A DNA stretch of 64,000 nt from the NCBI RefSeq assembly GCF_002914585.1, contig NZ_PDDM01000008.1, positions 124,001 to 188,000 of the forward strand. The letters are read 5' to 3'. Source of the stretch: Pseudanabaena sp. BC1403 (GTDB lineage Bacteria > Cyanobacteriota > Cyanobacteriia > Pseudanabaenales > Pseudanabaenaceae). The notes beneath the pieces were generated by a model, which was given only the letters and a program-made list of their open reading frames with translations, did not search any database and was not told the DNA's origin. This document shows positions 1-64,000 of this stretch, in pieces (positions within the stretch are counted from its first letter, which is position 1; every line of letters starts with the position of its first letter). Both the position numbers and the translations under genes were made by a program.

Positions 1-1
1 T

Positions 2-943
2 TGGACTTGGAGCGAGGATTTTGATCTACAGGAAGAGTTCCAAGACCTTGCTGAAGATTTAGCACCTTACGGCTTCAAGAACGTTGGAGAAGACTCTGAC
101 TTACTTCTAAGGTGTTGTGCTGCCATTCTTAAGGGAAACGCTTCACCAAATACAATTATCAGCCTTAACGGTGAAGAAGTACGGCAGCGTTTTCAAGAGA
201 TTCGCAAAGGCATTAATGGAGCCGTTGATTTTCTCCGAACTTCGTTAAAAGTATATTCTGCAAAAGTTCTACCTTTTCCAACACTCCTGATTCCTCTCTC
301 GGTGTTTTTTGCTACGTCTAATGATCAAGATACACACCCTACTCACGAACAACATGAGAAGCTAGTTCATTGGGCATGGAGAGTTTTTTTTACTCGGCGC
401 TACTCAAAACGATTGGAGCAGTTAAATGCAGATATTGTTCAGATAACGACGCTAAAGAATGGTTTGCAGTCTCATTTGGGCGAATTCAGTGTGGATATTA
501 GTCCAAATTTTTTCACTGAAAACATATTCAGCTTAAGTACTGTCAACACTAAAACGTTCATCTTGATGTTAGCTAATGAAGGTCCAATAAACTTTATATC
601 TGGAAGCCCAATTCAACTAGAATCCGTCCTCAGAGACTCAAACAAAAAGGAGTTTCACCATATCTATCCAAAGGCTTTTCTAAGTCAGCAAGGAATTCAT
701 AATACTAAAATTAACTCATTGGTAAATTTTACAATTTTATCGAGAGCTGACAACAATAAGCTGGGAGGAAGTTCTCCATCAGATTACAGAAGAAGAATTA
801 CGCAAAATGAAGAGGCTCTACGTATTATCATGAAAAGATCTTTGTGTCCTGAGAATATTTTTCATGATGACTTCAACCGCTTTGTAAAAGAGAGAACTGC
901 CATGCTGGTCGACCGTGCCAAGCGTTTGATGGGTGTACACTAG
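2..943 (+). CDS. DUF262/HNH family protein, C-terminal part (5' end outside window)
   Basis: The reading frame is open from the left edge with no start, so the N-terminus lies outside the window; the GTG at 302 is internal. The translated tail carries an HNH-type motif, EFHHIYPKAFL, followed by SLVNFTILSRADNNKLGG and DYRRRI. This is the usual C-terminal layout of DUF262 proteins (GmrSD-like and related defence nucleases), in which an N-terminal ParB-like DUF262 NTPase is followed by a His-Me/HNH nuclease domain. The DUF262 domain itself cannot be seen here. The gene is AT-rich and has no GCGATCGC site. It is followed by a second unusual gene at 1145, and the pair may form part of a defence locus; that is inference. 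Confidence 0.75.
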   Translation, partial: WTWSEDFDLQEEFQDLAEDLAPYGFKNVGEDSDLLLRCCAAILKGNASPNTIISLNGEEVRQRFQEIRKGINGAVDFLRTSLKVYSAKVLPFPTLLIPLSVFFATSNDQDTHPTHEQHEKLVHWAWRVFFTRRYSKRLEQLNADIVQITTLKNGLQSHLGEFSVDISPNFFTENIFSLSTVNTKTFILMLANEGPINFISGSPIQLESVLRDSNKKEFHHIYPKAFLSQQGIHNTKINSLVNFTILSRADNNKLGGSSPSDYRRRITQNEEALRIIMKRSLCPENIFHDDFNRFVKERTAMLVDRAKRLMGVH

Positions 944-1144
944 CAACTGATTACTTTTGGTGTTAAGTCATGGAAGCAGACGGGCAAGAGTGCGATCACC
1001 GATCTTGTAGGGTGTTAATGAATGTAACGCGCAATGTTTCTATTTTAACGAAAGCAATCTATTCAGAGCGTTTTCTGGTCAGCTATAATGCCAAATTAGG
1101 CACCCCTCTTGCAACCCTAAAGCTTGAAGAGTTGAAATGTTTAT

Positions 1145-2146
1145 ATGAACCCAGCTTTGCGATCGCCTAAAATTCCAGTTCTTGGTCCTTATGAAGCACA
1201 ATGCTTCTCAAAATATTTCAAAGGTATTGATTCGCTTATAGCAAAGAGATTTTTATTTGGATTTTTACCAAACGAAGAACATATCACTTCAATTTTATGT
1301 GAGTTGCTTGATGAACGTGGATCACAATTACATCCGTTGCCATACAGCTTGCTAGATCTAAATAACGATCTCAAGAAAAACGGTGGTCTTCTTCAAGCTG
1401 ATGTTTCCATATCAACAACTGATTATGACAAGTATCAAGAGCGCCATTTAACCCAATCAGATCTTGGAATTGTTATTGAATACCAAGATAATATAGAGCC
1501 TAATAATAGCTTCAGTAATGGTGTTCTACTTCAAGCTAAAAAGCTATTTCCAGTCAAACATACTAAATACGATTTAAATTCAGCTTATGAATCCTTTGAT
1601 GTAGAACAACATGAACGTCTTAAAAAATTGAATGAGTTATATGTAGAAAAAGAGTGTGGGAACGAGTGCATAAAGTATTTAATGTACAACCCTTCTTTGG
1701 AAGGTATTCCAAAGTATGAACAACAGAAAATATTGCATCAGCAAATGAAACTAGAGGCAAATTCAATATTTGATTTTACTGTTGGATTACAAAGATATAG
1801 AGAACTTCTTGAAGGAGAGCAATCTTCAATCTTGCAATTAGGATGTCTCTTTGCCTCAATCGAAACAATTCATGATTTAGCTACGAAGGCAGCAAGATCC
1901 AGTAGAACAAAGCAAACGTTATATCAGTTTACGTTAGGTTCGCTTGTCGAATCTATAAATGTGTACGAGAGTTCTTTGTCTTCATTTTTTGTTTTTGATC
2001 TCATGATGAAGGGAGTGGGTTGCTCATGCCAAGAGTTTATTGAGTTAGTTCGTTATGGCAAAAAAACAAATATGGCAAACGAGCTAAGAGTTTTGCCGCC
2101 AAAATATTCTATCAGACTAAGTATTACTGCTGGTACTGAGGGTTAA
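1145..2146 (+). CDS. Hypothetical protein, possible PD-(D/E)XK nuclease fold
   Basis: I do not recognise a named family. The 333-residue product has no signal peptide or membrane segment. Around residues 100-135 it has a hydrophobic strand with an acidic residue (SDLGIVIEYQD) followed by VLLQAKKL. That resembles the D...(E/Q)xK core of PD-(D/E)XK nucleases, but this is only suggestive. A Cys pair (ECGNECIKYL) lies near residue 175 and a CSCQEF motif near the C-terminus. The ATG at 1145 follows an AG-rich stretch about 10 bases upstream. The only HIP1 octamer is at its very start. It lies 200 bp behind the DUF262/HNH gene on the same strand, which suggests a shared defence context. Confidence 0.7.
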   Translation: MNPALRSPKIPVLGPYEAQCFSKYFKGIDSLIAKRFLFGFLPNEEHITSILCELLDERGSQLHPLPYSLLDLNNDLKKNGGLLQADVSISTTDYDKYQERHLTQSDLGIVIEYQDNIEPNNSFSNGVLLQAKKLFPVKHTKYDLNSAYESFDVEQHERLKKLNELYVEKECGNECIKYLMYNPSLEGIPKYEQQKILHQQMKLEANSIFDFTVGLQRYRELLEGEQSSILQLGCLFASIETIHDLATKAARSSRTKQTLYQFTLGSLVESINVYESSLSSFFVFDLMMKGVGCSCQEFIELVRYGKKTNMANELRVLPPKYSIRLSITAGTEG

Positions 2147-2309
2147 TAGTAGCTTTCAAGTATTACGCGGTCTAACACGTCACGGCAGCGGACGGTCGAA
2201 AGCCGCTGGTGCACACAACATTAGCGATCCCCTTGAGGAGATGGATTGTTGATGCGATCGCCTAAAAATCACGACTCACAGTAATAGCGATAAATGAATT
2301 TTATTCTTG

Positions 2310-3227
2310 CTAAAGCTGACTCGCCACTGTCTTGATCGTATTGCGTAACCATTGATGTTCCTCATCGCGATCGCTCAACACACTCCACAGCATCGAAACT
2401 GTCCAAGATGGCGTTTCGATTGGTAGTTCAAAAATCGTAAGATTACAGGACTTAGCCATATTCAGGGCAATGCGTTGAGGAACAGCCGCAACTAGATCGC
2501 TAGAAGCGATCGCAAAAGGCAGAACCAACATGTGCGGAGTGATTAAAGCAATTCGGCGTTGTAAATTTTGTGCTTGCAAGGCTCGATCGATTGCGCCAGT
2601 GCGATCACGCCTTACGGTCATCAGCCCATGAGATAGTTGAGAAAATGCTTCCAAACTCATAGTTCCATTTCTTAATGCAGGATGCCCCTGACGCACAATG
2701 CCCACAAATCGCTCTTGAAAAATTGGTTCCAATTGAGTTTGTCTCGGCGGATTTGGGAAAACTCCCAAGGCGATATCAATCATCCCATGTTCTAACAAAT
2801 CACCCACACTATCTTTCTCAAACCCAATTGTATTGAAGTTAATGAACGGCGCATTTTGCTGACAATATTGTAACAGTGGTGGCATGAGTACAAAGCTGCT
2901 GTAGTCAGCACTGCCGACATTAAAAGTGCGATCGCTATTAGTCGCATTAAAGGATTGACTAGAGGTAATCGTCTGGCGAATCTGCTGTAAAGCAGCCAAA
3001 ATACTGGGTGCGATCGCTTGAGCTTTCACGGTTGGGTGCATTTGTCTCCCCAATCGCACAAATAAATCATCATCAAATAACCCGCGCAACCGATTGAGAG
3101 ATGCACTCATCGCTGGTTGTCCAATTTGGAGTTTTTCGGCGGCTTTCGTGACGCTGCGTTGCTCGATCAATGCCTCAAAAGCAACCAATAAGTTGAGATC
3201 GATCGCCGCCAGATTTATCGATTTCAT
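2310..3227 (-). CDS. LysR-family transcriptional regulator
   Basis: Residues 8-66 form the LysR winged helix-turn-helix (LLVAFEALIEQRSVTKAAEKL then GQPAMSASLNRLR). The remainder is a periplasmic-binding-like effector domain; total length of 305 residues is normal for the family. It resembles NodD/LinR-type regulators, which have FDDDLFVRLGR after the helix-turn-helix. It is divergent from the SDR gene at 3315, with 87 bp between the two starts. By the usual LysR arrangement it probably controls that operon and itself from the shared intergenic region. The effector cannot be inferred from sequence. Confidence 0.92.
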   Translation of the reverse strand: MKSINLAAIDLNLLVAFEALIEQRSVTKAAEKLQIGQPAMSASLNRLRGLFDDDLFVRLGRQMHPTVKAQAIAPSILAALQQIRQTITSSQSFNATNSDRTFNVGSADYSSFVLMPPLLQYCQQNAPFINFNTIGFEKDSVGDLLEHGMIDIALGVFPNPPRQTQLEPIFQERFVGIVRQGHPALRNGTMSLEAFSQLSHGLMTVRRDRTGAIDRALQAQNLQRRIALITPHMLVLPFAIASSDLVAAVPQRIALNMAKSCNLTIFELPIETPSWTVSMLWSVLSDRDEEHQWLRNTIKTVASQL

Positions 3228-3314
3228 TAATAGTATCTATCTAAAATATTGTCTTGTTTAATAGTTTAGAGGTTGCTACGGTAATTTCATAGCAGATTTA
3301 ACTAGAGGATTTCG

Positions 3315-4064
3315 ATGGCTATGACTAAGAAAGTTGCTGTAATTACTGGAAGTCACAAGGGATTGGGCTATGCGATCGCCCGTCAGTTAGCCCAGAAAGA
3401 AGATATTCAGGTGGTAATCACCAGTCGCAATCCTCAAGACAGTATTGCCGCCCAAAAGCGCCTTTCTGATGAAGGGCATCAAGTAGATGCACATCCTCTT
3501 GATGTAACTAGCGATGATAGCGTTAAGGAGTTTGCAACTTGGTTGCAGCAAACCTATGGCAGAGTCGATATTCTCGTTAATAATGCAGGTGTAAATCCCA
3601 CGATGCAGCAGGATGAAGCAAGTCTGCTCACTGTAGATATAGAAACGATGCTGACGACTTTCAACACTAATGTATTGGCAGTAGTAAGAATTACCAAAGC
3701 ATTGATTCCATTGATGAGAGCCAATAATTATGGGCGGATCGTGAATGTATCTACAGAAATGGCTTCTCTCAATTCGATGAGCAGCGACTATTATCCCTTG
3801 GCTCCTTCCTATCGTTTATCCAAGGTTGGCTTAAATGGATTGACTGCCATCTTTGCCAAGGAACTACAGGGCAGTAATATTTTGATCAATGCCTATTCTC
3901 CTGGTTGGATGAAAACGGATATGGGCGGCTCTGATGCGCCATTTACCGCCGATGAAGGTGCGGAAACTGCGGCGTATTTGGCTACCTTGCCAGAGGGTGG
4001 CGCTCAAGGTGGTTTCTTTGCGGAAATGCGGAAGTTTGGCGGTGCGATCGCTTTACCTTGGTAG
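3315..4064 (+). CDS. Short-chain dehydrogenase/reductase
   Basis: A 249-residue classical SDR, predicted to be a cytosolic NAD(P)H-dependent oxidoreductase. It shows the cofactor glycine motif TGSHKGLG near residue 12, NNAG near 90, the catalytic Ser region VNVSTEMASL, and YRLSK as the YxxxK catalytic pair near residue 173. The sequence resembles carbonyl-reductase-like SDRs (PGWMKTDMGG after the active site). AGAGGA lies just before the ATG at 3315. It is the first gene of a same-strand series (SDR, VOC, SMP-30, monooxygenase) facing a LysR gene, so substrate and regulation are probably shared across the operon. The substrate is unknown. Confidence 0.93.
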   Translation: MAMTKKVAVITGSHKGLGYAIARQLAQKEDIQVVITSRNPQDSIAAQKRLSDEGHQVDAHPLDVTSDDSVKEFATWLQQTYGRVDILVNNAGVNPTMQQDEASLLTVDIETMLTTFNTNVLAVVRITKALIPLMRANNYGRIVNVSTEMASLNSMSSDYYPLAPSYRLSKVGLNGLTAIFAKELQGSNILINAYSPGWMKTDMGGSDAPFTADEGAETAAYLATLPEGGAQGGFFAEMRKFGGAIALPW

Positions 4065-4181
4065 GAAATCTCCCGATCTTTTGTCTCAATTGCTACGGCT
4101 CGCAAACCCGAACAGTTACCAGATTTAGTCAGCCGCTATACTGACTTTGAAACTAGTTAGCCTATAAAATAGGACAGACAA

Positions 4182-4571
4182 ATGAAATTTGGATACACAA
4201 TCATTTATGTTTCAGATGTGGCTAAATCGATCGCCTTTTTTGAAACTGCCTTTGGATTTAGCAAAAAGTTTGTAGATGATTCTGGAACATACGGCGAACT
4301 CGATACTGGCGAAACAACTTTATCTTTTGCCGCCCATTCCTTGGGAGAATCTAATCTTCCTCATGGTTACGTTGCCGCAGATTCCTCAGACAAACCTTTG
4401 GGCATGGAAATCGCATTTGTAACCGATGAAATCGAATCCGCTCATCAAAAAGCGATCGCCGCAGGTGCGATCGAAATAGCAGCACCCAAAACCAAGCCTT
4501 GGGGACAGATTGTTTCCTATGTAAGATGTCCCGATGGAACGCTTGTCGAGCTATGTACTCCTATTTCTTAA
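4182..4571 (+). CDS. VOC-family (glyoxalase/bleomycin-resistance fold) protein
   Basis: A 129-residue single VOC-domain protein with two beta-alpha-beta-beta-beta modules. It begins MKFGYTIIYVSDVAKSIAFF and ends with CPDGTLVEL, the typical last strand carrying the metal-binding Glu. VOC proteins act as metal-dependent lyases, isomerases, dioxygenases or drug-binding proteins, so the fold does not fix the reaction. It lies 117 bp after the SDR and 13 bp before the SMP-30 gene, consistent with one transcript. It contains two HIP1 octamers. Confidence 0.88.
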   Translation: MKFGYTIIYVSDVAKSIAFFETAFGFSKKFVDDSGTYGELDTGETTLSFAAHSLGESNLPHGYVAADSSDKPLGMEIAFVTDEIESAHQKAIAAGAIEIAAPKTKPWGQIVSYVRCPDGTLVELCTPIS

Positions 4572-4584
4572 AAGGTGAAAAATC

Positions 4585-5472
4585 ATGATAGAAACATTAA
4601 TTGACCTAGTTCCCGCCCATGCGATCGCAGAATTTCCTGTCAATACATTTCTAGAAAGCATTGTTGTCGAAGCGGATAATACTTTGTTTATCACCAGTCA
4701 TTACGAAGGCAAGGTCTTTCGTATCGGTGCTGATGGAGTTGTCGCAACCCATGCAGCGATCGCAGGTAAAGCAACTGGCTTAGCATTGACACCAAATGGA
4801 GAACTGCTGCTGTCAGGTTGGGATGAAAAGGACACTTCTGTAGTATGGAGTATTGCTAGCGATGGAACGGTCGAACTTGTGACGGAATTGCCAGAAGCAA
4901 TATTTTTGAATGGATTGACTCGATTAGATAGCGATAATTACTTAATTGCTGATTCCTATCGTGGTGCAATCTGGGAATTGAATGCGCCAACAAAAACCGT
5001 TAGCATTTGGCTAGAACATGCCGATCTTGCGCGTACTTCTCCCGAAGAAGGCACTCCTGCGGTCAATGGTTTAAAAATTTACGACAATTTTCTCTATGCT
5101 TCCAATACTCAAAAGCAGCAGATTGTGAAGATTCCCATTCTCGCTGATGGTTTGGCAGGAGAAACAGAGATCTTTCTCACTGGAGTTAATATCGACGACT
5201 TTGCCTTTGACATCGAAGGAAATCTCTACGGTACGACTCACGTTTTTAATAGTGTGGTGAAGATCGCTCAAGATGGCACTGTCACGACTATCGCCCAACT
5301 AGAGCAGGGCATGGCAGGTAGCACGGCTCTAGCTTTCGGTAAATCTGAAGGCGATCGCACTAGCGTCTATGTCACAACCAACGGCGGCATGTCTTTCCCT
5401 CCTGCTACAGGGATTGAATCGGGAAAGGTGGTAAGACTTGAGGTTGGCGTTGCTGGACTGCCATTGGTTTAA
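4585..5472 (+). CDS. SMP-30/gluconolactonase-like beta-propeller protein
   Basis: A 295-residue protein built from propeller blades with recurring motifs such as EADNTLFITSHYEGKVFRI, LLLSGWDEKDTSVVWSI, YLIADSYRGAIWEL and GNLYGTTHVFNSVVKI. These match the SMP-30/gluconolactonase/LRE-like superfamily of Ca-dependent lactonases and related binding proteins. No signal peptide is evident. It starts 13 bp after the VOC gene, with AAAGGTG upstream of the ATG, and is followed by the monooxygenase-like gene. A lactonase step after an SDR oxidation would be logical but is inference. Confidence 0.85.
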   Translation: MIETLIDLVPAHAIAEFPVNTFLESIVVEADNTLFITSHYEGKVFRIGADGVVATHAAIAGKATGLALTPNGELLLSGWDEKDTSVVWSIASDGTVELVTELPEAIFLNGLTRLDSDNYLIADSYRGAIWELNAPTKTVSIWLEHADLARTSPEEGTPAVNGLKIYDNFLYASNTQKQQIVKIPILADGLAGETEIFLTGVNIDDFAFDIEGNLYGTTHVFNSVVKIAQDGTVTTIAQLEQGMAGSTALAFGKSEGDRTSVYVTTNGGMSFPPATGIESGKVVRLEVGVAGLPLV

Positions 5473-5488
5473 ATCTTGCTAATCACTA

Positions 5489-6076
5489 ATGATGAAACAA
5501 ATGAATCAGAGCGATCGCATGGAATCAGATGATACTCCCGTAACTGTTGATGTTGCTCTCAATGTTAAGCCTTCTTGTGAGCAGGAATTTGAGGGAATCT
5601 TAACAGAAATGATTTCTGCCGCCGAAATGTTTGATGGTCATCTGGGAGTGAATGTCTTTCGCCCAGATGACACATCGAATCTTCAGTATCGGATTGTATT
5701 CAAATTCGATCACCTTAGTAATTATCGGCTTTGGGAAAGTTCAGAAATTCGCAAAGGTTATCTCGCCAAGCTCAATCGATTGCTCGTAGATGAAAGCAAA
5801 CTTCAGGTTCTCACTGGTTTGGAAACTTGGTTTACTCTATCCACGAATAAAGCGATTTTACCGCCGCCGCGCTATAAGATGTTCCTTCTCACTTGGGGAA
5901 TTATCTTTATCTTAATTAATTTCATGAATAGATTGGTAATCCCAAACCTTTCTTTTTTGCCACCACCTCTAGCGACTTTGCTGGTTTCAGGGCTGATGGT
6001 GTTTGCGATGACTTATATCATCATGCCACGAATTACTAAGATCTTCGCTAAGTGGCTCTATCCAAAAGCTTCTTAA
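5489..6076 (+). CDS. Antibiotic-biosynthesis-monooxygenase (ABM) domain protein with membrane tail
   Basis: Residues 16-115 form an ABM-type ferredoxin-like dimeric alpha-beta barrel (VDVALNVKPSCEQEFEGIL and YRIVFKFDHLSNYRLWE). Two hydrophobic helices follow at roughly residues 130-185, ending in a positively charged tail. This ABM-plus-two-helix layout is known as a conserved type of uncharacterised protein. It is the last gene of the LysR-associated operon, 16 bp after the SMP-30 stop. A role in quinone or reactive small-molecule turnover is possible but cannot be read from the sequence. The start may be the ATG at 5489 or the next codon. Confidence 0.8.
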   Translation: MMKQMNQSDRMESDDTPVTVDVALNVKPSCEQEFEGILTEMISAAEMFDGHLGVNVFRPDDTSNLQYRIVFKFDHLSNYRLWESSEIRKGYLAKLNRLLVDESKLQVLTGLETWFTLSTNKAILPPPRYKMFLLTWGIIFILINFMNRLVIPNLSFLPPPLATLLVSGLMVFAMTYIIMPRITKIFAKWLYPKAS

Positions 6077-6307
6077 CAAACTCAATCTTTAATATGGGGT
6101 TAAGATCTGCTAAAAGCACTCTACGAGGTTGAATTTTGCTAGATAAAACTCCATTAGGGTATGTTATCCTACAAAAATCTTGTTATTACACTCATTGATT
6201 GTTTTATCTGACAAGTTGTGTGATATTAGCCTTGCAAAGGTATTTATCCTAATAATCTGCAAGATAATATATAGTTAGGTTCCTTGATTTATTTGTTGGG
6301 ATAGTGC

Positions 6308-6336
6308 TTGACACTTATTTTTTACAGACGTAATTT
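6308..6336 (+). promoter_or_regulatory. Putative sigma-70 type promoter in the 6077-6377 gap
   Basis: TTGACA at 6308-6313 and TAATTT at 6331-6336 are separated by 17 bp and lie about 40 bp upstream of the HEPN gene start. The rest of the 300-bp gap is AT-rich and shows no gene or repeat that I can recognise. Confidence 0.45.
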
Positions 6337-6377
6337 CAAAATAGCCAGAGTCGTTTACCCGAAATAGAGTTAAATTT

Positions 6378-6833
6378 GTGTTTTTAGTTCAAGATTCCAG
6401 TGAATCTCGTGAGGATCGCATTCGGCAGTTTCTAGATGAAGATCCAGCTTTGTCGGCTTTACTTTCAGTAATTCATTTTGAGTGGACACTTAGGCGGGCA
6501 ATTATTGCTCTTGGACATTCACCTAATGTGGTAGTGCGATCAAAGTTAAAAGATTGTCATGGTTTGAAAAAATATAAAGAGGTTTGGAAAGATGAAGTTA
6601 CTCCCAAGGTTGAACAGCGTCTTCCTGAAGTAGTCAGAAACTGGCAAGGGCTTGATAGAGCATTTAGTTTACGTCACAAGTTGGTTCACGGCGTGGGTTC
6701 TTGTGGGAGAGACCATGCAACGGAGCGAGTTCACTGGGCAATTGATGCAGCTAAGGATATAAGGTTGGCTTGTAGCAGGTATGATGTGAATTTGGATGTA
6801 CGGTTGCCTGTTCGTAGAAATACCAGTCCTTAA
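6378..6833 (+). CDS. HEPN-like domain protein
   Basis: A 151-residue all-alpha protein with the motif RHKLVH near residue 102, which fits the R-X4-H signature of HEPN domains. An upstream helix, FEWTLRRAIIALG, also resembles HEPN/RiboL-PSP proteins. HEPN proteins are often RNases in toxin-antitoxin or abortive-infection systems, though many are only structural. No minimal-nucleotidyltransferase partner is adjacent. The start is GTG at 6378, a few bases after a promoter-like sequence; a later start cannot be excluded. There is no HIP1 site in the gene, unlike its core neighbours, so recent acquisition is possible. Confidence 0.65.
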   Translation: MFLVQDSSESREDRIRQFLDEDPALSALLSVIHFEWTLRRAIIALGHSPNVVVRSKLKDCHGLKKYKEVWKDEVTPKVEQRLPEVVRNWQGLDRAFSLRHKLVHGVGSCGRDHATERVHWAIDAAKDIRLACSRYDVNLDVRLPVRRNTSP

Positions 6834-7034
6834 GAATTCTCTCACGTAGTTAACATCAATTCATTGTTACTTATCAGAACCTAACAATTCCTCTACTGCG
6901 GGCTGGCGAAGATTGATCTATAACATGCATAGCATGGCTCGCAGCCGCAGAGCGGAAACGTTATACCAAACCGATAAGCCCGTTAAAATTATCTGTTTCG
7001 AGCCAAGATTAAGCACTCAAAAATGATTTGCTTC

Positions 7035-7166
7035 GTTGATGAGTTTCGAGAAGTTATTGGCGATCGCGAAATTAAGAAATTGATAGGCGATCGGGACATA
7101 AAAAATCTACTTGGTTGTTGAGTTTCGAGAGGTTATTCGCGATCGCAAAGTTAGGGAATTGATCGA
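7035..7166 (+). repeat. Pair of 53-bp direct repeats in a decayed coding region
   Basis: The segments 7035-7087 and 7114-7166 are about 80% identical. Both translate to similar peptides (DEFREVIGDREIKKLIGD and VEFREVIRDRKVRELIDG) but in different frames, and the second frame stays open to a TAG near 7280. This looks like the remains of a repeat-containing small gene. The rest of the 6834-7412 gap is unassigned apart from a TATAAT at 7382-7387, about 25 bp before the YitT gene and probably its -10 box. Confidence 0.5.
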
Positions 7167-7412
7167 CGGACTCGTAGTGGATAGACACGCCTCAAATAGT
7201 GCATTAGAGATTCATTTAAAACAGGCTAAACATAGTTTTCAGAAATCTAATAGCATCACTTTAGCTGTGCCTCTTCAGTAGGATGCACTAATAAAATCTA
7301 GTTCATCTTATTTTGGATTGATGTAATTATGTTATGCGGAAACTCCACATCGGTATGATTTTAGAGTAAGTGTGAGTTTGGTATAATGGCGTGGCTGTAG
7401 CGATATAATCAC

Positions 7413-8315
7413 ATGCCAAAAGTTCAAACATCTGTGTTCCAGAGATTGATTGATTATGCATTAATTGTAAGTGCAGGTTTGCTGTACGCTACCGCATTAA
7501 AGTACTTTGTCTTACCGTCAGAGGTTATCCTCACAGGAACAGAAGGTATTGCCGCAGCATTGTCATACTACTTTGAGAATTATGCTTTGTTTATCATTCT
7601 ATATTTAGTATTTCAGTCGGCACTGCTATTTTTTGCCTTTAAACGAGTCAGTAGAACATTTGCTTTGCGATCGCTGATTGTCGTTGTCACAGTCACTATA
7701 TGGTTAACGCTTCTGCCAGAATTGCGCTTTGCTCAACCAGAACCGCAGAACGAGCGCATAATTTTAGTCATTTTTGGTGGACTTTTGACTGGCGTTGCCA
7801 AAGCAATAGCATTCCAGAACCGTGGCTCAACAGGTGATGAAGATATTCTTGGAGCTTATTTTGCGATGAAATATCTCAAGCCTGTCGGTTCAATCTCTAT
7901 ATTTGCTGCTGTGATATCTACAGTATTTGGTCTTGCCATGAGCATTCTCAAGAATGGCAAATTTGAGCCAGTAGTTAACACACTTATGTATACCTGCGTT
8001 TATATTTTTGCTTCTACTGAAACTCTTAATAATTTTTATCACAAATTCAAGATCACGATGTTGGCAATCATAACCCGTCTGCCTCAATCTGTTGGAGATT
8101 GCATCAAAATGACATCACCTCATCGCACCTACATCGTGCAGAATGGTATCGGTGGACATAGTGGTGATACCTTCTCCATGGTCAAAACAATTATCACCCA
8201 CGAAGAACTTCCCGAATTGATTAAAGCTATTGAAAATGCCGATCCAGATAACTTCCACTACTATCACGAAATTGATGGTATTTCTCGTCATTATTATATT
8301 CCACCTATTGCTTAG
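7413..8315 (+). CDS. YitT-family membrane protein (DUF2179 at C-terminus)
   Basis: A 300-residue protein with five or six hydrophobic segments over residues 12-215. A soluble C-terminal domain (residues 220-295) contains KITMLAIITRLPQSVGDCI and HDFSMVKTIIT-like strands typical of DUF2179. Conserved YitT loops such as LTGTEGIAAALSYYF and RGSTGDEDILGAYF are visible. YitT proteins are inner-membrane proteins of unknown transport function. The ATG at 7413 follows a TATAAT box at 7382. It appears to be monocistronic. Confidence 0.88.
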   Translation: MPKVQTSVFQRLIDYALIVSAGLLYATALKYFVLPSEVILTGTEGIAAALSYYFENYALFIILYLVFQSALLFFAFKRVSRTFALRSLIVVVTVTIWLTLLPELRFAQPEPQNERIILVIFGGLLTGVAKAIAFQNRGSTGDEDILGAYFAMKYLKPVGSISIFAAVISTVFGLAMSILKNGKFEPVVNTLMYTCVYIFASTETLNNFYHKFKITMLAIITRLPQSVGDCIKMTSPHRTYIVQNGIGGHSGDTFSMVKTIITHEELPELIKAIENADPDNFHYYHEIDGISRHYYIPPIA

Positions 8316-8429
8316 CAATAGTAAGTACTATCATCAAGATAGATAATTATTTAGCGATCGCTATTTGGGAGTTCAGTCTGGGCTGGTGATCAGTCATAGT
8401 TCCTTCTTCGTCAAATCCACAGAGGTTAT

Positions 8430-8530
8430 ACCAATTCACAAAATTGTGACAACACTTTTGTGAATTAAAAACCAAACCCTGTAAGGGTATTAAAAACACT
8501 AAATAGCTGCGCTATTTAGTGTTTTGGTAT
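8430..8530. repeat. 101-bp palindromic element, copy 1
   Basis: It begins TACCAATTCAC and ends TTTTGGTA (6-bp inverted ends TACCAA/TTGGTA). The left half contains a small imperfect palindrome (ATTGTG...CTTTTGTGAAT) and the right half a perfect 14-bp-arm hairpin (8494-8507 / 8513-8526) with loop CTGCG. A second copy of identical length lies at 15121-15221 with the same left half but different hairpin arms. The remainder of the 8316-8756 gap contains an ABC gene remnant. Confidence 0.75.
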
Positions 8531-8620
8531 TATTGGCGATCGCAAAGACAAATAATTGATAAGCTATCTTTAACTAACAGTATTATTCATCGCCTAAATT
8601 AAAATCATTAGCTAAAATCA

Positions 8621-8737
8621 TTAGCCAACTATTAGCTCATCTTGTACAAAAATCTTGCACTTGATTTGGGCGGCGATATCTGGCTCGTGGGTGACGATGG
8701 CAATTGTGATTTCTTGAATACTTAATAATTGCTCAAA
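8621..8737 (-). pseudogene. C-terminal remnant of a MacB-type ABC ATPase
   Basis: Read on the minus strand, this segment encodes about 38 residues ending in a stop at 8621-8623. They include ITIAIVTHEPDIAAQ and KIFVQDELIVG, nearly the same as the end of the intact ATPase at 11593 (ITIVIVTHEPDIAAQ, KIFVQDGLIVG). A TAG interrupts the frame just upstream, and nothing of the Walker motifs remains. It therefore appears to be the 3' end of a second, otherwise deleted, efflux ATPase gene directly upstream of the phytochrome gene. Confidence 0.85.
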
Positions 8738-8756
8738 CTACAACAGGGAAATTAAA

Positions 8757-11516
8757 ATGACAGAAACACCTAACATCAAATTTATTGATTCGGAAATTAC
8801 CTTAACAAATTGCGATCGCGAGCCGATTCATATTCCTGGAACAATTCAACCTCATGGAATATTAATGGTTTTATCTCCATCAGACTTTTTGATTAAACAG
8901 GTTAGTGCCAATACCATTGATATCCTCGGCATCGAGCCTAAGGCAATATTAGATAGTCCTTTAGTAGATTTGATCGGGATTGATAGCATCGCCGCTATTC
9001 AAGCTAGCCTAATGCGTGAATTTGAGCAGACAAATCCCCTAAAACTTATCTTAACTATCAAAGATACATCTCCTCAGAGCTTTAATGGCATCGTCCACCT
9101 TGCAAAAAGTGGAGAGATCGTCCTAGAACTCGAACCAATGGAATCGCCTACCAGCGATCGCACTTTTTCTCATTTTTATTACAGTTTCCATAAGATTTTG
9201 GCAAAGATTCAATGGACACAAACCCTTGAAGAACTTTGTACATTAGTGGTGAAAGAAGTAAAGCAACTAACAGGGTGCGATCGTGTGATGATCTACCGCT
9301 TTAAAGAAAACGGCGATGGTTGGATTGTCGCTGAGGCAAAGCAACCAGAAATGGAAAGCTTTTTGGGATTGCAATATCCGCATACAGATATTCCCATACA
9401 AGCAAGATATCTTTATACAATCAATTGGTTACGCTTTCTTGTTGATATTAATGCTCAACCAGTTGGCTTAGTTACTAGTGATCCTCAAGATTCAGAGATG
9501 CCTGTAAAGCTTTTAGACATGAGTCATTGCGTGTTACGAAGCATCTCGCCTATTCATATCGAATATTTAAAAAATATGGGAGTTGGCGCATCAATGTCAG
9601 TCTCATTGATCCAGCAAAAACACCTATGGGGACTGATTGTCTGCCACCATAACAGCGCCAAATATATTCCCTATGAAATTCGTACTGTTTGTGAATTCTT
9701 GGGGCATTTACTGTCTAGTGAGCTAGCCGCTAAGGAAGCCAATGAAAATCTTGACTATAAGCTGCAACTCAAAACTATCCAGAGCAAGTTTGTTGAGAGA
9801 CTGATTGAAACAATGGATTTCTTAGCTGCTTCACAAACAATGCCAGATGGACTATTGCAGTTTACTGGTGCTCAGGGAGCAGCTATCTGTGATGGCGTAA
9901 ATATTACGCTCATCGGCACAACTCCCAATAAAAGTCAAATATTCGGTTTATTAGAATGGCTACCTTCCCGAATTAAGAATGATCTATTTGTGACCGATGG
10001 GCTATCTTTACAATATCCAGATGCTGGAGTTTACAAAGATAGTGCTAGCGGACTACTAGCGATGGTAATCTCTCAGATCAGAAATCTCCATATACTCTGG
10101 TTTCGACCTGAAATCTTGCAAACAGTAACTTGGGCTGGTGAACCGAATAAGCAAAAGAAGATAGAAACAGATGGTTCGGTGACACTCACACCTCGTCAGT
10201 CCTTTGCTGCATGGGAAGAGTCAGTTAGATTTAAATCTACGCCTTGGTTGCCCAGTGAAATCAATGGGGCGATCAAGCTTAGAGAGGTTCTCCAAGATAT
10301 TACAGGGCGTAACCAAGCGGAAGAACAGCTAAAGCAAGCTAACGAAGAACTATTGCGGGCTACCCGTCTCAAAGATGAATTTCTTGCTAATATGAGTCAT
10401 GAACTACGGACACCACTCAATTCTATTTTAGGAATGAATGAATCTCTACAAGAAGGAATATTTGGGAGCATTAATCAACAACAACTTAAAGCATTACAAA
10501 CTATTGAGAATAGCAGTAATCATCTTTTAGCTTTGATCAATGACATTCTCGATGTGGCAAAGATCGAGTCTGGACAAGTTGAACTGAATCTAACTTCCGT
10601 CAATATCAAAAAATTATGTCAATCAAGTTTAGTATTCATCAAGCAGCAAGCTCTAACAAGGCGAATTCAATTAATCGAAAAAATCCCTAGTCGTCTGCCA
10701 GAAACAATGCTTGATGAGAGGCGTATCCGTCAGGTCTTGATCAATCTTCTAAATAATGCTGTTAAATTCACTCCCGAAGGAGGGACAATCACACTAGAAG
10801 TATCACTCGTTAAGCTTGCTGAATACTCAGAGTCTTCAGTTTTTCTCAGAATATCTGTAATTGACACAGGAATAGGAATATCCCCAGAGAATATTCAAAA
10901 ACTCTTTAAACCTTTTGTTCAAATCGATAGTGCCCTAAACCGTCAATATCAGGGGACTGGCTTAGGGTTAACATTAGTAAAACGCCTGGTCGAAATCCAC
11001 GGAGGGCATGTCAGCCTAACCAGTAAGTTGGATGAAGGCAGTTGCTTTACGATAAATCTTCCATTTTGTTCAGATTTATCTGTCACTGAAGTATTACCTG
11101 AGTTCGACTCACAAGGAGAGTCTATCTTGGAGCAGAGTCAATCACAGCAAGTAAAATCACCCTTAATCTTGCTTGCAGAGGATAACGAAGCCAACATCAT
11201 GACAATTTCCAGCTATCTCGCAGCCAAAGAATGTCAGATTATAGTGGCTAAAAATGGTGTTGACGCGATCGCCATTACTAAAAGCGAGCGTCCAGATTTG
11301 ATTTTGATGGATATCCAAATGCCTGTGATGGATGGACTCGAAGCAATCACTCAAATTCGCCTCGATCCTAGTTTGGTTGACATTCCGATTATCGCCTTAA
11401 CAGCTCTAGCGATGGAAGGCGATCGCGATCGCTGTTTGGCGGCTGGCGCTAATGAATACATGAGCAAACCGATCAAACTAAAACAATTAGATATTTTAGT
11501 GCAACAATTGCTCTAA
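8757..11516 (+). CDS. Bacteriophytochrome-type hybrid histidine kinase
   Basis: This 919-residue light-sensing kinase has, in order, a PAS domain (about 10-120), GAF (140-320), PHY (330-505), HisKA (about 540-610, phosphoacceptor in NMSHELRTPLNS), HATPase (655-775) and a C-terminal receiver (800-917, LILMDIQMPVMDG). Cys19 in NCDREPIHIPG is the biliverdin-attachment position of bacteriophytochromes. The GAF segment reads SPIHIEYL, lacking the Cys used by Cph1, so biliverdin rather than phycocyanobilin is the expected chromophore; the DIP motif is HTDIPIQAR. The kinase-receiver half is closely similar to that of the kinase at 48997. Output partners are not adjacent. Confidence 0.93.
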   Translation: MTETPNIKFIDSEITLTNCDREPIHIPGTIQPHGILMVLSPSDFLIKQVSANTIDILGIEPKAILDSPLVDLIGIDSIAAIQASLMREFEQTNPLKLILTIKDTSPQSFNGIVHLAKSGEIVLELEPMESPTSDRTFSHFYYSFHKILAKIQWTQTLEELCTLVVKEVKQLTGCDRVMIYRFKENGDGWIVAEAKQPEMESFLGLQYPHTDIPIQARYLYTINWLRFLVDINAQPVGLVTSDPQDSEMPVKLLDMSHCVLRSISPIHIEYLKNMGVGASMSVSLIQQKHLWGLIVCHHNSAKYIPYEIRTVCEFLGHLLSSELAAKEANENLDYKLQLKTIQSKFVERLIETMDFLAASQTMPDGLLQFTGAQGAAICDGVNITLIGTTPNKSQIFGLLEWLPSRIKNDLFVTDGLSLQYPDAGVYKDSASGLLAMVISQIRNLHILWFRPEILQTVTWAGEPNKQKKIETDGSVTLTPRQSFAAWEESVRFKSTPWLPSEINGAIKLREVLQDITGRNQAEEQLKQANEELLRATRLKDEFLANMSHELRTPLNSILGMNESLQEGIFGSINQQQLKALQTIENSSNHLLALINDILDVAKIESGQVELNLTSVNIKKLCQSSLVFIKQQALTRRIQLIEKIPSRLPETMLDERRIRQVLINLLNNAVKFTPEGGTITLEVSLVKLAEYSESSVFLRISVIDTGIGISPENIQKLFKPFVQIDSALNRQYQGTGLGLTLVKRLVEIHGGHVSLTSKLDEGSCFTINLPFCSDLSVTEVLPEFDSQGESILEQSQSQQVKSPLILLAEDNEANIMTISSYLAAKECQIIVAKNGVDAIAITKSERPDLILMDIQMPVMDGLEAITQIRLDPSLVDIPIIALTALAMEGDRDRCLAAGANEYMSKPIKLKQLDILVQQLL

Positions 11517-11592
11517 ATCTGTGAAACTGAAGCTACTCAAACCTCTAGAGTGCTTTCCATTGATTGTTGATGCGATCTCCTTCAGCAAACCA

Positions 11593-12255
11593 TTAGCCCA
11601 CAATCAAACCATCTTGCACAAAAATTTTCCGCTTAGTTTGAGCAGCGATATCTGGCTCGTGGGTAACGATGACAATTGTGATGTCTTGAGAATTGAGATC
11701 GCTAAACAAATTCATCACCTCCTGCGAAGTTTGCGAATCTAGCGCACCCGTTGGCTCATCAGCTAGAAGTAGCGCAGGTTGATTGACCAACGAACGGGCG
11801 ATCGCCACTCGTTGTTGTTGTCCGCCAGAGAGTTGATTGGGGCGATTGGATAAGCGATCGCCTAAACCCACTTTTACTAAAGCATCTTCGGCACGCGATC
11901 GGCGTTCTTCTTTGGGAACTCCTGCATAGACCATTGGCAACATCACATTTTCTAAAGCCGTTGCTCGTGATAAGAGATTGAACTGCTGAAACACAAACCC
12001 AATGCGCTGATTGCGGATATAGGCTAAATCAGCTTTTGCTAGACTGGTTAGGTTTAGCTCTTCTAAATAATATTCGCCACCCGTAGGGCGATCGAGACAG
12101 CCAATGATATTCATTAATGTGGATTTACCAGATCCCGATGCGCCCATAATCGAGACATATTCGCCCGAGTCGATATGCAGATTAATCCCTTTGAGAATCG
12201 GGATATCAACCTCTCCGAGTCGATAACTTTTGGTGATATTTTCCATTGTAATCAT
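11593..12255 (-). CDS. MacB/LolD-type ABC transporter ATP-binding protein
   Basis: A 220-residue ATPase with Walker A GASGSGKS near residue 38, Q-loop FVFQQFNLL, signature LSGGQQQRVAIARS, Walker B LLLADEPTGALD and H-loop VTHEPDIA. It energises the permease at 12268 and adaptor at 13571 in a tripartite efflux system at the inner membrane. The gene is 12 bp after the permease stop in the same operon. A GGGAGAG sequence precedes the ATG. A remnant of a paralogue's C-terminus lies at 8621-8737. Confidence 0.95.
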   Translation of the reverse strand: MITMENITKSYRLGEVDIPILKGINLHIDSGEYVSIMGASGSGKSTLMNIIGCLDRPTGGEYYLEELNLTSLAKADLAYIRNQRIGFVFQQFNLLSRATALENVMLPMVYAGVPKEERRSRAEDALVKVGLGDRLSNRPNQLSGGQQQRVAIARSLVNQPALLLADEPTGALDSQTSQEVMNLFSDLNSQDITIVIVTHEPDIAAQTKRKIFVQDGLIVG

Positions 12256-12267
12256 CGTAAGCTCTCC

Positions 12268-13530
12268 CTATTCACTTCGCAAAGCTGTAATTGGATCGAG
12301 TCTGGCAGCATTTCTGGCGGGAATCACTCCAGCGACCAACCCGACGGAAGTTGACAAACCAAACCCCAATAAGATCGAACTGGTAGAAATAATAAATGGG
12401 AACTTAAACGCAGTTGCCGCCGCAAAGGTAATCCCGATCCCGATCGCAATGCCAACGGAACCACCAACTACGGAAATAACCACCGATTCAGTCAGAAATT
12501 GAATCAAAATAGCATTGTCCGTTGCGCCTAAAGCTTTACGAACACCGATTTCACGAGTACGCTCGACTACAGAAACTAGCATGATATTGGCAATGCCGAT
12601 GCCGCCGACAATCAGCGATATCCCTGCGATCGCCACCATCATCAGCGTAAACAGACTCAAAATTGTATTGAAAGTTTTGAGGATATCCGCTTGATTAGTA
12701 ATCCGAAAATCATCATTTTCAGGAACATCAATGTTGTGACGCAACCGCAAAATATTGGCAACTTGAAACTTTACTATGTCTAATTTTGTTTCGTCCTGAC
12801 CCTTGACATAGATTCCATTAACAGAAACTCCCGTTAGCGAATTATTGCCAATGATCCGAGCGGACATTGAGGTTAAAGGAATATAAACCGCATCATCGCG
12901 ATCCTGAGGGCCTTGAGAACCCTTGGCTTCCATTACCCCAATCACATCATAAATCTCGCCTTGAATTCTGATTTTTTGACCAATGGGATTGACATTACTG
13001 GGAAATATATTTTTCCTGACTGTGGGAGCGATCACGGCGACTGATGCAGAGGACTCTAGCTCCTCATTGTTAAAATACCTACCTTCCACAGGAAAAGTAT
13101 TGCGGGCATTGGGATAACTTAAATCAGTTCCATATACTGTCGTGGAAGTATTTTTGTCACCAAATACTACTTGTGTATTGCGTTGTAAATATGCCGAGAC
13201 AATAGTTGCTGATGGGGCTTGAGTCGCGATCGCTTGAGCATCTTCCCATGTTAGCGTCGTGACCGATCCCATCCCCTGACTAACGCCGCCACTTTGGACG
13301 GCTCCAGCCATTACTTGCAAAACATCAGTGCCTAAGCCGCGAATGGATTCTTCGGTAGATTTCTGCACGCCTTGCCCGATTGAAGAAATACCAATTACCG
13401 AAGAAATCCCGATAATTACGCCCAACATAGTCAAGCCGCTACGCAGTTTGCTGCCCCAGAGAGAGGCGATCGCCATTTCCGCAATTTCCCAATAGGAAAT
13501 TTTGTGAGGGCGTAAAGTCATAGGATTCAT
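12268..13530 (-). CDS. MacB-like ABC permease (FtsX domain)
   Basis: A 420-residue permease with the MacB layout: an N-terminal transmembrane helix (GLTMLGVIIGISSVIGISS), a large periplasmic MacB_PCD domain (about 55-255), then three transmembrane helices in the FtsX domain (about 290-415). The coupling motif is VVERTREIGVRKALGA. It is the membrane core of a MacAB-type exporter for drugs, lipids or peptides. It lies between the adaptor gene (40 bp upstream) and ATPase gene. In Gram-negative systems this complex pairs with a TolC-like outer-membrane channel, which is not in this window. Confidence 0.94.
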   Translation of the reverse strand: MNPMTLRPHKISYWEIAEMAIASLWGSKLRSGLTMLGVIIGISSVIGISSIGQGVQKSTEESIRGLGTDVLQVMAGAVQSGGVSQGMGSVTTLTWEDAQAIATQAPSATIVSAYLQRNTQVVFGDKNTSTTVYGTDLSYPNARNTFPVEGRYFNNEELESSASVAVIAPTVRKNIFPSNVNPIGQKIRIQGEIYDVIGVMEAKGSQGPQDRDDAVYIPLTSMSARIIGNNSLTGVSVNGIYVKGQDETKLDIVKFQVANILRLRHNIDVPENDDFRITNQADILKTFNTILSLFTLMMVAIAGISLIVGGIGIANIMLVSVVERTREIGVRKALGATDNAILIQFLTESVVISVVGGSVGIAIGIGITFAAATAFKFPFIISTSSILLGFGLSTSVGLVAGVIPARNAARLDPITALRSE

Positions 13531-13570
13531 ACCTCGCTAATTTTAAATAAGTTGATCTTTAAATTGCTCT

Positions 13571-14920
13571 TTAGCGTGGAGCAGGCGGCAGAATCCCCCC
13601 TGAGGAACTAGATTCTTTCTTAGAAGGAGGACTGACGAGGACTTGTTCATTACCTTGGAGTCCAGATTTAACTTCCGTAAAACTGCCTGCGGTATTTCCC
13701 GTTTGGATCGCTTGGAATATTGGTTGGCGATTGTTGCCCAAAATATAAACCCCCGTTCCATCAGCTTGCTTAACTACGGCTGCATTGGGAACCAATATCG
13801 CATTATTTAAACTGCCGACCTCAAACTGAGCCTCAACATTCATGCCAGCTTTCAACTTGGCGACTTCCGTAGAAGTAATCCCCACACGCACCTCAAAACT
13901 GGTCACATTTTGGGAAACCGTTGCCTGTGGGGCGATTTGTTCGACTTTCCCTGTAAATATTTCGTTAGGGAAGGCATCAACTTTCACCTTCACTGATTGT
14001 CCTAATTTGACTTTGGCAATTTGAGCTTCCGATATATTGACGACCACTTGAAGGCGATCGTTGGCAAGGGTCAAAATTGACGAAGACGATGCCGAGTCGC
14101 TACTTCCAGACATAGAAGGACTAACAAATGCTCCGATGTCTGCATATTTTTTGATGACGAGACCATCAAAGGGCGCGACTATTTTGGTGTCGTCAAGGGA
14201 AGTTCGAGTAGTTTGTAAGCTTCCTAAGGCTGATTCTAACTTTGCGCGAGCTTCGTCAATATCTTCACTGCGCGATCCTGCTTGAGATAATCCTAACGAT
14301 TGTTGTGCTTGTAATACTGAAGCCTGAGCGGTATCGCGGGATGTAACTGCTTTTTGGTAGGTTTGTCGAGAAACTGCTCCTGATTGATAAAGAGATTGAT
14401 TGCTAAGGAGATCTTCTTCCGCCTGACGCAGTTCGACTTGAGCGCTGTTTAGCTGAGCCTTCGCCTTTGCGATCTCTTCAGGACGGTTACCTGCGATCAA
14501 CCGCTGCAAATTTGCTTCCTGTTGCGAGACTTGTGCTTCCATTTGGATGCTTTGCCCACGCAGTCCCGAATCGTCCATTTCGGCTATTAATTGACCCTGA
14601 CGTACGCGATCGCCTTCTTTTACCAGCAAAGTTTTAATTGTCCCCGTTGATTTGGGGCTGAGATTGATCGAACGCTCAACCTTGATCGTGCCATTGGCGG
14701 TAATGGTAATCGGCAGAGTTTTGCGTTCTACAGGCTGAGTGATAAGATCGCTTGGAGAATTATTTACCGATGCCGAGTTTAAAAATTGCCAGCCTACTCC
14801 GCCAACTCCTAAAAATAGCAAAAGCGCAGGTAACCCAAGTTTAAGCCATTTCCCTCTCGGCAAAGGTTTCTTATCTGGCTTCTGACTTGAAGCATTCGCA
14901 GGAACTGGATCGGATAACAT
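13571..14920 (-). CDS. MacA/HlyD-type periplasmic adaptor subunit
   Basis: A 449-residue membrane-fusion protein. One transmembrane anchor lies at about 27-49, followed by lipoyl halves (GTIKTLLVKEGDRVRQGQLIAEM and IVAPFDGLVIKK), a long coiled-coil hairpin rich in Gln/Ala between them (about 120-230), then beta-barrel and membrane-proximal domains. The C-terminal 25 residues are Ser/Pro-rich. It is the first gene of the macA-permease-ATPase operon. A TetR-type palindrome lies about 55 bp upstream (14975-14990), so the operon is probably repressed by the TetR protein at 15679. Confidence 0.94.
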   Translation of the reverse strand: MLSDPVPANASSQKPDKKPLPRGKWLKLGLPALLLFLGVGGVGWQFLNSASVNNSPSDLITQPVERKTLPITITANGTIKVERSINLSPKSTGTIKTLLVKEGDRVRQGQLIAEMDDSGLRGQSIQMEAQVSQQEANLQRLIAGNRPEEIAKAKAQLNSAQVELRQAEEDLLSNQSLYQSGAVSRQTYQKAVTSRDTAQASVLQAQQSLGLSQAGSRSEDIDEARAKLESALGSLQTTRTSLDDTKIVAPFDGLVIKKYADIGAFVSPSMSGSSDSASSSSILTLANDRLQVVVNISEAQIAKVKLGQSVKVKVDAFPNEIFTGKVEQIAPQATVSQNVTSFEVRVGITSTEVAKLKAGMNVEAQFEVGSLNNAILVPNAAVVKQADGTGVYILGNNRQPIFQAIQTGNTAGSFTEVKSGLQGNEQVLVSPPSKKESSSSGGILPPAPR

Positions 14921-14974
14921 GATTTTCCTCCAAAAAACAAAAGGAATACGTAGATATTCTTCAAAGCATTAAAA

Positions 14975-14990
14975 ATGTAAGTACTTACTT
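14975..14990. promoter_or_regulatory. Putative TetR operator upstream of the efflux operon
   Basis: The sequence ATGTAAGTACTTACTT contains the perfect 12-bp palindrome GTAAGTACTTAC. The same core is found in the 16-bp palindrome directly upstream of the TetR gene (16301-16316), with 15 of 16 positions shared. It lies 55 bp upstream of the adaptor start. Confidence 0.75.
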
Positions 14991-15120
14991 ATTAATTGAT
15001 GTTACGTGGAAGGAATTTCTGTGATAGCGAAAGTCTAGGGCTGGCAAGGGGGATTGCCCTGCTTCGCTACCAGCAAGATATTCATCATCTACGTTCCACG
15101 TAACATCAGTTAATAAGTAA
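14985..15120. repeat. Inverted-repeat element (27-bp arms)
   Basis: The arms 14985-15011 and 15094-15120 are inverted copies with one mismatch in 27 (core TGATGTTACGTGGAA). The interior holds a weaker GCTGG...CCAGC hairpin and no coding frame. The left arm overlaps the right half of the TetR operator, and the right arm directly abuts the 101-bp element at 15121. It looks like a small non-autonomous mobile element. Confidence 0.7.
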
Positions 15121-15221
15121 TACCAATTCACGAAAGTGTGAAAACACTTTTGCGAATTGAAACCAAAACCCAGTAAGGTTTTTTAAATCAAGAAATGGCT
15201 ACGCCATTTCTTGATTTGGTA
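15121..15221. repeat. 101-bp palindromic element, copy 2
   Basis: It has the same length and TACCAA/TTGGTA ends as 8430-8530, and the left half is mostly identical. The right-half hairpin has different arms (15185-15198 / 15204-15217, starting AAATCAAGAAATGG) with loop CTACG. It lies between the efflux operon and the small gene at 15236, and the right hairpin may end transcription of the latter. Confidence 0.75.
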
Positions 15222-15235
15222 TAAAAACAGTTGGA

Positions 15236-15556
15236 TTAATTAGGTGAATTAGATCTTCTAGTTAGTCGAGATGCTGACCAGAGGTTATTTCCCAATTTCG
15301 GCAAATTAGTGGTTCCATTCATGACATTGCCATTAATGACACCTTCAAATTTGCCAGCCCAACCCTCTCTCTTAGTAGACTCAATCGTAAAATTCACAAT
15401 GCGATCGCGAGAAATATTTCCTTTAAGAGATAAATGCTCGCTAGAATTAGCGAAGGTTCCACCGATCGTGTCACCATCTTGAACTATTAGCAGCGTTACC
15501 GATAGTTCGCCTAAGAAAAGCATCCAGTTACCATCAATAGTTGTTGTTTCATCCAT
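15236..15556 (-). CDS. Hypothetical small beta-rich protein
   Basis: I recognise no family. The 106-residue product has alternating hydrophobic beta-strand segments (WMLFLGELSVTLLIVQDGD, GTFANSSEHLSLKGNI, VNFTIESTKREGWAGKF), like a small lipocalin-type or extracellular sheet domain. There is no signal peptide. It has no strong ribosome-binding site of its own; its ATG overlaps the stop of the short ORF at 15549-15656, which does have one. This suggests translational coupling, or that the true gene is longer and frameshifted. It lies between TetR and the efflux operon on the same strand. Confidence 0.6.
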   Translation of the reverse strand: MDETTTIDGNWMLFLGELSVTLLIVQDGDTIGGTFANSSEHLSLKGNISRDRIVNFTIESTKREGWAGKFEGVINGNVMNGTTNLPKLGNNLWSASRLTRRSNSPN

Positions 15557-15656
15557 AAGAATGCCAGAAGAAATTACCCTCTCTGAGACTTAAGGGATTT
15601 AGGTGATGACGACCTAGAGATGTTATTCCAAAAGCCAATCGAGAAAACTTAGACAT
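15549..15656 (-). CDS. Short ORF (35 aa) coupled to the 15236 gene, or its broken N-terminus
   Basis: An AAAGGAG at 15664-15670 sits seven bases before the ATG at 15656. The peptide begins MSKFSRLAFGITSLG and ends at a TGA that overlaps the downstream ATG by eight bases (ATGGATGA type). It could be a leader peptide coupled to the next gene, or the N-terminus of one gene split by a frameshift. No family is recognised. Confidence 0.35.
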   Translation of the reverse strand: MSKFSRLAFGITSLGRHHLNPLSLREGNFFWHSYG

Positions 15657-15678
15657 AGATTTACTCCTTTTTAGTGAG

Positions 15679-16296
15679 TTAATTTTGAGTCGGTTTTGGG
15701 GCCAGCCCTTCCCATAGGGTCTCAATTAAGTTGTGAATAAAAATGGATGGCTCGACTAAGGTATGCTTCATCAATGGAAGTGCATCGGGCATTTTCTGAT
15801 CCATATTACTAGACACGATATAATTGATGATTGGACCAACAATCATGTGAGCTACGATCAGGGCATCGCACGATCGCAGATGTTTTAAAGCGATCGCTTT
15901 ATCCAAAAAGCTAGCTAGTAAATAGGTATCTCTTAGGTGCGGAGGTGGCATTGGCGGTGGATGAGGTAAATCACCTTGATTCATGAGCATAAATACTCTA
16001 GGCATCACCTCCAGATAGAATGCCAACATTTGCTCACATATCACGATCAACTCTTCCTTAATTGCCGCAGTAGGTGTTTGACTGGATAAAGTTTTGACCC
16101 ACTTTGGATTTTCTGTAATGCCGATAGCAGCCAGAAACAATGCTTGCTTAGTTGCAAAGCGCTTAAAGATAGAAGCTTCAGATATTCCAGCCTTTTCCGC
16201 GATCGCCAATGTTGATGCACCAAAACCCTCTTTTAAAAAGATTTCTCGCGCAGCAATCAGAATTTCTTCATTAGTGATTTTAGGAGGACGAGCCAT
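15679..16296 (-). CDS. TetR-family transcriptional repressor
   Basis: A 205-residue TetR protein. The N-terminal helix-turn-helix spans about residues 8-55 (ILIAAREIFLKEGFGASTLAIAEKAGISEASIFKRF), and the remainder is the helical ligand domain with a Pro-rich loop (LPHPPPMPPPHL). A perfect 16-bp palindrome lies 5 bp upstream of its ATG and recurs upstream of the efflux adaptor. I infer that it represses itself and the MacAB-like operon, as is usual for TetR regulators beside exporters. The ligand is unknown. Confidence 0.93.
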   Translation of the reverse strand: MARPPKITNEEILIAAREIFLKEGFGASTLAIAEKAGISEASIFKRFATKQALFLAAIGITENPKWVKTLSSQTPTAAIKEELIVICEQMLAFYLEVMPRVFMLMNQGDLPHPPPMPPPHLRDTYLLASFLDKAIALKHLRSCDALIVAHMIVGPIINYIVSSNMDQKMPDALPLMKHTLVEPSIFIHNLIETLWEGLAPKPTQN

Positions 16297-16300
16297 AAAT

Positions 16301-16316
16301 AAGTAAGTACTTACTT
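16301..16316. promoter_or_regulatory. Putative autoregulatory TetR operator
   Basis: AAGTAAGTACTTACTT is a perfect 16-bp palindrome directly upstream of the TetR start. Its core GTAAGTACTTAC recurs at 14977-14988 before the efflux operon. The match between two promoter positions of genes commonly regulated together is the main evidence. Confidence 0.8.
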
Positions 16317-16417
16317 TTTAATAATAGGTCTAACTCTAAGTGCTTGTCAAGTCACCTAAAGAATATAACAAATAAACCTAAAGCCTTTTGCTCACAGCTT
16401 TTGGTGTTTCGTTTCAA

Positions 16418-16966
16418 TCACGAAGGAAGTTTTTCACCTAATTGGGTGAGGTCGATCGCATGTCCTCCTGTAACCAGATAAACTGAATCAGCGATCGCAC
16501 CAATTTTACGACTCAGACCACCGAGGCGATCGCGAAATATTCTCCCTAACTTATATTCTGGTACAAGTCCCCAGCCCACCTCTTCCGCGACAAAAGTGAT
16601 ATCGACCTTACAGACTTGAATTGCTTGTAAGAGTTCTGTTTCTATTTTGCTCCAAGCCAGTTCATCCTCTTCCAAAAGATTTGCTAACCAAGTACCAAGA
16701 GAATCTACCAGAATATAATTGGAATCGCTTTTAATTCCTAAAATCGCTTTAGCGAGTTCCATGGGAACTTCCAAGGTTTGCCAATTCTCAGGACGGCGAT
16801 CGCTATGTTTTTGTAGTCGAGATTCCCATTCCGCATCATCGGGATAACAAGTTGCAGTGGCGATATAAATTACATTCTTTTGCGATCGCATTGCTAATTG
16901 CTCTGCCCATTCACTTTTGCCTGAACGAGTTGCGCCCGTCACGAGAGTAATCATCCTTGTTACCAT
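16418..16966 (-). CDS. cobU: Adenosylcobinamide kinase / adenosylcobinamide-phosphate guanylyltransferase
   Basis: This bifunctional enzyme phosphorylates adenosylcobinamide and then transfers GMP to it, late in cobalamin assembly. The protein of about 180 residues has the Walker A motif GATRSGKS near its N-terminus, followed by SEWAEQL, IYIATATCYPDDAEW and VAEEVGWGLVPEYKLGRIFRD, which carry the P2/P3 loops of the family. I chose the ATG at 16966 (MVTRMITLVTG) because the longer frame starts only with TTG and AGGGGC lies before the ATG. No other cobalamin genes are nearby. Confidence 0.93.
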   Translation of the reverse strand: MVTRMITLVTGATRSGKSEWAEQLAMRSQKNVIYIATATCYPDDAEWESRLQKHSDRRPENWQTLEVPMELAKAILGIKSDSNYILVDSLGTWLANLLEEDELAWSKIETELLQAIQVCKVDITFVAEEVGWGLVPEYKLGRIFRDRLGGLSRKIGAIADSVYLVTGGHAIDLTQLGEKLPS

Positions 16967-17087
16967 CAATTGCCCCTTGCTATACTATTACGATATCGCT
17001 CATTGGTAGTGCTAACGCCTCAACTCTAACAAGACCGAGCCTTACTTTAAACAAATTTCATCAGGACGCGATCGGCGTTAAACCATC

Positions 17088-17663
17088 ATGGTTACTCAAC
17101 TTGCCCAAAAGACCTACACCGTTGAAGAATACCTAGAACTAGAGCTAGCTTCGGAAACTCGCAGTGAATATCGTAATGGAGAAATTATTCCGATGACTGG
17201 TGGAACCCCAAACCATAATGATATTTCTGGGAATGCCTACATATTATTGAAGGCACTTTTAAAAACAAAAGAATATCGTGTGTTTCATGTTGATCAGCGT
17301 CTCTGGATTCCATCTTTAAAACAATACGCATATCCTGATGTGATGGTTGCGCCTAAGCCTCTGGAAATGCAAACTGGACGCAAAGATACGATTACTAATC
17401 CTTGCTTTATCGCGGAGGTGTTATCTAGATCCACCCAAAACTATGATCGCAGTGAAAAATTTGCCAATTATCGCACCATCGATACTTTTCAGGAATATCT
17501 CTTAATCGATCAATACCATATCCATGTTGAGCATCATGTTAAAACCGCCGTCAATCAATGGTTATTCTCAGAATACGTCGATCCAAACGTTACGATTTCT
17601 TTGCAATTCTTGGATTTGCCAATCCAAATAGCCGATCTTTACGACAATATTGAGTTTATTTAA
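17088..17663 (+). CDS. Uma2-family (DUF820) endonuclease-fold protein
   Basis: A 191-residue member of the large cyanobacterial Uma2 family, which has a PD-(D/E)XK restriction-like fold. Visible signatures are YTVEEYLELEL, YRNGEIIPMTGGTPNHN, YPDVMVAPKPL and FIAEVLSRSTQNYDRSEKF, ending YLLIDQYHIHVEHH. These hold the conserved D and ExL residues of the putative active site. The biological role of the family is not settled. It is one of three Uma2 genes in this window (also 26912 and 34164). A 25-bp-arm terminator hairpin follows directly. Confidence 0.92.
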   Translation: MVTQLAQKTYTVEEYLELELASETRSEYRNGEIIPMTGGTPNHNDISGNAYILLKALLKTKEYRVFHVDQRLWIPSLKQYAYPDVMVAPKPLEMQTGRKDTITNPCFIAEVLSRSTQNYDRSEKFANYRTIDTFQEYLLIDQYHIHVEHHVKTAVNQWLFSEYVDPNVTISLQFLDLPIQIADLYDNIEFI

Positions 17664-17666
17664 TTC

Positions 17667-17721
17667 AAAACCCCAAAGATAAGTGGCGGCGCTTCTCGCC
17701 GCCACTTATCTTTGGGGTTTT
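17667..17721. terminator. Perfect 25-bp-arm hairpin terminator
   Basis: The left arm AAAACCCCAAAGATAAG... pairs perfectly with the right arm ending in TTTT; the loop is CTTCT. It starts just after the Uma2 stop. The A-tract/T-tract symmetry allows termination on either strand. Confidence 0.8.
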
Positions 17722-17824
17722 GTGTCCTAAAAAAATTTGTATTGCTATACGATCCTAAATAGTTAATTTTTATAGTCCAGCTTATCTCTAGCTATAAGGA
17801 CTAGCTTTACAATGCTATGATCTC

Positions 17825-19313
<1,489 letters not shown>

Positions 19314-19329
19314 ATTAAATATAAAACCC

Positions 19330-19368
19330 AAAAACTGTAGCGCACGCTGCGCGTGCGCTACAGTTTTT
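19330..19368. terminator. Hairpin terminator after thiC
   Basis: Perfect 17-bp arms (AAAAACTGTAGCGCACG and its complement) enclose the loop CTGCG. Flanking AAAACCC/GGGTTTT extends the pairing. It begins 16 bp after the thiC stop. Confidence 0.8.
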
Positions 19369-19412
19369 GATTCTGGGTTTTAATTATGACCAGCTACTTA
19401 TGAGTGAATATT

Positions 19413-19772
19413 ATGAGTGAATATACCGATCGCCTGTTAGCAACTAAGAAACGCTATCCTTTTGCTCGATGGATTGCAAATACCATTGAGGATTATAACG
19501 AACTATCCTGTCAACCTTACATTGTGGCTTTTGACACCCTACTCGATCATCTTGTGGCTTTGGGCGAGCAAGCTTCTACTGAAGCAAAACTAGAGGCATT
19601 TCAGGAAACCGTGGAAACCCTCAATGATCTTAATGATAATGATGGATTGATCGAAACGGGAGAGCGGGAAGACCTATGCGAGATTTGCAATATTATCGCC
19701 ATCGCCGCAGGAATCGATCCAACGAAATATGGTGGTGGCGAGGGGCCAGCGAGTGAATGGCGTGACTGGTAA
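19413..19772 (+). CDS. Hypothetical protein
   Basis: I do not recognise the family. The product of about 119 residues is acidic and mainly helical, begins MSEYTDRLLATKKRYPFARW, and contains ETGEREDLCEICNIIAIAAG and a Gly-rich end (YGGGEGPASEWRDW). There is no signal peptide or membrane segment. The ATG at 19413 is preferred over the GTG at 19404; the start region contains a short duplication (TTATGAGTGAATA twice). It may be a conserved cyanobacterial protein, but that is not shown by the sequence. Confidence 0.65.
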   Translation: MSEYTDRLLATKKRYPFARWIANTIEDYNELSCQPYIVAFDTLLDHLVALGEQASTEAKLEAFQETVETLNDLNDNDGLIETGEREDLCEICNIIAIAAGIDPTKYGGGEGPASEWRDW

Positions 19773-19883
19773 GATCTTGCGATTGCCATAACTTCCTGTT
19801 TGTGGCGCATACTTGTGAAACAAAAGCAACTTGCTGCTAGTCTAGTTAGACATGTTTGCTAGATATCTTGTTGGTGTCTCAAT

Positions 19884-21347
19884 ATGAATAAGTTTCCCTG
19901 TCCTAGTCTTATTAATGTAGCTTTTCTCTTGTCCCTCACTGTGCCCTCTGCTGCTTGGGCGCAGGCTGCTCAACAAAAGATTGTTTATGTATCCCCACAA
20001 GGTAATGATGCACAGACCTATCGTACAATCACGGCTGCGATCGCAGCTAATCCCCAAGAAGGGACGATTTTCCAATTAAGTAATGGCACATATAGCCAAA
20101 CTACTGGCGAAAGTTTTCCAATTCGTCTTCCTAAAGGTGCGATCTTACGCGGTAATCCTAGCGCTAATGGAAATGGGGTAGTGATTAGCGGTGGTGGTCG
20201 CTTTGTCAGTCCCACTTTTGCGAGCCAAAATATTGCGATCGCAGCAGCAACTAACTCTCGCATTGAAGGGATCACAGTCACTAATAGTAACCCACGCGGC
20301 TATGGACTATGGTTAGAATCCAGCCGTAATGTCATTATTGCTAACAATAGTTTTGTGAGTAGTACCCACGATGGCATCTTCCTCACAGGCAGTGCTAATG
20401 CTTACATTGGCAATAATCTATTCACGAATAATAAAGGCAGTGGTATTTCGGCGCTTGGCACAAGCACAGGGGAAATTCGCGATAATAAGTTTGAGAATAC
20501 AGGCTTTGGATTGTCGATTGGACAACAATCTCAGGTTGTTTTAGCGAATAATAATATCTCTCGGAATGTGGATGGAATTATTATTTCTAATACAGCACAA
20601 CCAACGTTGAGAGGAAATGCGATCGCTGATAACCAGCGCAATGGTTTAGTCGTTCTTAGTAGTTCCAATGGTTCTCCCCGCCCTGACCTTGGCACAACGA
20701 TTTCACTGGGAAATAATACTTTCCGAAACAATCGTGAATTCGATATTAATAATGCTACGACTATTCCTTTAGTAGCTGTAGGCAATCAAATCAATCAATC
20801 ACGGGTGAAGGGGTTACTGGATCTGAGAGCATCGAGTTCTCCAATTACCAATGCGATCGCTACTTCTGTCACTCCTGCACCACTGCCATCGATTCCAGCA
20901 GTTCCAAGCAATACTGCGCCTTCTACTCCAATTCAATCTAATCCCAATCCTAACCCGACTACAGTATTTGTACCAGCCAAGCCTCCTAGCTCTGGTCAAG
21001 TATTACCGAGTCCTGTAGTTTCCACTAATCCTAATGCTGCACCAACAACGATTATCATTGAGCGTGACTATAGCGCTCCTGCGACTCCTCCTAGAGTTGC
21101 GGCTTTACCACCAGCTACCCTTGATCCCACCACAGGCAAGCCTTTTCAATATCGAGTAGTTGTACCAGTCACTTCCACTGCCGTAACTCAGCGGGTAAAA
21201 ACGGTTGTTCCCGATGCATTTCGGTTATCGCGTAGTGGTAGAACTGTGATGCAAGTGGGAGCCTACAGTGAGAATACTACTGCCAATCAACTAGTGCAGA
21301 AACTCGCCCAATCTGGTTTAAAAGCGGAAATCATTCCCTTTCGGTAG
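19884..21347 (+). CDS. Secreted parallel beta-helix (DUF1565-like) protein with C-terminal SPOR-like domain
   Basis: The 487-residue product has a signal peptide cut near AWA-QA (residue 26). It then has a DUF1565/NosD-type region (IVYVSPQGNDAQTYRTITAAI, then repeated N-rich rungs such as VIIANNSFVSSTHDGIFL and GNAIADNQRNGLVVL) to about residue 300. A Pro/Thr/Ser-rich linker spans about 320-420, and the last 50 residues resemble a SPOR fold (MQVGAYSENTTANQLVQKLAQ). SPOR domains bind denuded peptidoglycan, so an envelope location is likely. The short C-terminal domain is less certain than the beta-helix. Confidence 0.85.
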   Translation: MNKFPCPSLINVAFLLSLTVPSAAWAQAAQQKIVYVSPQGNDAQTYRTITAAIAANPQEGTIFQLSNGTYSQTTGESFPIRLPKGAILRGNPSANGNGVVISGGGRFVSPTFASQNIAIAAATNSRIEGITVTNSNPRGYGLWLESSRNVIIANNSFVSSTHDGIFLTGSANAYIGNNLFTNNKGSGISALGTSTGEIRDNKFENTGFGLSIGQQSQVVLANNNISRNVDGIIISNTAQPTLRGNAIADNQRNGLVVLSSSNGSPRPDLGTTISLGNNTFRNNREFDINNATTIPLVAVGNQINQSRVKGLLDLRASSSPITNAIATSVTPAPLPSIPAVPSNTAPSTPIQSNPNPNPTTVFVPAKPPSSGQVLPSPVVSTNPNAAPTTIIIERDYSAPATPPRVAALPPATLDPTTGKPFQYRVVVPVTSTAVTQRVKTVVPDAFRLSRSGRTVMQVGAYSENTTANQLVQKLAQSGLKAEIIPFR

Positions 21348-21381
21348 AAAAACAAGGGATTTAATTAAGTCCCTTGTTTTT
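21348..21381. terminator. Hairpin terminator
   Basis: Arms AAAAACAAGGGA and TCCCTTGTTTTT enclose a 10-base AT loop, directly after the stop of the beta-helix gene. Confidence 0.75.
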
Positions 21382-21458
21382 CGTTTATTCAGTGCGATCG
21401 CTTAAGTTTGCAGCTTATTATTAGCGATCGCTTATCGCTGAGATGATAAAATTCCGCC

Positions 21459-22313
21459 ATGATCGATAACATCTGTAAGTTTTTAGCAGAAAGTTTCTCC
21501 GCAGACTTCGCCAGTTGGCTACTTGGCGAAGCAATTACCCTAACTAAACTCGAACCTTCTGAACTCTCAGTCGAGCCAATTCGCGCCGACTCCGTGATAT
21601 TTCTCGAATCAACCAAAATCATCCTTCATATTGAATTTCAGACCGAGCCAAATAAAAACATCCCCTTCCGCATGGCAGATTATCGGCTGCGGCTATATCG
21701 CAAATTTCCCGACAAACAAATCCATCAAGTCGTCATCTATCTCACCCCCAGCCAATCACCCTTAGTCCATGAAAACAAATTTAATATTGGCACGCTCAAC
21801 CATGAATTTAACGTCATTAGACTATGGGAGCAACCAACAGAAGTATTTCAGCAATACCAAGGACTCTTCCCCTTTGCCACACTATCTCAAACTAATGATC
21901 CCGCAGAAATCTTAAGACAAGTTGCCAATCAAATTGAAAATATTGAAGATAAACAGATACAAAGTAACGTAGCTGCATCGACCGCTATAATATCAGGTAT
22001 AGCCCTGAATAAAGAAATCATCCAAAGATTACTAAGGAGTGAAATCATGAAAGAATCAGTGATTTATCAAGAAATACTACTAGAAGGCAAAGCTGAAGGC
22101 AAAGCTGAAGGTATGGTCGAAGGTGAGGCTAAGGGTTTAGCGAAAGCATCTAATCAAATTGCCCTAAATATGCTGCGTTCCAACATTGCTATAGACTTAG
22201 TCGCCCAATTTACAGGACTAACCCTAAAACAAGTTCAAAGACTACAAAAGCTTTCCGCGAAACCATCCAAGTTGCCGAAGTCATCAAAAACCAAGCGATT
22301 AGAAAAACCTTGA
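21459..22313 (+). CDS. Rpn-family recombination-promoting nuclease/putative transposase
   Basis: A 284-residue member of the Rpn/DUF4351-like PD-(D/E)XK family. The nuclease core is visible as RADSVIFLE followed by IILHIEFQTEPN (E-x-Q type catalytic centre) and YRLRLYRKFPDKQIHQVVIYL. Residues 210-235 carry a short EGKAEGKAEG-type repeat, a hallmark of these proteins, whose number varies between relatives. In E. coli, Rpn proteins raise RecA-independent recombination. No inverted-repeat ends were seen, so it is probably not currently mobile. Confidence 0.88.
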   Translation: MIDNICKFLAESFSADFASWLLGEAITLTKLEPSELSVEPIRADSVIFLESTKIILHIEFQTEPNKNIPFRMADYRLRLYRKFPDKQIHQVVIYLTPSQSPLVHENKFNIGTLNHEFNVIRLWEQPTEVFQQYQGLFPFATLSQTNDPAEILRQVANQIENIEDKQIQSNVAASTAIISGIALNKEIIQRLLRSEIMKESVIYQEILLEGKAEGKAEGMVEGEAKGLAKASNQIALNMLRSNIAIDLVAQFTGLTLKQVQRLQKLSAKPSKLPKSSKTKRLEKP

Positions 22314-22339
22314 TTTATAAATTGCTCAATCCCGAAACA

Positions 22340-22384
22340 AGAAATCCCTAAAAGTGTTACTTTGCAATACTTTTAGGGATTTCT
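22340..22384. terminator. Hairpin terminator (possibly bidirectional)
   Basis: Sixteen-base arms AGAAATCCCTAAAAGT and ACTTTTAGGGATTTCT enclose a 13-base loop, 27 bp after the Rpn stop. It lies between convergent genes (Rpn on plus, rnz on minus). Confidence 0.7.
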
Positions 22385-22448
22385 TTAGGAGCCAAGAGTG
22401 CGTGACCAAGCTCATAGGACAATAACGATAAGGTATCTTGAACTGACA

Positions 22449-23381
22449 TCAATTGGCGACAGGTATCTCATAGGTCATGAAGTCGTAAGCAGGAATAGTA
22501 TTCGCAAAAATCATTCTTGCTTCATTAACTAAATCTTCTAATAGAATAGGATTGCCAGGGGAATAGCGAGGACTAAAATGGGTCATAATTAATTGCTTCG
22601 CATTAGCCAATAGAGCCACCTGTGCCGCCATCGTACTAGTGGAATGCAACCGCTGAAATGCCATATCGGAATCTTGATGGGCAAAGGTAGACTCATGGAT
22701 GAGTACATCAGCATTCTGGGCAAGCTCTACTGAGCTATCACAAAAAATTGTATCCGTGCAATAGGCAATCTTTCGTCCAATTTGAGGAGCGCCACAAAAA
22801 TCTTTCCCATTGATTTTACGACCATCGGGAAGCGTAACCGTTTTACCCTGTTTCAATTCACCAAAAATAGGGCCTGGAGGGATATTCATGGAGATCGCTT
22901 TATCGACATCAAACTTACCAGCGCGATCGCGTTCTACCAAACGATAACCATGCGCCGTCACCTTATGTTTGAGCGGAGCTGCCATCATATAAAATTCTGA
23001 ATCCTCACAAACTAGCCCCGCTTTGACCTTATGCACCTTGATCGAATAGGAGAGACGTGTCTCGCTGTAGCGCAAACAAGCATCGAGATAGTCTCCTAAA
23101 CCTGATGGGCCATAAATATCAATGTGGCTAACATTCCCCGCCATGCCACAACTTGCCAACAATCCTGGCAAACCAAAAATATGATCGCCATGCATATGCG
23201 TAACAAAAATTTTCGTGATTTGGCTGATTTTTACATCACTTCGCAGCAACTGGTGCTGGGTTGCCTCGCCACAATCGAGCAACCAAACTTCGGCACGTTG
23301 AGGTAGCCGTACCGCCACACTGGAGACATTGCGCCCGCGTGTAGGCACGCCTGAACTAGTACCGAGAAAGGTGATTTGCAT
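22449..23381 (-). CDS. rnz: Ribonuclease Z
   Basis: RNase Z removes the 3' trailer of tRNA precursors. The 310-residue product has the metallo-beta-lactamase motif THMHGDHIFGLPGLL near residue 62, YCTDTIF (metal Asp) near 210, the HEST motif in LIHESTFAH near 232, and a last metal His in LIMTHFSPRY near 268. Length fits the short bacterial form. It starts 2 bp after the stop of the OmpA-domain gene upstream, so the three minus-strand genes ndhS, ompA-like and rnz probably form one transcript. Confidence 0.96.
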   Translation of the reverse strand: MQITFLGTSSGVPTRGRNVSSVAVRLPQRAEVWLLDCGEATQHQLLRSDVKISQITKIFVTHMHGDHIFGLPGLLASCGMAGNVSHIDIYGPSGLGDYLDACLRYSETRLSYSIKVHKVKAGLVCEDSEFYMMAAPLKHKVTAHGYRLVERDRAGKFDVDKAISMNIPPGPIFGELKQGKTVTLPDGRKINGKDFCGAPQIGRKIAYCTDTIFCDSSVELAQNADVLIHESTFAHQDSDMAFQRLHSTSTMAAQVALLANAKQLIMTHFSPRYSPGNPILLEDLVNEARMIFANTIPAYDFMTYEIPVAN

Positions 23382-23383
23382 AT

Positions 23384-23944
23384 CTAGTCATCAACAAAAA
23401 TCTCGATGCGGCGGTTACCTTTACTATTACTGTCACCAGCACTGCTAGCCAAAGGACGACTAGCACCATAGCCAACTACCATCCAATAATAGGTTTGTTC
23501 GCCACGCAGTCTTGCCAAATATTCCCTAACTGCTGAGGCTCGTAAATAGGATAGAGTTAGCGCGTCCCCAGCATTGCTTACATCCATATGCCCATTAATC
23601 CTTACCCTCTTGCCTGTTGCCAATGGCAATTGGGCTGCAACTTCATCTAGTAAGCGAAAACTTTCTGGACGAATACTGGCTTTATTTGCCTCAAACAAAG
23701 CATCAGCAGAGAGGGTAAATTGCTGCTTCTTGTAATTTAAAAAGTTAAATGAAGGTTGCCATACTAAATCTGGACGAACGAATGAGATCGCTAAACCAAT
23801 ACTCAGTCCAGCGATCGCACTCACGCCCAAAACAGCGCTACGAATCAAAAAGGTGACCGCAGAGCGCCCCGTTTGCCTTAAATTGCCAGACGGCTTACCC
23901 GAAGATTTACCTATTGACTTATCTGGAGTCGGTAAATTTTCCAC
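23384..23944 (-). CDS. OmpA-domain membrane protein
   Basis: A 186-residue protein with one transmembrane helix at about 35-55 (VLGVSAIAGLSIGLAISFV). Its OmpA_C/MotB peptidoglycan-binding domain spans about 75-185, recognisable in FTLSADALFEANKASIRPE, VRINGHMDVS, LSYLRASAVREYL and SKGNRRIEIFV. It likely links the inner membrane or periplasm to peptidoglycan. It lies 2 bp downstream of ndhS and 2 bp upstream of rnz. Confidence 0.88.
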   Translation of the reverse strand: MENLPTPDKSIGKSSGKPSGNLRQTGRSAVTFLIRSAVLGVSAIAGLSIGLAISFVRPDLVWQPSFNFLNYKKQQFTLSADALFEANKASIRPESFRLLDEVAAQLPLATGKRVRINGHMDVSNAGDALTLSYLRASAVREYLARLRGEQTYYWMVVGYGASRPLASSAGDSNSKGNRRIEIFVDD

Positions 23945-23946
23945 AG

Positions 23947-24156
23947 TTATTTCTTCTTTGCCTTAGAACTAACAGTCGTATCGATCAGTTCTAACTCCGT
24001 TGCTCGAAACGATACAATCTTTTCCCAGTTACCGCCACCAAAAATCACGGCAACACGTTCGTCGGTCACCCGTTGTACCTGTCCTTGAAAACCATAATAG
24101 GTGTCACCTTCATTGACTACCCGCACCGCAGAACCCGGAAAAATGATTGGCTGCAT
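23947..24156 (-). CDS. ndhS: NAD(P)H-quinone oxidoreductase subunit S
   Basis: NdhS is a small SH3-like subunit of the cyanobacterial/chloroplast NDH-1 complex that helps bind ferredoxin. The product reads MQPIIFPGSAVRVVNEGDT then YYGFQGQVQRV, VIFGGGNWEKIVSF and ELELI, matching the family. The frame can be extended to a GTG at 24198, but the family begins close to the (M)xxxxFPG motif, so I use the ATG at 24156. The C-terminus is Lys-rich. Its presence supports a cyanobacterial origin. Confidence 0.88.
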   Translation of the reverse strand: MQPIIFPGSAVRVVNEGDTYYGFQGQVQRVTDERVAVIFGGGNWEKIVSFRATELELIDTTVSSKAKKK

Positions 24157-24323
24157 ACTCTTTTCAAAACTCCTTACTATGCGTTTAACTAGGTTCACTC
24201 TAGCAAAATTACTTGAATTTTAAAAAGGTAATCTTCAAAGACATGAAAATTGCCCCTTAATTTATCCCAGCAAATCGGCTAAATCTTTAAAATAACAGTT
24301 TACTCGCTTTAGCGATCGCAGTC

Positions 24324-24521
24324 ATGCTGATTAGTCTAATAGGTCTACCTGTTTCCTTCATATCATCAACGATTTTACTGATTGCTTTACCTATATCGTT
24401 TTTGGGTCTTGCTGCCCTTACCTTAATCCTAGCAACAAGCCATTGCCAAAGAGCAACCCGACAAACAGCAGAATCGCTAACAATAAGTTTTAGTAGTGAA
24501 AGCGACAGGTCAGAATTCTGA
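24324..24521 (+). CDS. Possible small membrane protein
   Basis: A 65-residue ORF with two adjoining hydrophobic stretches (MLISLIGLPVSFISSTILL and LIALPISFLGLAALTLIL) and a hydrophilic tail. I recognise no family. Its last 32 bases overlap the 3' end of the toxin pseudogene on the other strand, and the ATG has only a weak upstream signal. It may be a chance ORF. Confidence 0.25.
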   Translation: MLISLIGLPVSFISSTILLIALPISFLGLAALTLILATSHCQRATRQTAESLTISFSSESDRSEF

Positions 24522-24747
24522 TTTGATCGTCTAGAACTTCATAAGCTAGATGATGTTCTTGATCAATACAGCGTGACCAAAAGCTAGACAGATCGTGTTT
24601 TAGAGCTTCAGGCTATCCTATACATTCAAATGGATTACGTTGGACTTCACGAATCAGTTTGATGGTTATCAAAGCTTTTTTACAATCATTTTCAATCCAC
24701 TAAGCTAAATCCTCAAAAGCATCTGCATCAAATTCCAAGTTTTTCAC
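24490..24747 (-). pseudogene. YoeB/Txe-type toxin with two in-frame stops
   Basis: On the minus strand the frame from GTG at 24747 to TAA at 24490 would encode 85 residues of the Txe/YoeB RNase family: LEFDADAFEDLA*WIE, IKLIREVQRNPFE, LKHDLSSFWSRCIDQEHHL and the typical C-terminal end CRFHY. TAG codons interrupt it at codon 16 (24700-24702) and codon 45 (24613-24615). Apart from these stops the sequence is well kept, so inactivation looks recent. It overlaps the antitoxin's 3' end by 20 bp, the normal arrangement for yefM-yoeB. Confidence 0.88.
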
Positions 24748-24934
24748 AGGCTGATTCCAAAGAGATTCCATCTTGTCGTTTTCTGGCTGCAAGCAGTCTT
24801 TCTTTCATGGATGGACTATTGAGTAAATAGGCAGTTTCTCTTTCTGCCATTAGTTCTTGCCAAAAAGCAACGGGGACAACTACAGAAACTGTTTGCCCTT
24901 CTGAATCGCAAACGTATTGTAATGCGTTAGTCAT
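24728..24934 (-). CDS. Phd/YefM-like antitoxin of a YoeB-type pair
   Basis: A protein of about 68 residues beginning MTNALQYVCDSEGQTVSVVV, with a hydrophobic strand, helix (PVAFWQELMAERETAYLLNS) and a C-terminal stretch (MKERLLAARKRQ then LESACEKLGI) in the layout of Phd/YefM antitoxins. It appears intact while its toxin gene, overlapping downstream, carries two stop codons. The ATG at 24934 is preferred to the TTG three codons earlier. It may persist as an orphan DNA-binding antitoxin able to counter related toxins; this is inference. Confidence 0.75.
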   Translation of the reverse strand: MTNALQYVCDSEGQTVSVVVPVAFWQELMAERETAYLLNSPSMKERLLAARKRQDGISLESACEKLGI

Positions 24935-24977
24935 AACAGCCAATATTAAGTTACTGGATTAATCATAATTTATAACT

Positions 24978-25155
24978 GATCGCCCCTCATCACCCATAAA
25001 ACCCGATCACCTATTTCTCCAATCATCCAGCGATCACACCCTCACCACTCAACACCCGATCGCATATTCCCCCAAATCAAACAGCGATCGCCCCTCACCA
25101 CCCACAAACCCCGATCGCCAATTTCTCCACATCAAACAGCGATCGCATATCTCTT
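24978..25155. repeat. HIP1-bearing tandem repeat, locus 1 (3 units plus partial)
   Basis: Units begin at 24978, 25032, 25086 and 25141 (54-55 bp period). Each follows the pattern GATCGCCCCTCACCACCC, AAACCCGATCGC, an AT-rich TTTCTCC stretch, then CATCAAACAGC leading into the next GATCGC. The family recurs at 26803 and 29477. The remainder of this gap (25156-25395) shows nothing recognisable. Confidence 0.85.
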
Positions 25156-25395
25156 TATCATTCACATAGATATCGTTGACGTTTTCGGCAATTGAGATTA
25201 AATGCGATTCTGAGGATTAGGACTTAAGACAAATTTTTGACTGTGATTGCTGAGAATAATACTAATGGTGGTGGTAATCATGTCTAATTTCTGTTAAAAG
25301 TAACGTACAGTTTTCACAAGTAAATTTGCCATATGCAACGCCGAAAATTGCTTGAAAAACGAGTACGATAACTATTATTTAGACAACAACATCTC

Positions 25396-26787
25396 ATGAA
25401 ACTGATATTAGCTATCGTTTTATGGCTGAGCAATAAAATTATTGTCATTCTTTCTCTTTTTGCGGTATTGACAATCTTATTTACTGCAAATGATACTCTC
25501 AGACCATTAGGTCAGAATCTTTGGGAGCAATTTTCAGGGAAGGATGGGCAGGAAGTTGTTGATAAACTAAATGATGATATCAACAAACTAAATGATGATA
25601 TTAAGGAGATTGAACGCACTACAACACCACAACTGAAAATAGATCTTGATCGTGAAAAGAACAATATCAAACTCCGCATTAAAGAAGAATGTGAGACGGA
25701 GGTTCCATGGTATGAATTTTATCGTTTGGATAAGCATTGGCTAAAAGAGCAACAGGAGCCAGCTTGTAAAGCCCTGAAAGACAGTCAGGTATTTTCTGAG
25801 CGCCTAGACAGAGAATATCTTGAACGCGAGAAAAAACTAAAGGATCTCATGAGGCAACTGGAGCCAAAACGTCTACAACTTAAAAATGCGGAACAAAAAC
25901 TGGGTGGAGTATGGAAATTATTGGAAATAAATTTTCAAGAGAATTGGATACATATTTCTTACATCATTTTTCTGGTCTTATTTGCTTCTCCTTTATGGAA
26001 GATCTGGTGCTTTTATGGAATTGCTCCTTTCGCAGAAAAGTCGCCACCTATCCAATTAACTGATCCAATGACCAATGGAAATATGGTCTATAAAGAAGCA
26101 AAAAAGACAGTTAGTATTACAGTTGATCGACCTAATCCTTTATGTATGCGGATGGATTATATGAATCAATATGATCGTAATTTGGTTAAGCGAACACGAT
26201 TGTTTTGGAAATGGTCTGCACCATTCATCAGTTATGCATCGGGATTGTTTGAGCTAACAGAATTTACTACTAAAAATATAGTTGAAGATGGAACTGTTGT
26301 TTTATCTCCTAAAACCGTAAGCAATTATATTACTGAAATAGAATTACAACAACATCATGGACTTGTTATTCATCCTTATTGTATTGTTGGAATCTCTGGG
26401 GATATTCAAGTAAAGACTCAATGGGTATGGAGCTTTCATAGTTGGCTAACAGGTCAACATCGGTACATTATTTTTTATGGGACAGGAAAGCTTTATTTAG
26501 AAGGAAGTGGAGGGATATATGTCATGGAAGCATCTCCAGCAAAGACGAGTGTTGAAAGTCATTTATTGATAGGTTTTGATAGCCGATTAGGATATTCAAC
26601 GATCCGTACAGAGACATTTTGGCCGTATTTTCGTAACAAAGTTTCGTTAATTGATAATCAATTTTCTGGAAAAGGAGTATTTTTACGACAAGCAGTTGCT
26701 CCTGTAAAAGCACTTACTCCAATAGAAAAGAATTTTCAGTTTATTAGTAATCTTACTAGCATCGTCGGAAAATTTTTTGGTTTCTAG
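25396..26787 (+). CDS. Large membrane-anchored coiled-coil protein of unknown function
   Basis: I do not recognise a named family. The 463-residue product has a hydrophobic N-terminal helix (about 8-30) and a charged coiled-coil region with a short internal repeat (KLNDDINKLNDDIKEIE, about 56-170). A second transmembrane helix (ISYIIFLVLFASPLWKIW) lies near 195, and a beta-rich C-terminal domain spans about 225-430. The latter, with FYGTGKLYLEGSGGIYVMEA, is reminiscent of the AIM24/TIGR00266 double-sheet fold, but this is a weak structural guess. It has no HIP1 octamer and is flanked on both sides by the HIP1-bearing repeat, so it may be an insertion. Confidence 0.75.
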   Translation: MKLILAIVLWLSNKIIVILSLFAVLTILFTANDTLRPLGQNLWEQFSGKDGQEVVDKLNDDINKLNDDIKEIERTTTPQLKIDLDREKNNIKLRIKEECETEVPWYEFYRLDKHWLKEQQEPACKALKDSQVFSERLDREYLEREKKLKDLMRQLEPKRLQLKNAEQKLGGVWKLLEINFQENWIHISYIIFLVLFASPLWKIWCFYGIAPFAEKSPPIQLTDPMTNGNMVYKEAKKTVSITVDRPNPLCMRMDYMNQYDRNLVKRTRLFWKWSAPFISYASGLFELTEFTTKNIVEDGTVVLSPKTVSNYITEIELQQHHGLVIHPYCIVGISGDIQVKTQWVWSFHSWLTGQHRYIIFYGTGKLYLEGSGGIYVMEASPAKTSVESHLLIGFDSRLGYSTIRTETFWPYFRNKVSLIDNQFSGKGVFLRQAVAPVKALTPIEKNFQFISNLTSIVGKFFGF

Positions 26788-26802
26788 AATTAGGCTGTAA
26801 GC

Positions 26803-26856
26803 GATCAAACCCTCACCACCCAAACCCCGATCGTCTAAATCTCAACATCAAACGGC
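26803..26856. repeat. HIP1-bearing repeat, locus 2 (single unit)
   Basis: One 54-bp unit (GATCAAACCCTCACCACCC, AACCCCGATCG, CATCAAACGGC) lies directly after the membrane-protein gene. It is clearly related to the arrays at 24978 and 29477 but diverged at both GATCGC sites. Confidence 0.75.
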
Positions 26857-26911
26857 GATCATCAAACACTATTTCTGATTATAATGAATATAAAAATTGT
26901 GGGCAAAATGT

Positions 26912-27505
26912 ATGATTTCTGCTACTTTATCGCCTAGCCTATCACCTACAGAATATCTAGAGTGGGAAGTAACACAAGAAGGTAGATATGAGTATGAGTA
27001 TGGAGAGGTTATCGAGGTGACAGGTGGAAAGCTTGAAAATAATGAAATTGCTCTTAATTTAATTGTATTGCTCCGAAGTCATTTACGTGGTAAAGGTTGT
27101 CGTATCCTTGGTGGTGATGCGAAACTCATGACCATTCCGAGCAATGTTTATTACTTTCCTGATGTGGTTGTTAGTTGTGATTCTCGCGATCGCTATGCTA
27201 GGGAGTTCCTACAATATCCTTGTTTAATTGCGGAAGTCTTGTCCCCTGCTACAGAAAATCGTGATCGCGGGATTAAGTTACGCAACTATCTCAAGATCGA
27301 CTCATTGCAAGAATATATGCTCATCAATTCAGATTTTCCGAGTATTGAGTTCTATCGTCGTAGAACTTGTACAGAGGTTTGGGAATATCTAACAATTAAT
27401 AGTTCTGATTTAACCGTTAACGATCCCGAAGTTCAACTAACTAGCATAGATCTTAATCTTCCGCTATCACTCATTTATGAAAATGTTGATTTTAAGCAAT
27501 CCTAA
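26912..27505 (+). CDS. Uma2-family (DUF820) endonuclease-fold protein
   Basis: A protein of about 197 residues showing SPTEYLEWEVTQEGRYEYEY, GEVIEVTGGKLENNEIALNL, VYYFPDVVVSCDSRD and CLIAEVLSPATENRDRGIKL, the conserved Uma2 blocks with the putative active-site D and E residues. The ATG at 26912 is chosen over the TTG at 26897. It lies between the HIP1 repeat unit and the PAP2 gene. Cellular role is unknown, as for most of the family. Confidence 0.9.
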   Translation: MISATLSPSLSPTEYLEWEVTQEGRYEYEYGEVIEVTGGKLENNEIALNLIVLLRSHLRGKGCRILGGDAKLMTIPSNVYYFPDVVVSCDSRDRYAREFLQYPCLIAEVLSPATENRDRGIKLRNYLKIDSLQEYMLINSDFPSIEFYRRRTCTEVWEYLTINSSDLTVNDPEVQLTSIDLNLPLSLIYENVDFKQS

Positions 27506-27580
27506 GCGCCTATTTCCTAAATAATGAATAGCCTATAATACTTGTTAAATCACATTAATTTTTATATTTGGAGATTGCCG

Positions 27581-28252
27581 ATGGTGCAGGTTAGTACTCG
27601 TCTTTACTGGTTGTTCCAATCACTCATTGCTTTCACTCCCTATCTGCTGGCAGGTTTGCTAGCAGGCACACTCGTTTTAGCGCTAGGTGTTTTCATTGCT
27701 CGTTTCCTTCTCTGGGATTGGTTACTACCTTTTGAAGAGTTGTGCTTGTTGACTCTCAAAGAATGGACTAATCCAACCCTAGACCGATATATGCTGACTC
27801 TAACTTGGATGGCACAAGGCGAAATTACCATTCCTATACTCATAGCGATCGCAGGAATTCTTATTTATCGTGACGAGGCAGTTCCAGCTCTGATTTTAGC
27901 GATCGGGCTAAGCGGTTCATGGTTGCTTAATGGGATTTTCAAGTCTTTCTTTCGACGTAAAAGACCTGATCTATGGGCTTCTTCTAAACGTCCGATGGAT
28001 TACAGTTATCCCAGCGGTCATTCCATGAGTGCAGTTTCCTTTTACGGTTTATTAGCGGCGATCTTAACGCAGTCTCTAAGTATTCCTTTAGGACTTACTG
28101 TTCCCTTAGCTGCGTTTTTAACCTTGGGGGTGGGCTTTAGTCGAGTGTATTTTGGGGTGCATTGGCCAACAGATGTCCTGAGTGGATGGGTTGCAGGCGG
28201 CATATGGCTTGCATCCTGCTTATACGGACTAGTTCAAATTAGTGGAATTTAA
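27581..28252 (+). CDS. PAP2-family lipid phosphatase
   Basis: A membrane phosphatase of about 223 residues, probably acting on phosphatidic acid or undecaprenyl pyrophosphate. The three acid-phosphatase motifs are present: FRRKRPDLW (KX6RP type), YPSGHSMS and SRVYFGVHWPTDV. Five or six hydrophobic segments surround them. I chose the ATG at 27581, which has GGAG eight bases upstream, over an upstream frame start at 27542. The gene ends 4 bp inside the 3' end of the convergent lipid-kinase gene, so two lipid-phosphate enzymes sit tail to tail. Confidence 0.92.
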   Translation: MVQVSTRLYWLFQSLIAFTPYLLAGLLAGTLVLALGVFIARFLLWDWLLPFEELCLLTLKEWTNPTLDRYMLTLTWMAQGEITIPILIAIAGILIYRDEAVPALILAIGLSGSWLLNGIFKSFFRRKRPDLWASSKRPMDYSYPSGHSMSAVSFYGLLAAILTQSLSIPLGLTVPLAAFLTLGVGFSRVYFGVHWPTDVLSGWVAGGIWLASCLYGLVQISGI

Positions 28253-29235
28253 ACTGAGATTGATGGGCGATCAGTGGAAATGCTGCCAGCTTGCTCTGTC
28301 AAACCATAGCTATTGTTTTCGTCAGCGAACTTTAATAGCAACTCAGGCGTAGGAACACAAATCAAAAGAGCATCTGGAACCACTTCCACAGTGATGGGAG
28401 TAACGCCTAGATACTGTCCATCGGCATGAACTTCTAAGGGTGGATAACTCTTAATCTCAATTTTAGCAGCGCGATGAGTCTTGAGCCGCTCATGGGGAAG
28501 ACGTTCACCCTGCATAGCTTTAAAGAAATGACGCATATGATCCCATTTGGAGGGGTTATCAATATACACTACGTCCAGCTTGCCATCATTCATTTTTGCG
28601 TCAGGCGCTAAGGCAAACTGCACCCCATAGCGAGGACTGTTGCAAATATTGACTTGCAAGATGCGTAAACGACGCATCCGTCTGCCATCGAGGCGCAAGA
28701 CCAAGCGGTGTTGTTTAAACTGCAAAAAAGTTTGGATGCCTGAAAAGACACTTTTAAAAGCAGCCCAATAATTTTTCTTGATTCCTTCTTTGACTTCATC
28801 TCCACAAGGAAAGAGGGTCGCTTCTAGCCCCACGCCTACCACTTCCACAAAGTATTGATTGTTTGCCTTGCCCATATCAAACCGACCACGCACTCCCTCT
28901 ACCAGAGTCTGGATAGCTTGAGATAAATCGTTGGGAATGTTTAAGCTTGCGGCAATGTTATTACGTGTTCCCATCGGAATAATACCTAGCACCGTTTGAG
29001 TATGCATTAATCCTCGCGCTACGGCTTCAATCGTGCCATCACCTCCCGCTACAATCACAAGTTCAGCACCTGCTTTAGCAGCCTCAGCCGCAAGTCCCTC
29101 ACCATCCTCATCGGGAGAAGTCGTACAGAGTTCAACTTCAATGCCTTGATTGTGCAAAGCATCGACAATTTCAGTTGACAGATCAGGTTTGTCAGCAGGG
29201 CCAGAAGTGGGATTGATGATGAGTCGGGTATGCAT
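28249..29235 (-). CDS. Diacylglycerol/sphingosine kinase-like lipid kinase (YegS/DagK family)
   Basis: A 328-residue soluble lipid kinase. It starts with RLIINPTSGPADKPDLS, has the nucleotide-binding VIVAGGDGTIEAVARGL near residue 80, GTRNNIAASL near 110, and the C-terminal beta domain (VYIDNPSK, LEVHADGQYLGVTPITVEV). The PEVxxDGE-like motif is LEVHADGQ. It probably phosphorylates diacylglycerol to phosphatidic acid. It converges on and overlaps by 4 bp the PAP2 phosphatase gene, which may carry out the reverse class of reaction. Confidence 0.9.
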   Translation of the reverse strand: MHTRLIINPTSGPADKPDLSTEIVDALHNQGIEVELCTTSPDEDGEGLAAEAAKAGAELVIVAGGDGTIEAVARGLMHTQTVLGIIPMGTRNNIAASLNIPNDLSQAIQTLVEGVRGRFDMGKANNQYFVEVVGVGLEATLFPCGDEVKEGIKKNYWAAFKSVFSGIQTFLQFKQHRLVLRLDGRRMRRLRILQVNICNSPRYGVQFALAPDAKMNDGKLDVVYIDNPSKWDHMRHFFKAMQGERLPHERLKTHRAAKIEIKSYPPLEVHADGQYLGVTPITVEVVPDALLICVPTPELLLKFADENNSYGLTEQAGSISTDRPSISV

Positions 29236-29476
29236 CTCTGTCGTTTTCCTATTGGTTTGAAGTTGGAAATATTAGGATAAAAGCCTGCTCATGCACACTT
29301 ACTTAACAAAAAGTCTACAGTTCATTGTTTTAGATACGTCCAAAAAATGAGCCAATAGATCTAAAGTCTACGGACTATAGCAGTTTGTTGAGACTTTCCC
29401 TTCCCTCTATAAGCTGATATACCGAACTGACTACCCTACCGCCCCATAAAGGAATTTCCCAATTAAACTTATCAGC

Positions 29477-29849
29477 GATCGCCCCCTACACCCACAACAC
29501 CAATCACCTAAATCTCAACGTCAAACAGCGATCGCCCCTCACAACCCAACACCCGATCGCCTATTCCTTCAAATCAAACTGCGATCGCCCCTCAACACCC
29601 ATAAAATCCAAACGCCTTTTCCCTCAAATCAAACAGCGATCTCCCCTCAATATCCATAAAACCCGATCGCCTACTCCCACATCAAACAGCGATCGCCCCT
29701 CACAACCCAACACCCGATCGCTTTTTTCCCACATCAAACAGCGATCGCCCACTCATCACCCAAAAAACCGATTGTCTATTCCCTAAAACCAAACAGCGAT
29801 CGCACTCTCCTCACCCCAAACCCGATCGCATATTCCCTCATCAAACAGC
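29477..29849. repeat. HIP1-bearing tandem repeat, locus 3 (7 units)
   Basis: Units start at 29477, 29530, 29583, 29638, 29691, 29743 and 29798 (52-55 bp). The consensus runs AGCGATCGCCCCTCACAACCC, AACACCCGATCGCCTATTCC, then CAAATCAAAC into the next AGCGATCGC, so each full unit carries two HIP1-like sites. Units are 75-90% alike, with no unique spacers. The array ends about 70 bp before the restriction-modification genes. The gap 29236-29476 before it shows nothing I can assign. Confidence 0.9.
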
Positions 29850-29922
29850 GAGCATACAAAAAATATGTAACGGATATTTTTCCCTATTCACACTAATTGT
29901 AGGTTTGATGTAGTATTAGGAA

Positions 29923-31398
29923 ATGAAATATATTGATTTATTCTCTGGATGTGGCGGTCTCTCACTGGGGCTTGAGAAAGCAGGTTTTAAACTGTTGTTG
30001 GCAGTTGAAAAGTCACCTATGGCTGCCGAGACATTTTATCATAATTTCATAAATCGAATAAAGTCACAAGATGAGTGGATCGCATACAACAACCTAACGA
30101 TTGAAGAACAATTTCGTCGTAAGTTAATTGTTAATGAAGTGAGCGCGGTTCTTGAGAATATAAACATAATGGAGAACCTTGAAAGCGAAGGTATTGACCT
30201 AATTGCAGGTGGTCCACCTTGTCAAGGGTTCTCAATGGCAGGAAAAAGAAATCCAAGAGATTTACGCAATCAGTTGCCTTGGCAATTTTTAGAAATGGTT
30301 GAGAGGTTACACCCTAAAGCTGTACTGATTGAAAATGTTTTGGGTATAAAACAGAATTTTAATAAGCATGGTGAAAAAGCTCCAATTGACGAGATCAATT
30401 CGGCTTTACATGAATTATGGCCAGGTTACGTGACTCAACTTGTTGAAGTAAATGCTATGCATTTTGGTGTTCCGCAGTATAGACCTCGTGTCATGATTTT
30501 GGGTATTCGTTCTGATATTGCAGACAAACTTAACCTCGAAATATGGGAGGGATTTTGGAAGTCGGCTTTTGATATTGAGCCACCAGTGATTGGATATAAA
30601 CGACCAACTTTAGCTCCAGTTACTACTTGCGAAAAACCACTTACTGTTCGTGATGCATTGTGGGATTTAAAAGGTAGTAAATATGCTTTGTCAGCTAAAG
30701 ATAATCGTTACAATTCTCCCAGTGCTTCTTATGCAAGGCTAATGCGTGAGGATTTTAGTTGGATGTCACCGCAAATCGTTAAATCTATACAACTAAACAC
30801 ACTAGAAAATAGTGGTTTGCGTAACCATTCAGAAAATATAGCTGATAGGTTTAGGTTGTACCAGATATTTCAAAAATATGGTGTGCCAGTAAAAATCTTT
30901 AATGTAGCAGCAAACTCCTCTTTATCTGCTCTTGAGAGAAAACAACTAATTCAAGGTGAAATAGTTAAGATAAAATTGCCAGCAAAAGCCCCTGACGGGA
31001 AAATTTTGGGAAAAGATATAGAGGAATTATTTGAACGGGTGATGAGTCTTTCGACGAAAAAGCATAGTCAGCGCCCATTAAAATGGGATTCTCCTTCACC
31101 AACTGTTCTATCTCTTCCAGATGATTTTGTTCATCCTAACGAAGCTCGAACTATGTCTGTACGAGAAATGGCGAGGCTACAGTCATTTCCTGATAGTTTT
31201 GTTTTTAGGGCAAAAGAAACAACTGGCAGCTTACGTCGGAGATTTGAAATTCCTCAATATACGCAAGTGGGAAACGCAGTACCACCATTAATGGCTGAAG
31301 CAGTCGGAAAAAAAATATTTGAACTTCTTAAAAAAGCGCTCAAATTCACTATGAAACCTTGTCAGGTGTCACAAAATCTAGAGAAACAAGCTAGTTAA
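29923..31398 (+). CDS. DNA (cytosine-5-)-methyltransferase
   Basis: The 491-residue enzyme methylates C5 of cytosine in a specific DNA sequence. Motif I is DLFSGCGGLSLGLEKAGF, motif IV GGPPCQGFSMAG with catalytic Cys100, motif VI LIENV, motif VIII VPQYRPRVMILG, and motifs IX-X MSVREMARLQSFPDSF and QVGNAVPPLMA. The target-recognition region lies between about residues 290 and 400. It is followed within 5 bp by an MvaI/BcnI-like endonuclease gene, making a type II restriction-modification pair. No HIP1 octamer is present in either gene, which suggests transfer from outside. Confidence 0.96.
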   Translation: MKYIDLFSGCGGLSLGLEKAGFKLLLAVEKSPMAAETFYHNFINRIKSQDEWIAYNNLTIEEQFRRKLIVNEVSAVLENINIMENLESEGIDLIAGGPPCQGFSMAGKRNPRDLRNQLPWQFLEMVERLHPKAVLIENVLGIKQNFNKHGEKAPIDEINSALHELWPGYVTQLVEVNAMHFGVPQYRPRVMILGIRSDIADKLNLEIWEGFWKSAFDIEPPVIGYKRPTLAPVTTCEKPLTVRDALWDLKGSKYALSAKDNRYNSPSASYARLMREDFSWMSPQIVKSIQLNTLENSGLRNHSENIADRFRLYQIFQKYGVPVKIFNVAANSSLSALERKQLIQGEIVKIKLPAKAPDGKILGKDIEELFERVMSLSTKKHSQRPLKWDSPSPTVLSLPDDFVHPNEARTMSVREMARLQSFPDSFVFRAKETTGSLRRRFEIPQYTQVGNAVPPLMAEAVGKKIFELLKKALKFTMKPCQVSQNLEKQAS

Positions 31399-31402
31399 CT
31401 TG

Positions 31403-32596
31403 ATGAGACCATTTAATCTTTTAGAAGAAAAAAACATCAAAATCTTAACTAGTGAAAACATCGAGATGTGTTTCTTGATGCCTACAGCTACAGGCTTACA
31501 AAAATCTATTATGGATGCAACGACTCTATTCAGGCTTTTTCTATATGAGCGTGGTATTCATGATTATGGTACGCAGGGACAAGGACCACAACACAAACAA
31601 ATTATACGTTCCCATATTGCATCAGAAAATGGATTTATTTCTAGTCAGGCTTCTTTGTATCGTCCTATTACCAAAAATGGCGATCCACGTATCTGGTTCA
31701 CTGGATTGAAGAAATATGCTGATACCAACGATATACTTGGTATTTTTGTGTTTGAGATGGAACTATATGTTCTTAATCTAACAAAACTTGATATTGAGCA
31801 AATTCTGAATGGAATAATTGTTACGCCAGTTGCAGATCTGATCCGTAGTATTAGTCAAAGTGCAAACAAAGTTGCTCAAGAGTTACTTTTTAAAATTAGA
31901 ACAATTGCTGCACGCGGACAAATTCAGGCTATTGGAACAGGTGATACAGCAATTGGGCGGACATTGGAAACTTTGTTAGGTATTGCGATGAACTCTCGCC
32001 AAGAACCAGATTATAAAGGTATTGAGTTGAAATCATTTCGTGACAAACGAGGAAACCGTAAAACATTGTTTGCAAAAGTTCCAGATTGGAATCTTAGTAA
32101 ATTCAAAAGTTCAGCAGAAATTCTTAATCAATTTGGGTATAAACGTGGAGATGATTTCAAGCTTTACTGTACAGTCAGTACTTTGAAGCCTAATTCCCAA
32201 GGGCTATTTTTAAGAATTGATGCAAAGTTGGATCAACTTATTGAAACTAGTCAAGAATTAAAAATTGGTGATTTTGCCATTTGGCAATTAGCGACACTTC
32301 ATGCTGAACTCAAAAAGAAGCATAAGGAGACCTTTTGGATTGCCGCTGATTCCGTTACTATTAATGAAGTTGAGTATTTCTGTTTTACAAAAATAGAACA
32401 TACACGTAGTCCCATTGTGTCCCAATTCGATTTATTGCTAGAACAGGGAATAATTACTCTTGATCATCTTATTAAGAGGACGAGTAATGGAAAAACGATT
32501 AAAGAACGTGTAAGTGAGAAAGGTCCTTTATTTAAAATTAAACCAGATAAACTTGAACTGCTTTTCCCTCCAAGCGTGAAGTATAGCCTCAGGTAA
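31403..32596 (+). CDS. MvaI/BcnI-family type II restriction endonuclease
   Basis: A protein of about 397 residues. The region 190-260 reads GRTLETLLGIAMNSRQEPD then YKGIELKSFRDKRGNRKTLF, which matches the conserved catalytic block of MvaI/BcnI enzymes (E, then PDYxGIELK as the PD-ExK site). MvaI and BcnI act as monomers on CCWGG and CCSGG; specificity here is not readable, and the partner is a C5 rather than N4 methylase. The extra N-terminal part of about 170 residues may help recognition. The ATG at 31403 directly follows the methylase stop, giving coupled expression. Confidence 0.88.
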   Translation: MRPFNLLEEKNIKILTSENIEMCFLMPTATGLQKSIMDATTLFRLFLYERGIHDYGTQGQGPQHKQIIRSHIASENGFISSQASLYRPITKNGDPRIWFTGLKKYADTNDILGIFVFEMELYVLNLTKLDIEQILNGIIVTPVADLIRSISQSANKVAQELLFKIRTIAARGQIQAIGTGDTAIGRTLETLLGIAMNSRQEPDYKGIELKSFRDKRGNRKTLFAKVPDWNLSKFKSSAEILNQFGYKRGDDFKLYCTVSTLKPNSQGLFLRIDAKLDQLIETSQELKIGDFAIWQLATLHAELKKKHKETFWIAADSVTINEVEYFCFTKIEHTRSPIVSQFDLLLEQGIITLDHLIKRTSNGKTIKERVSEKGPLFKIKPDKLELLFPPSVKYSLR

Positions 32597-32795
32597 ATTT
32601 ACGATCATCATCGCTTTTAACAGAACCATCGAAGGATGGGCAAAAGCGATCGCCGAAACTAGCAGCCGATGGACAGATAAAAAGCATGAATTACTGGATT
32701 TGATAACGAGTTTGGGATTTACCGTTGTGAAAGAGCAAACAGGCAATCGATTCCTTTACATCAATGCCACTAAGCCACTGATCTCACTCATCTAA
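32580..32795 (+). pseudogene. Unidentified gene fragment behind the restriction gene
   Basis: An open frame of 72 codons without a plausible start encodes FTIIIAFNRTIEGWAKAIAE, then SRWTDKKHELLDLITSLGF and a C-terminal end NRFLYINATKPLISLI before TAA. The protein-like composition and a HIP1 octamer suggest the 3' end of a gene of the host genome, cut by the insertion of the restriction-modification genes. I cannot name the family. Confidence 0.4.
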
Positions 32796-32854
32796 AAGGA
32801 ATTAGCTACTCCCTCCACCTTTCCAACACAGCGGTCGCATATCAAACCTTAAAC

Positions 32855-34030
32855 CTACAAATTCTCGTACAAATCAGCAATGACGATATCAGAAAACAAC
32901 CAACCATTGGGCGAAACTAACATAATACAAACATCCTCAGACTGTTCCACAAACCTGACCCAATCCTTCTCACGATAGCGATCGAGAATCCGCAAGGCGC
33001 GATCGCATAATTCTTTCCCATAGGATTCTTGCAACGCATTCAAACTCAAACCTTCCGCCAATCGTAAACCCTGCATGAGTGAGTCCATTAGCTCCTCCTT
33101 AGGCTCGATCATCGGAGCCGTAAATCCAATTCCTGTACTTTGCCAGAGCGCGATCGCATCGAGATATTGGCGCATCTTTTGAGGGCGATCGATTCTTTGG
33201 CGATCGATGTAACTGGTTGCACCCATGCCCATGCCATAAAAAGGCTGATTGTGCCAATAGGTCAAATTATGTTTTGACTGATAACCAGATTGAGCATAAT
33301 TCGAGATTTCATAATGTTCATAACCCGCAGATGGAAGTAACTCATGGGCTGATATATACATCTCAACCGTATGGGATTCCGTTGGCAATGGATTGTCACC
33401 TGCTTGATATCGTTTTCCAAAGGCAGTTCCTTCTTCGATAGTGAGATCGTAAATGGATAAGTGTTTAGGCTCTAATGCGATCGCCTTCTGAAGCGAATCT
33501 TGCCAATCTGCCATCGATTGATGGGGTAGCCCTGAAATTAGATCCAAACTGAAGTTCTCAAAGCCAGCATTCTTAATTGCATCCACGGCTTCATAGATAT
33601 CCGCAACACTATGACCACGCCCACAGACATCTAATAACTCTTGCTGAAAAGCCTGTGCACCCAGACTGATTCGATTCACACCCAAACTACGATAACCTTG
33701 CAAACTCTCCAGACTCACTGTTCCCGCATTCGCTTCGAGAGAGATATCAACATTAGGAGCGATCGCAAAATATTTTGCGATCGCTCCTAGAATTTGCTCA
33801 AGCTGCTTTACCGATAGCAAAGATGGCGTTCCACCACCAAAAAAGATCGTTTGCAAAGCTTCCAATGGTGGAATCTCCGCGACAGTGAGCGCAATTTCTT
33901 GACATAGCACATCAACATATTGCTGTTTAAGATTCTCACCGCCAGTAGTAATCGCGAAGTCACAATAAAAACAGCGTCGCTTGCAAAAGGGAATATGTAT
34001 ATATAGCGATTTAGGAAAGGTTTGGCTCAA
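32855..34030 (-). CDS. hemW: HemW-like radical SAM protein (coproporphyrinogen III oxidase-like)
   Basis: The 391-residue protein has the radical SAM cluster motif CKRRCFYCDF (CX3CX2C) near residue 18, then FFGGGTPSLL, a SAM-binding SLEANAG, RISLGAQAFQ and the HemN C-terminal domain. The short N-terminus before the cluster (about 17 residues) and lack of the extra HemN residues place it with HemW, a heme chaperone, rather than true HemN; many annotations nevertheless call these coproporphyrinogen oxidase. It is divergent from the Uma2 gene at 34164, with a small hairpin (34050-34083) between. Confidence 0.9.
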   Translation of the reverse strand: MSQTFPKSLYIHIPFCKRRCFYCDFAITTGGENLKQQYVDVLCQEIALTVAEIPPLEALQTIFFGGGTPSLLSVKQLEQILGAIAKYFAIAPNVDISLEANAGTVSLESLQGYRSLGVNRISLGAQAFQQELLDVCGRGHSVADIYEAVDAIKNAGFENFSLDLISGLPHQSMADWQDSLQKAIALEPKHLSIYDLTIEEGTAFGKRYQAGDNPLPTESHTVEMYISAHELLPSAGYEHYEISNYAQSGYQSKHNLTYWHNQPFYGMGMGATSYIDRQRIDRPQKMRQYLDAIALWQSTGIGFTAPMIEPKEELMDSLMQGLRLAEGLSLNALQESYGKELCDRALRILDRYREKDWVRFVEQSEDVCIMLVSPNGWLFSDIVIADLYENL

Positions 34031-34163
34031 GATATCGATACGCTAATTAATCAAAGGTTAGCGCGAAGTGCCAACCTTTGATTATTGGATAAAGAGATTA
34101 TATAATTAGATTTAGCTACTTGGCGATCGCGAATTTATCAACCCCAAATACCGATCAAAAACT

Positions 34164-34835
34164 ATGACCAACACAATCTCCAAATTAGAAATCATCTATC
34201 CTAGTAGCGATGGGCAACCGATGGCAGAAAGTACCGAGCATTATCAATGGATCGTCACGATTGAAGGCGGATTAGAGGCTCTTTTTAAAGACAACAATGA
34301 TGTATTCATCGCGGGAGATTTGCTTTGGTATCCTGTGGAGGGGCAGTCAGAAATTCGTCGCGCTCCTGATGTGATGGTCGCGTTTGGTAGACCCAAGGGC
34401 GCAAGAGGTTCCTACATTCAACACCTCGAAGAAGGAATTGCACCTCAGGTAGTATTTGAGGTGTTATCTAGGGGAAATCGAATTTCAGAGATGGCAAGAA
34501 AGTTTGAGTTCTATCAAACCTATGGTGTTGAGGAATACTATGTTTACGATCATCTTGCCAATGATTTAGTAGGTTGGTTAAGAAATCATGATGATCACCA
34601 TCTCGAACCAATTGCCGATATCCAAAATTGGACAAGTCCTCGCTTAGGAATTCGTTTTGAACTCACCGATGAAACTCTCAAGATTTTTCAGCCTGATGGC
34701 ACAAGGTTTTTAACTTATCTCGAACAAGCTGAACAAGCTGAGACTGAAAAAATCGCCAAAGAACAAGCTCTAGATACGATCGCAAAATTTGCTGCTAAGC
34801 TCCGAGAAATTGGTGTTGATCCAGAAAATCTTTAA
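34164..34835 (+). CDS. Uma2-family endonuclease-fold protein with coiled-coil tail
   Basis: A 223-residue protein of the longer Uma2 subgroup. Conserved blocks are VFIAGDLLWYPVEGQSEIRR, PDVMVAFGRPKGARGSY, PQVVFEVLSRGNR and KFEFYQTYGVEEYYVYD. A Gln/Glu-rich helical tail (LEQAEQAETEKIAKEQALD) ends with LREIGVDPENL, a common ending in this subgroup. It is third of three Uma2 genes in the window and is followed by a terminator hairpin. Confidence 0.92.
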   Translation: MTNTISKLEIIYPSSDGQPMAESTEHYQWIVTIEGGLEALFKDNNDVFIAGDLLWYPVEGQSEIRRAPDVMVAFGRPKGARGSYIQHLEEGIAPQVVFEVLSRGNRISEMARKFEFYQTYGVEEYYVYDHLANDLVGWLRNHDDHHLEPIADIQNWTSPRLGIRFELTDETLKIFQPDGTRFLTYLEQAEQAETEKIAKEQALDTIAKFAAKLREIGVDPENL

Positions 34836-34836
34836 C

Positions 34837-34877
34837 AAAAAATGAGATAAAACGCAAAGTGTCTCATCTCATTTTTT
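34837..34877 (+). terminator. Terminator after the Uma2 gene
   Basis: AAAAAATGAGAT pairs with ATCTCATTTTTT across a 17-base loop, directly after the TAA at 34835. Confidence 0.65.
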
Positions 34878-35005
34878 CATTTGAGTAATTCTACTCATTG
34901 AAAAATCTAGTTGAAAATTTTGCAAAACAACTGAAAAGAGTTGGCTTGCATCGGCTTTAATTAAAGGAGCGATCGCAAAAAAACAAAGGAAATCACGGCA
35001 GAAAT

Positions 35006-37222
35006 ATGGGAATTGCGCGGCGACAATTCTTACAAGCAGGACTGACTAGTCTGATCGGATGGCAATTTCTCACCCGCGATCGCGTGGCATTTGCTGCCGA
35101 TCAATATGTTCGTCAAATGACTGCCTCAACGCCACGTAAACGAGCGCTATTGATAGGGATTAATCAATATGACGCTAAAGAGGAACCGCAAAATTTATTG
35201 TCAGCAACAGCGAATGGATGGTTGCCTTTGCATGGTTGCGTCAATGACGTGGAGTTACAAAAGGAATTACTAATTCATCGCTTTGGCTTTGCGCCCCAAG
35301 ATATTGTGACGCTGACCGATCTTGATGCCACCCGCAGTAACATTGCCGATGCGATCGCGACTCATTTAGTTGCCCAGACTTTGCCCGATGATTTAGTAAT
35401 CGTTCACTTTAGCGGACATGGTTCACGTCTCGGTAATTACAATACGCTTGTGCCTGTGGATAGTAGCTTGCCTCAAAATCTGGAAAACCTGCGGGACATT
35501 ACGGAACAGGAATGGCAGGGGTGGCTGCAAGCGATCGCCACGGATCGGATTTTGAATATTATTGATGCAGGCTTTTACTACCCGAATGTATCGGCAATTG
35601 GCAATTTCCGTTTGCGATCGCGAGTTGGGCTAAAAAACTGGCAACCACCGACGGTCACAGAGCCGAGCGAGCAACCCATTGATCAGAAACTAATCGGCAC
35701 AACCCTACGCGCAGCCTCAGGCGATATGCTCTGTGCCGATGCTCAATGGTCAGGCTTTAGTAGTGGCGCATTTACCTACGCTTTAGTGCAGCAACTATGG
35801 CAGATCGTTCCTGCGACGAAGATCAATGTGGTGATGAGTGATCTTGCCACCACCCTCGATCGCCGTGCTTTGCACAATGACAATCTCACCATCGAGAAAC
35901 AAGTTACGAATATGTGGGAAGTTGAAGCGGCGAAGCAAAAGGCGATCTCTACTAGCACCTTTGCTGAGATGTTACCAATTCCTGACTTTGGTTCTGATGG
36001 CGTGATTATTAATAGCAGCGATCGCCATACAGCAGATGTCTATTTGGCAGGTTTACCGATCGCCGTTTTGAGTAACTATGCGGTTGGGGCAATTTTGAAT
36101 GTGGTGGGAGCGACAAGTGCCCAGATAGCTAATCAAGCAGAAACAGCGTCTATTCTAAAATCGATTCCATCTAATCCACAAGCAACAGTTCAACTCAAAT
36201 CGCGCAATGGATTTAACGGCAAAATTGAAGTTTTAAATGATTACAGCATCAATCCCAAATTGGAAACAGGGCAATTACTTCAGGAAGTAATGCGCGCAAT
36301 TTCGCACAATGTCCAATTAGCGATCGCCCTTGATGTGGGCTTGAGCAAAATTGAGCGTGTTGATGCCACCAGTGCCTTCTCGACCATGCCAAATATGTTT
36401 GGCGTAAATGCCAATGAACAATGCGCGGATTGCCTATTTGGGGTGCAGTCAGCAAGCTATGGTTTATTTACAGTCGGACATACACCGATTCTTGGCTCCT
36501 TTGGTTCTGTGGGAGAGTCGGTAGGTGTGGCGATTAAGCGCTTACAACCTTTTCTTGAAAGCCTCCTTGCTGCCAAACTGATCCATACTACTGAAAATCA
36601 AGCCGCAACCCATCTCGATGTACGTGTCACGCTCAAAGCCATGATCGGTGTCGATGAAAGAGCCGTCACTGTGGCTAGCAAATCTGCGGCGCGTGCTGCG
36701 CTAATTCCTGTAAATACAGTCAGCAATATCGTAAGGACTAAACCAATTAATATCGGCGATCGACTCGAATGTGAGATCGAAAACTTTAGCGATCAGCCGC
36801 TATATATGCGAATTTTCTGCCTCGATCCGCGCAGCAAGATTCTCACACCCAACTTCATCGCCACTCCCTACGCCAACGATGGCATCATTCCACCATCGGA
36901 AACTTTAACTATTCCCTATCCCAAAGCGCCAATGAATTGGGCTGTCTCTGCTCCTAAAGGCATGGTCGATGTTTATATTGTGATTAGCCGATCGCCACTT
37001 TTACAGGTTGCCAAAATTTTAGAAGCCTCGCAACGTCAAGCTTCATCTCTAAATGGATTAATTTCTATTCCCAATCCGTTACAAGTCGCACAATGTCTAC
37101 TAGATGATCTCGATCGCGCAGGCAAGCCTTCAGATTTTGGCAATGCCGCTAATATAAATGACACATGGATGTTAGATGTCCAACAATGGGCAACCTTCAA
37201 TTTCAATTATCAAGTTGCGTGA
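35006..37222 (+). CDS. Caspase-family (orthocaspase-like) protein with Tat signal; catalytic Cys absent
   Basis: The 738-residue product begins with a twin-arginine signal (IARRQFLQAGLTSL, cut near AFA-A). The caspase p20 domain follows: RALLIGINQYD near 46, and HFSGHGSRL, whose His138 is the catalytic His. The position expected for Cys (canonical D-x-C-x-S-G) reads IIDAGFYYP, so Cys is replaced by Gly189. The middle part is unassigned, and the C-terminal 160 residues contain a DUF4384-like beta region (IGDRLECEIENFSDQPLYM, SETLTIPYP). It is probably exported as a pseudo-enzyme. It appears monocistronic, 140 bp before ftsH. Confidence 0.85.
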   Translation: MGIARRQFLQAGLTSLIGWQFLTRDRVAFAADQYVRQMTASTPRKRALLIGINQYDAKEEPQNLLSATANGWLPLHGCVNDVELQKELLIHRFGFAPQDIVTLTDLDATRSNIADAIATHLVAQTLPDDLVIVHFSGHGSRLGNYNTLVPVDSSLPQNLENLRDITEQEWQGWLQAIATDRILNIIDAGFYYPNVSAIGNFRLRSRVGLKNWQPPTVTEPSEQPIDQKLIGTTLRAASGDMLCADAQWSGFSSGAFTYALVQQLWQIVPATKINVVMSDLATTLDRRALHNDNLTIEKQVTNMWEVEAAKQKAISTSTFAEMLPIPDFGSDGVIINSSDRHTADVYLAGLPIAVLSNYAVGAILNVVGATSAQIANQAETASILKSIPSNPQATVQLKSRNGFNGKIEVLNDYSINPKLETGQLLQEVMRAISHNVQLAIALDVGLSKIERVDATSAFSTMPNMFGVNANEQCADCLFGVQSASYGLFTVGHTPILGSFGSVGESVGVAIKRLQPFLESLLAAKLIHTTENQAATHLDVRVTLKAMIGVDERAVTVASKSAARAALIPVNTVSNIVRTKPINIGDRLECEIENFSDQPLYMRIFCLDPRSKILTPNFIATPYANDGIIPPSETLTIPYPKAPMNWAVSAPKGMVDVYIVISRSPLLQVAKILEASQRQASSLNGLISIPNPLQVAQCLLDDLDRAGKPSDFGNAANINDTWMLDVQQWATFNFNYQVA

Positions 37223-37362
37223 AACAAAAAGTGGCGCGATGCGGTGCTTTTTAATCTTTATCTTCCTAGCGATACAGGCGGCTATCCCTACGTTTTCAGT
37301 CTAGCGTCCGTAAACCATCATTTCTATAATGACTTTAGCAACAAATCTTAAAGTATAAAAAA

Positions 37363-39228
37363 ATGGCTGTAAAAAAAGAAGACCCCAAGCGATCGCGTGC
37401 TCGTCTGATTGGCAATGTCCTATTGCTGATCGGTGCAGGATTGCTAATTATAAATATATTTTTACCAAACTTATTTGCGCCTCCCGTAGCGCGTGTACCC
37501 TATAGCCTCTTCGTGCATGAAATCGAAGAAGGACATGTAGCACGCGTATATATCGGACAAGACCAAATCACCTATCAATTAAAAGGTGTCACTCCTGATA
37601 TCCCTGGTGATGTGATTTCCACCACCCCAATTTTTGACTTAAATCTCCCCGAAAGACTCGAAAAGAGTGGCGTAGAATTTGCCGCCGCACCTGTGCAAAA
37701 GTCTGGCTGGTTCGGCACATTACTTAGCTGGGTAATTCCTCCATTAATCTTTGTGGGTATTTTCCAACTCTTTAGTCGTAACGGTGGCGGCGGCGGTGCA
37801 CCTGGTGGCTTGCAAATTGGTAAGAGTAAAGCCAAGGTCTATGTCGAAGGCGAAGCGACTAAAACCATGTTTAGCGATGTTGCAGGTGTCGATGAAGCTA
37901 AGCAAGAACTTCAAGAAATTGTGCAGTTCCTGAAAACTCCTGAGAAGTACACCAAGATCGGCGCAAGGATTCCTAAAGGCGTATTGCTCGTTGGCCCTCC
38001 AGGTACTGGTAAAACTTTGCTTGCCAAAGCAGTTGCTGGTGAAGCAGGTGTTCCTTTCTTCAGCATCTCTGGTTCTGAATTTGTAGAACTCTTTGTCGGT
38101 GTTGGTTCTTCACGAGTACGTGACTTATTCGAGCAAGCCAAAAAACAATCGCCTTGTATCATCTTTATCGATGAACTTGATGCGATCGGTAAGGCTCGTT
38201 CTAGCGGTGGTATGTACGGCGGTAACGATGAGCGCGAACAAACTCTCAATCAGTTGCTCACGGAAATGGATGGCTTTGGTGTTGATGGAACGACAGTGAT
38301 CGTTCTCGCCGCAACCAACCGTCCTGAAACCCTTGACCAAGCATTGTTACGTCCAGGTCGTTTCGATCGCCAAGTCTTAGTCGATCGCCCTGATAAGAGT
38401 GGACGCTTAGCAATTCTCAAAATCCATGCTGCGAAAGTCACCCTCGACAAGAGTGTTGACCTAGAAACGATCGCTACTCGTACTTCTGGCTTTGCGGGTG
38501 CTGACCTTGCCAACCTCGTTAACGAAGCGGCGCTGCTTGCGGCTCGTGCTGGACGTGAAACTGTCTTGCTTGAGGACTTTGCTGAAGCCGTCGAACGAGT
38601 TGTTGCTGGTCTAGAAAAGAAGAGTCGCGTTCTCAATGAGAACGAGAAGCGGATTGTTGCCTATCACGAAGTTGGTCATGCTCTAGTAGGAGCGCTTAAC
38701 TCTAGTAGCGGCAAAGTTGAGAAAATCTCAATCGTGCCTCGCGGTATGGCGGCTCTCGGCTACACCTTGCAACTGCCAACAGAAGATCGCTTCCTGTTAA
38801 GCAAAGAAGAAATCGAAGCCCAAATTGCGACTCTTCTCGGTGGGCGATCGGCCGAAGAAATCATTTTTGGTAGCATCACCACTGGTGCATCGAATGATCT
38901 CCAACGTGCTACAGACCTTGCTGACAAGATGGTAACTAGCTACGGCATGAGCGAAGTTTTGGGACCACTTGCCTATCAGAAGCAACAAAATCAATTCCTT
39001 GGTGGTATGGAGATGGCACGCAATGTCAGCCCTGCAACTTCGGAAGCGATCGACAAGGAAATCAAAACTATCGTCGAAAATGCTCATGCAAAGGCGCTCG
39101 CGATTCTCAATGCCAATCGTGATTTGCTAGAGTCAATCTCTGAGAAGCTTTTAGAAACAGAAGTAATCGAGGGTGAATTCCTGACTGGTTTGCTAGCTCA
39201 AGTTAAACCTGCTGAAGTTAACGTATAA
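37363..39228 (+). CDS. ftsH: ATP-dependent zinc metalloprotease FtsH
   Basis: The 621-residue membrane protease degrades damaged membrane proteins, in cyanobacteria notably photosystem II subunits. Two transmembrane helices flank a periplasmic/lumenal domain (about 17-38 and 115-135). A Gly-rich linker leads to the AAA+ domain with Walker A GPPGTGKT near 210, Walker [24 protein letters not shown] and the zinc motif HEVGH near 433. Length is typical of the cyanobacterial FtsH2/FtsH4 type; which paralogue it is cannot be decided here. An A-tract/T-tract hairpin ends the gene. Confidence 0.97.
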
Positions 39229-39245
39229 CTTTCTCAATTCATTAC

Positions 39246-39274
39246 AAAAAAGCCGTGCAAAGCACGGCTTTTTT
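39246..39274. terminator. Terminator after ftsH
   Basis: Perfect 12-bp arms AAAAAAGCCGTG/CACGGCTTTTTT with loop CAAAG, 18 bp after the stop. It is one member of the C-NNN-G loop hairpin class in this window. Confidence 0.9.
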
Positions 39275-39345
39275 GTTTTTACAGCGCTTTGCGCTCAAAC
39301 ACAAACCGCTATAGTTAGCCCGAATACTGATCGGAAACGTTTGTA

Positions 39346-39375
39346 TTGACATTGTATATACAAAGTCGTTAATAT
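39346..39375 (+). promoter_or_regulatory. Promoter with internal palindrome for the DUF1778-GNAT operon
   Basis: TTGACA (39346-39351) and TAATAT (39370-39375) have 18-bp spacing. The spacer begins with the perfect palindrome TTGTATATACAA (39352-39363). A site inside the spacer suits repression by the antitoxin or the toxin-antitoxin complex; that binding is inference. Confidence 0.65.
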
Positions 39376-39409
39376 AGAGCTAACCAAGGTATATAAACAA
39401 TTTTTAATT

Positions 39410-39727
39410 ATGCCTAAGCCATCTCAATCTCAGACGACAAAGATCAAAGATAAAGTTCTCAATCAAACCCGTGACTTGTCCATTAATATTCGGATTAGTC
39501 AAAATCAGAGAGACTTAATTGATCGGGCGGCGACATTACAAGGTAAAAGTCGCTCAGAATTCATGCTGGAATCTGCCCACCAAAAAGCACAAGATGTTTT
39601 ACTCGATCGCTGTTTGTTTGATGTCGATGCAGAGCGATTTCAGCAGTTCATGGATCGCTTAGATGCTCCTATCATACCTAACGATAATCTGCGCCAACTA
39701 TTAACGACAAAGGCTCCTTGGGATTAA
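39410..39727 (+). CDS. DUF1778-family antitoxin (TacA-like)
   Basis: A 105-residue protein with a ribbon-helix-helix N-terminal part (LSINIRISQNQRDLIDRAA then LQGKSRSEFMLESA), as in TacA/DUF1778 antitoxins, and a C-terminal toxin-neutralising tail (RFQQFMDRLDAPI, LRQLLTTKAPWD). It binds DNA at its own promoter and blocks the adjacent acetyltransferase toxin. Its TAA overlaps the ATG of the toxin gene by one base. A promoter with a palindromic spacer lies 35 bp upstream. Confidence 0.92.
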   Translation: MPKPSQSQTTKIKDKVLNQTRDLSINIRISQNQRDLIDRAATLQGKSRSEFMLESAHQKAQDVLLDRCLFDVDAERFQQFMDRLDAPIIPNDNLRQLLTTKAPWD

Positions 39728-40230
39728 TGGCTAATCAAGGTATTAACCGACCCGAAAAACTTAATCCTTCTCATCAAGTCGATCAATTTGATTGTGGAAA
39801 TCTTCAACTAAATAATTGGTTAAAGTATCGTGCCTTCAAGAATGAAATACAAGGTGCTTCGCGAACCTATGTAGTTACTGTTGAGAATGTGGTTGTGGCT
39901 TATTACTGTTTAGCAAATGGTGCGATCGCACAGACGCTCTCCACAGGCAAAGTCAAGCGAAATATGCCTGATCCCATTCCTGTGATGATTATTGGGCGTT
40001 TAGCAGTCGATCAAAATTGGCAGGGTAAGAGAATTGGCAAAGCCTTGCTAAGGGATGCGATACTTCGCACTTTGCAAGCTTCTGAAATTGCGGGAATTAG
40101 AGCGATTTTAGTGGAAGCAATTTCTGATGAGGCAAAGCAATTTTATGAGAAGTGTGGTTTTACGGTTGCGCCCATTGCGCCGATGACTTTGATGATTACG
40201 ATCAACGATGCAATTTTATCTTTAACATGA
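39727..40230 (+). CDS. GNAT-family acetyltransferase toxin (TacT-like)
   Basis: A GNAT protein of about 167 residues. After NRPEKLNPSHQVDQFDCGN comes the acetyl-CoA-binding region IIGRLAVDQNWQGKRIGKAL with the R/Q-x-x-G-x-G/A loop, then QFYEKCGFTVAPI near the C-terminus, the usual TacT/AtaT hallmarks. Such toxins acetylate the amino group of charged aminoacyl-tRNAs and stop translation. The ATG at 39727 overlaps the antitoxin stop, giving coupled translation. Confidence 0.92.
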   Translation: MANQGINRPEKLNPSHQVDQFDCGNLQLNNWLKYRAFKNEIQGASRTYVVTVENVVVAYYCLANGAIAQTLSTGKVKRNMPDPIPVMIIGRLAVDQNWQGKRIGKALLRDAILRTLQASEIAGIRAILVEAISDEAKQFYEKCGFTVAPIAPMTLMITINDAILSLT

Positions 40231-40313
40231 TTTTTTAGTTTTCTTGCTATCATGTTATTCTGGAAATTCCATGTAAATCGTTTAGTACAGTATATAAACC
40301 ACAAGGTATTTAG

Positions 40314-41318
40314 ATGATTAGGAATAATAACAGTAGTGGATCAAGGATTGATGAGGCACGTTCTACTGTAAGAGAGCTACTTAACGAAATGGAAAGTCAA
40401 AATTTACCAGTAGAAAAATATTTGATGAAGGCTAAAAAGCTTGCTCGTTTGCTTCGTGACTCAGACGCACAAAAATGGTTAGATTGTGAGCTAAAAGGCT
40501 ATCCTGACAATTATTTTAATCTTGGGACATGCAAAAAATATGCAGAATCGGCAGGACGTTTAACAGATGATAAATATTACAAGGAAAGTCTGCCTGTATT
40601 AGAAGCTAAGTATAAGGCAGATGAGGCGACTCTGTTAAATACTAATGCAAATCAGCCATCTCCTATAGCAGAAAATTTTCTTGCTGCACGTGCTACAGAA
40701 CAACTGATGGCAACTCAAGCGAAGCTTCTTAATAACATGAAAACTTCATATCAGCAAAACGCATCACTATTTTCTGCTCTCAAAAGCTCTATCCACAGCT
40801 ATGCTACAGATTGTTTAATATCAATTGAGTTTGGCGATGTTGTACAAGATATATTTGAGCAATCTCGTAAAGAAGTAGATACCTTTATACGAGCAAGATG
40901 TCCAGAAGTTGCTGAAAAAATAGTCGCAATAAATGAAAGAACTAGAGATAATGATACCGAATCAAGAACCGCTGCATTAACTTCTTGTCGTCGTCTTTTA
41001 ATGTCTTTAGCTGATGCGGTATTCCCTTCGTCTAATATTGATTATATCGATGGAAGAGGTAAGCCTAGAAAAGTTGGGCAGGAACAATATAAAAATAGAA
41101 TAACTGCATTTTTGGAACAAAAATTACAGAGTGAAAGCACAGCAGTAATTCTAAATTCAGAGATTGAACATTTAGCGGCAAGATTAGATGCTGTTTATGA
41201 GAAGGCTTGTAAGGGTGTTCATGATAATGTAACTATAGAAGAAACACGTCTAGCAGTCATTCAAACCTATTTAATGATTGCTGAAGTTGCAAGGTTAGAT
41301 GCTGATGTAAAAAAATAA
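40314..41318 (+). CDS. AbiTii-like domain protein (possible abortive-infection protein)
   Basis: The 334-residue protein has an N-terminal region (residues 12-65) reading LPVEKYLMKAKKLARLLRD then AQKWLDCELKGY. This matches the pattern of the AbiTii domain found in lactococcal abortive infection and related defence proteins. The C-terminal 60 residues form helices (LAARLDAVYEKACKGVHD, VIQTYLMIAEVARL) that look HEPN-like. It has no HIP1 octamer, is AT-rich, and lies 83 bp downstream of the acetyltransferase toxin. Function in phage defence is inferred from domain and context only. Confidence 0.7.
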   Translation: MIRNNNSSGSRIDEARSTVRELLNEMESQNLPVEKYLMKAKKLARLLRDSDAQKWLDCELKGYPDNYFNLGTCKKYAESAGRLTDDKYYKESLPVLEAKYKADEATLLNTNANQPSPIAENFLAARATEQLMATQAKLLNNMKTSYQQNASLFSALKSSIHSYATDCLISIEFGDVVQDIFEQSRKEVDTFIRARCPEVAEKIVAINERTRDNDTESRTAALTSCRRLLMSLADAVFPSSNIDYIDGRGKPRKVGQEQYKNRITAFLEQKLQSESTAVILNSEIEHLAARLDAVYEKACKGVHDNVTIEETRLAVIQTYLMIAEVARLDADVKK

Positions 41319-41403
41319 AAAGAAATTGATTTGGGTATGTTGTTGACCTCAATTAATTTTTAGATTTGAGAAAAATGATCGCTGTCTTAAATTATCAATT
41401 CAT

Positions 41404-41748
41404 CTAATCATAAATTTCTCGGCGATGTCCAATCTGATGGATAGTGACACTTTTTTGTGATTGCGCGATCGCGTAAATAACTCGATAATCTCCAACGCGA
41501 AGCTTAAAAAAGCTTGATAAATTACCAGTAAGTGATAGAGGCGTAATTTGTTCAAAATTTTCGCCTAACCACTTGATTTTACGAGCTATCCGTATTTGAT
41601 TAGTGCGATCAATTTTTGCAAGATCGGCGATCGCATCAGATGTAAAATCAACACTATAACTCGTCCCAATTAAGCCCCAATGATTGCATAGCTTGACTAG
41701 CAGGAATAACAGTTGATTGCAGTTGTTGCCGTAATAAACGATCCACAA
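41404..41748 (-). CDS. RelE/ParE-family toxin (start uncertain)
   Basis: The conserved part reads YSVDFTSDAIADLAKIDR, IRIARKIKWLGENF, FFKLRVGDYRVIYAI and IHQIGHRREIY, which is the RelE/ParE superfamily fold with its Arg- and Tyr-rich end. Family members usually start with the SVDFT segment, at about 41665, but the frame has no ATG, GTG or TTG close to it; the TTG at 41748 gives an implausible N-terminus. Initiation at an unusual codon near 41670 through coupling with the overlapping antitoxin gene is likely. The pair could also be damaged. Confidence 0.75.
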   Translation of the reverse strand: MWIVYYGNNCNQLLFLLVKLCNHWGLIGTSYSVDFTSDAIADLAKIDRTNQIRIARKIKWLGENFEQITPLSLTGNLSSFFKLRVGDYRVIYAIAQSQKSVTIHQIGHRREIYD

Positions 41749-41863
41749 CTGCAGTTTTTAACTTCTTACCTTCATCTAGATCTATATATTCTTCTAGCAC
41801 TTCAATTACAACTTCACGAACTAGTAAACGAAACTGTTCGGTAGTGAGTTCTTTTATTTGCAT
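41654..41863 (-). CDS. Antitoxin partner of the RelE-like toxin
   Basis: A 69-residue acidic/helical protein (MQIKELTTEQFRLLVREVV, IDLDEGKKLKTAVVDRLL, SLGLNWDEL). It is of the type usually encoded directly upstream of RelE/ParE toxins in cyanobacteria. Its 3' end overlaps the toxin's conserved N-terminal region by about 10 bases, which suggests coupled translation. No clear DNA-binding fold can be named. Confidence 0.78.
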   Translation of the reverse strand: MQIKELTTEQFRLLVREVVIEVLEEYIDLDEGKKLKTAVVDRLLRQQLQSTVIPASQAMQSLGLNWDEL

Positions 41864-42013
41864 AGCATTACGGCTGTACTACTTGTTTTGAATTAATTCT
41901 AACGTAATCGTCAATATAAACCAGCAAGACGATCGCTATTTTGATTAGCTTGAGGATTTTGGCGATCGCAATTAATTGATAATGAGAGAAAATGCGATCG
42001 CTTATTCCTTTCT

Positions 42014-42343
42014 TTATTCAGCAAACATCTCAGCCAAAATACCAAGGACTTCTCTTTGTTCATCTTGACTGATTGAACCAATCTTCTTAACCAAACGAGA
42101 CTTATCTACTGTACGGATTTGATCGAGAACTATTTGACCATCTTTACCCTGAAACTGGCAAATCACACGAGTGGGATATATCCGACCTTTTGTGGTCATT
42201 GGCGCAATAATCACCGTAGAGATATTGCAATTCATCTCATCTGGTGAAATGATCACGCAAGGTCGAGTCTTTTGAATTTCGCTCCCAATAGTTGGATCGA
42301 GATTAACCAGAAAAACATCAAATCGTTTAGCTACCACTCCCAT
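42014..42343 (-). CDS. mazF: MazF/PemK-family endoribonuclease toxin
   Basis: A 109-residue mRNA interferase. Family blocks are FDVFLVNLDPTIGSEIQKTRP then CVIISPDEMN, VIIAPMTTKGR (with the catalytic T/S region), and GQIVLDQIRTVDKSRLVKKIG, which holds the conserved Arg-Thr-x-Asp. Its start overlaps the antitoxin gene by 13 bp, the usual mazEF arrangement. Confidence 0.95.
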   Translation of the reverse strand: MGVVAKRFDVFLVNLDPTIGSEIQKTRPCVIISPDEMNCNISTVIIAPMTTKGRIYPTRVICQFQGKDGQIVLDQIRTVDKSRLVKKIGSISQDEQREVLGILAEMFAE

Positions 42344-42591
42344 TCAACCCGTTCCCAATCTGTTGGATTCACATCATCTAAAAGAACATCATCTTTTTGT
42401 AATACCATCGCTGCAAAAGCTTCATCCCAACCGACCCTTAATTGTGGCAGAGGACGAATAGTAAGGCGATCGCCATCGATTCCAATTTCAACTTCTGTCT
42501 GAATTCCACTTTGCTCTAATAAGGTTTTAGGAATACGGATGCCCTGAGAGTTGCCAATTTTAATGATTCGAGTTCTTATTGCTGTACTCAT
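42331..42591 (-). CDS. mazE: MazE-like AbrB/SpoVT antitoxin
   Basis: An 86-residue swapped-hairpin AbrB protein. RTRIIKIGNSQGIRIPKTLL and VEIGIDGDRLTIRPL form the DNA-binding fold, followed by an acidic toxin-binding tail (DDVNPTDWERVEWEW). It overlaps the mazF gene downstream by 13 bp. It is expected to repress its own operon. Confidence 0.94.
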   Translation of the reverse strand: MSTAIRTRIIKIGNSQGIRIPKTLLEQSGIQTEVEIGIDGDRLTIRPLPQLRVGWDEAFAAMVLQKDDVLLDDVNPTDWERVEWEW

Positions 42592-42757
42592 AGTTAGAGC
42601 CCTTTGAAATCAGGAGTAATTACATTGTAGTTACCCCTGATTGGGTTGTCAAATAGTTAGCCTTCAAACTTGTGGCAAAGGCGATCGCAATCGGAACAAA
42701 AATAAACCTTTGCTAGTCATATCTAGTTAGAACTTATGGGCATCCCCTGAGGCATTT

Positions 42758-43492
42758 ATGAGTGCTAAACATATTTCAAAATTAGCCGCTATTTCATCGG
42801 TAAGTATGGCAATTAGCATAGCTGCCACTTCTTTGCTAATAGCGAGTCCAAGTGTCGCATCTTCAAGGCGATCGCAGTCTAGATATCAAGCGCAGGTATC
42901 TCAAACTAAATTTGCTAATCCTCAATCTACACAAACTCAAGCTCCTCCAAAACAAGTTGCTCAATTGTTTCGTTCGACTTTGAGTTTACCTGCTGGTCAA
43001 GCGATCGCTACCAAAATTAATCGCCAAGATACCCTTTACATCGCTAAGGGCGAAACAGTCGCGGCAAGTCTTTTAGTTGCCCAAGATATCGCGGCAAACA
43101 ATGGCACGGTGTTGATTCCTGCTGGGGCTGTGATCGAGGGACAATTTGTACCTGCGGAAGGTGGCTCTAGGTTTGTCGCCCAAAAGTTTACCAGTCGTGG
43201 TGCGACCGTTAGGCTTCAAGCTGAATCGGCTTTGATTAATGACATCAAAGATCCTCGTGAAACTAATACAGGGGCAATTTTGACTGATGCTGGCATCGGT
43301 GGAGCCGCAGGAGCTGTCCTCGGTGGGGTACTGCGTGGCAATGTCCAGATTATCGATATTCTTGGTGGGGCGGCGGCTTCAGTGCTAGTTGGTAATGTGA
43401 CAGCTCCACAGGTGACAGTGATTGAACCAAATACCGTGATTAATGTCGTGACGAAGCAAACGATCACGTTTGCTGTTCGAGACGACTACTAA
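42758..43492 (+). CDS. Secreted conserved hypothetical protein
   Basis: A 244-residue protein with an N-terminal signal peptide (hydrophobic MAISIAATSLLIASPSVAS, cut near residue 35) and a Gln/Ser-rich linker. A beta-rich domain (GTVLIPAGAVIEGQFVPAEG, AQKFTSRGATVRLQAES) has a TrbI/VirB10-like ring, and two Gly/Ala-rich segments near the C-terminus (GIGGAAGAVLGGVLRGN) may insert in a membrane. No named family is certain. It is followed directly by a 37-bp-arm hairpin. Confidence 0.75.
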   Translation: MSAKHISKLAAISSVSMAISIAATSLLIASPSVASSRRSQSRYQAQVSQTKFANPQSTQTQAPPKQVAQLFRSTLSLPAGQAIATKINRQDTLYIAKGETVAASLLVAQDIAANNGTVLIPAGAVIEGQFVPAEGGSRFVAQKFTSRGATVRLQAESALINDIKDPRETNTGAILTDAGIGGAAGAVLGGVLRGNVQIIDILGGAAASVLVGNVTAPQVTVIEPNTVINVVTKQTITFAVRDDY

Positions 43493-43512
43493 TAACTATG
43501 GCTATCAGTACC

Positions 43513-43591
43513 TTTAAATAAACTAACACCAAAAAACTTTTGCCTCCCGCACAGCGGGAGGCAAAAGTTTTTTGGTGTTAGTTTATTTAAA
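43513..43591. terminator. 37-bp-arm perfect hairpin
   Basis: The arms 43513-43549 and 43555-43591 are perfectly complementary, with loop CACAG (43550-43554). It begins 21 bp after the stop at 43492 and ends 4 bp before the target duplication of the IS element. It is by far the longest hairpin in the window. Confidence 0.9.
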
Positions 43592-43605
43592 CTGTGTCTT
43601 GTGAT

Positions 43606-45111
43606 CTTACTTTTCCCGTTAAGTATGAATTTGAGCAAGAAGCCAACCTTGGCAAAGTTCACGTAGATTAGACCAACCACGCCAGAGGACTTGAATGCCA
43701 ATGGGAGATTTACGACGATGTTCAAGATAGCCACCAAGGAAAGCAATCGACTCGATAGCCCAAGCAACAGTTAAGACAGGAGGAGATTTAGGGAATCTAG
43801 CCTTTAAAACCTGAATTTGGACAGGAGAAAGAATCTCAACGGCAGGAGCATCAGGTTGATTGCGATGGAGATAAGTAACCTGTAAAAGTTCAACGGCACA
43901 GACACTTAAAAAGCCTAACAAGGTCTTCATCCCTTCAGCAGCAAGTCGATAGCGCTCACACTGACAGCCAGACTTAAAGATTTTATGGAAATCTTCCACA
44001 CGCCAACGGTAAGTATACCAACGCAAAATCTTCATTGCCGTTTCTAAGTCTTCCACGACTTCAGTGGTCAAAAGCATCCACTCCAAAGGAGTTTCACCTT
44101 CAGGACAATCGATTTCCGTTGCATAGACAGCATAGACTTGTAATGGGTCACGATTGTCAAAACGATAGGGAACCCGTAGATGAACCTTAGAAAATCGTAC
44201 TGCTAATTTCGCGATACGGGCTTTACGTTTACCAGTCTCTGGTACTTTGATTTCCTGTTCAAATCTTACGGGTTGCGACTCCAGTTTTTGCCATAGTCGT
44301 TCGCTATTTTGGTCTAAGCTACGGTCATGGGCTGCTCTTACTAATACCCCTGTATGTTTCAGTTGTCGTACTTGGTCGAAGACTTCGGTGATATCTCCTT
44401 CACGGTCGAAAATATGAATTACATGGGTGCTGCTACTGACTTGATGCTCGACTTCGCTCATTGCTTCTACCCATCGATAAGATTCTTTATCTTTGAATAA
44501 CCTTTGTCGGGCTGCTTTTCGGGCAAGCGCCTGTCGTTGCTTTTTCGCTTCTGCGGTTTCATCTTGCGGTGGCTTTGCTTTTGGTTCTCGGTTCCACAAT
44601 TTTTGCCATAACAACCCGATTACTTGTCCTTGTTCGGGGGCGATCGCTAAGGCACTATGCAGAATTAATCCGTTCCCACCGTTTCCTGTTGGTCCATACC
44701 CTTCCCGTTTGGCTTTAATTTTGCCATAATCTAGATAGGTGGTATCTCCTATGCATAAGACCAATTCTTGTTCTTCCACGGCTTCACTGGTCATTTGACA
44801 GTGTGGTTTTATGATCTTGCTAAATTCTGTTTTCCGATTGGCGAAAACTCATAAGCTCTTTTTAACTCAGAGCCACTTTTGAATATCTCGGACAACGCTT
44901 TCCCAAATCCTTCACTTAGTTTTTTGCCGATTGTGTAGGCTCTGTCGCTTAGTCTCTCATCCCCTAATTCACAACTCGCAAAGTTTTTGTCCCACCAGTT
45001 CATCATTTTTCTTGCCTACTTTTACTTCATTTTTTATACTTTAACCTCATCTGTGCCCTTTCCCTGAAAGACCCTTCTGTTATGCCTTTCAAAGATCCCG
45101 TGAAAAGTAAG
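43606..45111 (-). mobile_element. IS4-superfamily insertion sequence (1506 bp) with 10-bp target duplication
   Basis: The ends are CTTACTTTTCCCG (43606-43618) and its near inverted copy CGTGAAAAGTAAG (45099-45111), 12 of 13 matching. The 10-bp direct repeat GTCTTGTGAT flanks the element exactly at 43596-43605 and 45112-45121. It encodes one transposase of the Tn5/IS50-like type, which is frameshifted. The intact target duplication and ends suggest a fairly recent insertion next to the 37-bp hairpin. Confidence 0.92.
43619..45006 (-). pseudogene. IS4-superfamily transposase, frameshifted
   Basis: The N-terminal piece (from ATG near 45006; WWDKNFASCELGDERLSDRA, the Tnp DNA-binding domain) stops at 44809. 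The rest (MTSEAVEEQELVLCIGDTTYLDYGK, the first catalytic Asp, to the YRWRVEDFHKIFKSGC block with the catalytic Glu) is in another frame. Restoring one base in the A-run at 44844-44847 joins them through KRAYEFFANRKTEFSKI, the usual transition in this family. The frameshift is thus a single-base deletion in a homopolymer. It may be a true mutation or a sequencing error. Confidence 0.88.
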
Positions 45112-45200
45112 GTCTTGTGATGACCTTTGAAGGGTTACGGGTTACATAATTTTTGTTGAGCTTTATAGCAAGAGAGCTATTTTATCTGTTCGCATGGATA

Positions 45201-45362
45201 AAAATTGAATGCGATCGCCACCAGAATAATTAGGCGCGATCGCTTAAATATTATTTGTCTTTGAGATCGGGACGAATCCTGAAAGCGATCGCCTATAACT
45301 TCTTTGAACTCAACAGCGAAATTAATCCATTTTTGCTTGCTAGATCTTGGCTAGAAATAGAC
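45201..45362. repeat. 162-bp dispersed repeat, copy A
   Basis: It aligns end to end with 46182-46344, both starting AAAA(T/G)TTGAATGCGATCGCC and including CGATCGCTTAA, TTATTTGTCTTTG, CATCCTGAAAG-like and CTCAACA(G/A)CGAAA blocks. Overall identity is about 70%. The two copies are in direct orientation and enclose the DUF433/DUF5615 gene pair. Nothing else is seen in the 45122-45412 gap. Confidence 0.75.
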
Positions 45363-45412
45363 AGCCTTGCCCATGCTCCTATTCATTGATATTAAGATGG
45401 TGATTATTATAT

Positions 45413-45763
45413 TTAGAAGAAAGGGATAAAAAGAACTTGCCCTTCATATTCTTCAGGTTCACTACAACAAATAAATAGTTCTAAATCATCAATAATTTTA
45501 CCAATTGGGGCTGTCGCAATCACTTCAACAACTCCAGTCATAGGTAATCCTTGATTGACACGCTCGTATGCATACATCGTAATAGTGGCTACGTCATGGG
45601 TAAGCAAGATACGTCCCTCGTTCGCAGCCCATTCCAAAATAACTGGATCATCAGTATGCATCAGCCCTACGTCTTGCACTCGAACTAAATCCAGTTCAGG
45701 CAAGCGTCTCATTAGACCACGCAATATAGCTCCGTTAAAATTTTCGTCACTTAGAAGGCGCAT
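45413..45763 (-). CDS. DUF5615 PIN-like toxin
   Basis: A 116-residue protein. It starts MRLLSDENFNGAILRGLMRR and contains DVGLMHTDDPVILEWAANEG then RILLTHDVATI, the D-x-N and T-x-D motifs of the PIN-like DUF5615 family. These are predicted RNase toxins paired with DUF433 antitoxins (a VapBC-like arrangement). Its 5' end overlaps the 3' end of the antitoxin gene by 17 bp. Confidence 0.9.
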   Translation of the reverse strand: MRLLSDENFNGAILRGLMRRLPELDLVRVQDVGLMHTDDPVILEWAANEGRILLTHDVATITMYAYERVNQGLPMTGVVEVIATAPIGKIIDDLELFICCSEPEEYEGQVLFIPFF

Positions 45764-46118
45764 TTTGCCCTGCTTCTTTTTGTGACTGACGAGTAAGCAA
45801 TCGCTGCCTCAGTTCCACTAGATTGTGCTTTTGAGTAAGTTGCTGTCTGAGTTGTTGCGCTTTTTGATTGCGTTGCTCTAAATAATTGTCAATTTCCTGA
45901 CGATGGCTTAGATAATAAGCGATCGCACTATATATGTCTTCTAAATGAAGAACTGGATACTGAATAGCGATTTCTTCTGGAGTAGAGCCATTGTGGTATG
46001 TAGCAAGTAGACTATCTAAAGTCACTCGACTGGAACCTATACGGATACCTCCTACTTCATCCCAACGTAGAGGGGGAGAGGTTGCTTGGAATTTAGCTGT
46101 GGCGCTCATTAGGGACAT
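45747..46118 (-). CDS. DUF433 antitoxin
   Basis: A protein of about 123 residues with the DUF433 core WDEVGGIRIGSSRVTLDSLL, YHNGSTPEEIAIQYPVL and LEDIYSAIAYYLSHRQEID, then a Gln-rich helical tail. DUF433 proteins carry a winged helix-turn-helix and neutralise PIN-type toxins. I use the ATG at 46118; the one at 46109 is also possible. The longer upstream frame starts without a ribosome-binding site. Confidence 0.88.
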   Translation of the reverse strand: MSLMSATAKFQATSPPLRWDEVGGIRIGSSRVTLDSLLATYHNGSTPEEIAIQYPVLHLEDIYSAIAYYLSHRQEIDNYLEQRNQKAQQLRQQLTQKHNLVELRQRLLTRQSQKEAGQNAPSK

Positions 46119-46181
46119 GTTGCACCTGATTTGAACTGTATAAAAATATTGTAGCAAGAAGCATAATGCGATCACATGTCC

Positions 46182-46344
46182 AAAAGTTGAATGCGATCGC
46201 CTCCAGTGTATTTAAGTGCGATCGCTTAATAATTATTTGTCTTTGCAGCAGAACGCATCCTGAAAGAGAGCGCCAACAACCTCTCTTAGCTCAACAACGA
46301 AACAAACAATTTTTGATTGCTTAATCTTGTCTGGGAACAGAGAC
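46182..46344. repeat. 162-bp dispersed repeat, copy B
   Basis: Direct repeat of 45201-45362. The sub-block 46218-46266 is also about 90% identical to 54271-54319, which overlaps the 3' end of the NitF gene. Read on the minus strand, this sub-block would encode a FQDAFCCKDK-like tail, comparable to FQDASRRKDK of NitF. Confidence 0.75.
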
Positions 46345-46354
46345 GAGTTTCACT

Positions 46355-46777
46355 TTACAAACGTGCCAAGTGAAAAAGCAATACAAAAACCCACCCTGTA
46401 ACAAATATAAACGGCAAGGCTCTCCAAGGTCGGAGGAACCACAGTACACCTGACTTTGCTGAGCGAAATCCAACTATGTCGGGACCATCGTAGTCACTTG
46501 GTCTGTAGCTATCCCACCAAGCTATTAAATTCTTTAAAGCTTGGCTGTAGAACGGAAAAGACGAATAAGCAGATAATGCTACAACAATACCAAGGAATGT
46601 AAAAGAAAATACTAATCCACTCGCATCTTTTTTATCCCATGAAAAGCTTAGTCCAGCGAAAAGCAATCCTTGAATAGAGACTAACCAGTTTATGCGATCA
46701 TTAAGCAGCTTATTTTCCTGCTCTATCATACTGCGAATTGTCTTAGCCGTCTCGCTAACCTTTTGATGATCTTCCAT
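46355..46777 (-). CDS. Hypothetical membrane protein
   Basis: A 140-residue protein with an amphipathic N-terminal helix (about 1-30) and three hydrophobic segments (INWLVSIQGLLFAGLSFSW; GLVFSFTFLGIVVALSAYS; ALPFIFVTGWVFVLLFHLA). I recognise no family, although small three-helix proteins of this kind accompany some defence and nucleotide-signalling systems. No partner gene is evident. ATG at 46777. Confidence 0.65.
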   Translation of the reverse strand: MEDHQKVSETAKTIRSMIEQENKLLNDRINWLVSIQGLLFAGLSFSWDKKDASGLVFSFTFLGIVVALSAYSSFPFYSQALKNLIAWWDSYRPSDYDGPDIVGFRSAKSGVLWFLRPWRALPFIFVTGWVFVLLFHLARL

Positions 46778-46932
46778 AATATTGCCGACCTAATCGATAT
46801 ATTACCTGTTTGAATAAATGCTTCTAATTTTAACGACAAACAGATAGCCTAGAATTACTACCTCTACCAGAATTTAGCAGTTAGACAACTAATTAGACTG
46901 AAAACTTTTACATAATCACCCTGATTACGATG

Positions 46933-47040
46933 ACTATACAGAAACTTTCTGGGTAACACAACTATCTTTGCATGTTATACAGAATTTTTCTGGCTAACAT
47001 CGCATATAAGTGAGTTATGCCGAAAAATGCTGGTTAACAC
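46933..47040. repeat. Three 27-bp direct repeats
   Basis: Units at 46933-46959, 46974-47000 and 47014-47040 share (G/A)(T/C)TAT(A/G)C, AGAAATTTTTCTGG-like and TAACAC blocks, at 40-41 bp spacing. They lie in the 318-bp gap upstream of the membrane-protein gene and may be degenerate copies of a small repeat or binding sites. Nothing else in this gap is recognised. Confidence 0.55.
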
Positions 47041-47095
47041 TACAGAGCAAAAGCCGAAAAAACTTCTAGCCCGATCGCAAAACATCGCATTAAAC

Positions 47096-47959
47096 TCAAA
47101 ACGAATCTAAACATTCCTGCATTGCTTGCGCCATAGTTTCGCGATCGCAGTGATAGCGGCGACCATGCCCAGGCAAAACCCACTCAAACTGATAGGTTGC
47201 TAACCGTTCCATCGATCGCTCTAATTCATCCCATGAATACCAACAAGCATTCCGAAACGCGATTAAACGCTGAAGTTGCTCAGACCATGCAAAATGATCG
47301 CCCGAAAACAGAAACTTCTGCCCATATAGCAAAACCGTATGTCCCTTGGTATGTCCAGCCACAGGAATGATTAGTAGATCATCCGCGATCGCGATCGCAT
47401 CGGTTCCCGTCAATTGCATCTCCACACTGCAAGTACTAGTCGTAATATCATCTTGATGCAGAATGCGATCGCAGCCAAAATGGTCATGGAACTTCTGATG
47501 ATCGGCAACATCATCACGATGGGTCAGATACAAATAACGAATCCCTCCCATCGCTTCCAATTGTTTCACCAATGGAGCCGCAAAACGTGGTGAATCGACC
47601 AAGATATTGCCTTCAGGATGCTGGATCAAGTAACTAGCCGCACCATAAGAAGACTCCGCATGATAACCGCAATGGAAGACATTTTGGTCAATGAGAATAG
47701 GAAAGCTTTGCTGCACCATCTGAATATCGGTGGGCTTCTCAACTGTGGCAATAGAAGCAGTGGGACAAGATAAAACTGCTTGCAAGGCTCTAAGACGTTC
47801 GATTTCATTAGTGGGCTGATGATAAACAGCAGACTGCTCGGCTACTTGATGAAATATCTCTGGAGCCATCCATCGACAGGTATCGCAATCAATGCAGGTG
47901 CTATCAACATAAAAATCACCACTCACATTATGAGGAAGTCGTCGTTCAATTTTTGCCAT
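47096..47959 (-). CDS. Ferredoxin-metallo-beta-lactamase fusion protein
   Basis: A protein of about 287 residues. The N-terminal 75 residues form a single-cluster ferredoxin-like domain (STCIDCDTCRWMAPEIF, and a distant CPTASI). The remainder is a metallo-beta-lactamase hydrolase with LTHRDDVADHQKF (HxxxxDH-type zinc motif), IIPVAGHTKGHTVLLY and FSGDHFAW, ending WVLPGHG. Such fusions occur in cyanobacteria and plants; the substrate is not known. I use the ATG at 47959; the longer frame runs into a terminator hairpin. Confidence 0.88.
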   Translation of the reverse strand: MAKIERRLPHNVSGDFYVDSTCIDCDTCRWMAPEIFHQVAEQSAVYHQPTNEIERLRALQAVLSCPTASIATVEKPTDIQMVQQSFPILIDQNVFHCGYHAESSYGAASYLIQHPEGNILVDSPRFAAPLVKQLEAMGGIRYLYLTHRDDVADHQKFHDHFGCDRILHQDDITTSTCSVEMQLTGTDAIAIADDLLIIPVAGHTKGHTVLLYGQKFLFSGDHFAWSEQLQRLIAFRNACWYSWDELERSMERLATYQFEWVLPGHGRRYHCDRETMAQAMQECLDSF

Positions 47960-47991
47960 AATATTTCTTACCCAAAGAATAAGCGTTATAA

Positions 47992-48042
47992 AGTGAATGA
48001 TTAGTAGTGCGCGGCGGAGCCGCGCACTACTAATCATTCACT
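47992..48042. terminator. Perfect 23-bp-arm hairpin
   Basis: Arms AGTGAATGATTAGTAGTGC... enclose loop CGGAG. It lies just downstream of the stop of the 48056 gene (minus strand), where it probably ends transcription. Confidence 0.8.
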
Positions 48043-48055
48043 GGGAAAGGAGTAA

Positions 48056-48820
48056 CTACTTGGAAGGTGCAGGTTTGTCATAAAATTGCTTTGAAAAATC
48101 TGGAATTGACTTAGGATCGAAACCCAGTCTGATAAAGCTGATCGACTTTAATTCCCTATCCACGTAATGAATAAATTTAGCTGGGGCTAAACTCTCGTTA
48201 GAGATCGTTTCACCTGTTGCTAAATAACTCAAAACCTCATTTCTCAAGCCCAAATAATTGACATATATCTTTTGGCTAGCTTCAAGATTATCTTTATGTT
48301 GAAATATCAGAGAGATATTGCCATAAAAGATCACAATCCCACTTGTTACAATAAAGATATTTATAAGAGCATTGTTGACTCTTTCCCAGCCCACCTTACT
48401 AATAAAGAAGAGACTGACGATCGCTAAAGCAGCGCATCCGCCCATCGTCGCCAACGAGATATAGTACTGTTTATAAAAAAATCCCATGATATTGGCATGG
48501 GTATCCGCAAGCCTCTCAATCTCTTGAAATTGCGCGATAATTCTATTACGCTCATATATTGTCGGCGATAGCTTTGCTGTAGCGGATTCTAATTGTTCGA
48601 TGGTGATTCTTTCAGGTTTAAAAATCCATTCTTTTTCCCATACATTACTAATTAAGAACATGATGATCCAAGCAATTACCGCAATCGAGAGTAAAGCACT
48701 AGATAAAGCAACATGTCCAAACAATGTCGGTTGATAGTTATTCTCTTTAGAAATCGCCCATATCAGCCACTTGGGAATAGTTCTTGATGGAGTTTGCACT
48801 TTTTCTGTATCTGTAGACAT
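48056..48820 (-). CDS. Hypothetical membrane protein with coiled-coil loop
   Basis: A protein of about 254 residues with four hydrophobic helices (about 40-62, 118-140, 155-177) and a helical, charged loop between the first two (ITIEQLESATAKLSPTIYER). The C-terminal domain is soluble. No family is recognised. The ATG at 48820 has GAGG ten bases upstream; the longer frame start at 48841 lacks this. It lies between two perfect hairpins and so is likely a single-gene unit. Confidence 0.72.
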   Translation of the reverse strand: MSTDTEKVQTPSRTIPKWLIWAISKENNYQPTLFGHVALSSALLSIAVIAWIIMFLISNVWEKEWIFKPERITIEQLESATAKLSPTIYERNRIIAQFQEIERLADTHANIMGFFYKQYYISLATMGGCAALAIVSLFFISKVGWERVNNALINIFIVTSGIVIFYGNISLIFQHKDNLEASQKIYVNYLGLRNEVLSYLATGETISNESLAPAKFIHYVDRELKSISFIRLGFDPKSIPDFSKQFYDKPAPSK

Positions 48821-48905
48821 AACCCAACCTCTTGAAATCAATTTACTGTTTATAGTCTATTTTGTAGCGAGATGTTCTAAGTGGCAGTCGTCTTAGGACA
48901 AATCA

Positions 48906-48958
48906 AAACCCAAGAATTGATTGGCGGCGCAAAGCGCCGCCAATCAATTCTTGGGTTT
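48906..48958. terminator. Perfect 24-bp-arm hairpin
   Basis: Arms 48906-48929 and 48935-48958 (AAACCCAAGAATTGATTGGC...) with loop CAAAG, 38 bp beyond the stop of the large hybrid kinase on the minus strand. Confidence 0.85.
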
Positions 48959-48996
48959 ACACTTGGCGACAGCTATAACTTTGATATAGGAACCAG

Positions 48997-51900
48997 TTAA
49001 CTAGCCCCAATTAATTGTCGAATTAACTCATTTAATTGCCTGAGTTTCACGGGTTTGCTGAGATAACTAGTAGCTCCAGCGGATAGACAACGTTCTTCAT
49101 CACCATTCATCGCTAAAGCAGTTAGCGCAATGATAGGAGTATTTTGAAACTGTGAATCTTGACGGATTTGTTGAATAGCTTCAATTCCATCCATTATAGG
49201 CATTTGAATATCCATCAAAATTATGTCGGGATGCTCGGCTTGCGCCAATGCGATCGCTTCCAGTCCATTGTTGGCAATAATGAATCGATAACCATAGATT
49301 TCTAGGTAGCCGACAATTGTGCTGATATTGGCTTCATGATCTTCCGCAAGCAAGATGAGATGTGATACTTCTGCTTTGTCAGGTATTGATGAGTATGGTT
49401 GGTTGGATTGCTCAGAAGTACTGGTTATCTCTGGTATAGATGAAACAGGTTCGCAAGGAAGTTCGATGCTAAAACAGCTACCAACCCCGACCTCACTTGT
49501 TAAGTTAACAACACCTCCATGAAGTTCTGTAATCTGTTTCACCAAAGTTAAACCTAGTCCCGTACCTGTATATTGCCGATTGAGGGCACTATCAATTTGG
49601 ATGAAGGGTTTAAATAGTCTAGCCATATCTTCTGGGGCAATACCAATTCCTGTGTCTGTAATGGCTATTTTGATATAGCTTCTAGTTTGTAATATTGCTG
49701 AACTCTGTTCATGTGCAATCTGATTGTGATGCTCATTAGTTATATCTCGCAAACCCAATGACTCTAACTCTTCATTTTGCTGGTGATGGCTTGCTTCCAA
49801 GGTAATACATCCACCGTCTGGCGTGAATTTAACCGCATTGTTGAGTAAATTAATTAGAACTTGTAGGATACGACGTTCATCAATTAATAGTTTTGGAAGT
49901 TGGGGCGGTATGTTCGCTCTTATCTGAATCCTTTTTTTCAGAGCCTGCTGCTTAATAAATGCCATACTATAGTTACATAAAGCACTTATATCTGCTGGCT
50001 GTAAATCTAGGTCTATTTGACCCGATTCAATTTTGGCAACATCTAGAATGTCGTTTATTAGGCTTAGTAGATGATTACCACTATCTTCGATTGTTTTTAT
50101 AAGTCTAATCTGTTTATCATTTAATGAACCAAATATCAATTCTTGCAACGCCTCAGACATTCCTAAAATGGCATTGAGAGGTGTGCGGAGTTCATGACTC
50201 ATGTTGGCGAGAAACTCATCTTTCAGGCGAGTTGCGCGGATGAGTTCTTCATAGGCGCGCTGGAGTTGGAATTCTGCTTGCTTACGATCGCTAATATCTC
50301 TCATAATGGTCGAAAAATTCTCGACGATGCCATCGGCTGATTTGTGAGCAATAATCACTTGGGAAACAGGAATTTCTCCGCCTTTTCCATCCAACAGTGC
50401 TAATTCTCCAGACCAACTACCTTCCTGAATCGCTACGGGTAGAGCCTGTTCAGATATAATTTTATTGACCCAATCTGGATGACAATCAGTAACAATGCGA
50501 TGATCTTTGGGATCACCGATTTCAGGACGTAGTTTTCGGAGTTGCTTGTTGTGCCACAAAATCTCACCTTGAGCATCGATCATCCCGATATAATCTGGCG
50601 TTGCTTCAAGTATTGCTGTAAGTTTTGTTTGTTCTTGTTCTAATTTTTTGCGATCGGTAATATCTAGAACGACTCCATCCCAGACAGTATCACCATTTTT
50701 ATGTCGTTCTGGACGAGCCATAATTTGTACCCATTTAAGCCCTGCTTGGGGGAGAATCAACCTTTCTTCAATAAAGAATGGTTTCAAGGATTCAGCCGAA
50801 ACTTTTACTTCTTCTAGTGTTATAGGCATGTCATCTGGGTGAACTCTCTCCCATAGATGGCTAACACTCTGGAGCACAATGTCTGGTTCGAGTTCAAAAA
50901 ATTGCCGAACTTGGGGACTCACATAGGTGCATTCATCGCTACCATCTGGATGCAAGACATAGCGATAAATCATCCCAGGCACACTTTCTGTAATCCGCTT
51001 AAACTTCGTTTCGCTCTCTTGCAGAGCAATTTCTGTTGTTTTGCGTTCTGTAATATCGGTCAGAGTGCCGACATAGCCAATCACATTGCCATCATCATCG
51101 AACTCCTTCGCTACCTGTATGTAACACCAAGTCGTGGTTCCATCTAAGCGGAGATGCCTAGCTTCGCTTCCTCGAATGTCAAAATCCCCATCCCCAGTTT
51201 GGGTATAGTATTCAGCCCATTCGGCAATATTTTGCGCGCTATCGTCGGGGTGTAATGCCTCCATCCAACCGTATCCCAAAGCTGCTTCCATTGGTCGCCC
51301 ACTCAGAGCACTCCAGCGCTCATTGACATAGACACAGTGCATAGGTGTATCAAAGCGAAAAATGGCAACTGGAGACGCTGCTACTAAGCTGGCATATCGG
51401 CGCTCACTTTCTCTCAGGGCAAGTTCTACAGTTTTGCGATTGGTAATATCTACTGCAATACCTACAGTTCCTGCTAGCACTTGTCGAGCGTCTCTAAAGG
51501 GAGTTTTCGTGGTTTCTATCCACCCCAGCGTGCCATCGGCAAGAGCAACTCGTTCTTCTACGACCTTGCGTTGAAACGATTGCAGGACTTGGGCATCATC
51601 ATCTCGATAGGCTTGCGCTAGGTCAGCGGGCCAAATATCATAATCTGTTTTGCCAACGATCTCGTCAACGGTAATGCCACAGGACTGAGCAAAGGGTTGA
51701 TTCACCGCAATAAATCGACTTTGTTCATCCTTAATCCAAGCAATGTAGGGAATATTATTGAGCAGGGCTTGTAGATGATTTTGCTTGAGAATTAGTTCTT
51801 GCTCAGCCACTTTGCGATCGCTAATATCTGTCAGAGTGCCGACATAGCCGATGAGGTTACCAGCTTCATCGAACTCTTGAACAACTTGAGAATAAAACCA

Positions 51901-53970
51901 ATTGATCGAGCCATCTGGTCGTAAATGCCGTCCCTCTCCATTTTTTAGAAACTGAGAATCTGGAGAGGCATGTTCATGCAGGTAATTCAATTCTTCAAGA
52001 GCATGATTGAGATCGTCAGGATGCAAGGCATTCATCCACCCTCTGCCCAAAGCCGATTCCGCAGAGCGACCTGTCATTTCACACCATCGATGGTTCACGT
52101 AGGTGCAATTGAGCTGTTTATCAAATCGAAAGATTGCCACAGGTGCAGCAGCAGCCAAGGTTGAATACCGCCGTTCACTTTCTTGGAGTGCAATTTCTAC
52201 CTGTTTACGCGCTGTAATATCTGTATCGGAGCCAATCATGCGAATGGCTTGTCCTGTAGCATCTCGCAATGCCTGCCCCCGATCGGCAATCCAAATATAG
52301 GAGCCATCCTTGCAACGTGTCCGATATTCTAATTCACTAAATTCTGTCTCTCCTGCTAGATGGGCATTAAGTTGGGCAAGGGTGCGATCGTAGTCATCAG
52401 GGTGAACCCGACTCTCACATTCATCAACCGAATCACTAATCTCGTCCTCAGCAAATCCCCGCATCTCTTTCCAGCGAGTGGAATAAAACTTCTTATTCCC
52501 TATGATATCCCAATCCCAAATACCAGCATTCGATCCTTTGAGCGCCAATTGCCAGCGCTCTTCGCTCATTTGTAAAGCCGCAGTCCTTTCTTCAACTATA
52601 CTTTCTAGTGTTTGATTAAGTTGGGTTAGGGATTGAGTTGCCTGCTGGCGTTCGATCGCAATGCCTGCAATATTTGCTGCCTGAGCGATCCATTCTAGTT
52701 CTTGGGATTGGGGTACTTTTTTCTCGCGATAGTAAATGCCAAACACACCCAATAACGTCTGATCGCTGGCAAAAATCGGAATCGATGAGCAGGATTGTAA
52801 TCCATAGACTAGTGCAAAGGATTTGTAATCCTGCCACAAGGGATCATGGTCGATATCGGTAACAACAACTAACTCCCGCCGAAAAGCTGCTGTTCCACAG
52901 CTACCGACCCCTTCCGCGATCGGCAAACCATATATTGCCAGCGCATAGTCATGAGGCAGACTTGGTGCTGTCACTTCGCATAATCGACCATCTCGACAGA
53001 GCGTAATCGAACAAACTGAGCCTGACAGATAGGATTCCATCGTTTTGAGCAATATCTCGAAAATGTCCGACAATGGTTCAGCTTTAGCAATCCGTTCGAG
53101 AATCTTGTGCTGGCTGGCGAGAAGGGATTCGGCTAGCTTGCGATCGCTAATATCCGTTGCCGTGCCAATATAACCGATCTTTTGACCTTCGGCATCATAC
53201 TCCACAACCGCCTGTCCATAAACCCAAACTTCCGCTCCATCTGAACTTTGGATACTATATTCAAGGTGAAAAGGACAGTTTTCGCGCAAGGATAGCTCAA
53301 ATTCTTGATTAATGCGCTCCAAATTGTCAGGGGTATGTCCCTGAAACCAAAGTTGCCCGATGAGTTTGGCTGACTCAATCCCAATAATCTCGCAGTAGCG
53401 TTCATTAGCGTATGTACAAATCCCCTCTAGATCAGTATGAATAATACCTACAGGAGATGCTGCTACTAGGGACACATAGCGCTGTTCACTAGCCCGAAAC
53501 CTTGCTTCGGATTGTTGGCGGAATAAGTCCGTTTGTGGCTGTTCTTGTTCTTTTGCTTGTTGGAGAGCAATGGAACTTAATATTTGATGAAGACTGGAAT
53601 TACTGATCAGTCCTACCAAGCGATCGCTATCATCTACGACGGGTAAGTGGCTGACTTGAAGTTGCTCGAAGAGATTAAGCACAGTGCTCAGATCGTTTAA
53701 TGCTGATTCTCTTATGGTTACGGGCGGGTGTTTCAATACTTGTCGTAGCGTTAGATGCTCTACTGGAAGCTTCTGTACGGCTAGGCGCAACATGTCCCGT
53801 TCTGTTAAGAGTCCGACCACCTGTTCATGCTCTACAACGACAATACAATTTGCATGAGCCTCACTTATCCTACTCATAGCAGTCATTGCCTCAATCACCT
53901 TAGTGTCAGGTGAAGCGCAGGCTGGATTTCTCATCACTGCTATATTGATTGCTTCAGCAATGTATGCCAT
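48997..53970 (-). CDS. Hybrid histidine kinase with CBS pair, seven PAS and one GAF domain
   Basis: The 1657-residue soluble kinase starts with two CBS domains (about 5-135; GLLTERDMLRLAV, GLISNSSLHQIL). PAS1 is at about 160-285, GAF at 290-450 and PAS2-PAS7 at about 470-1235, each ending in a TDITDRK-like motif. The kinase core follows: HisKA with NMSHELRTPLNA near 1260, HATPase with NLLNNAVKF and DTGIGI, and a C-terminal receiver (IILMDIQMPIMDG). No chromophore Cys or membrane helix is seen, so ligand, redox or nucleotide sensing is likely. The HK-receiver half closely resembles that of the phytochrome kinase at 8757. Confidence 0.95.
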   Translation of the reverse strand: MAYIAEAINIAVMRNPACASPDTKVIEAMTAMSRISEAHANCIVVVEHEQVVGLLTERDMLRLAVQKLPVEHLTLRQVLKHPPVTIRESALNDLSTVLNLFEQLQVSHLPVVDDSDRLVGLISNSSLHQILSSIALQQAKEQEQPQTDLFRQQSEARFRASEQRYVSLVAASPVGIIHTDLEGICTYANERYCEIIGIESAKLIGQLWFQGHTPDNLERINQEFELSLRENCPFHLEYSIQSSDGAEVWVYGQAVVEYDAEGQKIGYIGTATDISDRKLAESLLASQHKILERIAKAEPLSDIFEILLKTMESYLSGSVCSITLCRDGRLCEVTAPSLPHDYALAIYGLPIAEGVGSCGTAAFRRELVVVTDIDHDPLWQDYKSFALVYGLQSCSSIPIFASDQTLLGVFGIYYREKKVPQSQELEWIAQAANIAGIAIERQQATQSLTQLNQTLESIVEERTAALQMSEERWQLALKGSNAGIWDWDIIGNKKFYSTRWKEMRGFAEDEISDSVDECESRVHPDDYDRTLAQLNAHLAGETEFSELEYRTRCKDGSYIWIADRGQALRDATGQAIRMIGSDTDITARKQVEIALQESERRYSTLAAAAPVAIFRFDKQLNCTYVNHRWCEMTGRSAESALGRGWMNALHPDDLNHALEELNYLHEHASPDSQFLKNGEGRHLRPDGSINWFYSQVVQEFDEAGNLIGYVGTLTDISDRKVAEQELILKQNHLQALLNNIPYIAWIKDEQSRFIAVNQPFAQSCGITVDEIVGKTDYDIWPADLAQAYRDDDAQVLQSFQRKVVEERVALADGTLGWIETTKTPFRDARQVLAGTVGIAVDITNRKTVELALRESERRYASLVAASPVAIFRFDTPMHCVYVNERWSALSGRPMEAALGYGWMEALHPDDSAQNIAEWAEYYTQTGDGDFDIRGSEARHLRLDGTTTWCYIQVAKEFDDDGNVIGYVGTLTDITERKTTEIALQESETKFKRITESVPGMIYRYVLHPDGSDECTYVSPQVRQFFELEPDIVLQSVSHLWERVHPDDMPITLEEVKVSAESLKPFFIEERLILPQAGLKWVQIMARPERHKNGDTVWDGVVLDITDRKKLEQEQTKLTAILEATPDYIGMIDAQGEILWHNKQLRKLRPEIGDPKDHRIVTDCHPDWVNKIISEQALPVAIQEGSWSGELALLDGKGGEIPVSQVIIAHKSADGIVENFSTIMRDISDRKQAEFQLQRAYEELIRATRLKDEFLANMSHELRTPLNAILGMSEALQELIFGSLNDKQIRLIKTIEDSGNHLLSLINDILDVAKIESGQIDLDLQPADISALCNYSMAFIKQQALKKRIQIRANIPPQLPKLLIDERRILQVLINLLNNAVKFTPDGGCITLEASHHQQNEELESLGLRDITNEHHNQIAHEQSSAILQTRSYIKIAITDTGIGIAPEDMARLFKPFIQIDSALNRQYTGTGLGLTLVKQITELHGGVVNLTSEVGVGSCFSIELPCEPVSSIPEITSTSEQSNQPYSSIPDKAEVSHLILLAEDHEANISTIVGYLEIYGYRFIIANNGLEAIALAQAEHPDIILMDIQMPIMDGIEAIQQIRQDSQFQNTPIIALTALAMNGDEERCLSAGATSYLSKPVKLRQLNELIRQLIGAS

Positions 53971-54139
53971 AGGATATGGAAACTTAGTTCAATGTTTTTA
54001 GTATTTTTTATTCATTATTACACACTGAATGTCAAGGAGGTAAGTTTCTCATCTGTCCCCTCAAGCTCCAGAACAGCCTAATATTTCTGGCTAATGCATA
54101 TTGTCTGGAAAGCTTGTGTATAAACGAGAAATGACTATA

Positions 54140-54234
54140 ATAGGACTTAAGCAAAAGAACGAGACGTAGGGGCAATTCATGAATTGCCCCTACAGTAAAA
54201 TGAGGCTTTCAGGGCATTTTTGCGTAAGTCCTAT
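54140..54234. repeat. 95-bp MITE-like element in the gap 53971-54285
   Basis: Its ends ATAGGACTTAAGCAAA (54140-54155) and the inverse TTTGCGTAAGTCCTAT (54219-54234) differ at one position. The interior holds the palindrome AGGGGCAATTCATGAATTGCCCCT. The flanks are TA-rich, consistent with TA target duplication. The ATAGGACTTACGCA type end is common to cyanobacterial small elements. Nothing else is evident in this gap except the 49-bp block at 54271. Confidence 0.75.
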
Positions 54235-54270
54235 ATAAGTAAAAATGCTGGGATTGTGGGAATTTAGGTT

Positions 54271-54319
54271 GCGATCGCCTAACAATTATTTGTCTTTGCG
54301 GCGGGACGCATCCTGAAAG
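54271..54319. repeat. 49-bp block shared with the 162-bp repeat, overlapping the nitF 3' end
   Basis: GCGATCGCCTAACAATTATT through ATCCTGAAAG matches 46218-46266 at about 44 of 49 positions. The nitF stop is at 54286, so the last 11 or so NitF codons (FQDASRRKDK) lie inside this repeat. Confidence 0.7.
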
Positions 54320-55269
54320 GAATCGCTAAACCCCGTTAAAGATTGCTGAGAGAAGTCCCAGAATAGAGTTGACTCACCTTGCGATCGCAAGATCACTTCT
54401 GCATTAGCTTGAATCTCCCCGACTACTGCACAAGCCAAATCTTGAGCATGAAAAAGAACTTGAACTGCTTCTACATTTTTAGGGCGCACGCTCAATAAAA
54501 ATCCATAGCTAGGGAACGAAATCAGCCAACGCTCAAAGAGTACATTCTCAGGACAAGGAATCCGATCTAGATCTAGAATTGCGCCACAATTGGAAGTTTC
54601 TGTGAGCATTAGTAAAGTGCCGATAATGCCGCCCATACTGATGTCTTTAGCAGTGTCACATAATTCTGATTTGGCTAAACAAGGCAAAATTGAGAGATTC
54701 TCGCGTAGTTGCTGCGGATCGGCTTTAGTTGCCGCATTCCAAAAGGGATAGTCGGGATGAAATTGACCGCGCATATCGATCGCAGCCAACAATACATCAT
54801 TAGGCTGAGCGTTAAAACTGGTGAGCAACTTTTGAGCGCGTCCCAGAATCGCCACTGACAAGGCATTGTAGGGACTGCGGCAATTAGTATGACCGCCGAC
54901 AATCGGTACTTGATAGGCAATAGCCGCCGCTTTCATTCCTGCTAATAATTCTGAAATAGAGTCGGTCGATTGACTCCACAGAGTATCGACAACTGCGATC
55001 GGCTCACCCCCCATCGAGTAAATATCGCTGACATTAACCATCACCGAACACCAACCCGCAAACCAAGGATCAGTCTCGATTAATTGCGGTAACATGCCCT
55101 CGGCAGCCAGTAACAAATAGCTATCACGATCTGGAATCGCTGCACAGTCATCGCCTAACAGAATTGACTCATTCCATTGCTCACCTAAACCTCTTGCCGT
55201 AATTTGAATATCCTGCTTATGCAAGATACCCATAGACTGCCTGAGCTTAGCTGCGAGTTCCGCTAGCAT
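54286..55269 (-). CDS. nitF: AIR-synthase-related protein of the Nit1C cluster
   Basis: The 327-residue protein belongs to the PurM/SelD-like ATP-binding superfamily as found in Nit1C clusters (the Sll0787 type). An N-terminal LLGDDCAAIPDR matches the AIRS D-D motif, then VMVNVSDIYSMGGEPIAVVD and IVGGHTNCRSPY, KDISMGGIIGTLLML near 210, and a C-terminal SYGFLLSVRP. The reaction in this pathway is unknown. Its ATG follows the nitE stop without a gap. The last residues are encoded by a dispersed repeat, so the C-terminus may be non-native. Confidence 0.9.
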   Translation of the reverse strand: MLAELAAKLRQSMGILHKQDIQITARGLGEQWNESILLGDDCAAIPDRDSYLLLAAEGMLPQLIETDPWFAGWCSVMVNVSDIYSMGGEPIAVVDTLWSQSTDSISELLAGMKAAAIAYQVPIVGGHTNCRSPYNALSVAILGRAQKLLTSFNAQPNDVLLAAIDMRGQFHPDYPFWNAATKADPQQLRENLSILPCLAKSELCDTAKDISMGGIIGTLLMLTETSNCGAILDLDRIPCPENVLFERWLISFPSYGFLLSVRPKNVEAVQVLFHAQDLACAVVGEIQANAEVILRSQGESTLFWDFSQQSLTGFSDSFQDASRRKDK

Positions 55270-55776
55270 CTATGAAGCCTCTCGGATTTGAGATGGAAAT
55301 GCAGGTCGGATTTCATCACTTGGTGGATAGAAATTAAGGTCAGCTTCCATAAAGTGATGGGGGCGATCGCAGATTGTCATTTCCTTTAGAGATTCCCAAT
55401 GTAGACGTTGGAAGAATCGCACATTCTGAATTTGGACTGTGGCGAAAAAGCGATCGCAGCCCCATGTGTTCGCGGTAGTCACTGCTTTGTAAATCAAGCC
55501 TTTGCCAATTTGCCAACCCCGTCGATAGTCTTTATGAGTGCCTAATCTGCCGCCATACCAAATGCCTTTTTCGGTTTCATAGATGCGGACAACGCCCACA
55601 ACTTGATTATTCTCAGGGTTAATTGCCACAATCGGATAGGCGATCGCATCGATGTCATCAACATCATTCTCTTCAAATACATATTGTTCTTCGACAAAGA
55701 TTGCTTTGCGAAGTTCAAAGTATGCGTCGATTTCTTGAGGTGTGGATGCGAGTTTGAAAATGTAATCGGAAGTCAT
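55270..55776 (-). CDS. nitE: GNAT acetyltransferase of the Nit1C cluster
   Basis: A protein of about 168 residues of the MSMEG_0567/Sll0786 type. It begins MTSDYIFKLASTPQEIDAYF, has VGVVRIYETEKGIWYGGRLG, the acetyl-CoA loop RRGWQIGKGLIYKAV and FFATVQIQNVRFFQRL. The ATG at 55776 is chosen because the longer frame to 55869 runs into repeat DNA. It is directly upstream of nitF and separated from nitD by a 310-bp repeat-filled gap. Confidence 0.9.
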   Translation of the reverse strand: MTSDYIFKLASTPQEIDAYFELRKAIFVEEQYVFEENDVDDIDAIAYPIVAINPENNQVVGVVRIYETEKGIWYGGRLGTHKDYRRGWQIGKGLIYKAVTTANTWGCDRFFATVQIQNVRFFQRLHWESLKEMTICDRPHHFMEADLNFYPPSDEIRPAFPSQIREAS

Positions 55777-55803
55777 GATAATTGTCCCTAAGTTTAATAT
55801 TCT

Positions 55804-56080
55804 GCCCTCATCTCCCAGCCCCTTCTCCCGATGGAGAAGGGGAGTAAGTATACACAAGTCGCCCTGCACTCAAGTGTGGGCTAAAAGCTAAAGTCGGTTG
55901 AAACCGACTGAAGAAATTCGACACGTTGAAATGGGTTGCTTAGAAATTATTCTTTAGTCCACTTCAGTGGACTTCAGCTCTTAGCCCGCACTTGAGTGCA
56001 GGGCTTCCGTGATGTATACAGATAATCCAAACTTGTGTGTACAAGGTAGCCCTCTGGGAGAGGGGCAAGGGGGGAGGGTC
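55804..56080. repeat. Nested repeat elements between nitD and nitE
   Basis: The inner element 55862-56003 has arms CCCTGCACTCAAGTG(T/C)GGGC (23 bp, 22 matching) and two internal hairpins (AGTCGGTTGAAACCGACT and AGTCCACTTCAGTGGACT). It is flanked by TACACAAGT / ACTTGTGTGTA. Outside are C-rich and G-rich halves (CAGCCCCTTCTCCC at left, GGGAGAGGGGC at right) typical of a second cyanobacterial MITE. This fills the whole 55777-56086 gap. Confidence 0.75.
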
Positions 56081-56086
56081 TTATTC

Positions 56087-57196
56087 TTATTCAAAAAGAG
56101 AAAGTGCTGAACAAGCGCCACATTTTGCGCATCCTGCTTTGATATCGGCTGAAGACATATGCGATCGCCTTAGTAATGCGCCCACCTGCTCATAAACCGC
56201 AAACATAAATTCGGTTGTTGGTGCAGGATGATTAGCTAAGGGTGTGCCGCTAATCGGGACAAAGGGAACCACAAAGGGATAAACGCCGATGTTAATTAGG
56301 CGATCGCAGGTTTCCACCAGAGTTTCTAAACTATCGCCTAGCCCAGCCAAGAGATAGGTGCTGACCTGTCCCCAACCAAATACTTTCACGGCAGCAGCGA
56401 AAGCTTCAAAATAATATTCAAGGGGGACGCTGGCTTTTCCCGCCATAATTTTGGCGCGAATTTTTGGGTCAGCAGCTTCCAGATGCATTCCTAACGTGTC
56501 AACACCAGCGGCTTTCATACGTTCAAACCAGATAAAATCATCGGGAGGTTCGCATTGGACTTGAATCGGAATATCCACTTTTGCCTTAATCGCTTTTGCA
56601 CATTCCGTTAAATAAGCAGCACCGCGATCGCTAGTATTTGGTGTGCCTGTGGTCATCACCATATTTTTGACACCATCCAGCCGCACAGCAGCTTCCGCAA
56701 CTTCCGCGAGTTGCGCAGGAGTTTTCCGAGATATGGTACGCCCTGCTTCCAGAGATTGCCCGATCGCACAGAATTGGCAGGAAGTATCGGTATTGTTATA
56801 GCGCATACAGGTTTGCAAAACCGTTGTAGCTAGTACATCATGGCTATGCAAGAGGGCGATTTTCCAATAGGGAATCCCATCGCTGGTGGCGAGGTTATAG
56901 AAACTAGGTGATTTCGGGAAAGAAATGGGCGCGATCGCAGTTTTGCCCGATTCCAAGATCATCTCATTAGTTTCGGCGTTGATTTCCACAGTGTAAGGAG
57001 AACTTGCTGCCGAACTGTTGAAAACTGGAACCATTACCGTCGTACCATCAATAGCGATCGCCTTGTGATCCGACGGGCCAGCACCACCTTTTCGACCATT
57101 CGCTCCCATTTGGCGATCGCTTTCGCGATCATTTTGGCGATCGACTAGTTGCAAACCCTTAGTTTGTAATTCGGTAATCAGTTGTTGCTTATTCAT
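56087..57196 (-). CDS. nitD: Radical SAM protein of the Nit1C cluster
   Basis: A protein of about 369 residues of the MSMEG_0568/Sll0785 family. It has a radical SAM cluster motif with wide first spacing, [14 protein letters not shown] (CX9CX2C), then [41 protein letters not shown], and a C-terminal Cys triad (GCAKCGAC) that may bind another cluster. The ATG at 57196 overlaps the nitC stop by 8 bases; the earlier frame start at 57253 lies deep in nitC. The substrate is unknown. Confidence 0.93.
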
Positions 57197-58151
57197 TAAG
57201 GGTGACGCTCTCATCGAAATTTGCGATCTGAAATCCTGAATATGGTTCAGCATTTAAATGAGCTTGGAGCAGGTCTGGACGCGCATAATGTCCAACTGAG
57301 TCCATCATGCGTTTCCGCTTGGTGATCAGCGAGAAATCTAGATCTGCGATCGCCATACCTTCGCCTTCCGTAATTGGTGGACAGAGATGATTTCCCTCTG
57401 GCCCAATGATAGCGGTGTTGCAACCACCACTGAGAGCTTTTTGGAGTTTCTCGTCGGTTGTGATTTGCGCAACTTGATCTGCCGAAAGCCAACCAGTAGC
57501 ATTTATCACAAAGCATCCAGACTCCAGCGCGTGATGGCGGATCGTGACTTCAATTTGGTCAGCAAATATTTGACCAACCAATGATCCTGGGAACTGAGCG
57601 CAGTGGATCTGCTCATGCTGAGACATCAACGCAAATCTCGCCAAAGGATTGTAATGTTCCCAACAAGCAAGAGCGCCCACTTTCCCAACCGCAGTATCCA
57701 CTACCTTCAAACCTGCGCCATCTCCCTGTCCCCATACCATCCGCTCATGATAGGTCGGCGTGATTTTACGGCGCTTCAATAATAGTGAGCCATCAGCATC
57801 GAAAATTAATTGTGCGTTATAGAGAGAACCTCCGTCCCGCTCATTTACACCCAATACAACAACGATGCCATGCGATCGCGCTGCTTGACTAACCGCATCC
57901 GTCACAGGACTAGGAACCACCACGGCTTCGTCATAAAGTCGCATATGTTCTTTTCCCATCATTACTGGTGGCTGCACGAAGGAAAAGTAGGGATAGTAGG
58001 GAACGAAGGTCTCAGGGAAGACGACGATCTGAGCACCTTCTTTAGCGGCGTTTGCGATCGCTTGCAAGACCTTCTCAGTCGTGCCATCGCGACTAAACAG
58101 CACAGGACTGATTTGGACAGCGGCAGCTCTAACTTTGCGTGAGTAATCCAC
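57189..58151 (-). CDS. nitC: Nitrilase of the Nit1C cluster
   Basis: A 320-residue C-N hydrolase with the catalytic triad Glu47 ([12 protein letters not shown]), Lys129 ([13 protein letters not shown]) and Cys163 ([10 protein letters not shown]), which are nitrilase-type rather than amidase-type. It is 14 bp downstream of nitB. Nit1C nitrilases have been linked to cyanide use in pseudomonads and to nitrogen-related PHB metabolism in Synechocystis; the substrate in this organism is not known. Confidence 0.96.
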
Positions 58152-58165
58152 GATTTATCTAGTTC

Positions 58166-58648
58166 CTAGAGAGTCCAAGTATCAAGAATGAAGGCGTTAT
58201 CTTTACGATGTAAAAGAATGATATCCAATACATCCAGAGGACTAATCGGACGAATACCAGGAATCAGCGAAGGTTCGCCATGTCCATAGAGAGCTTGCAA
58301 TGCAAAGCGACAAGCATAGACTTTGCCACCTTCAGACATGAACTTAGTGATTTGATCATTGAAATTCTGATGTCCTGGGAAAGCTGCGTCGCCTAGTTTG
58401 GGGAAGCCGCGCTGTACGCCGAGAGTCACCCCAGGGCCATAAAGCAAAATCGAAGTTTCAAAACCTTTACGAAGTAATCGTGTTGCTTGCAGGAGGTTTA
58501 CAAAACCGATTGAACCTTCAAAAGCTACTGTATGGAATGTGACTAGGGCTTTCTCCCCTGGTTCAGCTTTGACATCTTCAAATACTTTCTCTTCATAGTT
58601 CACAAAGAAATCGCCAGTCTGATGGGCAGGAGTAGTTACTTCAGGCAT
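58166..58648 (-). CDS. nitB: MSMEG_0572/Sll0783-family protein of the Nit1C cluster
   Basis: A 160-residue protein ([40 protein letters not shown] then [18 protein letters not shown], and [20 protein letters not shown]). It resembles the DsrE/DsrF-like fold with a single conserved Cys near residue 113. This is the marker gene of Nit1C clusters; in Synechocystis its loss affects PHB formation during nitrogen starvation. It is the first gene of the nitBCD run. AAAGGAAACAA precedes the ATG. Confidence 0.93.
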
Positions 58649-58768
58649 TGTTGTTTCCTTTAAGGTAAATGTTTAAGAAGCTAATAGCTATTAGCTTTAA
58701 AATTTGAAGTTCAAAATTTCTTTAAGAAACCATGTAAGAATTACTTTCTGCGATCAAAAGTTCTAAGA

Positions 58769-58845
58769 GATCCCCCTCAATCCCCCTTAAAAAGGGGGAG
58801 GAATTAAATTCTCCCCCCTTTTTAAGGGGGGCTGGGGGGGATCTA
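58769..58845. repeat. 77-bp MITE-like palindrome upstream of nitB
   Basis: AGATCCCCCTCAATCCCCCT at the left pairs with the G-rich right end GGGCTGGGGGGGATCT, and an internal AAAAAGGGGGAGGAATT / AATTCTCCCCCCTTTTT hairpin is present. This CCCCC/GGGGG element type is widespread in cyanobacteria. The rest of the 58649-59083 gap is AT-rich, with a short hairpin GCTAATAGCTATTAGC (58680-58695). Confidence 0.8.
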
Positions 58846-59060
58846 TACAATTCCCAAATAGTTTCTGATGTTTAATCTGAACAAGTGCTAGCAAAGCTAA
58901 AAGCCAAGAACTAAAAGCTTATATCTAACTAAGAACTTGAAGCCAGATTAGTTGTTAGACAAGGTTCTATTTTGTATCTCTAGCTACGAAAAAGAGAACT
59001 CTATCTTTATCGACAGGAAGGCGATCGCTTTATTTATGAAATTATCAAAATGCGATCGCT

Positions 59061-59084
59061 TACCTATCGATTTCGATAGGTAGT
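59061..59084 (-). terminator. Hairpin at the 3' end of nitH
   Basis: CTACCTATCGA and TCGATAGGTA arms around a short loop, directly at the nitH stop. It lacks a long T-tract, so it is a weak or factor-assisted terminator. Confidence 0.5.
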
Positions 59085-60364
59085 CATGAACCGAGCAAAA
59101 ACTCGTTTACTACAGTCCAATCGCTCACATGGGAAACCTTGCGTCGCGCCATGATGTAATCAGCGAGATAAGTAGCATCTCTAGCAACTCCAGAGAATCT
59201 ACCCGAACCCCATGTATAGAGCCAAGGTAATCCCAAAAAGTATAGCCCTTTGATATCCGTCACACCGCGATCGTGACAGGGGTAACCCTTGCCATCAAAT
59301 ACGGGAATCTCGATCCAACTAAAGTCAGACTGAAAGCCTGTACACCAGATCACGGTTGTAATATTCGCCTCAGCCAAATCTAGATCGGGAATATCCATTG
59401 CTGGTTGCCAGACGGGTTGATAGGGAGGCTCAAGGGGTGCATCAAGATTATTTTTAGCAATAAAATTATCAATCGTTTTCTTAATACTCTCGGAAACTGC
59501 ATCTGCACCATCAAGATTTTGCTTGAGGTCATTGAAAAATTCCAATTTATTGCTAGCAATATTTTTCAACCTGCCGTGGAGTTGCATTCCTTCTAAAGCA
59601 AAACGCCGTAAATCAATCTCGCGACCACCATCGCGACCTGTGAGATAGTGGTTAGCTTTGCTCCGTACCTTCTCTTTTTGGGGATGCTGATCAATCGATA
59701 GGTCATAATATCCCATCAGATCCAGCCATTCCACCGCATCCTTACCGCGATAACGACGGGGCGATCGCGGCGCACTACCAACACATAGATGCACTTTGCG
59801 CCCTGCCAGATGTAAATCTTCGGCAATTTGGCATCCCGATTGACCAGTACCTATTACCAAAACAGCGCCATCGGGAAGAGATTCAGGATTTTTGTACTTT
59901 GAAGAATGAACCTGCAAAATATGGTCTGGCAAGCGCTCCGAGATTTTAGGAATCTTGGGCTGATGGTATGCACCTGCGGCCACGACAACCTGATCGGCAG
60001 TGTAATCACCAATGCTCGTAGCTACTTCAAAGATACCGCGATCGCCTCGTCGCAAATTTAGCACTTCCACGCCTTCCTTAATCGGTGGATTAAAGGATCG
60101 CGCATAATTTTCAATATAAGCAACGATTTCATCTTTTTTGATAAAACCTTCTGGCTCCTTACCTTTATAGGGATATCCAGGAAGCTGACATTGCCAATTT
60201 GGAGTTACCAAACAAAAGGAATCCCAGCGCTGCGATCGCCATGCATTCGCAATTTGATTTTTCTCAAAAACTATATGGTCTAAGTCTCTTTCCTTTAAGC
60301 AATAGCTCATGGATAGACCCGCCTGACCACCGCCAACAATTACAACGGGATAGTGATTTGTCAT
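59084..60364 (-). CDS. nitH: FAD/NAD(P)-binding monooxygenase-like protein of the Nit1C cluster
   Basis: The 426-residue flavoprotein is of the MSMEG_0569 type. It has an FAD Rossmann motif VVIVGGGQAGLSMSYCL at the N-terminus, a NADPH motif VLVIGTGQSGCQIAEDL near 170, and WCTGFQSDFSWI and FLGLPWLYTWGSGRF near the C-terminus, as in flavin-containing monooxygenase relatives. It is on the same strand, 435 bp upstream of nitB and separated by a MITE, whereas in typical Nit1C clusters nitH comes last. nitG is not seen in the window. Confidence 0.92.
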   Translation of the reverse strand: MTNHYPVVIVGGGQAGLSMSYCLKERDLDHIVFEKNQIANAWRSQRWDSFCLVTPNWQCQLPGYPYKGKEPEGFIKKDEIVAYIENYARSFNPPIKEGVEVLNLRRGDRGIFEVATSIGDYTADQVVVAAGAYHQPKIPKISERLPDHILQVHSSKYKNPESLPDGAVLVIGTGQSGCQIAEDLHLAGRKVHLCVGSAPRSPRRYRGKDAVEWLDLMGYYDLSIDQHPQKEKVRSKANHYLTGRDGGREIDLRRFALEGMQLHGRLKNIASNKLEFFNDLKQNLDGADAVSESIKKTIDNFIAKNNLDAPLEPPYQPVWQPAMDIPDLDLAEANITTVIWCTGFQSDFSWIEIPVFDGKGYPCHDRGVTDIKGLYFLGLPWLYTWGSGRFSGVARDATYLADYIMARRKVSHVSDWTVVNEFLLGS

Positions 60365-60522
60365 TGGCTAACTTCTTAATCATTGCTTAGAATGATTTGA
60401 GATTAAGTGCTAGTCAAACTGTGATTTTGTATTCCTAACTACGGAATCTCTAAGTCTATCGATAACGTTAGGGATAGAAAATAGATCCATGATTTTGGTG
60501 CGATCGCAAATTAAACTTCTAG

Positions 60523-60590
60523 CTAAAAGTAGAGGCAGCGCGAAAGCGCCATCTCTACTTTTAGGCTTTTATGAGGGCGCTTTGCGCCCT
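60523..60590. terminator. Two consecutive hairpins upstream of the 60665 gene
   Basis: The first (60523-60564) has 19-base, slightly mismatched arms CTAAAAGTAGAGGCAGCGC; the second (60574-60590) has arms AGGGCG/CGCCCT with loop CTTTG, followed by TTTCTAGTTTT. They fill the gap between nitH and the disordered-protein gene, which otherwise shows nothing. Confidence 0.6.
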
Positions 60591-60664
60591 TTCTAGTTTT
60601 GTTCGTGAGAGTATGCCCAAACAGGCTAGGATACAAATACATCAAGTTAATCAGGAATTTAACA

Positions 60665-60970
60665 ATGGTAGAACGTCCTATCAAAAAAGCAGATCGTCAG
60701 CTAAACCCCGAAACCAACGAAACCACTCCTAGCGTTAGACAGTCTGACGACTCCGACAAAAGGCGTTCTTCTGGCCGTGATGGTCGTGATGGTGGTAAAG
60801 GCAAGAGAGATAAAAGAGGCGGAAGGGACGAAGAAGTCAAAGCTCCCGTAAATCTCGCTTTGGTTAGAGGCCCTAAGCCAACCAAACCACAACCAGTCGT
60901 GGAAGAAGTTATTGCTGAAGTAGCTGAAGCGTCTGAAGAAAGCGCAACCGAAGAAACAACCGAAGCATAA
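60665..60970 (+). CDS. Small disordered, highly charged protein
   Basis: A 101-residue protein with a basic Arg/Gly/Lys-rich middle part (KRRSSGRDGRDGGKGKRDKR) and an acidic C-terminal tail (VVEEVIAEVAEASEESATEE). The start MVERPIKKADRQLNPE after AGGAATTTAACA is chosen over the upstream GTG-type frame start. The composition suggests an intrinsically disordered RNA- or protein-binding protein; no family is recognised. It is followed by two strong hairpins. Confidence 0.72.
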   Translation: MVERPIKKADRQLNPETNETTPSVRQSDDSDKRRSSGRDGRDGGKGKRDKRGGRDEEVKAPVNLALVRGPKPTKPQPVVEEVIAEVAEASEESATEETTEA

Positions 60971-60979
60971 ATTAAACAA

Positions 60980-61010
60980 ATAAAAGGCAGCGCGATGCGC
61001 TGCCTTTTAT
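60980..61010. terminator. Perfect 13-bp-arm hairpin terminator
   Basis: ATAAAAGGCAGCG / CGCTGCCTTTTAT arms with loop CGATG, 10 bp after the stop at 60970. Confidence 0.88.
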
Positions 61011-61053
61011 AGGCAAATAAAAAGCGGCGCATCGCGCCGCTTTTTATTTGCCT
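61011..61053. terminator. Perfect 19-bp-arm hairpin, overlapping the permease stop
   Basis: AGGCAAATAAAAAGCGGCG and its complement enclose loop CATCG. The right arm includes the last codons of the minus-strand permease gene, so it acts as its terminator and is tail to tail with the preceding hairpin. Confidence 0.85.
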
Positions 61054-61883
61054 GTGAGTAAGCCTTGACTGGGACTAAAAACTAAGGTCAATAAAAATAA
61101 CAGCAGCACTGCTAAGACGATCGCAGGGCCCGAAGGCAAATTCAAATAGTAACTGGCATATAAACCGATCGCACTTGCCGTAACACCTAAACCAGACCCC
61201 ACAAAAATCATCTGATGCAATTCCTTAACTAATAAATAGGCGGTAATCGCGGGGCCAACTAATAGTGACACCACCAACACCACACCCATCGTTTGCATAC
61301 TGGCTATAATCGTCAAAGTTACCCCTGCCATTAATCCCAAATAAATGAGATTAACGGGCAATCCCAAAGCCTGTGCCCCAATCCGATCAAAGGTATAAAA
61401 CAATAATTGCTTATAAAACATCGCGATCGCTGCTAACACGATCACAGTAATAATTCCCGCCCGCATCGTATCCGTCTGGGAAACGCTAAGAATATCGCCA
61501 AACAAAAAGCCATGCAGATCAATCTTGATTTTGAGCAATGAAATCAACAAAATCCCGATCGCAAAAAAGCTCGAAGAAGTTAACGCCATCGCCGCATCAA
61601 CCTTAACGCGAGTCTGCGATCGCAACCATGCAATCAAAAATGCACTCCCAATCCCCGATATAAATGCCCCGATCGTGACATCAATACGCCAAAAAAAGGC
61701 GATCGCCATGCCTGGCATCACCGTATGCGTCATCACATCGCCTAGTAATGCCATTCGCTGCACGATCAAAAAACAGCCGATCGCTGGACAAATAATTCCT
61801 GCTAAGCCACCTGCAATTAAGGCATTGCGCATGAATTCCAGCGCAAGCGGCTCAGTGATCCATTGCCATATTTGAATAGCCAT
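61044..61883 (-). CDS. Metal ABC transporter permease (ZnuB/MntB family)
   Basis: The 279-residue integral membrane protein has eight or nine hydrophobic segments. It has family-typical sequences such as IICPAIGCFLIVQRMALLGD, VMTHTVMPGMAIAF, LGLPVNLIYLGLMAGVTLTI and VVSLLVGPAITAYLL, which are shared by zinc and manganese importers of the ABC-3 class. No ATPase or substrate-binding gene is in view, although it may lie elsewhere. The metal cannot be decided from the permease. It starts 7 bp after the stop of the partner gene at 61891. Confidence 0.9.
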   Translation of the reverse strand: MAIQIWQWITEPLALEFMRNALIAGGLAGIICPAIGCFLIVQRMALLGDVMTHTVMPGMAIAFFWRIDVTIGAFISGIGSAFLIAWLRSQTRVKVDAAMALTSSSFFAIGILLISLLKIKIDLHGFLFGDILSVSQTDTMRAGIITVIVLAAIAMFYKQLLFYTFDRIGAQALGLPVNLIYLGLMAGVTLTIIASMQTMGVVLVVSLLVGPAITAYLLVKELHQMIFVGSGLGVTASAIGLYASYYLNLPSGPAIVLAVLLLFLLTLVFSPSQGLLTGK

Positions 61884-61890
61884 AAATTAA

Positions 61891-62409
61891 TTAATCCTTT
61901 ACCGAACCAAAAGCGGCGATCCATTTGTGCTGAATGGCGGTTTCAAGAATACTTTGCACGATCGCTAACCATACAATATTTTCGAGTAACAAGATGGCGA
62001 TCACTAAAGCCATTTGGACTAAAGGCAACAGCGTTAGTGCAGGTAAATCGCGATCAATTGCGGCAAAACTACGGATGCAAGCAAAAGCTAAAATCGCCCC
62101 CGATTTGAGATGTGAGTTGCGATCGCGGCGCACGATGTAGCGATAGGTGACTGCAAACAAAAAACCTGAAAAACCAATCATGCCTAGCTTGATTAGCAAA
62201 ATGAAGGGATTGCCAAGCTCAAAACTGCTAATTAGTTGCACAGTCAGATGAACAGTCAGAAAATCCTGCAAAAAATGATGCAATAGGGCGATCGCAAAAA
62301 AAGCGAACACACTAGCGATCGCGCCGAGAAAACCTGCTTTAAAAGATTCGATGCGATCGGCTACTGATAGATGATCTGATGCGATCGCAATAGGATGAGA
62401 AGATTGCAC
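61891..62409 (-). CDS. Hypothetical four-helix membrane protein in the permease operon
   Basis: A 172-residue membrane protein with hydrophobic segments at about 28-45, 70-90, 115-135 and 138-155. The third begins with ALPALTLLPLVQMALVIAI. I recognise no named family; it resembles conserved cyanobacterial membrane proteins of unknown function. It lies 7 bp upstream of the metal permease, so it is presumably co-transcribed. It contains many HIP1 octamers, as expected for a long-resident gene. Confidence 0.75.
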   Translation of the reverse strand: MQSSHPIAIASDHLSVADRIESFKAGFLGAIASVFAFFAIALLHHFLQDFLTVHLTVQLISSFELGNPFILLIKLGMIGFSGFLFAVTYRYIVRRDRNSHLKSGAILAFACIRSFAAIDRDLPALTLLPLVQMALVIAILLLENIVWLAIVQSILETAIQHKWIAAFGSVKD

Positions 62410-62510
62410 GCTCGTTAACTATATTTTAGGGCTACAGCAATCCTACATGAGTATTGAGCTAAGGAGTTTTAGCAAATGTATAATTACTCGGTAAGTTCAA
62501 AGGTGATGTT

Positions 62511-64000
62511 ATGGCTTCACGGATTTACTCACTTACGTTTATTTTGGTATCTGGACTCTTGGGCTTAGTTTTGCCGCCTGATTTGCCTTTGTTGACTTCC
62601 CAAGCACAGATGACGCAAGATTCCAGATTATCGGCAGATCTACTGATCCAAGTGGGAGATCGACAGCTTTCCCAAAGACAATACCGTGAAGCAATTCAGT
62701 CATATCAAGCAGCGTTAACAATCTATCAAACAACAAACAATCGCTACGGTGAAGGGTTTTCGCTGGTCAGTCTAGGCTATGCCTATAACAGTTTGAGAGA
62801 GTATCAAAAAGCGATCGATGCTTATTCGCAATCCTTAGCAATCTTTAAACAAATCGGCAATCGCAAAGGTGAAGAATATGCGATCCTTGCTCTCGGTATG
62901 TCCTACAATAGTTTTGGAGTTTTATCTAGCAGCCTAGGCAAGTATCAGCAGGCGATAGAAGCATCTCAGCAAGCCTTAGCGATCTTTAAACAAATTGGCG
63001 ATCGCAACAGGGAAAAGGCTTCGTTGCTCAGTCTTGGTTTTGTATATAACAGTCTCGGCGAACATCAAAAAGCCATAGACTACTACCAACAAGCTTTAGC
63101 AATCATTAAACAAACAGGCGATCGCGTTGGAGAAGGAGATGCGTTTATTGGGTTAGGCATTGCAAACATCAGTATCGGACAGTACCAGCAATCTATCGCC
63201 GCTTTTCAGCAAAGTTTAGAATTTAGCAAGCAAATCCGCGATCGCAATAATGAAAGTACTTCTCTCAATGGACTAGGAAATGCGCACAACAGGCTAGGAC
63301 AGTATCAAAAAGCCATAGATTACTACCAGCAAGCTTTAGTAATCTTTAAACAAACTAGCAATCTTAATGGCGAAGGATCTACCCTTGGCAATCTTGGCAC
63401 TACATTCTCCAGTCTGGGCGAGTACCAAAAAGCCATAGATTACCATCAACAATCCTTGGCAATATTTAGACAAATCAGCGATCGCCTTAGCGAAGGAAAA
63501 TCTCTCTCTAATCTGGGGCTTACCTCTAACAATATAGGACAGTATCAGAAAGCGATTGATTACTATCAGCAAGCCTTAGCACTTGCCAAACAAAGTGGCG
63601 ATCGCAGTGGAGAAGGAGCTTCACTAATTGGTTTAGGGCTTACCTCTAACAATATAGGACAGTATCAGAAAGCAATTGATTACTATCAGCAAGCTTTAAC
63701 AATCCTTAAACAAATTGGCGATCGCAATGGTGAAGGCAAATCACTTGGCGGTTTGGGAAATGGATACTACAGGATAGGAAAATATCAGAATGCAATCGAT
63801 TTCTACAAGCAGTCTTTAGCCATCTCCAAGCAAATCGGCGATCGTAACGGAGAAGGATATTCATTGATCGGTTTGGGGCTTGCATATAACAATCTAGGAC
63901 AGTATCAAAATGCAATTGAGTCTTACCAGCAAGCTTTAGTAATCGCCAAACAAATCGGTGATCGTGATGGTGAAGGAATTATCCTCAATAATTTGGGATT
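62511..64000 (+). CDS. Secreted TPR-repeat protein (runs off the right edge)
   Basis: The frame is open from the ATG at 62511, which has AAGGTGAT upstream, to the window end. A signal peptide covers about residues 1-32 (hydrophobic FILVSGLLGLVL, cut near SQA-Q). It is followed by at least ten 40-residue TPR units, each with the pattern YQKAIDYYQQALAI, KQ-GDR-GEG, and SLxxLGLxYNNLGQ. Such TPR arrays in cyanobacteria are often N-terminal to a CHAT protease domain, which would be outside the window. Several units are nearly identical at DNA level, indicating recent expansion. Confidence 0.92.
   Translation, partial: MASRIYSLTFILVSGLLGLVLPPDLPLLTSQAQMTQDSRLSADLLIQVGDRQLSQRQYREAIQSYQAALTIYQTTNNRYGEGFSLVSLGYAYNSLREYQKAIDAYSQSLAIFKQIGNRKGEEYAILALGMSYNSFGVLSSSLGKYQQAIEASQQALAIFKQIGDRNREKASLLSLGFVYNSLGEHQKAIDYYQQALAIIKQTGDRVGEGDAFIGLGIANISIGQYQQSIAAFQQSLEFSKQIRDRNNESTSLNGLGNAHNRLGQYQKAIDYYQQALVIFKQTSNLNGEGSTLGNLGTTFSSLGEYQKAIDYHQQSLAIFRQISDRLSEGKSLSNLGLTSNNIGQYQKAIDYYQQALALAKQSGDRSGEGASLIGLGLTSNNIGQYQKAIDYYQQALTILKQIGDRNGEGKSLGGLGNGYYRIGKYQNAIDFYKQSLAISKQIGDRNGEGYSLIGLGLAYNNLGQYQNAIESYQQALVIAKQIGDRDGEGIILNNLG

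Follow-up and report, generated by a model that had tools for sequence, protein, structure and literature searches.

The 64,000-nucleotide stretch analysed here (the window) comes from Pseudanabaena sp. BC1403 (contig NZ_PDDM01000008.1, positions 124,001 to 188,000, assembly GCF_002914585.1) and holds three arrays of a HIP1-bearing repeat, set among toxin-antitoxin (TA), nuclease and restriction-modification genes in an island bordered by hemW (Table 1). A YefM-YoeB cassette, whose toxin frame has two stops while the antitoxin is open, is followed by a 3-unit array, an AIM24-like membrane protein gene, a single unit and a Uma2 cassette. PAP2 and YegS genes, a 7-unit array, an MvaI/BcnI-type restriction-modification operon and the remnant of a helicase gene complete the locus. 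An intact second copy of the YefM-YoeB cassette lies elsewhere in the genome, and a ParE cassette of the same pool stands further along the window without a repeat.

Table 1. Features of the repeat-bearing island and related elements. Positions are those of the window; strict families are nucleotide families of cassettes, L labels denote fetched repeat-bearing loci and G labels denote Pseudanabaena genomes.
Position	Strand	Feature	Support
24477-24977	-	YefM-YoeB cassette (strict family 1); antitoxin ORF 24728-24943 (-) intact; YoeB frame about 24493-24771 (-) with two in-frame stops; the repeat starts at the next base	90.6% identical over 1-497/497 to cassette L033_9404_9900; translation and tblastn
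24978-25138	+	HIP1 repeat array, 3 units (degenerate tail to about 25155)	Repeat profile; Tandem Repeats Finder 24978-25146 (period 55, 3.1 copies, score 198)
25396-26787	+	463-aa membrane/coiled-coil protein with AIM24-like domain, between two arrays (possibly a long cassette; inferred)	PF01987 AIM24 E=1.1e-10
26801-26853	+	Single repeat unit	Repeat profile
26855-27497	+	Uma2 nuclease cassette (strict family 26; gene 26897-27505); the same cassette lies between repeats in G007, G011 and G025	91-95% identity to L038, L036 and L049 cassettes; PF05685 E=3.6e-29
29475-29847	+	HIP1 repeat array, 7 units	Repeat profile; Tandem Repeats Finder 29473-29851 (period 55, 7.1 copies, score 339)
29923-32596	+	Type II restriction-modification operon (C5-cytosine methylase 29923-31398; MvaI/BcnI-type endonuclease 31400-32596), between the last array and the array-end helicase remnant	PF00145 E=8e-56; PF15515 E=3.8e-71
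32649-32792	+	Remnant (last 47 codons plus stop) of the array-end SF2 helicase-methyltransferase gene	87% to residues 1340-1386; sequence IAETSSRW...NATKPLISL, then stop
32855-34030	-	hemW, conserved host gene bordering the island (same border in G013, G019 and G020)
41398-41936	-	Copy of the ParE/RelE cassette (strict family 5) without a repeat; ParE gene 41404-41748 (-)	89-92% to family members; PF05016 E=2.1e-10

The repeats were first pointed out in an earlier note made from the sequence alone, and that observation is confirmed. A profile built from 21 units recovers the three arrays where the note had placed them, all on the + strand. Units are 52-56 bp (52-55 bp in the three arrays) with the consensus GCGATCGCCCCTCACCACCCAAAAACCCGATCGCCTATTCCCC(N)A(N)ATCAAACA, so that the two CGATCG-type sites per unit, the CCCCTCAC block and the AAACAGC block are present as the note described. 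The unit is a dimer of two ~27-bp halves, each opened by a CGATCG-type HIP1 core, and it contains GCGATCGC, as HIP1 elements do. CGATCG density is 23.9/kb in the repeats and 3.0/kb in the window. The + strand is C- and A-rich; G makes up only 8% of it, and 46 of 48 Gs lie within 5 nt of GATC/CGAT. Neither a coding repeat nor an Rfam ncRNA is supported: the seven-unit array has stops in all six frames and unit lengths of 53, 53, 55, 53, 52, 55 and 52, leaving no shared coding frame, and no Rfam family matches the repeats, the only match in the window being a TPP riboswitch. There are also no unique spacers, as the note had stated, and the repeats are not a CRISPR.

The note's interpretation is partly supported. 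It had suggested a mobile repeat built on HIP1, or a matrix for recombination or Dam-like methylation. The recombination matrix is supported, since cassettes are permuted between genomes and synteny breaks between sister genomes fall in the arrays. The mobile repeat is off the mark, as what moves is a TA cassette followed by a repeat array, and methylation at GATC and CGATCG was not examined. The link that the note drew with restriction-modification genes is real, because the operon lies between the last array and the helicase remnant. The features it saw as bracketed by the repeats, however, are themselves cassettes and island genes, and these, rather than the repeats alone, set the extent of the finding (24477-32792). 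The adjacent YefM-YoeB cassette and the cassette arrays found throughout the genus had not been seen.

Cassette arrays across the genus Pseudanabaena

A search for the repeat across genomes gave 13 matches in the genome that contains the window (G000; 5.5 Mb, 88 contigs) and 3 to 42 in each of the 25 other genomes of the genus. Named relatives of the neighbouring rnz gene are Pseudanabaena strains at 93-99% protein identity. Outside the genus, only 11 of the other genomes in a class sample of 390 match, and more weakly. The census rests on similarity searches and is not exhaustive. In the relatives the matches are clustered at a regular spacing of 600-900 bp, and in all 26 genomes searched the same repeat separates gene cassettes.

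In the fetched loci of the genus, 149 intervals under 1.6 kb separate neighbouring arrays. The median interval is 633 bp (5-95%: 494-808), all 149 neighbouring pairs share one orientation, and arrays hold 1-12 units. ORFs are found in 148 of the intervals, two of them in 87 intervals, covering a median of 87% of the interval. The longest ORF lies on the repeat strand in 85 and on the opposite strand in 63, so the arrays are not read from one promoter. The largest island, locus L031 (contig C101 of G020), has 20 arrays in about 14 kb.

Nearly all recurrent cassettes are TA or nuclease modules. Pfam searches of the 40 recurrent protein families gave YoeB, ParE/RelE, Phd/YefM, HicA, HicB, PemK/MazF, BrnT, BrnA, HEPN, MNT, PIN, DUF433, DUF5615, RelB-like, DUF4926/DUF6883, DUF2283, Uma2, a PD-(D/E)XK-like family and DUF29. 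Adjacent toxin and antitoxin genes of known type II families are thus present; toxicity and neutralisation were not assayed, although the third-position excess among YoeB copies (100/90/391 differences) fits purifying selection. In contrast, 50 flanking proteins taken as controls show ordinary genes and some defence ATPases, with one TA toxin and two Uma2 among the 25 commonest families.

The cassettes are shared between species, permuted in order and fixed in orientation. Nucleotide clustering places 142 of 149 cassettes in 25 recurrent clusters, with 387 cassette matches in the same orientation to the repeat and none inverted. Strict criteria give 28 families and 135 cassettes, whose order is shared almost only by the sister genomes G006 and G007; when G006 is left out, two adjacencies are shared where random order predicts 3.0. 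For 287 same-family pairs from non-sister genomes, compared in multiple alignments because free end gaps gave artefacts, cassette identity is about 0.93 at every level of hemW identity from 0.70 to 0.97 (Spearman 0.04, p = 0.49). It exceeds hemW identity in every pair below 0.83 and falls below it in most pairs between 0.90 and 0.97. While hemW is a single core gene, such that absolute rates are rough, the lack of correlation does not depend on its rate. This is what a horizontally circulating pool gives.

To define the unit of exchange, all copies of the YefM-YoeB cassette in the 26 genomes were surveyed independently of the repeats. Of 22 full copies, 21 have a repeat directly at the right end, 19 at both ends and none at the left end only. 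At the outer ends of islands, known cassettes lie directly upstream of the first array 14 times and directly downstream of the last array 4 times. Hence the unit is a module followed by a repeat array. Repeat bases next to the cassette are more alike within a family (0.73-0.76 against 0.63-0.65), an effect that is highest at the cassette edge and fades by 80-100 bp, as expected if crossovers fall inside arrays.

Comparison of the sister genomes, which are 98-99% identical around their islands, locates breakpoints. A 2.1-kb block with TA-like genes in G007 (L025:7192-9285) is absent from G006, where its two flanking arrays (4 + 4 units) are replaced by one array of 6 units that starts with the left edge of the first and ends with the right edge of the second, a hybrid left by a deletion. 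Three other synteny breaks between these sisters also have an edge in, or within 15 bp of, an array (L025:4489, L026:8463, L027:5140), although the far edge of the L027/L055 difference does not.

A second repeat dialect (about 57 bp, CGATCGCCTATCCAT...CGATCGCC.CTCAAAAAAATCAACCAAACAG) builds islands of the same design, for example at 1201-1213 kb of contig C1 in G007 and on contig C22 of G006. With this dialect included, 200 of 201 neighbouring arrays are co-oriented. Among 143 cassettes in dialect-1 and 47 in dialect-2 islands, homologous pairs number 367 within dialect 1, 39 within dialect 2 and 9 between the two; the nine all involve one dialect-2 cassette at 68-76% identity, and no pair is inverted. 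Separator sequence therefore predicts the cassette pool, as homology- or site-dependent exchange requires.

A helicase-methyltransferase gene at the array ends

One flanking protein family recurs. It is about 1390 aa long, an SF2 helicase related to phage DNA helicases (phrog_62, phrog_16) with an RRP8-like methyltransferase at the C terminus. The genus holds 34 copies or remnants, most remnants keeping the C-terminal part; the gene is intact in G015 and G019. An array lies upstream on the same strand within 4 kb of 25 of these (56 bp away in G015), and none lies on the opposite strand; six of the other nine are cut by contig ends and three are real exceptions. We considered whether the gene is simply a fixed syntenic neighbour, but this was rejected, since its downstream neighbours differ almost from genome to genome and fall into many unrelated host loci (for example an FtsH-type protease, hemW and an EF-G-like gene, named by eye from the sequence except for the hemW-type match). 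The gene thus moves, or has moved, with the island. In relatives, the hemW border that carries the remnant in the window carries two cassettes (G013), one cassette (G019) or the 20-array island (G020). We also looked for an empty site at the hemW locus, but gene order upstream of the island differs in every relative, and an intact empty site was not shown.

Possible mechanisms of cassette exchange

We suggest, with moderate confidence, that the repeats are the recombination joints of a cassette system, in which each cassette is one TA or nuclease module of about 0.5-0.8 kb followed by a tandem array of 1-12 HIP1-bearing units, and cassettes sit head-to-tail in islands. In this model, because every array in an island has the same orientation and a common dialect, recombination between two arrays deletes, duplicates, excises or inserts whole cassettes without damaging genes. 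DNA from another species carrying the same dialect can recombine in the same way, which would explain the shared pool. The most likely chemistry is ordinary RecA-dependent homologous recombination between same-dialect direct repeats, perhaps helped by HIP1 itself, and addiction by the TA modules, together with restriction-modification and other defence genes, would then keep islands in the population. The genome comparisons show the architecture, the fixed orientation, the permuted order, the uncoupling from host phylogeny, the dialect-specific pools and the breakpoints in arrays, whereas the assignment to RecA, circular or transformed DNA as the vehicle, and selection by addiction or defence are our inferences; all of the results are comparative, and neither excision nor recA dependence has been measured. 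The main doubt is that the longest exact stretch shared by two arrays of one genome has a median of only 15-21 bp (maximum 48), near or below the length usually needed for efficient RecA exchange. In addition, one YefM-YoeB copy and the ParE cassette of the window have no repeat, a dedicated recombinase acting on a dialect-specific site would give the same patterns of orientation, permutation and pools, and the array-end helicase-methyltransferase hints at a dedicated machinery.

The strongest alternative, which we regard as possible but unlikely, is a dedicated site-specific system that recognises the repeats, either the integron integrase acting in trans or an unknown recombinase, with the helicase-methyltransferase as a part. 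The integron-like layout, the fixed orientation and dialect-specific pools, and the same-strand association of the helicase gene with arrays are consistent with this idea, and an integron integrase (TIGR02249) scores above cut-off in 13 of 26 genomes. However, these integrases are not beside the arrays, and arrays with cassettes occur in genomes with no intact integron integrase (G000, G001, G002, G003, G004, G005, G008 and others). The two IntI loci of G007 and those of G014 and G022 carry none of the HIP1 cassette families. The repeat folds only by HIP1-HIP1 pairing, across about 46 nt, and not as an attC hairpin with R and L boxes; a crude attC scan carried no weight, as it returned no hits in the true integron loci either, and a dedicated attC covariance model was not run. 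Unit number varies, and the hybrid array is not a precise site exchange. The helicase protein shows no known recombinase domain and is mostly a remnant.

A more far-reaching reading, also unlikely but not excluded by our data, is that the island is a self-standing cassette-handling element that is not an integron. Dialect-specific HIP1 arrays would be its attachment sites, and the SF2 helicase-methyltransferase its dedicated processing enzyme, which would act on or mark HIP1 repeats to drive cassette exchange; the element would have moved to many chromosomal sites and decayed at most of them.

It is much less likely that the repeats are regulatory or insulating DNA (a terminator, or a nucleoid-protein or methylation matrix) kept between TA modules while shuffling happens by other means. 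The strong strand asymmetry, the dense GATC/CGATCG sites and the position strictly between modules could fit, but this view does not predict dialect-specific pools, the fixed orientation of oppositely transcribed modules or breakpoints in arrays. Least likely are selfish minisatellites that expand at HIP1 sites and merely tolerate gaps between TA genes: although unit number varies and other HIP1 minisatellites occur in other cyanobacteria, the repeats end at the same base of the cassette in nearly all genomes and carry family-specific edges, and random expansion would not give a 633-bp modular spacing.

Relation to known repeat and cassette systems

Gene cassette arrays are known almost only from integrons, and here a whole genus appears to run an integron-like cassette library through tandem repeats instead of an integrase. 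We found no earlier description of this arrangement in the literature searched, which left out most subscription papers, including one on small mobile repeats (Elhai, 2008). Sedentary chromosomal integrons (superintegrons, as in Vibrio) likewise have long co-oriented arrays of small cassettes, each followed by a repeat, are rich in TA modules, are permuted between strains and draw on a horizontally shared pool. The Pseudanabaena separator is instead a tandem HIP1 minisatellite of variable length rather than a single attC hairpin, no integrase is adjacent, cassette genes point either way relative to the repeat, there are several islands per genome, and the true integron integrases of the genus lie elsewhere with other neighbours. 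Thus, the system works like an integron, with co-oriented exchangeable cassettes, but lacks the attC-like fold and adjacent integrase that would make it one.

TA islands show a similar excess of closely spaced TA pairs of different classes that is not explained by tandem duplication; no repeat separators or exchange mechanism were found in that account, which leaves the cause open between a preferred region and horizontal transfer of TA cassettes (Makarova et al., 2009; PMC2701414). The arrays offer a concrete cause for this clustering, unexplained since 2009. HIP1, on which the units are built, is a dispersed octamer of unknown function, highly over-represented in many cyanobacteria, with no evidence noted that ties it to homologous recombination and some for site-specific recombination (Elhai, 2015; PMC4390886). 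The arrays give it a testable role in recombination, and the system would change how TA and defence genes are thought to spread among cyanobacteria.

The STRR and LTRR of heterocystous cyanobacteria are also intergenic tandem repeats, but these are heptamers and units of about 37 bp, respectively, without the HIP1 dimeric 54-bp unit, and are not recognised as cassette separators. CRISPR arrays share the regular direct repeats; here the repeats are diverged, no unique short spacers or nearby cas genes were found, and the intervals are whole TA modules.

Separators and integrases in Pseudanabaena, and minisatellites in other genera
A second HIP1 repeat dialect was found to separate its own pool of TA modules. 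In addition, different HIP1 minisatellites of 26-28 bp flank Phd-VapC-like, Phd-YoeB-like, RelBE-like and ParE-like genes in other genera, raising the possibility that the design is wider than Pseudanabaena. The true integron integrases carried by Pseudanabaena genomes (TIGR02249, up to about 475 bits) have other neighbours and no HIP1 cassettes.

Genes and flanks of the arrays
An SF2 helicase with an RRP8-like methyltransferase is found downstream of the arrays on the same strand, intact in few genomes and otherwise present as a C-terminal remnant. Defence-like genes (STAND-like NTPase, AriA/AAA_21-like, ApeA-like and RloB-like) lie near or between arrays, and are comparable to the R-M operon in the window. 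The upstream flanks of hemW-locus islands differ in every relative, and islands may also be breakpoints of large chromosome rearrangements.

Other features of the window
The window also contains a TPP riboswitch (Rfam RF00059, 60.5 bits), as well as a 120-bp tandem repeat of 3.9 copies that looks like a TPR-type protein repeat, with a HIP1 site in most copies.

Positions of the features (L, locus examined; G007, a Pseudanabaena genome; C1, its contig)
Feature	Position	Strand
Second repeat dialect	L037 (G007:C1:1198000-1216000), L242-L261	
SF2 helicase-methyltransferase	L061:1570-5733, and 33 other loci; window 32649-32792	- (L061)
26-28 bp minisatellites	L072-L075 (other cyanobacterial families)	
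Integron integrases	G007:C1:4478372 and 3533942, and 12 more genomes	
Upstream flanks of hemW-locus islands	L188-L194 and L182-L185	
Defence-like genes	L031:129-1751; L028:215-4331 and 11421-15028	
TPP riboswitch	window 17823-17920	
120-bp tandem repeat	window 63514-63978
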